A stretch of DNA of 40,065 nucleotides from a virus, in the IMG/VR virus record IMGVR_UViG_3300030107_005507, positions 10,941 through 51,005 of that record. The stretch is one strand, 5' to 3'. A program made the position numbers and the translations under genes. Under the pieces are notes generated by a model. That model saw only the letters and a list, made by a program, of their open reading frames with translations, made no database searches and had not been told where the DNA came from. The stretch's first letter is position 1; each line of letters begins with the position of its first letter. This document shows positions 1-40,065 of this stretch, in pieces.

Positions 1-1074
1 ATTGACGAGTACGGAATTCCAGTATTCACTACTCCTGACACAGATGTGTTTGCCCCAGACGGTGAATTAATAGATGTAGGTGTAATAGATAATTGGCAAA
101 ACGAAGTAGATGGTTTAAAAGATGATCAAGACGCTTTAAATGAATTTTATCGCCAGTTTCCTAGAACTACTGAACACGCTTTTAGAGATGAGACTAAAAA
201 TTCTATTTTTAATCTTGTTAAAATATATGAGCAGATAGATTACAACGAAGAAATGTCTAGAACCCTTGGAATTACAACTGGTAATTTTCAATGGGTAAGT
301 GGTATTAAAGATTCACAAGTAATATTCTACCCAGATCCAAAAGGTAGGTTTAAAGTTAGCTGGGTTCCACCTCAGCAATTACAGAATAGAGTGGTACTTA
401 AAAATGGTATAAAATATCCTGGTAATGAACACATGGGAGCATTTGGTTGTGACTCTTATGATATATCAGGGACCGTAGATGGAGAAGGATCTAAAGGAGC
501 ATTACACGGCTTAACCAGGTTTAGTATGGAGGACGCTCCTGCGAATAGTTTCTTTTTAGAATACTTATCAAGACCACCTACGGCTGAAATATTTTTTGAA
601 GACGTATTAATGGCGTTAGTATTTTATGGAATGCCAATACTCGCGGAGAATAATAAACCTAGATTATTATACTATTTAAGAAGAAGAGGATATAGAGGAT
701 TTAGTATGAATCGTCCTGATAAAATTTGGAATAAATTATCTGTAGCAGAAAAAGAAGTTGGTGGTATACCAAACTCAAGTGAAGATATAAAACAAGCTCA
801 CGCCGCCGCGATTGAAATGTATATACAAGATCATGTTGGCATGAAGCAAGATGGAACATTTGGTGATTTGTACTTTAATGATTTATTAAATGATTGGAGT
901 AGATTTGATATCACAAAAAGAACAAAGTATGACGCAACAATAAGTAGCGGTTTAGCTATAATGGCAAACAATAGGCACTTGTACGCGCCAAATCCCAAAA
1001 TTGAAAAACAAAAATTAAACATAAATATTTCTAAGTATAGTAATACTGGAACTAATTCACAAATAATCAAATAA
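1..1074 (+). CDS. terL: Terminase large subunit, C-terminal part (5'-truncated by window)
   Basis: Packaging motor and headful nuclease. The frame is open from base 1, so the start and the ATPase domain with its Walker motifs lie outside the window; the in-frame GTG at 46 is internal. What remains is the linker after the ATPase (FPRTTEHAF) and an RNase H-like nuclease domain. GCDSYDISG supplies the first acidic residue (Asp codon at 451-453), ILAENNKPR a likely second (Glu), and KRTKYDATIS near the C-terminus a third (Asp). The order terminase, portal, acidic scaffold-like protein, capsid supports the call. The stop is followed after 5 bases by the portal start. The family is clear from these motifs and position; which terminase subgroup it belongs to cannot be settled by eye. 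Confidence 0.85.
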   Translation: MDEYGIPVFTTPDTDVFAPDGELIDVGVIDNWQNEVDGLKDDQDALNEFYRQFPRTTEHAFRDETKNSIFNLVKIYEQIDYNEEMSRTLGITTGNFQWVSGIKDSQVIFYPDPKGRFKVSWVPPQQLQNRVVLKNGIKYPGNEHMGAFGCDSYDISGTVDGEGSKGALHGLTRFSMEDAPANSFFLEYLSRPPTAEIFFEDVLMALVFYGMPILAENNKPRLLYYLRRRGYRGFSMNRPDKIWNKLSVAEKEVGGIPNSSEDIKQAHAAAIEMYIQDHVGMKQDGTFGDLYFNDLLNDWSRFDITKRTKYDATISSGLAIMANNRHLYAPNPKIEKQKLNINISKYSNTGTNSQIIK

Positions 1075-1079
1075 TAAAT

Positions 1080-3500
1080 ATGGCAGAGTCTGGCATTAAA
1101 AGTTATTTTCCTAGTCAAACTGTAAGTGACGTTGAAAAATTAAGCGAAGAGTATGGTTTAAAAGTAGGTAAAGCTATAGAAACAGAGTGGTTTAATAATA
1201 ATAGAAACCTTAATAAATATAGATCCACTCAAAATAATTTTCATAATTTAAGATTGTACGCAAGAGGCGAGCAGTCAATACAAAAATATAAGGATGAGTT
1301 ATCTATAAACGGTGATTTGTCCTATTTAAATTTAGACTGGAAGCCAGTTCCTATTATTTCTAAATTTGTAGATATAGTTGTAAACGGTATAGCTGAAAGA
1401 ACTTATGATATAAAAGCGTTTTCTCAATCTCCAAATGGAATAGAAAAACGAACAGAATATATGGAATCAGTATTGAATGATATGCAATATAGAGATTTCG
1501 ATCAATTTGCTGCTGAAAATTTTGGTGTAAACACTAGAGAAAGCGAGGAAAAACAATTACCAGAAACACCTGAAGAATTACAACTTCACATGCAACTTAA
1601 TTATAAGCAAGCCGTGGAACTAGCTGAAGAACAAGCTTTAAATATGTTGTTTGAAGGCAATAACTACGAGTTAATAAAAAAGAGATTTTATTATGACTTA
1701 ACAGTTCTTGGTATAGGCGCTGTTAAAACATCTTTTAATACTTCTGAGGGTGTTGTGATAGATTATGTTGATCCAGCAAATCTAGTTTATTCTTATACAG
1801 ATTCTCCTTACTTTGAAGACATATATTACGTTGGTGAAGTTAAATCTATTCCAGTAAATGAATTAGCTAAGCAATTTCCTAATTTAACAGAAAGTGATTT
1901 AGAAGATATAATGAAAAATAAATCTTTTCATAGAAATAATAATAGTACTAGATTTTCTATTGATAAAGAAGATAACAACACTATTCAAGTTTTATATTTT
2001 AATTATAAAACATATATGAATGAAGTGTATAAAGTAAAAGAAACTGGAACTGGTGCTGATAAAATTATACCTAAAGATGATAAATTTAATCCCCCACCAA
2101 ACAAAGAAGGTGGTTACTCTAAACTATTAAGATCTATTGAGTGTTTATATGATGGTGCTATGATTCTTGGTACTGATAAATTACTTAAATGGGAAATGGC
2201 TAAGAATATGATGCGACCTAAAAGTGATTATACTAAAGTTAAAATGAATTACGCTATTGTGGCACCTAGAATGTATGATGGTAAAATTGATTCTTTAGTA
2301 AAACGTATAACTGGTTTTGCTGATATGATACAATTGACACATTTAAAATTACAACAAGTATTGTCAAGAATGGTTCCAGATGGTGTTTATTTAGATGCTG
2401 ATGGTTTAGCTGAAGTTGATTTAGGTAATGGTACAAATTACAATCCACAAGAAGCTTTAAACATGTTCTTCCAAACTGGCTCTGTAATTGGTAGATCATT
2501 TACACAAGATGGTGATATTAACCCTGGTAAAGTTCCAATACAGGAAATTACATCAGGATCTGGTGGAAATAAAATGCAAGCTCTTATTGGTAATTATAAT
2601 TATTATTTGCAAATGATAAGAGATGTGACTGGACTAAATGAAGCTAGAGATGGTAGTATGCCAGATAAAAACGCTTTAGTTGGTGTTCAAAAACTAGCTG
2701 CGGCAAATTCAAACACTGCAACAAGACATATATTACAAGCTGGTTTATATCTTACAGCTGAAACCGCCGAATGTTTAGCCTTAAGAATATCTGACGTATT
2801 AGAATATTCACCAACAGCTGATGCTTTTATACAAGCTATTGGAGCTCATAATGTAGCGACTCTAGAAGAAATGAAGGAATTACATCTTTATGACTTTGGT
2901 ATCTTTATAGAGTTACAACCTGATGAAGAAGAAAAAGCAATTCTTGAAAATAATATTCAAATGGCACTTCAACAGCAAAACATAGAGCTTGAAGACGCTA
3001 TTGATCTTAGAGAAATTAAAAATATTAAACTTGCAAACCAACTACTTAAAATACGTAGACAAAAGAAACAAGAAAAAGATAGACAGCTTCAACTAGAAAA
3101 TATTCAAGCACAATCACAATCTAATACTCAAGCCGCTCAAGCAGCTGCTCAAGTAGAAATGCAAAAAGATCAAGCTTTAACACAAACTAAATTACAATTA
3201 GAACAAGCTAAATCTCAATTAGAGTCTCAAAAAATGCAACAAGAAGTTATGCACAAAAAAGAACTCATGGAATTAGAATTCCAGTATAACATGCAACTTA
3301 AAGGAATTGAGGTTGAAGGAATGAAGGAGAGAGAAAAACAGAAGGAAGATAGAAAAGACGAGAGAACAAAAATACAAGCTACACAACAATCAGAAATGAT
3401 TGAACAAAGAAATAGTGGAAAACCACCTAAAAACTTTGAATCTGCAGGTAATGATATACTAGGTGGAGGATTTGATTTAGGTTCGTTTGACCCTAGTTAG
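1080..3500 (+). CDS. Portal protein
   Basis: An 806-residue protein between terminase and the scaffold-like protein, the expected place and size for a podovirus portal (the dodecameric ring at the packaging vertex). The first 640 residues or so look globular, with mixed alpha/beta composition. Residues from about 645 to 785 are extremely rich in Gln, Lys and Glu with heptad-like spacing (for example LQLEQAKSQLESQKMQQEV), predicting a long helix or coiled coil such as the barrel/crown of P22-type portals. The last 20 residues turn Gly/Phe-rich and contain FESAGND, a short peptide that recurs near the N-terminus of the next protein. The ATG lies 5 bases after the terminase stop, behind an A/T leader without a Shine-Dalgarno sequence. 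The call rests on order, size and C-terminal helix rather than a diagnostic motif. Confidence 0.75.
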   Translation: MAESGIKSYFPSQTVSDVEKLSEEYGLKVGKAIETEWFNNNRNLNKYRSTQNNFHNLRLYARGEQSIQKYKDELSINGDLSYLNLDWKPVPIISKFVDIVVNGIAERTYDIKAFSQSPNGIEKRTEYMESVLNDMQYRDFDQFAAENFGVNTRESEEKQLPETPEELQLHMQLNYKQAVELAEEQALNMLFEGNNYELIKKRFYYDLTVLGIGAVKTSFNTSEGVVIDYVDPANLVYSYTDSPYFEDIYYVGEVKSIPVNELAKQFPNLTESDLEDIMKNKSFHRNNNSTRFSIDKEDNNTIQVLYFNYKTYMNEVYKVKETGTGADKIIPKDDKFNPPPNKEGGYSKLLRSIECLYDGAMILGTDKLLKWEMAKNMMRPKSDYTKVKMNYAIVAPRMYDGKIDSLVKRITGFADMIQLTHLKLQQVLSRMVPDGVYLDADGLAEVDLGNGTNYNPQEALNMFFQTGSVIGRSFTQDGDINPGKVPIQEITSGSGGNKMQALIGNYNYYLQMIRDVTGLNEARDGSMPDKNALVGVQKLAAANSNTATRHILQAGLYLTAETAECLALRISDVLEYSPTADAFIQAIGAHNVATLEEMKELHLYDFGIFIELQPDEEEKAILENNIQMALQQQNIELEDAIDLREIKNIKLANQLLKIRRQKKQEKDRQLQLENIQAQSQSNTQAAQAAAQVEMQKDQALTQTKLQLEQAKSQLESQKMQQEVMHKKELMELEFQYNMQLKGIEVEGMKEREKQKEDRKDERTKIQATQQSEMIEQRNSGKPPKNFESAGNDILGGGFDLGSFDPS

Positions 3501-3528
3501 AATTTATTAATTATTATTATATTATATT
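3501..3528 (+). promoter_or_regulatory. A/T-only leader before the scaffold-like gene
   Basis: The 28 bases between the portal stop and the next ATG are A/T only and read ATTAATTATTATTATATTAT before the start. A near copy precedes the gene at 6306. There is no Shine-Dalgarno sequence. It could be an unstructured translation-start region typical of Bacteroidota or part of a phage promoter; sequence alone does not decide. Confidence 0.3.
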
Positions 3529-4734
3529 ATGGAAGAAAAATTAGAACAAGTAGTTGAAGAAACTACACAAGAAACAACTGAGAAAACTGAGGAAACACCT
3601 CAAATAGATGAATCTAAATTTGAAAGCGCTGGAGACGATAATGTTATAAAAGTAGATTTAAGTAAACCACCAACACCAAAAGAAGATAAAAATGAAACTA
3701 AAGAAGATAACGTTGACGACAGCGGAGTGGTTGCAGAGTCTGAAAATGCCGAGCCCACACAAGAACAAGAAGAAGTACAACAGAAAGCAGAAGCACAAGA
3801 AGCCCCAGCGTTAGAAGAGATAACTGAAGATTCTACTGAAGAAGAAGTTGCTGAAGTAGAAGAACAAATTGAAGAAGCTGTTGCCGAGGCGGAGGCTACT
3901 GGAAAACCATTACCAGAAAATATTCAAAAGTTAATGGACTTTATGGAGGAAACTGGTGGAGATTTGAGTGATTATGTTAAACTTAATCAAGATTATTCAA
4001 AATTAGATGATCAAAATCTATTATACGAATATTATAAGCAAACAAAACCTCATTTAAACAATGAAGAAATTAACTTCCTTATGGAAGATTCGTTCTCTTA
4101 CGACGAAGAAGTTGATGAAGAAAGAGATATACGAAGAAAGAAACTAGCGTTAAAAGAGCAAGTTGCCAGCGCTAGAGCCTATTTAGACGGGCAAAAGTCT
4201 AAATACTATGAAGATATCAAAGCTGGAAGTAAACTCACAAATGAGCAACAGAAAGCTATAGATTTCTTTAATAGATATAACAAAGAATCAGAAGCAACTG
4301 AAAAAACAGTTAAAAAGAATTCTGAAATTTTTACACAAAAAACTAATCAAGTTTTTAACGACAAATTCAAAGGTTTTGAATACAACGTCGGTGATAAAAA
4401 ATACAGGTTTAATGTAAACAATGCTGAAGAGATCAAAACAACTCAAAGTGATATAAATAATTTTACTAAAAAGTTTTTAGATAAAAATTCTACATTATCA
4501 GATGCTAAGGGTTATCATAAATCTTTATTTACAGCAATGAACGCAGACGCTGTTGCAAAACACTTTTACGAACAAGGAAAAGCTGACGCTATGAAAGATA
4601 GTGTTGCAAAAGCTAAAAATGTTAATATGGATCCAAGACAAAGTCATGGTAAAATAGAAGCAGGCGGTTTAAAGTTTAGAGTGTTAGGTGATGATGCTAA
4701 TGATTTTAAGTTACGAATTAAAAATAAAAAATAA
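3529..4734 (+). CDS. Probable capsid scaffolding protein
   Basis: A 401-residue, highly acidic protein directly upstream of the major capsid gene, the classic scaffold position. Residues 1 to about 130 are dominated by Glu, Thr, Gln and Asp (low complexity, probably disordered). The middle and C-terminal parts are helical and charged, with several Lys/Glu/Gln-rich stretches, and the end is basic (RIKNKK), as in scaffolds that touch the coat through a basic C-terminal segment. FESAGDD at about residue 30 matches the FESAGND of the portal tail at peptide level but uses different codons. No protease motif is visible, so this is not an obvious protease-scaffold fusion. The function is inferred from order and composition. 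Confidence 0.6.
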   Translation: MEEKLEQVVEETTQETTEKTEETPQIDESKFESAGDDNVIKVDLSKPPTPKEDKNETKEDNVDDSGVVAESENAEPTQEQEEVQQKAEAQEAPALEEITEDSTEEEVAEVEEQIEEAVAEAEATGKPLPENIQKLMDFMEETGGDLSDYVKLNQDYSKLDDQNLLYEYYKQTKPHLNNEEINFLMEDSFSYDEEVDEERDIRRKKLALKEQVASARAYLDGQKSKYYEDIKAGSKLTNEQQKAIDFFNRYNKESEATEKTVKKNSEIFTQKTNQVFNDKFKGFEYNVGDKKYRFNVNNAEEIKTTQSDINNFTKKFLDKNSTLSDAKGYHKSLFTAMNADAVAKHFYEQGKADAMKDSVAKAKNVNMDPRQSHGKIEAGGLKFRVLGDDANDFKLRIKNKK

Positions 4735-4754
4735 CAATTTAAAATTAAAAAATT

Positions 4755-6233
4755 ATGGCAATTACAAGTGGAACTTCAGGTGCTGCAGCCGCTCCGGTTA
4801 GAGCAGCGCTTGTATCCAATTATATCGATTTTACTGGCTCTACGAATGACTGGAGACAGCAATACCTGCCTGACTTAATGGAAAAAGAAGCAGAGATCTA
4901 TGGAAATAGAAGTATCTCTGGTTTTTTAGCTCAAGTTAGCGCGGAAGAGGCTATGTCTGCTGATAGAGTGGTATGGTCTGAACAAGGAAGATTACACCTT
5001 ACATACACTGCTTCATGTGAAAATACTGTAGGTGGTGGTGAAGGTGATACATCTGACAATATCTTTACTATTATTAAAGACATGGATGGAAATGCACCAG
5101 CTGCTGGAAACCATGGTATCCGATTAGGTGATACAGTTGTTGTTACACAAGCTAACGCTACTATAAAAGGTTATGTTAGTGTTGTTAGTACTACTACTAA
5201 TAGTATTACAATTTTACCTTACGGCGCTGCTGATTGTGACGCTGCTGGTTTATCTGATGATACTACCGCTGAAGCATTTAGAATTATGGTTTATGGTTCT
5301 GAGCGTGCGAAAGGTACTAATGGTAGAGATACTGCTAACAAACCATCTTTCAAATCACACTCAAACAAACCAATTATCTTAAAAGATATGTACGAAGTAT
5401 CAGGATCTGATGCTGCTCAAATTGGTTGGGTTGAAGTAAGTGGTGAAGAAGGACAAAATGGTTACTACTGGTATATTAAAGCTGAAGCTGAAACTAGAAC
5501 TCGTTTCTCTGATTACTTAGAGATGTCTATGGTTGAATCTGAAAGAGCACAAACTGGATCTGTTATTGATGACGCTACAGGTGGTCTTGGTGATGGTTCT
5601 GGTGACGCTGGTCCTGGTACAGAAGGTTTATTTTCTGCTATCGAAACTAGAGGTCATGTTTCAACTGGTGTTACTGGTGTTAATCCCGCTACTGATTTAG
5701 CAGAATTTGATGCTATGTTAGCTAAGTTTGATGCTAATGGAGCAATTGAAGAAAACATGTTGTTTGTAGATAGATCTACTGCTTTAGCAATAGACGACAT
5801 GCTAGCTTCAATGAACTCTTATGGTGCTGGTGGTACTTCTTACGGAGTATTCAATAATTCTGAGGACATGGCGCTTAACTTAGGTTTTTCTGGAATGCGA
5901 AGAGGTTCTTATGATTTCTACAAAACTGACTGGAAATATCTAAACGATAAAGGTACTAGAGGTGGTTTAAATGACACTGTTAACGCGGTTAGAGGTGTTG
6001 TTGTTCCCGCTGGTGTATCTACAGTTTACGATGAGGTTTTAGGTAAAAATATGAAACGTCCTTTCTTACATGTTCGTTACAGAGCTTCTCAAACTGAGTC
6101 TAGAAAAATGAAGACTTGGGTTACTGGTTCTGTTGGAGCTGTAACATCTGATTTAGATGCAATGGAAATTCACTATTTATCTGAAAGATGTTTAGTTGTA
6201 CAAGGTGCTAACAATTTCATGTTAATGAAGTAA
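4755..6233 (+). CDS. Major capsid protein
   Basis: A 492-residue protein following the acidic scaffold-like gene and followed by a strong terminator, as expected for the most highly expressed head gene. The N-terminus is Ala/Gly/Ser-rich, then comes a segment with WRQQYLPDLMEKEAEIYG and FLAQVSAEEAMSADRV. The interior is beta-rich with Gly/Thr/Asp loops. The C-terminus has FLHVRYRASQTESRKMKTW and ends in a compact beta segment (CLVVQGANNFMLMK). Size and layout fit an HK97-fold coat protein of marine Bacteroidota podoviruses, although the fold cannot be proven by eye. The codons look more regular (GCT, GGT, ACT, GTT) than in neighbouring genes, consistent with high expression. Confidence 0.75.
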   Translation: MAITSGTSGAAAAPVRAALVSNYIDFTGSTNDWRQQYLPDLMEKEAEIYGNRSISGFLAQVSAEEAMSADRVVWSEQGRLHLTYTASCENTVGGGEGDTSDNIFTIIKDMDGNAPAAGNHGIRLGDTVVVTQANATIKGYVSVVSTTTNSITILPYGAADCDAAGLSDDTTAEAFRIMVYGSERAKGTNGRDTANKPSFKSHSNKPIILKDMYEVSGSDAAQIGWVEVSGEEGQNGYYWYIKAEAETRTRFSDYLEMSMVESERAQTGSVIDDATGGLGDGSGDAGPGTEGLFSAIETRGHVSTGVTGVNPATDLAEFDAMLAKFDANGAIEENMLFVDRSTALAIDDMLASMNSYGAGGTSYGVFNNSEDMALNLGFSGMRRGSYDFYKTDWKYLNDKGTRGGLNDTVNAVRGVVVPAGVSTVYDEVLGKNMKRPFLHVRYRASQTESRKMKTWVTGSVGAVTSDLDAMEIHYLSERCLVVQGANNFMLMK

Positions 6234-6250
6234 GCATTTATTATATTAAA

Positions 6251-6280
6251 GACCGGGGCTTCGGCCTCGGCCTTTTATTT
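6251..6280 (+). terminator. Rho-independent terminator after the major capsid gene
   Basis: GACCGGGGC (6251-6259), the stable tetraloop TTCG (6260-6263) and GCCTCGGCC (6264-6272) form a 9-bp GC-rich stem with one mismatch and one G-T pair, followed by TTTTATTTTATT. It lies 17 bases past the capsid stop. It is the most GC-rich short stretch in an otherwise A/T intergenic region. Confidence 0.85.
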
Positions 6281-6305
6281 TATTAATTTTATTATATATT
6301 ATATT
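6281..6305 (+). promoter_or_regulatory. A/T-only leader before the post-capsid gene
   Basis: The 25 bases between the capsid terminator and the ATG at 6306 contain only A and T and end in TATATATTATATT. They closely resemble the leader at 3501-3528 (shared ATTAATT, ATTATAT and TATATTATGG). Because a terminator lies immediately upstream, a promoter or readthrough must feed the downstream genes, and this is the only space for a promoter. Confidence 0.3.
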
Positions 6306-7067
6306 ATGGAAAACAAAGAAATGGAGACTCAAGCTCCAAAAAAAGATACTTGGGAAATTAAAGATAGAATGTATTATTTAAAAAATAATATGTCTCCTTT
6401 AACTTATACTATAAGATCATCAAACATTTATTATTTTGATGAAGAATTAGGTTATGAAAGAGAGTTAAAATATACATCTAATCAAAGAACGCCTTTTGTA
6501 GATGAAATGGTAGGTGATCAAAGGTTAGAACATATAGTGTTTGAAAATGGAGCGTTATTTGTACCAAAAAACAAAACGGTTTTACAAAAACTTTTATCAC
6601 TATACCACCCGCACAATGGTTCGTTATTTTTAGAACGTTTACCAGAAAAAGAAGCTGCTGATGAGGTTGAAAATATACAAATAGAAATTCAAGCATTAAA
6701 CGCTGCTCAAAATATGGATATTGATATGGCTGAAGCTGTTATGCGTGTAGAATTAGGTTCTAAAGTATCTAAGATGAGTTCTAAAGAGCTTAAACGAGAT
6801 TTACTTGTATATGCTAAAAGAAATCCAGAATTATTCTTAGATTTAGTAAGTGATGAAAATGTTGTTCTTAGAAACTTTGGTATTAGAGCAACTGAAATGG
6901 GGATATTAAAATTATCTTCTGATCAAAGAACTTTTTTATGGGGTTCTAATGATAGAAAACTAATGAATGTTCCATTTGATGAACATCCGTATTCAGCATT
7001 AGCCGCTTGGTTTAAAACTGATGAAGGAATGGAGATTTATCAAAATATTGAAAAAAGATTAAATTAA
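6306..7067 (+). CDS. Conserved head-proximal phage protein, function unknown
   Basis: A 253-residue protein between capsid and connector genes. The N-terminal half is beta-rich with Tyr/Phe/Arg (LTYTIRSSN, YFDEELGYERELKYTSNQ), followed by FENGALFVPKNKTVLQKLL and HPHNGSLFLERL. The C-terminal half is helical (about 115-250) and includes LKRDLLVYAKRNPELFLDL. The first part has the look of a family that recurs after the capsid gene in marine phages, but I cannot name it. Position suggests a head-completion, decoration or head-associated role. It has no signal peptide or membrane segment. Confidence 0.6.
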   Translation: MENKEMETQAPKKDTWEIKDRMYYLKNNMSPLTYTIRSSNIYYFDEELGYERELKYTSNQRTPFVDEMVGDQRLEHIVFENGALFVPKNKTVLQKLLSLYHPHNGSLFLERLPEKEAADEVENIQIEIQALNAAQNMDIDMAEAVMRVELGSKVSKMSSKELKRDLLVYAKRNPELFLDLVSDENVVLRNFGIRATEMGILKLSSDQRTFLWGSNDRKLMNVPFDEHPYSALAAWFKTDEGMEIYQNIEKRLN

Positions 7068-7079
7068 TCTAACTGTAGA

Positions 7080-7105
7080 TGCAGTCGCTCTACGGGGCGA
7101 TTGCA
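7080..7105 (+). other. RNA hairpin with UACG tetraloop, no U-tract
   Basis: TGCAGTCGCTC (7080-7090), loop TACG (7091-7094) and GGGCGATTGCA (7095-7105) give an 11-bp stem with two G-T pairs and a UNCG-type loop. The sequence after it is A-rich (CTACAAAAAAATTAAATTG), not T-rich, so it is a poor intrinsic terminator. It sits 22 bases before the ATG at 7128, which makes an mRNA-stabilising or processing element, or a translational control hairpin, more plausible. Confidence 0.6.
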
Positions 7106-7127
7106 AACTACAAAAAAATTAAATTGT

Positions 7128-7301
7128 ATGGAAAAAAATAAATCTAAGGGATTAGGCGATACAATAGAAAAAATTACAAAAGTGACTGGAATAAAAAAAG
7201 TTGTTGATACCGTTGCCAAAGCAACTGGTAAAGACTGTGGATGTGAAGATAGAAAAAATACTTTAAATAATTTATTTCCATATCACTATAATAAATATTA
7301 A
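7128..7301 (+). CDS. Small CGC-motif phage protein
   Basis: A 57-residue basic protein. The ATG at 7128 was chosen over the upstream TTG at 7101, which falls inside the hairpin stem. It has a short Lys/Gly/Thr-rich helix (GDTIEKITKVTGIKKVVDTV) followed by KDCGCEDRKNTLNNLFPY. The CGCxxRKxxLNxLFP signature looks like that of small proteins seen in Bacteroidota phage structural modules; their function is unknown to me. The paired Cys could bind metal. It ends 2 bases before the next gene, suggesting co-translation. Confidence 0.6.
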   Translation: MEKNKSKGLGDTIEKITKVTGIKKVVDTVAKATGKDCGCEDRKNTLNNLFPYHYNKY

Positions 7302-7303
7302 AT

Positions 7304-8038
7304 ATGGTAAGTATAGACAGTGTATATCAAAAAGTTTTAACGCTAACAAATAAAGAGCAAAGAGGTTATATAACACCTCAAGAATTTAATTTATTAGCTA
7401 ATCAAGCTCAAATGGAAATATTTGAACAATATTTTTATGATATGGAGCAGTGGGGAAGAAGACCTGGTAATGAATATTCATACTCTGATATGGTTACTAA
7501 TATAGAAGAAAAAATCTCTCGCTTTCAAAGCACAGATGTTGCTTTTAATTATAGCAACACTGTTGGTGGTATTGATTTAGTCAATGCTTATAAGTTAGGA
7601 GTAATTAAAGTGAGATATGCTCAGCAAGATTCAGCTTATAAACTAGCAGAGCAATTGACAAGTGCTGAATTAGCTCGTTATGAACAATCTCCATTAACAA
7701 AAAGTACTTTTAAAAAACCTTGTTATGTGTTATCAAGTTATGGTGGTAATGATAATTTAATTGCTAGGTTTTATCCTGCTATGCAAAACGGTGATTCAGC
7801 AAAAGTATCATTTATTACAAGACCTCTTAGTGTTTCTTGGGGTTATGTTGTTGTACAGGGAAAAGCTTTATATGATCCAAGTCCAGAAAAAACAATTAAT
7901 TTTGAACTTCATGAGTCAGAAGAGGTTGAATTAGTGTATAAAATATTAAGATTAGCTGGTGTTACAATACAAAGAGCTGATATAGTACAAGCTGCCCAAG
8001 TAATGGAAGCAGCGCAAATACAACAAGAAAAACAATAA
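7304..8038 (+). CDS. Probable head-tail connector / neck protein
   Basis: A 244-residue protein placed between head and tail genes. It begins with a helical segment containing EQRGYITPQEFNLLANQAQMEIFEQYFYD, typical of small adaptor or neck proteins, and continues into a beta-rich part (YVLSSYGGNDNLIARFYP, KVSFITRPLSVSWGYV). The end is helical (VQAAQVMEAAQIQQEKQ). Gene order puts it in the place of podovirus adaptor or tail tubular A-type proteins. It has no signal peptide or membrane helix. The start follows the previous stop by 2 bases. The role is inferred from position and fold-like pattern. Confidence 0.5.
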   Translation: MVSIDSVYQKVLTLTNKEQRGYITPQEFNLLANQAQMEIFEQYFYDMEQWGRRPGNEYSYSDMVTNIEEKISRFQSTDVAFNYSNTVGGIDLVNAYKLGVIKVRYAQQDSAYKLAEQLTSAELARYEQSPLTKSTFKKPCYVLSSYGGNDNLIARFYPAMQNGDSAKVSFITRPLSVSWGYVVVQGKALYDPSPEKTINFELHESEEVELVYKILRLAGVTIQRADIVQAAQVMEAAQIQQEKQ

Positions 8039-8042
8039 ATAA

Positions 8043-9518
8043 ATGAATTATTACGATACAAACAATCATAAAAATTATTACCAACCACTACCTTCTGCTG
8101 GAACAGATTTTGGTCACTATCAATTTGTATCTTTAGATGATATTATAACTCAATTTGAAATAGCTTATGTAGGGGAAAATAAAATAATACCAAAAACTAA
8201 AAGAGCAGATATATCATTTCATGCACAAAGAGCTTTACAAGAGTTATCTTTTGACGTATTTAAATCTTGTAAATCACAACAAATTACTGTGCCAAACAGT
8301 TTAAAAATGCCATTGCCCCACGATTACGTTAATTACACTAAATTGACAACTGTTGATAGTTCTGGTATAGAACATATATTATATCCAACAAGTAAAACTT
8401 CTAATCCTTTTCAAATTAAACAGCAAGACAATGGTCAATATGAGTTTCTTCAAGGCGAAGAGATTGTAAGATATGGTGATTTTACTAGTATTTTGCAGTC
8501 GCCGTGGATTCAAAAAGGTGGGACTAATACTGAGGTAATTATAAACAATGATCAACTTACTTTTAATCATAATACTCATAGTGGTTTTGGTGGTTTAAAT
8601 TGGGGATATGCACATGCTATTGTACAGCAGATAGATGTTACAAATTTACAACGTATAGATTTATCAGCGACAGGAACCTCTGGTAATAATAGTACGGATC
8701 CAATCGGTGTTTTAAGGGTTGGTATAAGCTTGGGTAGTGGACATGATCATACAAGAAATTTTTATGATCAAGCTGGTAATCCTATTGATTCTTTTAATGA
8801 TGAAACAACTATATACTCTGGAATAACAAATATAGATGGTAATGATGCTTATTTAGAGTGGAGTGACGGTACTTCTTCTACAAAAGAAATGTTAAATATA
8901 GATGTATCTCAACATGATTTTGTACATGTGGTAATTACGTCGTTTGTACCATATGATTTCGTTGCGGCAGCTTCAGCAGACACTACAAATATAATAGATA
9001 ATGTATCTGTTACAAATAGCTTAGTAAGCGATCACTTAACACATGCTTCTAGTACTGGAGAAAATTCATCAACTTGGGATAATTATAAATCAACAACACC
9101 ATCTGAAAATAATAATGACGATTATGAAGATGATACTTATTGGCCAGAACTTGGTGAAAGATATGGATTAGATCCTCAGCATGCTCAAGTTAATGGATCT
9201 TTTTATATAGATTGCAGATTGGGACAAATTCATTTTAGTTCTAATATAAGCGGTAAAGATGTAATATTACATTATCTTAGTGATAGTAGAGGTACGGAAA
9301 AAGAAATGCAAGTTCATAAATTTGCAGAAGAAGCTATGTATAAATGGATAATTTATGGTATTTTGTCTACACAATTAAATATCCCAGAAAATACAATTAG
9401 AAGATTTAAAAAAGAAAAATTTGCAGAAACTAGAAAAGCAAAATTAAGATTATCTAATATTAAATTAGAAGAAATTACTCAAGTTTTAAGAGGTAAATCA
9501 AAACAAATTAAACATTAA
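8043..9518 (+). CDS. Probable adaptor/ring protein of the tail (tail tubular A-like)
   Basis: A 491-residue protein. The N-terminal helical part contains ADISFHAQRALQELSFDVFK followed by PNSLKMPLPHDYVNYTKLT, resembling connector proteins of Bacteroidota podoviruses. A central insert of about 230 residues (roughly 150-375) is beta-rich and rich in Asn, Thr, Ser and Asp, like a carbohydrate-binding or jelly-roll domain displayed on a ring protein. The C-terminal part returns to helix with KEMQVHKFAEEAMYKWIIYG and a Lys/Arg-rich tail. The core may therefore be a short adaptor carrying an inserted surface domain. It starts 4 bases after the previous stop and ends 4 bases before the giant nozzle gene. 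Confidence 0.5.
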   Translation: MNYYDTNNHKNYYQPLPSAGTDFGHYQFVSLDDIITQFEIAYVGENKIIPKTKRADISFHAQRALQELSFDVFKSCKSQQITVPNSLKMPLPHDYVNYTKLTTVDSSGIEHILYPTSKTSNPFQIKQQDNGQYEFLQGEEIVRYGDFTSILQSPWIQKGGTNTEVIINNDQLTFNHNTHSGFGGLNWGYAHAIVQQIDVTNLQRIDLSATGTSGNNSTDPIGVLRVGISLGSGHDHTRNFYDQAGNPIDSFNDETTIYSGITNIDGNDAYLEWSDGTSSTKEMLNIDVSQHDFVHVVITSFVPYDFVAAASADTTNIIDNVSVTNSLVSDHLTHASSTGENSSTWDNYKSTTPSENNNDDYEDDTYWPELGERYGLDPQHAQVNGSFYIDCRLGQIHFSSNISGKDVILHYLSDSRGTEKEMQVHKFAEEAMYKWIIYGILSTQLNIPENTIRRFKKEKFAETRKAKLRLSNIKLEEITQVLRGKSKQIKH

Positions 9519-9522
9519 TTAA

Positions 9523-12500
9523 ATGCCAGAAATCAAACATAATTTTACCAGGGGTAGAATGAATAAAGATCTTGATGAAAGACTTATTCCTAAAGGTGAA
9601 TATAGAGACGCAATGAACATACAGGTTTCTACAAGTGACAAACCTGGTATTACCGCACATTATGATACCCACGGGGGAGACGCGGGTAGTATTACTAATT
9701 TATTAGGTAATATAGACGCAACATACCATGTGTATGATGGTAGTTGGCATTCTCTTACTTTACCCACTGGTGCGAAATGTATTGGAGCTATTTCTGATGA
9801 AAAAAGCAACACATTATATTGGTTTATAAAAGCTAACACAGCAGATGGTATTATTCGACGTAACAATGATACGTTGCAATGCGAATGGGTTTTTGTAGAT
9901 CAAAATTTAGATACATTAAAATTTCCAGATAAAATTATAACGGGTATAAACATTATAGATGATTTACTTTTTTGGACAGACGGTGTAAATGAACCAAGAA
10001 AAATAAATATAACACGTAGTATATCTAACACAAACCCAAACGGGACAGTTCATACTCAATTTTCTACACCTGATGGAAGTGTTGATATAAAAGAAGAACA
10101 TATTACTGTTATAAAAAAATCACCATCAAATTCTCCAACTTTAGATTTAAAAACTTTCCGTATAGAAAATCAAGTAGCACTGGGTTCAGGTGTAGATCTT
10201 TCGTATACAGCTGTAGCTGTAATATCTGATGACCCTTCTCAATTATCAGACGATATTATTTGGGTTAAACCAGGTGGCTCTAGCGCTGGAGCTTATGATC
10301 CTAATAATTTTTCTAATATAACAGTTGGCGATAAGGTGAGAATACAACTATTAGAAGATGTATTTGGAAATCAAGATTTTGAATTAGAATGGGTGCCAAA
10401 TATCGTTGGAGGAGGTGGATCTCTAACTACTAATAACAACAAACCGTTTAAAGGGCAAAAAGTTGTTTTAAAAGAGTATTCAGCTAGTGGAAATGTTCCA
10501 CCTTTACCAATAACAGATTATAGAATTAAAGGTGTATTAACAGGATGGTTTAATTCTGATAATCCAACTTTAATAAGCGATTCAAGCGTATGGAATAGCA
10601 CTGATAGAGCTGGTAAAATAATAGTTGAAATTGAAATCACAAATATAAACGGAACACCACCTGTGGCAGAATTAGACAGTCAGCTTAAATATGCCGTAGA
10701 TCTATTTGATGAATCAGAAAAATTATTTGAATTTAAATTTCCTAGATTTTCTTGTAGATATAAATACGAAGACAATGAATATTCCGCGTTTGGCCCTTGG
10801 AGTGAAGTTGCTTTTGTTGCGGGATCTTTTGATTACCATCCGAAAAAAGGATATAATATAGGTATGACAAATAAATTGTCTTCATGTGTGATTAAAGATT
10901 TAATAACTGAAGACATGCCCTTAGACGTTAAGGAAATTGATATTTTATATAAAGAAGAGGGTAGCACAGCTGTTTACGTGGTTGATACTATCAAAAGAGA
11001 TGATAAAAAACATATTACTATTGATGGTAATGATTTTAATCACTGGGATTTAAATTATTACGAAGTAAAAGACGAGACTATAAATAAAATTTTACCTGAA
11101 AACCAATCTTTAAGACCTTGGGACAACGTGCCTCTTAATGCCTTAGCGCAAGAGATTACTGGTAATAGAATTGTTTATGGTAATTACACGCAGGGGCATG
11201 ACGTTAAGGTAAATACTTGGGAAGGCGCACCAGTAGTAAAAGCCTATAAACCAAATATATCTATATCTATTGTAAATCTTCCACAACCATCAGTTGTATC
11301 AGCTGTTAGATCTATAAAATCGTTAAGAGAATACCAACTTGGCGTTTTATTTGTAGATAGATATGGTAGAGAAACACCTATATTAACAAATACAGCCTCT
11401 ACGTTTAAATTAGAAAAAGATAAAGCCGCTACAGCAAATCGCTTAAAAGTTACTTTAGAAACTAATAACGAACCTCTCACTGATAGCGATCTATTATATT
11501 ATAAATTTTTTATTAAAGAAACTTCTGGAGAATATTACAATATGGCTATGGACCGTTGGTATGACGCTGGAGATGGTAATAGATGGATATCATTTCCTTC
11601 TTCAGACAGAAACAAGGTTGATATAGATACATTTTTAATATTAAAAAAAGCACAAGAATCAAATGAGTTAATTGCAGAACCTGCTAGGTATAAAATATTA
11701 GCTATAGAAAACGAAGCCCCAGATTTTATAAAAATAGACAAAAGGCTTGTGGTAAGCGCTACTCATGTGGCGGGAACAAATGATGTTTTTTATTCAGGTT
11801 TACTTAACAACCCTGTTTTTGGATCACAAACTTTAACTCTAAATTATGACCAAGGTTTTTGGAATAGTAGTGGTTCATGGTTACATGACTTAAAAGATGG
11901 AGAATTGTGGGTAGAATTTGCCATTGTTGGATCAGGGCAAGAATCTAAAAGATATAGAGTTTCAGAAATAACCAAAACTGGAACCCCTGAAGATTATCAC
12001 ATAATATTAAATGAGCCACTTGGTCATGACGTAGATTTTATTGCAGATGATCCAACCGGTTTAAATGTAACCGGTATAGCTGATAATGCTATCATTAGAT
12101 TTTATCATTATAAAGTTGAAAATAAAGCCAAATATGATGGTAGATTTTTTGTAAAAATATTTAGTGATGATGTTTTTAAAAGAAGTTTTGAATCCGATAC
12201 AATTGAAGGGCTCCAACAATATAGAGTTATTGATCAAAGAACACAATATGCTTTATTTTCTAATCACGATGATTTACATGATGAAGATCAAACGGGACTT
12301 GATTTTGGAACAGATAGTTACCGAAGTGGTTTTGGTAAATGGGCTCCTTATTATAGAAACTATAATAAAAAAGATGCTGATTATTGTTGGTTTGGTGCAA
12401 GTCAAACTATGGTTAGTGGTAACGCCTGTGATGACGCTAATACTTATCCTATTGGACGTTTTGGTTTTGAACATGCCCCTTGGCCTCAAGGAGTTGGTGT

Positions 12501-15500
12501 AGATCACGAGGGTTGTGGGCCAGATGGTTTTGATCCAAACGCACCGTTTAAAATGTGGCCAAACATGAAATATCCAGGTTGGTGGAAGGAAGCTCTTAGG
12601 CAGACAATGCGCGAAAGTCAATATCTAGTTCCCTCGCAAACAAACCAAGTGGAGTGGTTTTATTATCAATTAATTGGAAATCTTTCAGTTAGCGCAACTG
12701 GACATGGGGGCTCTACGAATCCTGGTCCATGGGATTTTACTCGACATATTCCGAATGAAGTTTGGGCTATAGATGGTGGTCCATATGATGGAAAACAAAG
12801 TGGAGGTGGTTTGATTTGGGACATAGATTCTACTTTGTCGGGCACTGGGCACGGTATTACGACATGGAGTAGCTCGTGGAGAATGCAACTTGCACTTGGT
12901 CCTATAGCCCCATCAAATCAAGCAAATCCTTGGTCTGGTACTGGAAATTCAACAAATAACTTTTGGGGTAGAGATGACCAATGGGAATTTTGGAATATTG
13001 GCCATGAGCAAAACGCAAATTCACAATACAATGATCAAGCAACTGTAAATTGGGTTCAAAACTACAATGTTGGGAGACAGTTTAGATGGGAAGATGATCC
13101 TGAAAAAAGAATTTATACTATTACTGAAAAAACAGAATGGGGATCAGCTAATTATGAAAGAGTAAGAACTGTAGGTGATCCAGATATGTTTTCTTTATCT
13201 ATAAATAAAAGAAAAAACTGGGAAATACGTATGACACCAGAAGCTGGTTGGATTCCTTATGATGATACATTTGGACCTATAAGTGGTGGTTATCAATTAG
13301 ATATAAACGCGGAGATAGGACCTAATACTTTCACGGCGGATAACGGGGCAGCAGGAACCTTAGAAGATTATTGTATTTATTTAGAATCAAACGCAGCCAC
13401 TTGTAATAACACCCTTCAACAAAATGTAACTATAAAACCTGGAATGATTGTTACACAATACAATAATGGTGGTAGTGTTTTAACGTTCGCAACAATAGAT
13501 GACACCACACCAGTTCTTCAGGTAAAAAGTGTAGATAAACAAGCAACTTATACTAAAGTTGTATTATGTGGTTATGTTAATGCGCTTGATGAAACTCACT
13601 GTATAACACCTACCGACGGTCAATTAGTAAGATTTGAGCAAGCAAAATGCAATGGTTATAGCCCTAATTCAGCTAATAGAGTTAGTTTACACAAATCAAA
13701 TGATGAATCTGCTGATTTATTAAGAGCGGTTGGTTATAGCATGCAGTTTGTAGAAGTCGCTGATTTTTCTGAAGATTTACCAGATAATCCAGCTATATGG
13801 GAAACTGAACCAAAAAAAGAATCAGGTTTAGATATTTATTACGAAATTAGTGGTTACAACCCTTGGAGTTTAACTCCACAAACCGCGCCAACAACAATAC
13901 CAATAGGTTCTAAAGTTGAATTAATAAATGGTATTGGAACATTAAATTCTGAAGTAGAAGTTGTTTCTATAGATTATACATATTTTGATGATACTCTTCA
14001 GCGAGAATATTTAGTTATAGAATTATCTGATCAAACTAGTGGTTTAAATGGCTTTCCAAGTGCTAATTCTAAATTAAAAATAACTAAACCAAATGGAGTG
14101 AGTTTTGAGGTATGGGTAGCGTTCGATGTAACTTCAACTTGGGGTGATGATACTTCTGATGGTGATGGTAATCCTGGAAGTTCAACTAATTGGGAATATT
14201 TAGTTGCATTAAGTACAAATACACCTACAAATTATATATTGAATTGGAGTAATTGTTATTCTTTTTTAAACGGCGTTGAATCAAATAGAATTAGAGATAA
14301 CTTTAATTTACCATTTGTAACAAACGGTGTTAAAGTGTCTACTATCTTTGAAGATGAAATATCACAAGAACATCGTAGTAGTGGATTAATATACTCTGGT
14401 ATATATAATTCTATAACAGGCGTAAACAATTTAAACCAGTTTATACAAGCAGAAAAAATAACCAAAGATATAAATCCAATATATGGTAGTATTCAAAAAT
14501 TACATTCAAGAGACACTGATTTAATAACTTTGTGTGAAGATAAAATTTTAAAAATATTAGCAAATAAAGACGCTTTATACAATGCTGATGGTAATCCAAA
14601 TTTAGTAGCTACAAACAATGTGTTAGGGCAATCAGTGCCATTTGTAGGTGAATACGGTATATCAAACAACCCAGAATCTTTTGCGTCAGAATCTTATAGA
14701 GCTTACTTTGCAGATAAAGTTAGAGGCTCTATAATTAGATTATCTAAAGATGGATTAACCGCTATATCTGACCATGGGATGAAAACTTGGTTTAGGGAAA
14801 AATTAAGACTTAGCAATGCACCAATAATTGGAAGTTATGATAATAAGAAAAACGAATATAATGTTAAAATAAGTCAAAGCACTCCTTCTACTCAAGTAGA
14901 TGTAGTTACATTTAGAGAAGATGTAAAAGGTTGGGTAAGTTTTAAGTCTTTTGTAAATATGGAGTATGGTATAAGTAGTAATAATGAATATTTTACTTTT
15001 AAAAATGGTAAATTATACATGCATCATATCCCTGGTGATACCGCGCCTAGTGGTACTGTAGTAGCTATAAGTGCTTTTTTACCTGAATCAAATACATTTT
15101 ATGGTAATTTTACACCTTCTCATGTAAAAGTAATTTTAAATGATTTTCCAGGAAGCGTTAAATCATTTAAAACAATTAACTACGAAGGTTCAGAATCTCA
15201 AATAGCACAAATAGAGGCGGGGGTACAAACCGTCAATGATTTATTTGGAAATAGCATAGCCTCTCCATATGCTGGTGGATGGCATGATTTTTTACATTAC
15301 AATGACCAACCTAGAAACGGGTGGTTTGTTAGCAATATAAAAACAAACTTACACCGTGGTACTTTAAACGAATTTATTGAAAAAGAAGGAAAATATTTCA
15401 ATTATATAAAAGGAGAAAATTATGAAGATTATTTTGGCAACGGCAACTGGCAAGCTAATTTAGATGCTGGTAATTCAAATATACAAGGTTTAGGTAGAGT

Positions 15501-18500
15501 TGCTGGTGGTTCTGTAGTGCAATACGTTTATGGATGTATGGATCCGGCTGCGTTTAATTATGACGCAGGCGCAACGATAAATGAAACTTCTGAAACGGAT
15601 TCGAGTGATCCTTGTGTTGGTACTATACTAGGTTGTACAGATCCTCTAGCATACAACTATGGTGCCTCAGCTAACACTGACGATGGTAGTTGTTTATATC
15701 CTGGATGTACTGATGATGGTGTGGTATCGTTAGAAGTGTTATCTACTGGTACTGAAGTTTTACCAAATGACATGAGTCCATATCCAGGTGTTGCAGCAAA
15801 CAATCAAGATGCAAATGCTAATATTGCGTGTGGCCCTGTGGCTTACGAACCTTACACGGGTTATGGTTTTGCAAGTTATAATGAATGTTGTACTTATACG
15901 TTTCTTGGTTGTATGGATAGTACAATGTTTAATTACGATCCATTAGCAAATACGCCTGACACTTGTATTCCATTTGTGTATGGATGTATGGATCCGAATG
16001 CAGATAATTATGATTCTACAGCAAACACTGAAGATAGTTCTTGTGTTTACTCAGGATGTATAGCTCCTACTGCTGATAACTATGTTACAGCAAATCCTGG
16101 TCAAATAGCTGAGGGTGATGGTTGGGATGATTTAACAAACTATACTGGCGCTCCACATGGAGATCTTCTAGCTTTAATTGGCGACCCTAGTTATATTTAT
16201 CATCCATATGGTACTTTACCAGGTAGTCCATTTATTGGTACAAATTACGGTTGTCCAAATTGGAGTTTTGCTCCAACAATATTTGGAGACAATGGTCAAA
16301 ATCCACCCCAGAATGGAGTTGGTGTTTTAATACCTAGAATGGTAGAAACAGGTTATTGTACTTCAGAACCTTGGGTGGATGCTAATTGGCAACAATATGT
16401 AGATGGTTGTGACCCTACAATACCTTATCAATCTATTATACCTACTACTAGTATTATAAATACTGGAGGATTAACTAATGATCCTGGAATATTTGGTAAC
16501 AATCCACCTAATACAGATGATGGTCAAGGTGGGGTTTTACCAACTTGGCCGGATATATCTTACGCCATGGACATAAATGGTAATCAAATACCATTTACAC
16601 ATCAATGGTGGAATCTTGATAATAGTTTTAACCCTCTTAAACACATGGTAAATCCATTTCCACCATGCGCGACTCAAGATGATGGTAGTTGTGAATACAC
16701 AGGATGTTTTGATCTTTTAGCTGTAAATTATGATCCAAATACTACAATAGTTGATAATGCTACTTGTTTGTATTGTGGTGATCCCGCAAGTAACGTTATC
16801 AATAATGACGGCGCTTTATACCCTGACGCAACCCCGTATCAAGAAGGATGTATATATTGTCCAGGAGATAATCTTTCTACAGTTTTTAGCAATTGGGCAA
16901 CTAGCACTTCTTATTCTGATGGTACTTATTACGCGTGGGAGTATAATCCTACAGGTTCACAAATACAAATTAGTTTTGATGTATCAACTATAACTACACC
17001 AGGTTTTGTATATGATCCACGGGTACACAATTCAAATTATGATGCAGCTACAACTACTTGGCCAGCATTTGAGGGTGAGGATTACTGGTTTAGATCATAT
17101 TATAGAACGTCTGACACTGGGAGTGGTGCTGGTGTTTGGATACAAAATTCTTCATCTTTCAACGCGTTGGGATATGTAGATGCTACTCATGGAACTGATA
17201 ATTTAGGTAACACGGTTTATACTATGGCTCATGATGTAGTTGGTTTAACACCAGACACGGATTATGATTTTAAATACGAAATAACGTGCCATCCTGGAGG
17301 TGCCGCGACTGTTGTAACTGAAAACTTTAATCCTACAGAATTAATGGGTTTAACAACAGAATCAGGTCCTACTACTGGGTGTCGAGATGCGTTAGCAGTT
17401 AATTATTGTGATACTTGTACAGTTGCTGATAATAGTGTTTGTTTCTATGATGGTTGTACAATATCAACTTCTGATACTGGTGAAGCAGATGGTTTTTATC
17501 AAGGTGCCGCGGTTCCTTGTACTAATGGAAGTGACACTTATACAGGTGAGGCGCATCACTGGTGTAGTATTCAAGCGATAGCAGAAACCCATCCTGGTTA
17601 TCCAGGTAATTGGCAAGCACACGCGGGTATGTGGCGTTTGGGAGATGGACCGTTTGCTAATTTACCAGATAATTGTTGTAGTTTCATGGATTCAAACATG
17701 AATTTCTTGGAATTTAATGGGATACAGGGACAAGAGGGATATTATGGTTGTACAGATTCCACAGCTGTAAATTATTGTTCTGGTTGTACATATGATATAA
17801 AGGAACAAATTGGAGTACATTGGTGTGAGTATGATGGCTGTAATTATACGACAGTTGGTATAAATCCTGACGTTAATAATCATTGTTCTGACGCGGTATA
17901 TGATCATTTAACACAGACATATACTAGCAGTGGAACAGCTGTTACTTCAGTGACTTATGATGGCGGAACTACTTATGTTGACGAATGTATAGATGGTACT
18001 GGTGGTAATATCGGTTTTTTAGCTGAAAATCATGATCCAAAAGTAAACAACCACGTTGAATCTACTTATCTCTGCACGTTTGCTGGTTGTTCTGCGCCAG
18101 GATGTGATATAGGTTATGATTGGCCTGACCAACAACCAACTGGTGCTGATGCTTGCGAAGCGTTTGCTGGACCTGCTTTTGCTAGTCAACTATATGGTTA
18201 TCCTATGGATATGGCAGGTACAGCCGCGCCTAGTACAACAGCTGTTAATATTGGTGGAAGTGGACCGGGTTATTTGATGGGATTAAATACCGGTAACTTT
18301 CTTCCTAAAGGTTATAATAATGACTGGAATTATGCAGGTAACTACGATGCAGGATTTTGGAATACTAGCGACGATTCGGTACCAAGTCTAAATAGTGCCC
18401 AAAACCTGTGGTGGAATAATTATCAAATGGCTGTTATGTGTCATGATGCTAATAATTGTAGACCTTATAGAGAAACTTGTCAAAATCATCATGATACAAA

Positions 18501-19134
18501 TGGTAATCTTTGTACCGCGGCTTGTTATGATAAAGATACTCTATTGCCAGATCCAAGTTTAGCAAATTCAGGAACAGGTTCATCGCACGCTTTGCTATAT
18601 CCTGCTAGTGAAATTCCGTTTAATTTTGATCCAGTTGGATGTACATCTACCACTGGCCCGCAAAAAAGCGCGGCGACTGGACTAGATTTTGAAGGAGCGT
18701 ATCATAAATTTGAATGGAACTTAGGGGAGACATGGGGCCCTGGCACTAATCCAAGACCTACAACATTTAACAATACGGATGTAATCCCTGTTAATGAGGT
18801 ATATGGGCCAAACGCATCCACTAATAATTATCAGCTCGGATATAATGGTATTGCGGGTATTAGACTTCGTGGTTACAACTGGATAAATGCTGGTCCAACT
18901 CACTTTGTGTACGCTCCTGATGGAAGTTATAATTTAAACCATCATCAGAGTGCTGCCGTGACTTGGCCAGCTCAATATTTTGGCGCTGGATTCTTCCCAA
19001 CAAGATACGATGCTCAGGGAACTGGCGCGGGTACAACAGTACAATGGGGAATATATAAAATGTGTCAAAACGGAGAAGAAATAAAAATTAACGAGGGTCC
19101 TGACGCAATAAATTTAGATGGATTAAAATGGTAA
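9523..19134 (+). CDS. Giant tail nozzle (tail tubular B-like) protein with Cys-rich repeat extension
   Basis: A 3203-residue virion protein. The N-terminus (residues 5-30, FTRGRMNKDLDERLIPKGEY, then RDAMNIQV) is the hallmark start of podovirus nozzle/stabilisation proteins, and LLFWTDGVNEPRKINI (about 147-162), LHSRDTDLITLCEDKILKI (about 1660) and the beta-propeller-like part to about 1840 continue that family. T7 gp12 is only about 800 residues. Two additions explain the size: a Trp/Gly/His-rich insert at about 955-1190, and a C-terminal extension from about 2000 to 3203. The extension holds several GC(M/T)D...NY...DDGSC-like repeats, a probable fibronectin III-like domain (about 2465-2605, with VGLTPDTDYDFKYEITC) and many Cys, Trp and Asn residues. 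It has no signal peptide or sorting domain, so it should stay with the particle and may form or carry the receptor-contacting part of the tail. Confidence 0.75.
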   Translation: MPEIKHNFTRGRMNKDLDERLIPKGEYRDAMNIQVSTSDKPGITAHYDTHGGDAGSITNLLGNIDATYHVYDGSWHSLTLPTGAKCIGAISDEKSNTLYWFIKANTADGIIRRNNDTLQCEWVFVDQNLDTLKFPDKIITGINIIDDLLFWTDGVNEPRKINITRSISNTNPNGTVHTQFSTPDGSVDIKEEHITVIKKSPSNSPTLDLKTFRIENQVALGSGVDLSYTAVAVISDDPSQLSDDIIWVKPGGSSAGAYDPNNFSNITVGDKVRIQLLEDVFGNQDFELEWVPNIVGGGGSLTTNNNKPFKGQKVVLKEYSASGNVPPLPITDYRIKGVLTGWFNSDNPTLISDSSVWNSTDRAGKIIVEIEITNINGTPPVAELDSQLKYAVDLFDESEKLFEFKFPRFSCRYKYEDNEYSAFGPWSEVAFVAGSFDYHPKKGYNIGMTNKLSSCVIKDLITEDMPLDVKEIDILYKEEGSTAVYVVDTIKRDDKKHITIDGNDFNHWDLNYYEVKDETINKILPENQSLRPWDNVPLNALAQEITGNRIVYGNYTQGHDVKVNTWEGAPVVKAYKPNISISIVNLPQPSVVSAVRSIKSLREYQLGVLFVDRYGRETPILTNTASTFKLEKDKAATANRLKVTLETNNEPLTDSDLLYYKFFIKETSGEYYNMAMDRWYDAGDGNRWISFPSSDRNKVDIDTFLILKKAQESNELIAEPARYKILAIENEAPDFIKIDKRLVVSATHVAGTNDVFYSGLLNNPVFGSQTLTLNYDQGFWNSSGSWLHDLKDGELWVEFAIVGSGQESKRYRVSEITKTGTPEDYHIILNEPLGHDVDFIADDPTGLNVTGIADNAIIRFYHYKVENKAKYDGRFFVKIFSDDVFKRSFESDTIEGLQQYRVIDQRTQYALFSNHDDLHDEDQTGLDFGTDSYRSGFGKWAPYYRNYNKKDADYCWFGASQTMVSGNACDDANTYPIGRFGFEHAPWPQGVGVDHEGCGPDGFDPNAPFKMWPNMKYPGWWKEALRQTMRESQYLVPSQTNQVEWFYYQLIGNLSVSATGHGGSTNPGPWDFTRHIPNEVWAIDGGPYDGKQSGGGLIWDIDSTLSGTGHGITTWSSSWRMQLALGPIAPSNQANPWSGTGNSTNNFWGRDDQWEFWNIGHEQNANSQYNDQATVNWVQNYNVGRQFRWEDDPEKRIYTITEKTEWGSANYERVRTVGDPDMFSLSINKRKNWEIRMTPEAGWIPYDDTFGPISGGYQLDINAEIGPNTFTADNGAAGTLEDYCIYLESNAATCNNTLQQNVTIKPGMIVTQYNNGGSVLTFATIDDTTPVLQVKSVDKQATYTKVVLCGYVNALDETHCITPTDGQLVRFEQAKCNGYSPNSANRVSLHKSNDESADLLRAVGYSMQFVEVADFSEDLPDNPAIWETEPKKESGLDIYYEISGYNPWSLTPQTAPTTIPIGSKVELINGIGTLNSEVEVVSIDYTYFDDTLQREYLVIELSDQTSGLNGFPSANSKLKITKPNGVSFEVWVAFDVTSTWGDDTSDGDGNPGSSTNWEYLVALSTNTPTNYILNWSNCYSFLNGVESNRIRDNFNLPFVTNGVKVSTIFEDEISQEHRSSGLIYSGIYNSITGVNNLNQFIQAEKITKDINPIYGSIQKLHSRDTDLITLCEDKILKILANKDALYNADGNPNLVATNNVLGQSVPFVGEYGISNNPESFASESYRAYFADKVRGSIIRLSKDGLTAISDHGMKTWFREKLRLSNAPIIGSYDNKKNEYNVKISQSTPSTQVDVVTFREDVKGWVSFKSFVNMEYGISSNNEYFTFKNGKLYMHHIPGDTAPSGTVVAISAFLPESNTFYGNFTPSHVKVILNDFPGSVKSFKTINYEGSESQIAQIEAGVQTVNDLFGNSIASPYAGGWHDFLHYNDQPRNGWFVSNIKTNLHRGTLNEFIEKEGKYFNYIKGENYEDYFGNGNWQANLDAGNSNIQGLGRVAGGSVVQYVYGCMDPAAFNYDAGATINETSETDSSDPCVGTILGCTDPLAYNYGASANTDDGSCLYPGCTDDGVVSLEVLSTGTEVLPNDMSPYPGVAANNQDANANIACGPVAYEPYTGYGFASYNECCTYTFLGCMDSTMFNYDPLANTPDTCIPFVYGCMDPNADNYDSTANTEDSSCVYSGCIAPTADNYVTANPGQIAEGDGWDDLTNYTGAPHGDLLALIGDPSYIYHPYGTLPGSPFIGTNYGCPNWSFAPTIFGDNGQNPPQNGVGVLIPRMVETGYCTSEPWVDANWQQYVDGCDPTIPYQSIIPTTSIINTGGLTNDPGIFGNNPPNTDDGQGGVLPTWPDISYAMDINGNQIPFTHQWWNLDNSFNPLKHMVNPFPPCATQDDGSCEYTGCFDLLAVNYDPNTTIVDNATCLYCGDPASNVINNDGALYPDATPYQEGCIYCPGDNLSTVFSNWATSTSYSDGTYYAWEYNPTGSQIQISFDVSTITTPGFVYDPRVHNSNYDAATTTWPAFEGEDYWFRSYYRTSDTGSGAGVWIQNSSSFNALGYVDATHGTDNLGNTVYTMAHDVVGLTPDTDYDFKYEITCHPGGAATVVTENFNPTELMGLTTESGPTTGCRDALAVNYCDTCTVADNSVCFYDGCTISTSDTGEADGFYQGAAVPCTNGSDTYTGEAHHWCSIQAIAETHPGYPGNWQAHAGMWRLGDGPFANLPDNCCSFMDSNMNFLEFNGIQGQEGYYGCTDSTAVNYCSGCTYDIKEQIGVHWCEYDGCNYTTVGINPDVNNHCSDAVYDHLTQTYTSSGTAVTSVTYDGGTTYVDECIDGTGGNIGFLAENHDPKVNNHVESTYLCTFAGCSAPGCDIGYDWPDQQPTGADACEAFAGPAFASQLYGYPMDMAGTAAPSTTAVNIGGSGPGYLMGLNTGNFLPKGYNNDWNYAGNYDAGFWNTSDDSVPSLNSAQNLWWNNYQMAVMCHDANNCRPYRETCQNHHDTNGNLCTAACYDKDTLLPDPSLANSGTGSSHALLYPASEIPFNFDPVGCTSTTGPQKSAATGLDFEGAYHKFEWNLGETWGPGTNPRPTTFNNTDVIPVNEVYGPNASTNNYQLGYNGIAGIRLRGYNWINAGPTHFVYAPDGSYNLNHHQSAAVTWPAQYFGAGFFPTRYDAQGTGAGTTVQWGIYKMCQNGEEIKINEGPDAINLDGLKW
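15529..17445 (+). repeat. Dispersed GCxD-NY-DDGSC repeats in the nozzle extension
   Basis: Within the reading frame of the nozzle gene, about 6 to 8 copies of a 22-30 residue unit appear: GCMDPAAFNYDAGA, GCTDPLAYNYGASANTDDGS, GCMDSTMFNYDPLANTPDTC, GCMDPNADNYDSTANTEDSS, GCFDLLAVNYDPNTTIVDNA, GCRDALAVNY. Another (GCTDSTAVNYC) follows near 17746. The copies are dispersed, not strictly tandem. DNA identity is low except TATGGATGTATGGATCCG, present at both 15529-15546 and 15979-15996. Each unit has two Cys, probably disulfide-linked, and an acidic loop that could bind calcium. Confidence 0.8.
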
Positions 19135-19155
19135 TAATAAAAATATATAAATAAT

Positions 19156-19533
19156 ATGGCATTAGGTCTTTATCGATTAAATTTTAGTGGAAATATTGGT
19201 TCTCAAAACAAATCTATTCAAGTTGGGGATCGTGTATATTACACTCCGGTTCTTCCCGCTGGTAGTGGAAGTACTTTTGACAGAAGTAATGGTACTATTA
19301 TTTTGTTTGGATTAGTATTTAGTATTGGGCCTGATTACATAGATGTGCAGTATGAGGGTAGTGGTGGCCCCACTTTACCTAGTCCAAATGATTATATAAT
19401 GTTTTCTAAAAATCCCGAAGTTAATACCTCAAGTTTAGAGGGTTATTATATGGAAATGGACTTTGTGAATAATTCAACTAAACCTGCAGAATTATTTTCT
19501 GTTGGTTCTGAGGTAAGTGAAAATAGTAAATAA
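19156..19533 (+). CDS. Small virion structural protein
   Basis: A 125-residue, beta-rich protein without signal peptide, 21 bases after the nozzle gene and 8 bases before the next structural gene. Its C-terminal third (NTSSLEGYYMEMDFVNNSTK, then AELFSVGSEVSENSK) follows a pattern I associate with the C-terminal segment of structural proteins in marine T4-like and other phages (GYYAEV...NNST...AELF.VGSE...SSK). It is probably a tail or fibre-associated component. The exact role is not determinable here. Confidence 0.55.
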   Translation: MALGLYRLNFSGNIGSQNKSIQVGDRVYYTPVLPAGSGSTFDRSNGTIILFGLVFSIGPDYIDVQYEGSGGPTLPSPNDYIMFSKNPEVNTSSLEGYYMEMDFVNNSTKPAELFSVGSEVSENSK

Positions 19534-19541
19534 CATATATT

Positions 19542-21773
19542 ATGGCATATAAAAAGTATACACAACCAGTAAAAACTAAATATGACGAAGAGCAAAAAAA
19601 AGTTCTTACTAAGCCAGTTTATAACAATGTTAAACAGAATAAAAATATACTTCACGGTATAGATTTGAGAAATTTTAAACCAGCTATAAATACATTAGCA
19701 TGTACAGCCGAACATATGGTTAATATTTCCCGTTCTACTATATATCAAACATATATTGATAATAAGAACGAAAATCAATTAAACACATTTCTAAAAAGAA
19801 TGTGGAACAAATACTTAAGCGATGGTTGTGGATGGTGGAAGCGTACTGTAGATACATGGACAAATAGACTTAATAAATTAGATCCAAATTCAACTAATTA
19901 TAAGGTCCTTAATGCAGAAATAAATTTCGCTAACACAATGCAAAGTGACTGCGGATGTGCTGAAACAATTAAACCTGGTTTAGAAGGGTATTCATATACA
20001 GATACGGGTACATTGTTAAAAAATGAAACTATTGAATACTTAGAAGAACAAAAAACAAAACAATTAACTCCAACCAAAACAATTAAAAGGTTTGAAATAA
20101 ATATTGATGATTTACCACCTAACGGAGAAATAAGGCAGTTTGAAATTATTGGAGACAATGGAGCAATGTTTAGCATGGAGGTTTACGATGCTGATGGTAA
20201 TTATTATAATTTTAATACAAATACGTGGTCTTCTACTAAATCTAGATTAGGTACAAGTGTTATAAAGGGTTACACGTATACTGGTGCAATTAATTTTTCG
20301 AATATAGCATCAAAAACTCATGTATATACAATTTTATTATTTGCAGAAGATAGTAAAGATATAAAAACTAGACACGTTGGTTATGTTGAACGTAGAAAAA
20401 CTGATAACTCTATAGACGAAAACACTTCTAGTGGTTCTAACTCTAAGTTAATTAAAAAAACTATTACACAACAACAAGCCGTTACTTTAACATTAAGTGC
20501 TATAGCGCCAAAGAGGGGTGATAGTATAACAGATACTGTAGACGGTGCTGTTGGATCTGGTACTAATATAGTAATGGATACTAGTTATTTAACGAAAAAA
20601 ATAGTTATAGGAGATAAAGTTAGTGGTACAAATATAGCTGCCGGCACCACAATAGCAGCTGTAAATGTAAGTAGTACAGCTGATAGATATACATTGTCAA
20701 CCGCTGTTTCTGGAACTGTTTCTGATGGCGCTACGTTAACGTTTGCTGGGCCATTTAATACTATGACCCCAGATCATGATACAACAACTGGTTCTGTTAC
20801 TATATCAAATCTTTCAACAGGGACTAATAATATTAAAAAATCTTTTAGTATAACACTGACGGCTCCTAGTGGTAGAGCTTTCACAATTCTTAGACAACCA
20901 AAAGAAGAGGACTTAACGCATGTGTCATTGGTTACTTTTGGATCAGCGGCATTAGCTATAGATGGTGAAAACACTAGTAGTGATGCATTATTTTACAGAT
21001 GGCCAGTAAATAATATCGCTGGTTTAGCTAATAATATGATTTTAGATCCATCTAAAACAAAAGCAAATACAACTATAGCGTCTTTTATATCTGATTATAA
21101 AGACGCTGTAACAATTACAACTGAAATTTTAGAAGAAGTTGAAACCGAGTCTAGTTCAAGTGGATATGCTAAAGGTCCGGCTCCAGCTTATTCTGAACAA
21201 CTAGTAAGAACAACTACAACTGAAAATCAAGTTTTTGTTAAAGGCGTTGAATCAACTGCGACAGCTACCGCTATAAATAGACAGGGTATAACAACTGCTC
21301 AAGCTGGTAATATTGTTTTTAATAATCAACAGGTAGACGCTTTAAAAGATGATTCTAGTGTAAAAATTTTTGGTTATGGTTTAGGTAATATAAAAACAAT
21401 GACATTCGGTGCTGATCTTAAGTTTACTAATTTAAAAGCAGAATTAAGTGAGATAACAGCAACTACTACTTCTGGTGTTAGTAATAGTACTAGTATACCT
21501 ATAAGTGAAAGAGCTGGAATACTTGATGGTGCATCTACAATAAAAGGTATTGGAATAGTTACAGCTCCTAATGTTTCTTCTGGCGCTAGTGGTAATACAG
21601 GCGCTGGAACAATAGTAGCATCTGCAGCCCAAACTATAGAAAACGGCGCGACTCTTACGTTTGCTGGGGCAAGTAATGTTATTACAATAACAGGTGACGT
21701 AGAAATAACTAATATGCCAGAGTCTAATGTTACTATTTACTTTGATGTCGAAAAGTTTCTAAATTGTTATTAA
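19542..21773 (+). CDS. Large beta-repeat virion structural protein
   Basis: A 743-residue protein. Residues 1-160 are helical with a Cys/Trp cluster (SDGCGWWKRTVDTWTNRL, MQSDCGCAETI). Residues 180-290 form a beta domain (FEINIDDLPPNGEIRQFEI). The rest is Thr/Ser/Gly/Ala-rich and predicted beta. A module with VSDGATLTFAG at about 395-404 recurs as IENGATLTFAG near 700, so the C-terminal half probably contains duplicated Ig-like or fibre domains. Similar N-terminal plus beta-repeat architectures occur in marine phage structural proteins. It is the last gene before the internal-core block, so a tail fibre or tail-tip role is likely but unproven. A 55-base A/T-rich gap follows. Confidence 0.55.
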   Translation: MAYKKYTQPVKTKYDEEQKKVLTKPVYNNVKQNKNILHGIDLRNFKPAINTLACTAEHMVNISRSTIYQTYIDNKNENQLNTFLKRMWNKYLSDGCGWWKRTVDTWTNRLNKLDPNSTNYKVLNAEINFANTMQSDCGCAETIKPGLEGYSYTDTGTLLKNETIEYLEEQKTKQLTPTKTIKRFEINIDDLPPNGEIRQFEIIGDNGAMFSMEVYDADGNYYNFNTNTWSSTKSRLGTSVIKGYTYTGAINFSNIASKTHVYTILLFAEDSKDIKTRHVGYVERRKTDNSIDENTSSGSNSKLIKKTITQQQAVTLTLSAIAPKRGDSITDTVDGAVGSGTNIVMDTSYLTKKIVIGDKVSGTNIAAGTTIAAVNVSSTADRYTLSTAVSGTVSDGATLTFAGPFNTMTPDHDTTTGSVTISNLSTGTNNIKKSFSITLTAPSGRAFTILRQPKEEDLTHVSLVTFGSAALAIDGENTSSDALFYRWPVNNIAGLANNMILDPSKTKANTTIASFISDYKDAVTITTEILEEVETESSSSGYAKGPAPAYSEQLVRTTTTENQVFVKGVESTATATAINRQGITTAQAGNIVFNNQQVDALKDDSSVKIFGYGLGNIKTMTFGADLKFTNLKAELSEITATTTSGVSNSTSIPISERAGILDGASTIKGIGIVTAPNVSSGASGNTGAGTIVASAAQTIENGATLTFAGASNVITITGDVEITNMPESNVTIYFDVEKFLNCY

Positions 21774-21828
21774 TAGTAAAAAAAGTACAAAAAGTGTAAC
21801 TATATTACTTATAATTAAATAGTATATT

Positions 21829-22236
21829 ATGGGTAATAAAGTAAATATTCGTAAAATAGAACCAAAAGACTACGAATATATAAATAGATGGTGGGTAGAG
21901 CAAGGTTACAATGCCGTAAGTTTAGATGTTTTACCTATGCAAGGTTTAGGTGGTTTGATTGTTGAAAAAGAAAAACCTATTGCAGCAGCTTATCTATATT
22001 TAACAAATTCAAAAATGGGTTATATAGATAATTTAATATCTAATCCAAAATATATATCAAAAGATAGATTTAATATTATATTAGAGTTAATTGCAGCATG
22101 TAGACAAATGGCTAAGGAAGTGGGTTGCTTAGATGTTTGGGCGATGACAAACGATAACGGCATTATAAAAAGATGTGAAAAACTAAAATATAATATATCA
22201 AAAAATAATTACGCAATAATATCAATAAAAGAATAG
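21829..22236 (+). CDS. GNAT-fold protein, T7 gp13-like position
   Basis: A 135-residue protein with the outline of a GCN5-related N-acetyltransferase: beta 1 (VNIRKIEPKDYEYINRWW), a central beta pair (GGLIVEKEKPIAAAYLYLT), DNLISNPKY where the acetyl-CoA-binding strand and loop would fall, then helix (LELIAACRQMAKEVGC) and a final strand (YAIISIKE). The usual Q/RxxGxG/A pyrophosphate loop is not evident, so acetyltransferase activity is doubtful. In T7, gp13 is a GNAT-like protein required for core assembly and precedes gp14-gp15-gp16; the same order here suggests a structural or assembly role. The gap to the next start is 3 bases. Confidence 0.65.
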   Translation: MGNKVNIRKIEPKDYEYINRWWVEQGYNAVSLDVLPMQGLGGLIVEKEKPIAAAYLYLTNSKMGYIDNLISNPKYISKDRFNIILELIAACRQMAKEVGCLDVWAMTNDNGIIKRCEKLKYNISKNNYAIISIKE

Positions 22237-22239
22237 TAT

Positions 22240-23052
22240 ATGGATCCAATGACGATGGTACAAGTAGGGACGGCGGTCGCAGGAATCTTTGGTGGTAAAA
22301 GACAAAAAAGATCTGCCGCTAAAGCTGCTCGTGAAGCATTAGCGTTTAGAAAAGAACAACAAAAAAGGGTTGATGAAGAAGTAGCTAATTATAGAGCTAT
22401 GAAATTTACAAATCCTTACGCTGGTATGGAAAATCCCTTTGAAGATTTAAGAGTAGCTACTGATGCGGCTGAATTTCAAGCCGAACAAGGAGCACAACAA
22501 AGAGCAAATATACTATCTCAACTTCGTGGAGCCGCTGGAGCTAGTGGTATAGCAGGTTTAGCACAATCATTAGCTAACCAAGGTATTATTCAGGCTAGAA
22601 AAATTTCTGCTGACTTACAAAGACAAGAAGTTGCTAACGAATTAGCAAAAGCTAAAGGCGCTAGTGCTATAGATTTACAGGAAAGAGCTGGTGAGGCTAT
22701 GGTACAACAAGCTGAATCTGGAAGACAAGCAACAATATTGGGTACACAATATGGTCAAGCGGCCGGTGCAAATAAAAACTATCAACAGGCGTTATTAAAT
22801 CAAAGACAAGCCAATATTTCAGCAAATCAAATGATGATGAGTAGTATGAAATCTTTAGCTAAAGTTGATTGGGGTGAGGGTGGAACAACGCAAACTAGCA
22901 ATTTTGGCATAGATAATAGTCTTAATCTTAATACCTCACCAAACTTAGGATATCGAGAAGGGCAAATGGGTGGTGCATCAGGATATGGTTTTGGGGGTGA
23001 CCCTTCACTTACGGGTTTAACTTGGAACCCTATAACACAAAGATTCGAATAA
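22240..23052 (+). CDS. Internal virion (ejection) protein, gp14-like
   Basis: A 270-residue Ala/Gln/Arg-rich protein. An N-terminal Gly/Ala hydrophobic stretch (MVQVGTAVAGIFGGKRQKR) is followed by a long helix with ARKISADLQRQEVANELAKA, SAIDLQERAGEAMVQQAESG and QALLNQRQANISANQMMMSS. The C-terminus is Gly/Asn-rich (GASGYGFGGDPSLTG). Composition and position between the GNAT protein and two larger proteins match T7 gp14, the small ejection protein that enters the outer membrane during infection. It has no cleavable signal peptide. The start ATG follows the previous stop by 3 bases. Confidence 0.65.
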   Translation: MDPMTMVQVGTAVAGIFGGKRQKRSAAKAAREALAFRKEQQKRVDEEVANYRAMKFTNPYAGMENPFEDLRVATDAAEFQAEQGAQQRANILSQLRGAAGASGIAGLAQSLANQGIIQARKISADLQRQEVANELAKAKGASAIDLQERAGEAMVQQAESGRQATILGTQYGQAAGANKNYQQALLNQRQANISANQMMMSSMKSLAKVDWGEGGTTQTSNFGIDNSLNLNTSPNLGYREGQMGGASGYGFGGDPSLTGLTWNPITQRFE

Positions 23053-23063
23053 AAATATAAAAT

Positions 23064-24887
23064 ATGGCAACAAAAGGAGGAAGTTTATTAGGAAAAGCAG
23101 ATGCAACGCTATCGCGAATGTCTTACTTAGAGTCAATGGCAGATGTTATGCCTGATTATGGTAAGGTTTACCAAGCAGAAACTTTAAACCAAGCAATATT
23201 TCAAAAAGGTGTTGAAGAGCATTTCGACACTCTTTACGCTGATTACAATGCTTTGGGTGATGAATTAAAAGAAGCTACAACAACTATGATGGCCAATTTA
23301 TCAGCTGGAACAACCGTTGATGATACTGGGATAGAAATGTTTGATAGTGAACTTAATAAACTTAGGGAAAGATTGAAGGCCGCGCCTAAAGGAAAAAAAG
23401 GTGATTTAGAAAGAGCTAAAATAAGAGCTGAATTAGGTAGATTAAAAAATTCAACAGAAGGAATGGACCAAACATTAACCACTTTGGGTACAATGATTGA
23501 AAATGATCAATTTGACGCTTTAGCTACAGGACAAGATTTACCACTATTATTAGCTATATCAAAAGGCGAGGCAAAAAGAGAGGTCAAAAACGGTATTTTA
23601 GTTTACTCTATACCAAATCCACAAGGCGGTGAAGATATAATTATGGATCAAAACCAGTTAAAAGAAGCTGTTGTTTTGAAAGATCCAGAGCATCAAGGTA
23701 ATTTTAATAAAATACACGCTGGGTTTAATGATGTTGGAAAACAAAAAGGTACAACATGGGAAAATAAAAGACAAGGGGCAGTTAATGCTTATGAAAATAT
23801 ATTTACAACAAAACATAACTTTGCAACAACAATAGGTAAAAAGCAAGGTGGTATGGAGTATTCTTTTTTAGAAGCTTTAACTGGTAAGGGTGATAATACA
23901 ATTATATACGACACTTTAATGGAGATGGGGAATAAAGAAAATTTTTATAATGGATATGACGCAGATCAAGATGGTGATGTTGATGCTGATGATTTTCTAG
24001 ATCCACAAAATGGTCAAGCTTTAATAAATTCACTTACTAATATAAAAGATGATAAAAACTTTAATTTCCAAGTGGCTAAAAAAGTAGCGGCAGAATTTTA
24101 TGCTGATGGATTAGCTCAACAAGAATTTATTGATGGTACTAAATTACGAACGGGTGGTGATGATGATAAAGGCGGTGATGCTAATACTGGATTGTCATTA
24201 TTAAGAACTAATAAAAGTACAGAATTATTTGGCAAAGGCACTGGGTGGGTTCAAAATAGTGTTTTAAATACTTTAGGTTCTGATATTAACAAAAGAGAAA
24301 ATATAGAATTAGCAGAGGGAGAGGGTGAGATGATATGGGATGACAAAGCTGGTTATATATACAAAGATGATACAGGCAAAACAACTATAATTGATGATAA
24401 AGCTAGTTTATTTAAAACTTTCTTTCAATCTCAATCCCCTATTTCGTCAACTACGCTTCAGACAAAATGGTGGAAATCAATAAAAGATTGGGGAGATGGT
24501 GGTGATTTTATAGAAACAAAATTTAAAAGTATTAAAGATTTAGAAAAGGTTGGTGTGAATTTAGAATTGTTTCAGAAAAATGCTACAGATGTAGCTACAA
24601 CTATTAAAAATATTTTACCAGATAATTATAAAGTTGTTACAAAAAGACAGTGGACAATGTTTGGAAGAAAAGGAGAGGGAGTTTTCGAAATGCCTGATAA
24701 TGCTATAAGAATAATCAATGTAGATGATCCAGATGAGACTTATCAATTTGAAACTAATTGGAGAAAACAACCAGGAAAAGCTAAGGCGCAATTAGATGGT
24801 TTTTTTGAAAAATTTAAAGATATACTAAGATTAAAAACAGAAATTAGTACAGAAACTAGTGTTAAAATAGACGACGAGAATATATAA
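23064..24887 (+). CDS. Internal virion (ejection) protein, gp15-like, with EF-hand-type loop
   Basis: A 607-residue, mainly helical, charged protein at the T7 gp15 position. The start is Met-rich (MSYLESMADVMPDYGKVYQ), followed by coiled segments (about 50-130). Residues 299-310 read D-A-D-Q-D-G-D-V-D-A-D-D, a complete 12-residue EF-hand or dockerin-type calcium loop with acids at 1, 3, 5, 7, 9 and 12. A helix-forming EF-hand partner is not obvious, so it resembles isolated calcium loops more than a paired EF-hand. No catalytic domain is recognised. One base separates its stop from the start of the 2560-residue protein, which argues for coupled expression of the core set. Confidence 0.6.
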   Translation: MATKGGSLLGKADATLSRMSYLESMADVMPDYGKVYQAETLNQAIFQKGVEEHFDTLYADYNALGDELKEATTTMMANLSAGTTVDDTGIEMFDSELNKLRERLKAAPKGKKGDLERAKIRAELGRLKNSTEGMDQTLTTLGTMIENDQFDALATGQDLPLLLAISKGEAKREVKNGILVYSIPNPQGGEDIIMDQNQLKEAVVLKDPEHQGNFNKIHAGFNDVGKQKGTTWENKRQGAVNAYENIFTTKHNFATTIGKKQGGMEYSFLEALTGKGDNTIIYDTLMEMGNKENFYNGYDADQDGDVDADDFLDPQNGQALINSLTNIKDDKNFNFQVAKKVAAEFYADGLAQQEFIDGTKLRTGGDDDKGGDANTGLSLLRTNKSTELFGKGTGWVQNSVLNTLGSDINKRENIELAEGEGEMIWDDKAGYIYKDDTGKTTIIDDKASLFKTFFQSQSPISSTTLQTKWWKSIKDWGDGGDFIETKFKSIKDLEKVGVNLELFQKNATDVATTIKNILPDNYKVVTKRQWTMFGRKGEGVFEMPDNAIRIINVDDPDETYQFETNWRKQPGKAKAQLDGFFEKFKDILRLKTEISTETSVKIDDENI

Positions 24888-24888
24888 T

Positions 24889-27800
24889 ATGGAAGAACTA
24901 TATAGAGCTTTATATTCTAAATACGCTGGCAATTTAAGTCAGGAAGAGATAGATACCAAGATTGGGTATGCTTTACAGCAAGATCCTAATGACTTTGTAA
25001 ACGCTTTTTATCAAAAATATACTGGGAGTGGACCAAGTCAAGATCAACTAAAGTATATTAGTTCTATAATACCAGAAGTTGAGTCTTTAGAAAAAAAATC
25101 CCAGGAAGACGTAAGTTGGTTTGATCAAACATGGTTTGGTAGAGGTATAGCTGCCGCTAGCACAACCGGTGAGGCAACTGATTTAATGGCTGAAGATTTT
25201 TCTAATGTAAGTACAGAGACTATACAGGAGTTTATGAAGGCTAAAGAACAAGAGGCTAAAACGCATGTTCCATCCGAACGTATGGAAAAGTTTCAAAAAC
25301 AATATCAAAAAGAAGGTAAAACTTGGGCTGCGTTTTTTAGAGGTGTTAGAAAACAACCTGGTTTGTTACCAGAGTTATTTGTACAGTCTTTAGGTACACA
25401 AATTGGTACAGCTTTTGATTCTCCCGGCGCTTCATTAAGCGCTGCAGGAACAGGTGCGTTAGCTGGTGGAGCGATGGGTGGTGTATTTGGTGGTATTGCT
25501 GGGGCGATGGGTGGTTTAGCCACGTCTATGGAGGCAGCTTTAACATTTGGTGAGTTAATAGAAACTGAATTAAAAAAAGAAGGTAAAGAGTTTTCAGATA
25601 AAAACATAAAAGAATTATTAGAAGGACCAAAAGGAAAATCAATAAGAAATAAAGCTATTGGTAGAGGTCTTGCTATTGGTACTATAGAAGGCTTTACTGG
25701 TGGTTTAGCTGGTAAAGCAGCTTTAGCTACTAAGGGCGCGGTTGCAACCGCTAGAGCTGGTAAAGTTGGTAAAAGAGGTTTGTTAGCTGCTGGTGCTGTT
25801 GGTACTGGTGTTGAGGCTATTGGAGGTGGTACTGGTGAAATCGCCGGTAGATTAGCCGCTGATCAAGAAATGGATCCAGCTGAAATTGGTTTTGAAGCTA
25901 TAACAGGTACAGTAACAGCACCTATAAATGTTGGTGGTGCTTTATTAATGGCTAAAGACGCAAAGTACTATCTTAACGATATGAAAAACCCTGTTACTTA
26001 TGCTCAAATGAAAGACTTTGTTGAGACAGCAGATGATATCGATGTTGCTAAAGCTAAAATAAAAATAGAAAATGATTTTACTGGTTTAGGTAAGTTAGCT
26101 AAAAAGAAACAAAATGACGCCATAATAAAATCTCAGATTGATGATAAAATAACAGACCAGAAAGATAGAGAAACTTTAGTTGATTTGGCTAAAAAAAGAG
26201 ATAATGCAAAGTGGGATCTTAAAAAAGAAGGTGTTAACCAAGTTCCTGGAGCTGAAAAAGCTTTGGCAGATATTGAATCTCAAATTAATGATATAATAAG
26301 TAAATATGAAGGAGCAACTGATGTTGCCGCTACACAAGAAGCAGCTGACGTTAGAAAAGCTAGAAGAGATATTAGTGTATCTGAAACTATAGCCTTTGCA
26401 GAGACCAAAGGTAATTTAATAGGAAAAGATGTTAAAGTAGTAGATAATGATCAAGCTGCTCAAGAAGCTGCAGATAAATTAGGTTATAAAGGAAACGTTC
26501 AAGGTTCTGATGGATTTATTATTGGTGACTCTATTATTATAAACAAAGACGTAGCTGGTAGAAAAGGTGCTATTAATGTTGGTGCTCATGAGTTGTTACA
26601 TGGCATTATGGCAAAACATTTAAAAAGTCTTGTTAAAAAAATAAAAAATAAAGATGGTAAAGTTATTAGTGAAGATAAAACTGAACTAAAAAAGTTTGTA
26701 AGTGATTTTAAAAACTTCTTAAGTGATAAACAAAGAAAGTGGATAGAAAACGAGATAATAACAAACTATCAAGATCAAATAAAAGAAGCAGAGGCAAAGG
26801 GTGAAAACTTTTTAGAAACTACAGACGAGTGGTTTAATAAGTTTATAGATGGTATAGCTACAGAGCAAATAACTTATGACGAAAGTTCTTTTTCAAAATT
26901 AAAAAGTTTTTTTGAAAGAATATTTAGAAAATTTGGTTACAACAAAGAATTTGGTAGTGGTAGACAAACTTACGACTTTTTAAAAGACTATCAACAAAGC
27001 GCCGCAAAAGGCGAACTTAGCGCTAGAGCTCAAGCTGTTGCTGGAGTTGAGGTTACTAGCACTAAACCTAAAAAAGAAAAAGCAAGATATAGTGATAAGC
27101 AAGTTCCTGTTAAAACAGAAGAGTTTAAAGTTACCACAACAGATGGTGATGTTATAATATATAAAGCCACCACTCGTTTAGATGGAACAATTGAATGGAC
27201 TAAAAAAGGTAAAAACGACACTATATTTGTGCCTACTAAAGTAGTAGATAGTAGTATAATGCAAAGAGATAATATATCTCCAAGACAAGCTATGGAAGTT
27301 TTTGAAAAAGCTGGAGACAAGGTAGAAGTAGGAAAGGTTGGAGACTATAAAACAGTTATGAATCCTAAAATGTTTGATAGATTAACTTCTGATCAACAAC
27401 AAAGAGTAGATCCTAAAAGAGCAAAAGAAGTAAAAGGAGAAGCAAAGTTTTCTAAATCTAATGTACAGGGTGTGTTAGAAGAGTACGGTGGAAAAGAAGC
27501 TACTAAACCTGATCTTAGACGTATGGTTAACGAAACGTTAATGAGAACTCCACAAGGTAAAGAAACTTTTGACATAACAAAATCTAGATTTGGTTTAGAA
27601 ATAGAACCTATAGTAGAAGCTATAACGCAAAGGCTTTACGATAAAATACCAAGTGATGCAACTCGTGCTGCTGGACTTACAAGAGCAGATTATAAAAACG
27701 CTTTAGTTTCTGAAGCTGCTACAATGACTCAACGAGAGTATAACCCGACAATTCAAGATCTTGACAAGTTTATTAGTAATAGATTGAATAATCGAGCGGA

Positions 27801-30800
27801 AAGTTTAGCTAAAAGATTAGGTGTTGAAGAAAGAATATTAAAAGATGTTGATTTTGTAAAAGAAACAGAGATTGATGTTGATGTACAACCTACACCAAAA
27901 CCAAAACCAACGAAAAAAGAAAAACCTAGGGTGTTAAAAAGTTTAGCCGATATCACTCTTGATAATAAAGAAATAATATCTGCAACAGCGAGAGTTGAAA
28001 TACAAAATTTAATAAAACAAAATCCTAAAAACTTAGAAGAACAGTTAACAAAACTTATTGAAAAGAATATTACTAAAGCTATTCAAAAACAAATGGGTGG
28101 AATTAGCTTTAAAAATGGAGAGGTTATTATTAGTGAAGAATATAAAGCTTTTATGGCTAATAACTACAGTGATATAGTTCAAAGTTTAGATGTAAACACT
28201 ATAAAAAATAATTATAAAACATTATTTGATCTTACTAAAATAGGTAAAGAAGACAAAGTAACAAGAAAAGAAGATAAACCTACTCTTAAAAAAGATAGTT
28301 ATTATAGGAAGGATATATATAAAATAGAAACTAATAAAGCTAAATTCACAAAGTTTTTTATAGATCCAACTAGTAATGTTAAACCACAATCTCATTATAA
28401 TAAATTAAGAGATAGACAGTATAAACTAGCACTACAAATAGCTAATGGTATAACTGAAGATATTATTAATAATGAAATTATAAATACTTCAAGTGATATA
28501 GATGTTGTTATAAAAGCTGAAATAACTAATTATGCAAACAAATTAAATAAGCAGAAAAATGAAGTTATAGGAAACTACGCTGATCAGGTTAAGTTTTCAA
28601 AAAAGAATGCTAGTGATTTTAACGCCTTAATCACAGAGGCTGTTTTTGGTGATATTGAAAGCGCTAGATATCAAGCTATAGTCGCACAAACTAACCCGCG
28701 TATAGTTAAGGAAGCCGAAAGGGTTATTGGAGAATATAATCTTGATAACCAAAAAGAAACTGCTGGGTTTAAACAAAGGATTAAAGACAATCCAAATATA
28801 CCACAAGAAATAAAAGAAAAATATTTTAGTCGTCTTACAAATAAAAACCACCAAGAGTCCATAGATGAAATGACAGATTTTACAACTGATATGGCTGCTT
28901 TTATGGATCCTGAATTTGTACTTAACATGTACGAAGATATGTTTGGTTTTCAATATAGATATGCTGATAAAAATCGTAATGGTCAAAAGGCATATAATAA
29001 AATACAGGATACAGCTAAAAAACAAAAGACTAATAGTAAGTTTAAAGAAATATTTGGTTTTGATCCTGAAACAGCAAAGCAATTTATGTATAATTCTAAG
29101 ATTGGGATAATGAATAGAATTAATACAGTTCTTAAAAAAGCATATCCAACAATTAAAGAAAAACTTAATGCTGTATTAGAAAAAGAAGGTAAAAATATAG
29201 AACAAGCTAACAAACAAAATCCTAAAGTATTAGAATATATAATAACCAAAGCTATTCAAGCGGTTAATAAAAACTCAAACAACATGGTTGGCGTGTTGAG
29301 ATGGTTAGAATCTGCTACAAATACTGTTAAGGGATTAAGAGCATTAACGGGTTTAACACATATAGATATTATAGCTGAATCTCAAGAGGCTTCAACAAAA
29401 CACCCTGATTTTAAAAGAGCTAAAAAAGATGCTTTAAAAAGAATCAATGAAAGTAAAAAAACACAAGGCTTAAAAGAGTCTGTAAAAGAAGCTTTAGCTA
29501 AAGAAGCTGCTTTAAAAAAGTTAAATACAAAAGGTGAGCATTTAACACCTAGCGCGAATTTAATGGAAAAGCTTGCTGAGATAATATATAAATATTCTAA
29601 ATTAGACATGACTGACGTTAGTGTTTTGTCTAAGTTTAAATCAGAATTAAGAGAAACAACAAAAGATTTTAATCAAGCTTTAGGCAATAAAAATACTTTT
29701 GATATTGTTGACAATACCATGGGCCCTCAAGCTGAGGGAGATGTTAGGTTAATTACAGGGTTAAAAGATACTGGTAGATCAAAAAGATTTTATCACATTA
29801 GTGGTGCGCAGTCAGTTGGTTATATTGCTAGAACAATAACACAAAGTAAAGAATTTAAAAAACTATCTGATAAAGTAGATAAAGCAGCTAGATTAAATAA
29901 TGCTGTTAAAATGTCTAGGTCTACGTTTAAGAAAAATTTTGACTTACGTCAAGCTCAAAAACAAAAAGGTAAAGAATTTGTTGAATCAATATTAAAAAAA
30001 CCTAAAGGTATTACTGTTTTAGATTTTGATGATACGCTAGCCACAACTAAATCTTTAGTTAGATTTACAGCTCCAGATGGTACAACAGGTACTTTAAATG
30101 CTGAGGAGTACGCTAGTACATATCAAGATTTATTAGAACAAGGGTATACATTTGATTTCTCAGAATTTAATAAAGTTGTTAAAGGTAAAATAGCGCCGCT
30201 TTTTCAGAAAGCTTTAAAGTTACAAAAGAAATTTGGTCCAGAAAGTATGTTTGTATTAACAGCTAGGCCACCAGCAGCACAAAAAGCTATATTTGATTTC
30301 TTAAAAGCTAATGGTTTAAATATACCTATTAAAAATATTACTGGGCTTGGTAATTCAACATCGGAAGCTAAAGCGCTTTGGGTTGCAGACAAAGTTGGTG
30401 AAGGTTTTAATGACTTTTATTTTGCAGATGATGCTTTACAAAACGTACAAGCTGTTAAAAACATGCTAGATCAATTCGATGTTAAATCTAAAGTTCAGCA
30501 AGCTAAGGTTAAGTTTAGTAAATCAATGAATAATGATTTTAATAAAATACTTGAAGACGTAACTGGTATAGAATCTAAAAAAAGATTTTCAGCTATTAAA
30601 GCTAGAAAACGTGGGGAAAGCAAAGGTAAATTTAGATTTTTTATACCACCATCACACGAGGACTTTGTTGGTCTATTATACAATTTTATGGGTAAAGGTA
30701 AAAGAGGTAATGAGCATAGAAATTTCTTTGAAGAAGCTTTAATTAGACCATTAAATAGAGCGTATAGAGAGTTAAACGCTGCCAAACAATCTATAGCTAA

Positions 30801-32571
30801 TGATTATAAATCTTTAAACAAGCAGTTTGCAGATGTTAAAAAGAAACTAACTAAGAAAACTCCAGATGGTGATTTTACATATCAAGATGCGATAAGAGTT
30901 TATTTGTTTGACAAACATGGTCACGAGGTACCCGGTTTATCTTCAACTGATCAACAGAATTTAGTTGACTTAGTTATGGGTGATCCTGAGTTACAAACGT
31001 ATGCTGAAACTTTAAATGTAATATCTAGGCAAGATAAATATGTTGCTCCTACTGAAAGTTGGGAAGCTGGAGATATAAGAACAGATTTAGATGATGCTAC
31101 TGGTAGAATTGGTAGAAAAGAATTTTTCACTGAATTTAATGATAATTCTGATATAATATTTTCACAAGAAAACTTAAATAAAATAGAGGCTGCTTATGGT
31201 GCTGATGTTGTTAGTGCTATTAAAGACATGTTATATAGAATACAGACTGGTCAAAATAGACCTAGTGGGCAAAATGCTTTAGTTAATAAGTTTCTAAACT
31301 ATTTAAATGGATCTGTTGCCTCTACAATGTTCTTTAATATAAGATCAGCTGTTCTACAGCAAATGTCTATGGTTAATTTTATAAACTTTGCTGATAATAA
31401 TATTATAGCAGCAGCTAAAGCTTTTGCTAATCAAAAACAATATTGGACTGATTGGGCAACTATATTTAACTCTGACTTTATGAAGCAAAGACGTAAAGGT
31501 ATACAAACAGATGTTAATGGAGCTGAATTAGCTGCGTCAGTTAAAAATGCTAAAAATCCAGTTCAAGCAGCGATTAAAAAATTATTAGAATTAGGATTTT
31601 TACCGACACAAATTGGGGATAATATAGCTATTGCTACTGGTGGTGCTACGTTTTTAAGAAATAGAATCAATACTTATTTAAAACAAGGATTGAGTCAAAA
31701 AGAAGCAGAAGCAAAAGCATTTGTTGATTTTGAAATATTAGCAGAAGCCACCCAACAATCAGCGAGACCAGACATGGTTTCACAACAACAAGCATCTCCA
31801 CTTGGTAAAGTTATACTTGCTTTTCAAAACGTAACCTCTCAATTTAATAGATTAGGTAAAAAAGCATTTTTAGATCTTAAAAACAGAAGAATAACACCTG
31901 GTAACCAAACTCAGTTACAAAGTGATATGTCTAATTTATCCAGGATAGCTTATTATTTTGCAATACAGAACTTGGTATTTTATTCTTTACAATCAGCATT
32001 GTTTATGATGATGTTCGATGATGACAAAGATGATGAAAAGTTTTTAAAGAAAAAAGAAAGAATGATTAACGGTAGTATCGATTCTGTATTAAGAGGTTCT
32101 GGTGTTTGGGGAGCAGCTATCGCTACACTAAAAAATATGGCTATTAAATGGCACGAGCAAAGAGATAAAGGTTATAACGCTGATGAAAGCGCTGTATTAA
32201 TGGAAATGTTAAATGTATCACCTCCACTTGGTATTAAAGCTAGAAAACTAGTTAATGCTGAAAAAACTCTTAACTATAATAAGAAAACTATAGATGAAAT
32301 GGAAACGTTTGATATTGATAATCCTCAATGGTCGGCCTATACTAATTATATAGAAAGTACTACAAATGTTCCACTTAATAGATTGTATAATAAAACAATG
32401 AACGTAAGAGAATCCTTAAATAATCAACATAGTGCTTTAGAAAGAGCTTTAATGTTTGGTGGTTGGAGCAAATGGAACCTTGGAATCGAAGATGTAGAAA
32501 AAGAAAAAAAGAAGCAAGGATTTGGTATTAAAAAGAAAAGCAAAGGTAGAGGTACTTTGCAGGTTTATTAG
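24889..32571 (+). CDS. Giant polyvalent internal virion protein (zincin-like + HAD-like domains)
   Basis: A 2560-residue protein, last of the internal-core set (T7 gp16 position). Visible parts in order: an N-terminal helical region; a Gly/Ala-rich hydrophobic block (about 180-352) suited to membrane insertion; HELLH at 567-571 in AHELLHGI, a zinc metallopeptidase signature; and long helical Lys-rich regions. A HAD phosphatase-like domain follows at about 1700-1865, with LDFDDTLA (D1712, D1714), VLTARPP (T1791), candidate K1828 and FADDALQNV (D1847, D1848). A conserved block starts RFFIPPSHEDFVGLLYNFMG (about 1915). Late hydrophobic segments lie near 2354-2375. Short (A/V)(K/R)(F/Y)S(K/D) links recur at 732, 852, 1234 and 1874. 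The architecture fits the polyvalent proteins described by Iyer, Burroughs and Aravind: multidomain proteins injected with phage DNA. No transglycosylase motif was recognised. Confidence 0.75.
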   Translation: MEELYRALYSKYAGNLSQEEIDTKIGYALQQDPNDFVNAFYQKYTGSGPSQDQLKYISSIIPEVESLEKKSQEDVSWFDQTWFGRGIAAASTTGEATDLMAEDFSNVSTETIQEFMKAKEQEAKTHVPSERMEKFQKQYQKEGKTWAAFFRGVRKQPGLLPELFVQSLGTQIGTAFDSPGASLSAAGTGALAGGAMGGVFGGIAGAMGGLATSMEAALTFGELIETELKKEGKEFSDKNIKELLEGPKGKSIRNKAIGRGLAIGTIEGFTGGLAGKAALATKGAVATARAGKVGKRGLLAAGAVGTGVEAIGGGTGEIAGRLAADQEMDPAEIGFEAITGTVTAPINVGGALLMAKDAKYYLNDMKNPVTYAQMKDFVETADDIDVAKAKIKIENDFTGLGKLAKKKQNDAIIKSQIDDKITDQKDRETLVDLAKKRDNAKWDLKKEGVNQVPGAEKALADIESQINDIISKYEGATDVAATQEAADVRKARRDISVSETIAFAETKGNLIGKDVKVVDNDQAAQEAADKLGYKGNVQGSDGFIIGDSIIINKDVAGRKGAINVGAHELLHGIMAKHLKSLVKKIKNKDGKVISEDKTELKKFVSDFKNFLSDKQRKWIENEIITNYQDQIKEAEAKGENFLETTDEWFNKFIDGIATEQITYDESSFSKLKSFFERIFRKFGYNKEFGSGRQTYDFLKDYQQSAAKGELSARAQAVAGVEVTSTKPKKEKARYSDKQVPVKTEEFKVTTTDGDVIIYKATTRLDGTIEWTKKGKNDTIFVPTKVVDSSIMQRDNISPRQAMEVFEKAGDKVEVGKVGDYKTVMNPKMFDRLTSDQQQRVDPKRAKEVKGEAKFSKSNVQGVLEEYGGKEATKPDLRRMVNETLMRTPQGKETFDITKSRFGLEIEPIVEAITQRLYDKIPSDATRAAGLTRADYKNALVSEAATMTQREYNPTIQDLDKFISNRLNNRAESLAKRLGVEERILKDVDFVKETEIDVDVQPTPKPKPTKKEKPRVLKSLADITLDNKEIISATARVEIQNLIKQNPKNLEEQLTKLIEKNITKAIQKQMGGISFKNGEVIISEEYKAFMANNYSDIVQSLDVNTIKNNYKTLFDLTKIGKEDKVTRKEDKPTLKKDSYYRKDIYKIETNKAKFTKFFIDPTSNVKPQSHYNKLRDRQYKLALQIANGITEDIINNEIINTSSDIDVVIKAEITNYANKLNKQKNEVIGNYADQVKFSKKNASDFNALITEAVFGDIESARYQAIVAQTNPRIVKEAERVIGEYNLDNQKETAGFKQRIKDNPNIPQEIKEKYFSRLTNKNHQESIDEMTDFTTDMAAFMDPEFVLNMYEDMFGFQYRYADKNRNGQKAYNKIQDTAKKQKTNSKFKEIFGFDPETAKQFMYNSKIGIMNRINTVLKKAYPTIKEKLNAVLEKEGKNIEQANKQNPKVLEYIITKAIQAVNKNSNNMVGVLRWLESATNTVKGLRALTGLTHIDIIAESQEASTKHPDFKRAKKDALKRINESKKTQGLKESVKEALAKEAALKKLNTKGEHLTPSANLMEKLAEIIYKYSKLDMTDVSVLSKFKSELRETTKDFNQALGNKNTFDIVDNTMGPQAEGDVRLITGLKDTGRSKRFYHISGAQSVGYIARTITQSKEFKKLSDKVDKAARLNNAVKMSRSTFKKNFDLRQAQKQKGKEFVESILKKPKGITVLDFDDTLATTKSLVRFTAPDGTTGTLNAEEYASTYQDLLEQGYTFDFSEFNKVVKGKIAPLFQKALKLQKKFGPESMFVLTARPPAAQKAIFDFLKANGLNIPIKNITGLGNSTSEAKALWVADKVGEGFNDFYFADDALQNVQAVKNMLDQFDVKSKVQQAKVKFSKSMNNDFNKILEDVTGIESKKRFSAIKARKRGESKGKFRFFIPPSHEDFVGLLYNFMGKGKRGNEHRNFFEEALIRPLNRAYRELNAAKQSIANDYKSLNKQFADVKKKLTKKTPDGDFTYQDAIRVYLFDKHGHEVPGLSSTDQQNLVDLVMGDPELQTYAETLNVISRQDKYVAPTESWEAGDIRTDLDDATGRIGRKEFFTEFNDNSDIIFSQENLNKIEAAYGADVVSAIKDMLYRIQTGQNRPSGQNALVNKFLNYLNGSVASTMFFNIRSAVLQQMSMVNFINFADNNIIAAAKAFANQKQYWTDWATIFNSDFMKQRRKGIQTDVNGAELAASVKNAKNPVQAAIKKLLELGFLPTQIGDNIAIATGGATFLRNRINTYLKQGLSQKEAEAKAFVDFEILAEATQQSARPDMVSQQQASPLGKVILAFQNVTSQFNRLGKKAFLDLKNRRITPGNQTQLQSDMSNLSRIAYYFAIQNLVFYSLQSALFMMMFDDDKDDEKFLKKKERMINGSIDSVLRGSGVWGAAIATLKNMAIKWHEQRDKGYNADESAVLMEMLNVSPPLGIKARKLVNAEKTLNYNKKTIDEMETFDIDNPQWSAYTNYIESTTNVPLNRLYNKTMNVRESLNNQHSALERALMFGGWSKWNLGIEDVEKEKKKQGFGIKKKSKGRGTLQVY
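28588..28689 (+). repeat. Internal repeat A of the polyvalent protein
   Basis: Encodes residues 1234-1267, starting VKFSKKNASDFNALITEAVF and continuing GDIESARYQAI. It aligns with residues 1874-1906 (30508-30606), sharing VKFSK, DFN, IES, an aromatic residue after Arg, and AI.A. DNA identity is low, so the duplication is old or convergent. Confidence 0.65.
30508..30606 (+). repeat. Internal repeat B of the polyvalent protein
   Basis: Encodes residues 1874-1906, starting VKFSKSMNNDFNKILEDVTG and continuing IESKKRFSAI. It is the partner of the copy at 28588-28689. It lies between the HAD-like domain and the conserved RFFIPPSHEDF block, so it marks a domain junction. Confidence 0.65.
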
Positions 32572-32605
32572 GTAAAGAATTCAAAAAATAAGTGATAATA
32601 AAAAG

Positions 32606-33685
32606 ATGGTAAGAAGATTAATAATATTGCTACTACTTATATCTAATATAATGGTAGCGCAAACATTTGGAAAAGAAGAGATTAAAGATCTGTTAAAGTT
32701 CTCTACATTCTATGCCGCTGTAAACGGTGGAACATCACTTTCTGACGTTGATATATTCTCTGTAGATAATGGTTTATCTACACAGACTATTTCAACTCCT
32801 TATGATTATAATTTTACCATAGGTTTACGTAAGATAGCGAGGTTTGGCTATGAAAATAAAGCACAAACATTTTATGATGGAACGGAATCTAATTATAGTG
32901 ACGCGGCCACTGTAGGTAAAGTTAGAGGAGTTGAATATCTATTTGAGGTTGATTACAAAAGACAAGAAGGTGTAGACTATATGGATCAGCACCATTTTAT
33001 TAGGTTTAGCTCTGATGATGGTTGTCCAGATGAATTATGTGTAAACTTTTTTGCTTTAAAACTGGAATATTTAGAAGATGGTTTTGCCGATATAAAATAT
33101 TTTGAAGCATCAGAGAGATATAGACATCGTAAAGGTAGAAACTTATCGTGGAATATTGGATTAACGCACCGTTTGGCAGAACCATATGGTTATAACGCTT
33201 TAGATGAATGGATGTTAAACAATGGTAATATTCATTATACTTATTTAGCATTACAAGAGGGTTATACGGTAGATGTGTATAGCAACGAATACTTTGCGCC
33301 AGATGGAACTTTAGTTGCAACTAGTGCTGAGGTTTGGGAGGCGGTTGTAATACCAACAGTACTATCAGACTATACTCAAAAGAAAAGAAACGAATTAAAG
33401 AAAACAATTCAACACTCATTAGTAATGGGGTTTGATTATTATAAATACTCTAAAAAAACTTGGATGCACGCTTGGGCAAGTTTTATGCCATATCATTACG
33501 ATGATGGTAGTGAGTTTTCATATCATAATTATGTAGATGGACAATGGTATGATTACTCTGGAGGATTAATCTACGGGATAAAAGTAAATAAAAGCTTAGG
33601 TTATTTTGTAGAAGGTAAATACAATAAGTACTGGAATAGAGAATGGTACGATTTTAAATTAGGATTAAATTACGTTATATTTTAA
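32606..33685 (+). CDS. Phage-encoded outer-membrane protein (signal peptide, beta-rich)
   Basis: A 359-residue protein with a clear Sec signal peptide: MVRR, hydrophobic LIILLLLISNIMV, and probable cleavage after AQ near residue 20. The mature part is rich in alternating Tyr/Phe/Trp strands and Asp/Asn/Gly turns (YDYNFTIGLRKIARFGYEN, GVEYLFEVDYKRQEG, KTWMHAWASFMPYHYDDG, GLIYGIKVNKSLGYFVEG). It ends KLGLNYVIF, a terminal aromatic typical of outer-membrane beta-barrels recognised by BAM. This is odd for a virion-gene cluster: it should reach the host outer membrane late in infection. Plausible roles are superinfection exclusion, receptor masking or lysis support; none is shown. It lies 34 bases after the polyvalent gene and 1 base before the next gene. 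Confidence 0.65.
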   Translation: MVRRLIILLLLISNIMVAQTFGKEEIKDLLKFSTFYAAVNGGTSLSDVDIFSVDNGLSTQTISTPYDYNFTIGLRKIARFGYENKAQTFYDGTESNYSDAATVGKVRGVEYLFEVDYKRQEGVDYMDQHHFIRFSSDDGCPDELCVNFFALKLEYLEDGFADIKYFEASERYRHRKGRNLSWNIGLTHRLAEPYGYNALDEWMLNNGNIHYTYLALQEGYTVDVYSNEYFAPDGTLVATSAEVWEAVVIPTVLSDYTQKKRNELKKTIQHSLVMGFDYYKYSKKTWMHAWASFMPYHYDDGSEFSYHNYVDGQWYDYSGGLIYGIKVNKSLGYFVEGKYNKYWNREWYDFKLGLNYVIF

Positions 33686-33686
33686 C

Positions 33687-33968
33687 ATGGCAAAAGAATT
33701 AAATGAAGAGACAGGTTTTGTACTAAGTGTAAAAACTATGATAGCTATAGGTTTTGGTATGGCTACAATTATTGGAATGTGGTTTGCTTTACAAGCAGAT
33801 ATTGCTGAAGCAAAAGAATTACCTGTAATACCACCAGATGAAGTTACTAGAATGGAATTCAATATGAAAGATCAGATGATCCGTAATACTATTATGGACA
33901 CGCAAAAAGATGTGGAAGAAATTAAAGGTACTTTAGAAAAAATAGAAGATAAACTATACAATAGATAA
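33687..33968 (+). CDS. Small one-pass membrane protein with C-terminal coiled coil
   Basis: A 93-residue protein. Residues 1-15 are polar, about 16-36 (VKTMIAIGFGMATIIGMWFA) form one transmembrane helix, and the remainder is acidic and helical with heptad-like KDVEEIKGTLEKIEDKLYNR at the end. Topology, size and proximity to envelope and lysis genes fit an inner-membrane spanin-like subunit or a class III-like holin, but no motif decides. Its stop overlaps the next start by one base (TAATG), indicating translational coupling. Confidence 0.6.
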   Translation: MAKELNEETGFVLSVKTMIAIGFGMATIIGMWFALQADIAEAKELPVIPPDEVTRMEFNMKDQMIRNTIMDTQKDVEEIKGTLEKIEDKLYNR

Positions 33969-34294
33969 TGAGAAAATTAATATTTTTATTAATGTTATTT
34001 TGTGGTACTACCTCTGCCCAAATAAAAGTAACACACTTCAATGCTGGTTGGAATAGTGCTAACGATGTAGAGTGGTATATGGATCTTGAAGATTGTAAAA
34101 CAATAGGGCATGTTGATATAGCAAAAGATACAGAGGCACAAAAAGAATATAAAATAGCAGTTGTACCTACTATTATTATATTTAAAGATGGAGAGGAAGT
34201 TGCTAGATTTCAAGCAGATCTTAGTTTTAAAATGGTGGCAACAGAAGAAGAAGTACAAGAAGAAATAGATAATCAATTAATGAGTGATTTCTAA
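33968..34294 (+). CDS. Exported thioredoxin-fold protein lacking the CxxC active site
   Basis: A 108-residue protein with an N-terminal signal peptide (MRKLIFLLMLFCGTTSAQ; Cys12 is not in a lipobox) followed by a thioredoxin-like fold: beta strand KVTHFNAGW, helix, strand IGHVDI, then the characteristic cis-Pro strand AVVPTIIIFKDGEEVARF with V66-P67-T68. Where thioredoxins have W-C-G-P-C, this has W28-N29-S30-A31-N32, so both redox Cys are gone; the only mature Cys is C43. It therefore cannot do ordinary dithiol chemistry and is more likely a binding or chaperone-like protein. It overlaps both neighbours by one base (TAATG and CTAATG), so it is translated with the membrane protein and the nuclease. 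Confidence 0.7.
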   Translation: MRKLIFLLMLFCGTTSAQIKVTHFNAGWNSANDVEWYMDLEDCKTIGHVDIAKDTEAQKEYKIAVVPTIIIFKDGEEVARFQADLSFKMVATEEEVQEEIDNQLMSDF

Positions 34295-34662
34295 TGTATA
34301 CTTATAACATAAAATTAGATAGAGTTATTGATGGTGATACTATTGATGCTTATATAGATTTAGGTTTTGATATTCATGTCAAAAAAAGAATTAGGTTTAT
34401 GGGGATTAATACTCCAGAATCAAGAACTAGAGATTTAGAAGAAAAAGCGAGGGGATTAGCTGCTAAAGATAGATTAAAAGTTATATTAGAAGGTGCTAAT
34501 AGGATAGAACTATGCTCATATGGTGTTGGAAAATATGGTAGATGTTTAGGTGAATTACACGTGGACATGCTAGATGGAAAAGAATGTTTGACTCTAGCAA
34601 ATGTAAATGAATTATTAATCAAAGAAGGTCATGCTGTAGAGTATGATGGAGGAAAAAGATAA
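34294..34662 (+). CDS. Staphylococcal nuclease-family (thermonuclease-like) protein
   Basis: A 122-residue protein of the SNase family, which cleaves DNA and RNA in a calcium-dependent way. Family motifs are intact: RVIDGDTIDA (D13-G14-D15-T16), RFMGINTPE with R34 and E42 matching the catalytic Arg35 and Glu43 of the S. aureus enzyme, and GKYGRCLGEL with R83 matching catalytic Arg87. The OB-fold strand order is visible. No signal peptide is present, unlike the secreted bacterial enzymes, so it should act in the cytoplasm, for example on host DNA or RNA, or be packaged. It starts on the last base of the thioredoxin-like stop and is followed 4 bases later by the Cys-rich mini-gene. Confidence 0.85.
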   Translation: MYTYNIKLDRVIDGDTIDAYIDLGFDIHVKKRIRFMGINTPESRTRDLEEKARGLAAKDRLKVILEGANRIELCSYGVGKYGRCLGELHVDMLDGKECLTLANVNELLIKEGHAVEYDGGKR

Positions 34663-34666
34663 AATT

Positions 34667-34768
34667 ATGAAAGAAAAATTTTGTAAATGGATACAAGCAA
34701 TAACATTTGGATTAGTTTGTTTTAATTGGTGTGTATGTTGCTGCGAACCGGGTAAGTGTTGTAAATAA
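34667..34768 (+). CDS. 33-residue cysteine-rich mini-protein
   Basis: An ATG-started frame of 34 codons ends TAA at 34766-34768, overlapping the next ATG by one base (TAATG). The product starts MKEKFCKWIQAITFGLVCFN and ends WCVCCCEPGKCCK: a short hydrophobic helix of about 15 residues followed by a CVCCC...CC cluster, eight Cys in 33 residues. The tight coupling on both sides, and a start that fills the gap between two real genes exactly, support it as a gene. It could be a membrane-anchored metal-binding or lipidated peptide. I do not recognise a family. Confidence 0.55.
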   Translation: MKEKFCKWIQAITFGLVCFNWCVCCCEPGKCCK

Positions 34769-37638
34769 TGAAAAAGTTATTACTACTATTATTACTACCT
34801 ATATTTAGCTTTGGACAAATTGATACTTTTCCATGGGTAAATAATTTTGAATCATTTGTAGATTTAGAACAAGACCAAAATGATGATGGTGATTGGTGGT
34901 TAATGCAAGGACCAACCGGTAGTTTTGGTACTGGTCCAAGCGGTGATCATACCACTGGTTTTGGTATATATTCTTATGTAGAATCGTCATACCCAAACTA
35001 TCCTAATAAACAGTTTGTATGTTACACGCCTGAATTTGATGTTTCAGCTACTCCTGGTAGAATGTTATCTTTCTGGTACCATATGTATGGTATAGGCATG
35101 GGAGAGCTCGAGATTGCAGCTATAGATAGTATGGGTAACTATATATTTATAGACGCAATATTTGGTAACCAAGGTGATCAATGGCACTTTACACATTATC
35201 AATTAGATAGTTTTAATATACAAAATAACTTTAAAATAGCATTTATAGCCACTACTGGAACTGGTTTTACTAGTGACTTTGCTATTGATGATATAATGGT
35301 TTCTAATCCGTTCCCAGTAATATACGGATGTACAGATACAATATGTAGTAATTATGATTCAGTAGCTACTATTAATGATGGAAGTTGTATTTACATCTTT
35401 GGATGTATGGATAATAACGCTGATAATTATAATCCATGGGCAAATGTAGACGATGGAACATGTGCCCAGCAAGTTGTATGTACACCTGGTTTATCTTTAA
35501 TAGATGTAGCTATAACTTTAGATAATTGGCCAAGTGAAACATCTTGGATGTTATATTCTCCAACAGATACATTTGCTTTTGTTGATAACGAAACATATGA
35601 TTACACTCAAACTGGACAAACAGTTCATACACAAGCTTGTGTTCCAGTTGGTGATACTATTTTATTTGCAATATATGATACTTATGGAGATGGTATCGGT
35701 GGTGGGTCTGTAGTTGGTAATTGTGTTGTAACTAATATTAGCTGCGGAGAAGTTATATATGATTTATCAGCTCAAAATTTTCCAGCACCATCTAACTTTG
35801 GTTACGATGATTATTCATTACCTTATGTTTCTCCAAGTTGTAGCGATACTGTAATATTTGGATGTACAAACCCTAGTTATATAGAATATGATTCTTTAGC
35901 TACAGATGATGATGGAAGTTGTATGACATTAGCTACTTATGGTTGTACAGATCCAGCCGCTTTTAATTACGATCCTACAGCAGATAAAATGCTGTTAACA
36001 TCACCTTGTACTTATAATTTAATATTATATGATGCTGGTGGTGATTCTTGGGGTAACTGTTGGTTAGGTGTAGAACAAGCAGATTCATTATGGCAATTTA
36101 AAATTGACAACAATGGTGTTTATTCAGATACATTTGCTTTAACACTTAATTCTAACGATGAGGTTTATTTCTATTATTTTGAAATCCCTACAGCTCAACA
36201 AAATCCTCAACAACTAGATATACAAACAATACAAAATTCATTTAAGTTAGAAAACGATTACGGGACTATAATACACGAAGGTGATAATCCTTGGCCTGGT
36301 CCAAATGAAAATAAATTAAGAAATTATAGAACTGCTAATGATATTTATTCTGCAATACCTTATTGTGGGGACGAATGTATACCGGTTGTAAATGGATGTA
36401 TGGATGCTATAGCTTATAACTATAATAGCTTAGCAAATACCAATGACACATGTTATTATGATCCTGGTTGCACAAATCCAGGTTATTTAGAATATTATAC
36501 TCAAGGATATATAGCTGATGTAAATGATAGTAGTTGTTCTGTTTTAGCTATGTTTGGATGTATGGATTCAACAGCGTTTAATTATGATAGTACAGCAAAC
36601 GTAGATAATGGTGGTTGTATCCCGGTTATTATGGGTTGTATGCTAGATGGCGCGTTTAATTATAATCCTAATGCTAACACACCTGATACTTGTATACCAA
36701 TTATATATGGTTGTACATCGCCTATAGCTTTGAATTATGACAGTTTAGCTAATACAGATGATGGTAGTTGTGTTGGTGTTGTTTACGGGTGTACTAATCC
36801 CGATGCTTTCAACTTCAACCCACTTGCTAATGTTGATGACTCAAGTTGCGTTCCAGTGGTTTACGGTTGTACAGACCCAATTATGTTTAATTACAATGTA
36901 TTAGCTAATGTTGATAATGGTTCTTGTGAACCTTATGTTTACGGCTGTACAGACTCAATAATGTTTAATTATGATCCTCTAGCTAACAGTGATAACAATT
37001 CTTGTATACCTTTTATATATGGTTGCACGGACCCTTCTATGCTTAATTATAACTCACAGGCAAACACGGAGGATTTTAGTTGTATCGCTTATGTGTATGG
37101 GTGTATGGATAGTACTGCTCTTAACTTTGATTCACTTGCTAACACGGATAACGGTTCATGTATCGAAATCATTATGGGTTGCATGGATCCAGACGCGTAT
37201 AACTATGAGTCAATTGCTAATGTTAATGACTCTATATCTTGTTTATATAATGCTGGTTGTATTACTGGTGCGGGTAATCCTTATTGGTTAAATGATCCTT
37301 GTTATGCTTGGGTATTATCAGTAGATGATTACTGTTGTGAAAACGAATGGGATAGTATATGTCAATTAACTTACAACTATTGCGATAGCTCTTGGACTGG
37401 TCCAATACCAACAAGAGAAGGTTTAGATAATTATATAGTAATTTATCCAAATCCAACTAAAGACAAAGTAAATATAAATAAAAACGTTGATATAAACGTG
37501 TATAATTATATCGGAGATATGGTAATATCAAAACGGAATATAAATGTCTTAGATATGTCTAAAATGAATTCTGGGGTGTATATGTTACAAATAAAATACA
37601 AAAACAAAATAATAACAAAACAATTAATTAAAAAGTAA
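34768..37638 (+). CDS. Type IX-secreted repeat protein (signal peptide, MAM-like, 15 GCxD repeats, T9SS type A domain)
   Basis: A 956-residue exported protein. It has a signal peptide (residues 1-16, MKKLLLLLLLPIFSFG) and a MAM/jelly-roll-like domain (about 20-180, MLSFWYHMYGIGMGELEI, SDFAIDDIMVSNP). About 15 copies of GC(T/M)D...(F/L)NY...AN.DDGSC follow, interrupted by beta domains at about 240-345 and 415-530. Copies 7-15 are tandem (596-825). A CC....WD.IC motif (856-865) precedes a type A T9SS sorting domain (888-956: IYPNPTKDKVNI, VYNYIGDMV, MNSGVYMLQIKYKNKIITKQ, LIKK). In Bacteroidota that domain targets cargo through the outer membrane for surface attachment or release. The phage thus directs a host nanomachine to export it. 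A surface decoy, adhesin or exclusion factor is possible; the function is unknown. Confidence 0.85.
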   Translation: MKKLLLLLLLPIFSFGQIDTFPWVNNFESFVDLEQDQNDDGDWWLMQGPTGSFGTGPSGDHTTGFGIYSYVESSYPNYPNKQFVCYTPEFDVSATPGRMLSFWYHMYGIGMGELEIAAIDSMGNYIFIDAIFGNQGDQWHFTHYQLDSFNIQNNFKIAFIATTGTGFTSDFAIDDIMVSNPFPVIYGCTDTICSNYDSVATINDGSCIYIFGCMDNNADNYNPWANVDDGTCAQQVVCTPGLSLIDVAITLDNWPSETSWMLYSPTDTFAFVDNETYDYTQTGQTVHTQACVPVGDTILFAIYDTYGDGIGGGSVVGNCVVTNISCGEVIYDLSAQNFPAPSNFGYDDYSLPYVSPSCSDTVIFGCTNPSYIEYDSLATDDDGSCMTLATYGCTDPAAFNYDPTADKMLLTSPCTYNLILYDAGGDSWGNCWLGVEQADSLWQFKIDNNGVYSDTFALTLNSNDEVYFYYFEIPTAQQNPQQLDIQTIQNSFKLENDYGTIIHEGDNPWPGPNENKLRNYRTANDIYSAIPYCGDECIPVVNGCMDAIAYNYNSLANTNDTCYYDPGCTNPGYLEYYTQGYIADVNDSSCSVLAMFGCMDSTAFNYDSTANVDNGGCIPVIMGCMLDGAFNYNPNANTPDTCIPIIYGCTSPIALNYDSLANTDDGSCVGVVYGCTNPDAFNFNPLANVDDSSCVPVVYGCTDPIMFNYNVLANVDNGSCEPYVYGCTDSIMFNYDPLANSDNNSCIPFIYGCTDPSMLNYNSQANTEDFSCIAYVYGCMDSTALNFDSLANTDNGSCIEIIMGCMDPDAYNYESIANVNDSISCLYNAGCITGAGNPYWLNDPCYAWVLSVDDYCCENEWDSICQLTYNYCDSSWTGPIPTREGLDNYIVIYPNPTKDKVNINKNVDINVYNYIGDMVISKRNINVLDMSKMNSGVYMLQIKYKNKIITKQLIKK
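36556..37242 (+). repeat. Tandem array of nine 24-residue GCxD repeats
   Basis: Encodes residues 597-825 of the T9SS cargo protein: nine adjoining units of about 24 residues (72-78 bases), for example GCTSPIALNYDSLANTDDGS, GCTDPIMFNYNVLANVDNGS and GCMDSTALNFDSLANTDNGS. Codons differ between units, so the array is not a recent slippage product. Each unit has Cys at both ends and an acidic DDGSC-type loop. Confidence 0.85.
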
Positions 37639-37644
37639 AAAATT

Positions 37645-38106
37645 ATGGCAACAACAACGGCAACGATAACGTTGAATAGTGCTGATATACTTAGTAATGC
37701 AATATCTTTGAGCAAAACATCTAATTTATATTATCACAATACTACATCAACGGGTTTAACGCAGTATAAATCAGGGAGAGTTAATGTTTACGTAACAGGT
37801 GGTAGTTTTGATCTTATTCCAGCTTTAGCTAGTGAAGAAGCGTCAGCTACAAACTCTTATGTTTATATATGCAACAAAAATACAACAGCCGCTAACTACG
37901 TCACTATTTCTATTTACAATGAAGTAATAGGTAGATTATACGCGGGAGACTGGATGTTTATTCCTTGGGAGCAAAACGATCCAGTTGGAGACAATGGAAG
38001 TGATAACGATATAGAAGTAGAAGCATTTGTAGGTGGACCACAAGCTATAGAATGGATGGTGTTTACAGAATCAACTGCAACTATTTTAGATGCTTCTGGA
38101 GATTAA
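37645..38106 (+). CDS. Putative virion surface protein, paralogue 1
   Basis: A 153-residue beta-rich protein beginning MATTTATITL and sharing that start, plus the block VIGRLYAGDWMFIPWE and a closing strand (IEWMVF), with the gene at 38135. It has no signal peptide. A Thr/Ser/Asn-rich small protein in tandem paralogues near the end of the late region would suit head fibre, decoration or tail-fibre tip proteins, but this is inference. The ATG is 6 bases after the T9SS cargo gene. Confidence 0.5.
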   Translation: MATTTATITLNSADILSNAISLSKTSNLYYHNTTSTGLTQYKSGRVNVYVTGGSFDLIPALASEEASATNSYVYICNKNTTAANYVTISIYNEVIGRLYAGDWMFIPWEQNDPVGDNGSDNDIEVEAFVGGPQAIEWMVFTESTATILDASGD

Positions 38107-38134
38107 TAATTAACAATATAAATAAATAACAAAT

Positions 38135-38566
38135 ATGGCAACAACAACAGCAACAATAACACTGGCTAGTAGTGATTTAATGGATAATAATATATCTGTT
38201 TCTAATACTGCTACTTTAACAGATCAGGGTAATGATACTGGTGTTACAAAAACAACTGGGCTTACTAGAGTTGAACTAAGCTCTACTAGTAATGTAGTTC
38301 TTTTAGATAGTGCTGCCACAGGTGGTGTGGAACTAGCGAGAAACGCTGGTGGTGCAATAACTAGTGGCAAAGTATTTCTTCAGAACTTAAATGATAGAGG
38401 TGATGGTTCTAAATATGTAACGGTATTATTACAAGCAGTAGTTATTGGTAGATTATATGGTGGTGATTGGATGTTTTTACCTTGGGAAGGTGGATCTGGT
38501 AATGATTTAGAGGTTACCCCAAGTTCAACTACTGATACTACATTAGAATATATAGTATTCTATTAA
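38135..38566 (+). CDS. Putative virion surface protein, paralogue 2
   Basis: A 143-residue paralogue of the preceding protein. It shares an identical first ten residues (MATTTATITL), the block VIGRLYGGDWMFLPWE and a closing LEYIVF; the middle (LSSTSNVVLLDSAATGGVEL) has diverged. The 28-base A/T spacer holds no Shine-Dalgarno sequence. The tandem pair suggests duplication followed by specialisation, for example two versions of a decoration or trimeric surface protein. Confidence 0.5.
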   Translation: MATTTATITLASSDLMDNNISVSNTATLTDQGNDTGVTKTTGLTRVELSSTSNVVLLDSAATGGVELARNAGGAITSGKVFLQNLNDRGDGSKYVTVLLQAVVIGRLYGGDWMFLPWEGGSGNDLEVTPSSTTDTTLEYIVFY

Positions 38567-38572
38567 TAAAAA

Positions 38573-38896
38573 ATGGCGCAATATTTTAATATAACGGGTA
38601 GTACTTCTGCCGCGGCAGAGCTTACTAGAGAATTATTAGCTGCTGGTAGTGGTATAAAGATATCTAAAATATCTTTAACTAATATTCATGCTACATATCC
38701 GTGTACCGTTGATTTATATATTGAAAAAGCACTTACTGGAAAGTTTTATCTCTTAAAAGGAGTAGAACTTCCCGTAGGTGCTACTTTGATATATGATAAT
38801 ATAAAACTAAGTACAGCGGCTGGACAATTCGGTTTATATTTAAAATTAAATAAATCAGCATCTGAAACACCAAGTGTAGACGTAATATTACAATAG
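38573..38896 (+). CDS. Small beta-rich probable structural protein
   Basis: A 107-residue protein with repeated strand-turn patterns (GIKISKISLTNIHATYPCTV, GKFYLLKGVELPVGATLIYD) and no export signal. This is a typical short beta-sandwich layout seen in small phage virion proteins, but I know no specific family. It is separated by 6 bases from the paralogue before it and by 1 base from the gene after it, so it is part of the same transcription unit. Confidence 0.5.
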   Translation: MAQYFNITGSTSAAAELTRELLAAGSGIKISKISLTNIHATYPCTVDLYIEKALTGKFYLLKGVELPVGATLIYDNIKLSTAAGQFGLYLKLNKSASETPSVDVILQ

Positions 38897-38897
38897 C

Positions 38898-39326
38898 ATG
38901 ACTTATATAGGACAAATAAATAAAAATAAAAATAAATATCTTTATTTTAGAACAGAAGCCACAGATGCTAATGATGATGCAACTGGAGATTCAGCATTGT
39001 TTCCTGCATCGTCTTTAATGGGTATGCAACCTACATCTGATACCGCTTTAACATTGTATTTTAAAAGTATGCTTAGAGGTTCTGGAAATGAAGGTGCAGC
39101 TGATTCCGCGGCTAATTTAGATAATAACGATAGTGTTATTGTTACAATATCCGCAAATACTCATTTAGTAGCAATGAAAGCTATAATAGAAGCTATAAAC
39201 AATGACAATTATCCAGCTGTATTAATTATAGCAAATGATGATTCTGGTGGAACCGAGTATTTAGCAGAATCAGGTATATCAGCATGTGGAACAATTTCTG
39301 TTGCAGCGGCATATACTAACTCTTAA
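38898..39326 (+). CDS. Small hypothetical, probably virion-associated protein
   Basis: A 142-residue acidic protein. The N-terminus is NKNKNKYLYFRTEATDAN. The middle is Asp/Ala/Ser-rich. A helix-strand unit follows with TISANTHLVAMKAIIEAINN and YPAVLIIANDDSGGTEYLAE. No signal peptide or catalytic motif is seen. It sits between beta-rich small proteins and the endolysin. I do not recognise it; a structural role is inferred only from its neighbours. Confidence 0.45.
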   Translation: MTYIGQINKNKNKYLYFRTEATDANDDATGDSALFPASSLMGMQPTSDTALTLYFKSMLRGSGNEGAADSAANLDNNDSVIVTISANTHLVAMKAIIEAINNDNYPAVLIIANDDSGGTEYLAESGISACGTISVAAAYTNS

Positions 39327-39338
39327 TAATAAAATAAA

Positions 39339-39794
39339 ATGATAAGCGAACATATTTCATATAAGGAAGGCGTGTATAGCATAACAGCGACACGATTAGG
39401 AATAGATAACACACCAGGAGATGATCAACTTCATTTCATGGAAATAATAGCTGAAAAAGTATTTGAACCTCTTAGAGAATGGGTTGGTGGTCCAATAAAG
39501 ATTAATAGTTTTTATAGATGTTCTGAGCTTAACAAGGCTATAGGTGGGTCTGCAACATCACAACATTGTAAAGGTCAAGCTATGGATATTGACGATACGC
39601 TTGGTAGAGCTACAAACGCTGAAATGTTTAATTGGATAAAAGAGAACTTAGATTTTGATCAAATGATATGGGAATTTGGAGATGATGATAATCCTGATTG
39701 GATTCACGTGAGTTATGTATCGGAAGAAAAAAATCGTAATAGATGTTTGAGAGCTCATAGATATAATGGTAAAACAACTTATGGAGTAATTTAA
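39339..39794 (+). CDS. Peptidase M15-family endolysin
   Basis: A 151-residue zinc peptidase of the D-Ala-D-Ala carboxypeptidase / L-alanyl-D-glutamate peptidase type (M15A-like), which cuts peptidoglycan stem peptides for lysis. It shows FYRCSELNKAIGG, then SQHCKGQAMD with H76 and D83 as zinc ligands, and WIHVSY with H123 as the third ligand, preceded by FDQMIWEFGDDDNPDW. Length matches single-domain M15 lysins. No signal peptide is present, so export would need a holin; the 93-residue membrane protein at 33687 is a candidate. It starts 12 bases after the previous stop. Confidence 0.85.
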   Translation: MISEHISYKEGVYSITATRLGIDNTPGDDQLHFMEIIAEKVFEPLREWVGGPIKINSFYRCSELNKAIGGSATSQHCKGQAMDIDDTLGRATNAEMFNWIKENLDFDQMIWEFGDDDNPDWIHVSYVSEEKNRNRCLRAHRYNGKTTYGVI

Positions 39795-39850
39795 CAATTA
39801 CTTAACATTATAAAAATTAAATCTTTATATTTATTAGTGAAAATAAATAT

Positions 39851-39928
39851 ATGGAATCACAACAAATAGATCTTAGTTGGCTATTATATGTAGCACTAAT
39901 GATCACTATCTTTTTGATAGCATTATAA
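39851..39928 (+). CDS. 25-residue single-helix membrane peptide
   Basis: An ATG frame with product MESQQIDLSWLLYVALMITI then FLIAL, ending TAA immediately before the terminator hairpin. Residues 9-25 form one hydrophobic helix after a short polar start. It follows the endolysin by 56 A/T-rich bases containing TAAATAT before the ATG. Its size and position beside the endolysin suit a tiny holin-like or accessory membrane peptide. Because it is so short, chance cannot be excluded. Confidence 0.4.
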   Translation: MESQQIDLSWLLYVALMITIFLIAL

Positions 39929-39930
39929 AA

Positions 39931-39962
39931 AAAGGGAGTAACTTTCGTTACCCCCTTTCTTA
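39931..39962 (+). terminator. Hairpin terminator between convergent genes
   Basis: AAAGGGAGTAAC (39931-39942), loop TTTC and GTTACCCCCTTT (39947-39958) form a 12-bp stem with one mismatch. T-rich CTTATTTT follows on the + strand and A-rich AAAA precedes it, so it could end transcription in both directions. It lies right after the last + strand frame and just before the stop of the convergent minus-strand gene. Confidence 0.8.
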
Positions 39963-39975
39963 TTTTAAGAACGTT

Positions 39976-40065
39976 CTAGAACTGAGCGTTTTTTTGATCT
40001 TGCACTTCAATTCTAACTTCTTGTGCTAGAGACTTCACAGCCTGCATAGCTTTCCTAACCCGCGT
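39976..40065 (-). CDS. Histone H1-like (Hc1-type) DNA-binding protein, C-terminal part (truncated by window)
   Basis: On the minus strand the frame is open from the window edge to a TAG at 39978-39976. The 29 residues read TRVRKAMQAVKSLAQEVRIE then VQDQKNAQF. This matches my memory of the C-terminal half of small histone H1-like proteins of the Hc1 family found in Bacteroidota and some of their phages (pattern G-T-R-x-R-K-A...L...A-Q-E-x-R). Such proteins bind or compact DNA. It converges on the late operon with the hairpin in between, marking a change of transcription direction and probably the boundary to another gene block. The short visible length keeps confidence moderate. Confidence 0.5.
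   Translation of the reverse strand, partial: TRVRKAMQAVKSLAQEVRIEVQDQKNAQF

Follow-up and report, generated by a model that had tools for sequence, protein, structure and literature searches.

A phage envelope cassette with a candidate type IX secretion cargo suggests viral remodeling of the flavobacterial cell surface

Phage-encoded cargo of the type IX secretion system (T9SS) has been reported before (PMC7468147 and PMC6949934). Cryophage, a Bacteroidetes phage (Nat Commun 2020), encodes proteins that carry type A sorting domains of the T9SS, and its authors proposed that the host T9SS is used for secretion, competition, or superinfection exclusion (PMC7468147). The Cryophage proteins belong to three separate cargo types (endoglucanase, GH39, and PA14) and are encoded by variable genes (PMC7468147), whereas the family described here is one orthologous late gene, stable within a four-gene envelope cassette and bearing a second tag type. 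The portion of a Viruses 2019 report on which we draw describes crAss-BACON ORFs that have a T9SS sorting domain and lie near head genes of Bacteroidetes phages; it deals with BACON repeats on gut phage contigs, and within that portion no linked barrel or thioredoxin (Trx) protein is reported (PMC6949934). An earlier note on this DNA took in neither of these prior reports, nor the cassette partners (barrel, Trx fold, and coiled coil), nor the second tag type.

Among bacterial proteins, NucA of the F. johnsoniae T9SS (8glk_D) has its tag in common with the phage cargo, but its passenger is unrelated. Type A substrates of marine Flavobacteriales share both the tag and GC[T/M]D repeats with the cargo; those that we found lack the near-invariant terminal CCENEWD motif, which was absent from all bacterial relatives checked. 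Another parallel is offered by phage outer-membrane proteins that mask receptors, such as T5 Llp, a small lipoprotein. The likeness would lie in the proposed principle, namely that a phage-made surface protein blocks adsorption. In the open literature on T9SS and phages, we found no earlier reports of such cargo beyond these two, and no earlier description of the conserved cassette, of its spread between phage types, or of the exchange of type A with a short tag.

The window analyzed here is a stretch of 40,065 nucleotides from a 51-kb viral record (IMG/VR IMGVR_UViG_3300030107_005507), in which every large gene, from the portal gene through the endolysin gene, lies on the + strand. The portal gene (1080..3500, +), which serves as lineage marker, matches PHROG 6547 (E = 2e-151) and has relatives in cultured flavophages: its product is 54% identical to the portal of an unclassified Manatee Spring podovirus, 48% to that of Maribacter phage Panino, 44% to that of Elemovirus, and 36% to that of the Cellulophaga Pervagoviridae. 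Judged by this match, the source contig is a podovirus. Because its portal relatives are phages of Flavobacteriia, as are the nearest cultured phages, Flavobacteriia are the most likely hosts; SprA is present in 124 of 148 Flavobacteriales genomes. There are two giant late ORFs, 9523-19134 (3203 aa) and 24889-32571 (2560 aa), the former with a weak match to the crAss muzzle C-terminal domain crAss_MUZ_C (28.1 bits; cut-off, 27), which, beside the portal relatives named above, is the observation that bears on membership in the Crassvirales. The late block ends with an endolysin gene of the peptidase M15 type (39339..39794, +; PF08291, 56.3 bits; PHROG 894, lysis).

The cargo gene, placed after a giant late ORF, is a complete ATG ORF of 956 aa at 34768..37638 (+) in the ORF listing of the window; we annotate its product as a T9SS-tagged surface or secreted protein. 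It had previously been read as a signal peptide, a MAM-like domain, about 15 Cys-containing repeats, and a complete type A sorting domain, and each of these elements was borne out. The N terminus, MKKLLLLLLLPIFSFG followed by Q at +1 (signal at 34768..34815), is a Bacteroidota-style Sec signal by a sequence rule. The same simple rule finds a Sec-type signal in 46 of 48 complete cargo relatives, versus 134 of 664 other ORFs on the same contigs, a background that takes in the secreted cassette partners. The MAM domain (residues 31-179; 34858..35304) scores 68.8 bits against PF00629 (E = 6e-19), and Foldseek likewise retrieved MAM structures. It is followed by 15 GC[T/M]D...NY...DDGSC repeats (residues 187-804; 35326..37245) in a protein with 46 Cys in total: two repeats come directly after MAM, then inserted beta domains with further repeats, and then a nearly continuous run of them. 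A near-invariant Cys-rich end domain (CITGxGNPYWLND..CYAWV..VDDYCCENEWD.ICQ; 37252..37386), defined by the invariant columns of the family alignment, precedes a linker and the type A tag, which extends up to the stop. The AlphaFold model of the whole cargo is weak (pLDDT, 68.9), and a whole-family cargo profile had no match in the PDB.

The type A sorting domain lies at the very C terminus (residues 892-956 of 956; 37441..37635). Both models against which the C terminus was compared scored above cut-off: PF18962 with 42.3 bits (cut-off, 27; E = 1e-10) over residues 892-954, and TIGR04183 with 36 bits (cut-off, 23; E = 5e-9) over residues 892-956. A profile built only from phage tags retrieved PDB entries 8glk_D (48.9 bits) and 8glj_D (41.1 bits). 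Modeled by AlphaFold with a pLDDT of ∼80 to 90, the tag reproduces the beta-sandwich fold of solved substrate tags; it superposes on 8glk_D, the tag of NucA in a solved T9SS complex, with an rmsd of 2.4 and a TM score of 0.73 over 72 columns. The lack of a significant match to a sorting-domain model, which the earlier note had named as grounds for refutation, thus does not apply.

A pattern search yielded 55 IMG/VR contigs with a relative of the cargo. None of the patterns drew on the tag region, and a C-terminal tag was nonetheless found in all 55: 12 are of type A and 43 are short. Type A is thus present in these 12 and in the window protein, and 13 of 47 aligned members matched TIGR04183 and PF18962. 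In 43 whole viral records, exactly one protein per record scored above the tag cut-off (12 type A, 31 short, and none with both). N-terminal architecture is more variable: the MAM domain occurs in 15 of 47 relatives, and many others have different N-terminal domains in its place. Neither kind of tag was found in any of the seven named phage relatives searched, so the cassette is dispensable for the lineage as a whole.

The short tag, 'ITDLLGR...LLFYIYDDGTVEKKLIK', has the consensus KKLIxITDLLGRPxKxxKNKLLFYIYxDGTVEKKLIK. It is not recognized by Pfam or NCBIfam, its bearers fall below the TIGR04183 and PF18962 cut-offs, its comparison with the type A profile was not significant (hhalign probability, 2%), and it had no match in the PDB. 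On a tree of the passenger, with the tag left out, there are 11 changes of tag label, and well-supported branches force at least 8 of them; recombination within the repeats could inflate this count. The mean for shuffled labels equals the observed 11. Since changes are as frequent as in shuffled labels, type A and short tags appear interchangeable, and exchange is directly visible in near pairs that carry different tags (L016/L041 and L021/L037). Purifying selection acts on the codons of the tail in most of the pairs that could be measured, although a more distant pair gave a less clear value (0.68). The simplest account of such a tag, never lost from any member and exchanged for nothing but another host tag, is that it serves as a working address label.

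Bacteria carry the short tag as well. Of 148 Flavobacteriales genomes sampled, 56 contain it, one of them with as many as 49 hits, and the genomes that have it are mostly 0.8 to 2 Mb in size. In each of the 15 bacterial cases inspected, 0 to 5 residues separate the end of the tag from the stop, and most of those 15 proteins have a signal peptide where the N terminus is present. SprA is encoded in 55 of the 56 short-tag genomes and TIGR04183 proteins in all 56, whereas the short tag occurs in 1 of 24 genomes without SprA, a contrast that is confounded by reduced genomes of 0.6 Mb. A bacterial GC-repeat protein (L082) likewise ends in the short tag; a swap comparison on a bacterial DUF1028 passenger had too few tagged orthologues to be informative. 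Our working hypothesis is that the short tag probably represents a second class of T9SS sorting signal. Because its profile shows no significant similarity to that of type A, the case for such a role is built on tag exchange and genome context.

Three further genes accompany the cargo as an envelope cassette. The first (32606..33685, +) encodes a putative outer-membrane beta-barrel-like protein of 359 aa with a signal peptide. Its AlphaFold2 model, of moderate confidence (pLDDT, 70.9), has ∼12 long antiparallel strands, and its top Foldseek matches are outer-membrane barrels (BamA, NanC, and FapF), which places it at the level of class, with no one family singled out. The nearest viral fold match of the barrel is an unnamed protein, A0A516LKJ4 (TM score, 0.63); in many barrel relatives the signal region is rich in Cys (CSAPKKCCSQ) and might represent a lipobox. 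The second gene (33687..33968, +) encodes 93 aa in which, as read from sequence, a single transmembrane segment leads into a charged, coiled-coil-like helix. The third (33968..34294, +) encodes an exported Trx-fold protein of 108 aa (PF00085, 25.1 bits; cut-off, 23.5) with FNAGWNSAND in place of CXXC; because CXXC is lost, it is unlikely to be an oxidoreductase. Linkage to the cargo across 32 well-flanked loci is close to complete: 32 for the barrel, 32 for the Trx-fold protein, and 31 for the coiled coil. An SNase-like nuclease without a signal peptide (34294..34662, +; PF00565, 40.3 bits; PHROG 452, endonuclease) is a variable neighbor, present at 8 of 32 loci. A tiny Cys-rich peptide of 33 aa (MKEKFCKWIQ...CVCCCEPGKCCK; 34667-34765) lies directly upstream of the cargo.

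The same four genes, in another order, are found on a 43-kb contig (L132-L134; G124 contig 32) that was binned with a flavobacterial genome and that also encodes a contractile tail sheath, a tail tube, and a DnaB-like replicative helicase. A second contig (L058), likewise binned in a flavobacterial MAG and from a similar contractile-tailed phage, with the same helicase type and a ribonucleotide reductase small subunit, carries the cargo as well. Linkage in two unrelated phage types argues for a joint function. Of 148 Flavobacteriales genomes, 1 contained the barrel, located on the contractile-tailed phage contig, which argues that the cassette is a property of phages; a search across 395 genomes of the phylum, run without a positive control, found no barrel. 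When the barrel, the coiled coil, and the cargo of the contractile-tailed phage were compared with annotated phages, no cassette relative was retrieved, only repeat matches, and no further contractile-tailed carrier emerged when the 43 viral records were searched for a tail sheath.

We propose that the cargo is one part of a four-part envelope cassette (barrel, Trx fold, coiled coil, and surface protein) that would move as a unit between unrelated phages. Late in infection, the cargo would be made and carried by Sec into the periplasm, where the Trx-fold protein may help it to fold; the host T9SS translocon would recognize the C-terminal tag and deliver the protein to the outside of the infected flavobacterium, and the barrel may then serve to anchor or display it there. 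The surface altered in this way, chiefly by masking or occupation of receptors, would keep other phages or sister virions off the dying cell and its debris. We give this whole explanation (a late T9SS-exported cargo, an envelope cassette, and surface change by receptor masking) a probability of roughly 0.6. Its parts differ in strength. Use of the host T9SS by the phage is well supported, as far as sequence evidence reaches; from the anatomy of the protein we infer that the cargo is exported during infection, and the barrel is presumably its partner or anchor. Taken by itself, receptor masking as the surface function is doubtful. The locus suggests that the virus remodels the surface of the infected cell. 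We advance tentatively, at somewhat below even odds, the wider claim of a mobile four-gene surface-remodeling system whose T9SS-exported cargo, with barrel and helper, switches between type A and an undescribed class of T9SS signal used on dozens of marine Flavobacteriales proteins. The earlier note had proposed a phage late gene for a T9SS-routed protein; the sorting-domain models, the fold, the tag in 55 of 55 relatives, selection, and tag exchange all favor that proposal, while the step of export during infection would follow from the protein's anatomy. The roles that the note put forward for the protein (a coat on the infected cell, a block to superinfection, or glue for virions) are candidates.

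The domains of the cargo would also fit an adhesin that makes infected cells or released virions cling to one another or to particles or algae and brings more contact with new hosts: MAM, the Cys repeats, and the other beta domains are of adhesive type, the N-terminal domains differ among relatives as in binding proteins, and the bacterial relatives are large T9SS surface proteins. Such a role is, however, compatible with the T9SS-exported surface cassette and not separable from it by sequence; as an account of its own, we regard it as unlikely, if still a serious candidate. The neighborhood invites a different reading, as a lysis or envelope-disruption module in which the coiled coil would act like an inner-membrane spanin, the barrel together with the surface protein would help to breach the outer membrane, and the wall would be cut by the M15 endolysin. 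All cassette partners are envelope proteins, the 93-aa protein has i-spanin topology, and the block immediately precedes the endolysin gene, both in the window and in many relatives. Yet a recognizable endolysin is near in only 16 of 32 loci, versus 32 of 32 for barrel and Trx-fold protein, no o-spanin lipoprotein was identified, and it is hard to see what part a large multidomain adhesin that carries a surface-sorting tag would play in such a module, which we consider quite improbable.

If the cargo were instead a virion protein such as a fiber, its tag would be a relic of host-gene capture. Related Cys repeats do occur in large phage proteins (L016:899-5251 and L021:3-7328), GC repeats of this kind are found in a cyanophage S-CAM3 protein annotated as virion structural, and the position of the cargo gene behind a giant late ORF would suit a structural protein. 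The host of S-CAM3 is not known to have a T9SS, and the repeats may therefore act in virions. For the cargo, we rejected this reading as very unlikely: the signal peptide would take the protein out of the cytoplasm, the site of virion assembly, and a tag that is kept throughout the family, held under purifying selection, and swapped at least 8 times for another host tag is unlike a relic. That bacterial DNA was misassembled into a phage contig, named in the earlier note as a way for its proposal to fail, is hardly credible and was likewise rejected. The nearest nonviral relatives of the cargo are indeed bacterial T9SS proteins, large surface proteins, but the linkage is conserved across 55 separate viral contigs in a conserved phage neighborhood, the portal is 65 to 88% identical in 30 of 43 viral records, and the CCENEWD motif sets the phage proteins apart from their bacterial relatives.

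Were the T9SS-exported surface cassette to be confirmed, a secretion route specific to Bacteroidota would be a standard part of infection, more than an occasional passenger gene; infected cells in the sea would bear virus-made surfaces, and superinfection in these phages would gain a testable handle. If the short tag is a sorting signal, a C-terminal tag that had gone unrecognized would enlarge the predicted secretome of small-genome marine Flavobacteriales by many proteins. The short tag (ITDLLGR...LLFYIYDDGTVEKK) ends many proteins in such genomes, including genomes G001, G002, G003, G016, and others (loci L093-L108). Apart from the cassette, one viral contig of the set appears, by eye only, to encode a phage GroEL, in two ORFs that may reflect a frameshift, together with GroES (L002:2130-2558, 2603-3637, and 3621-3878).
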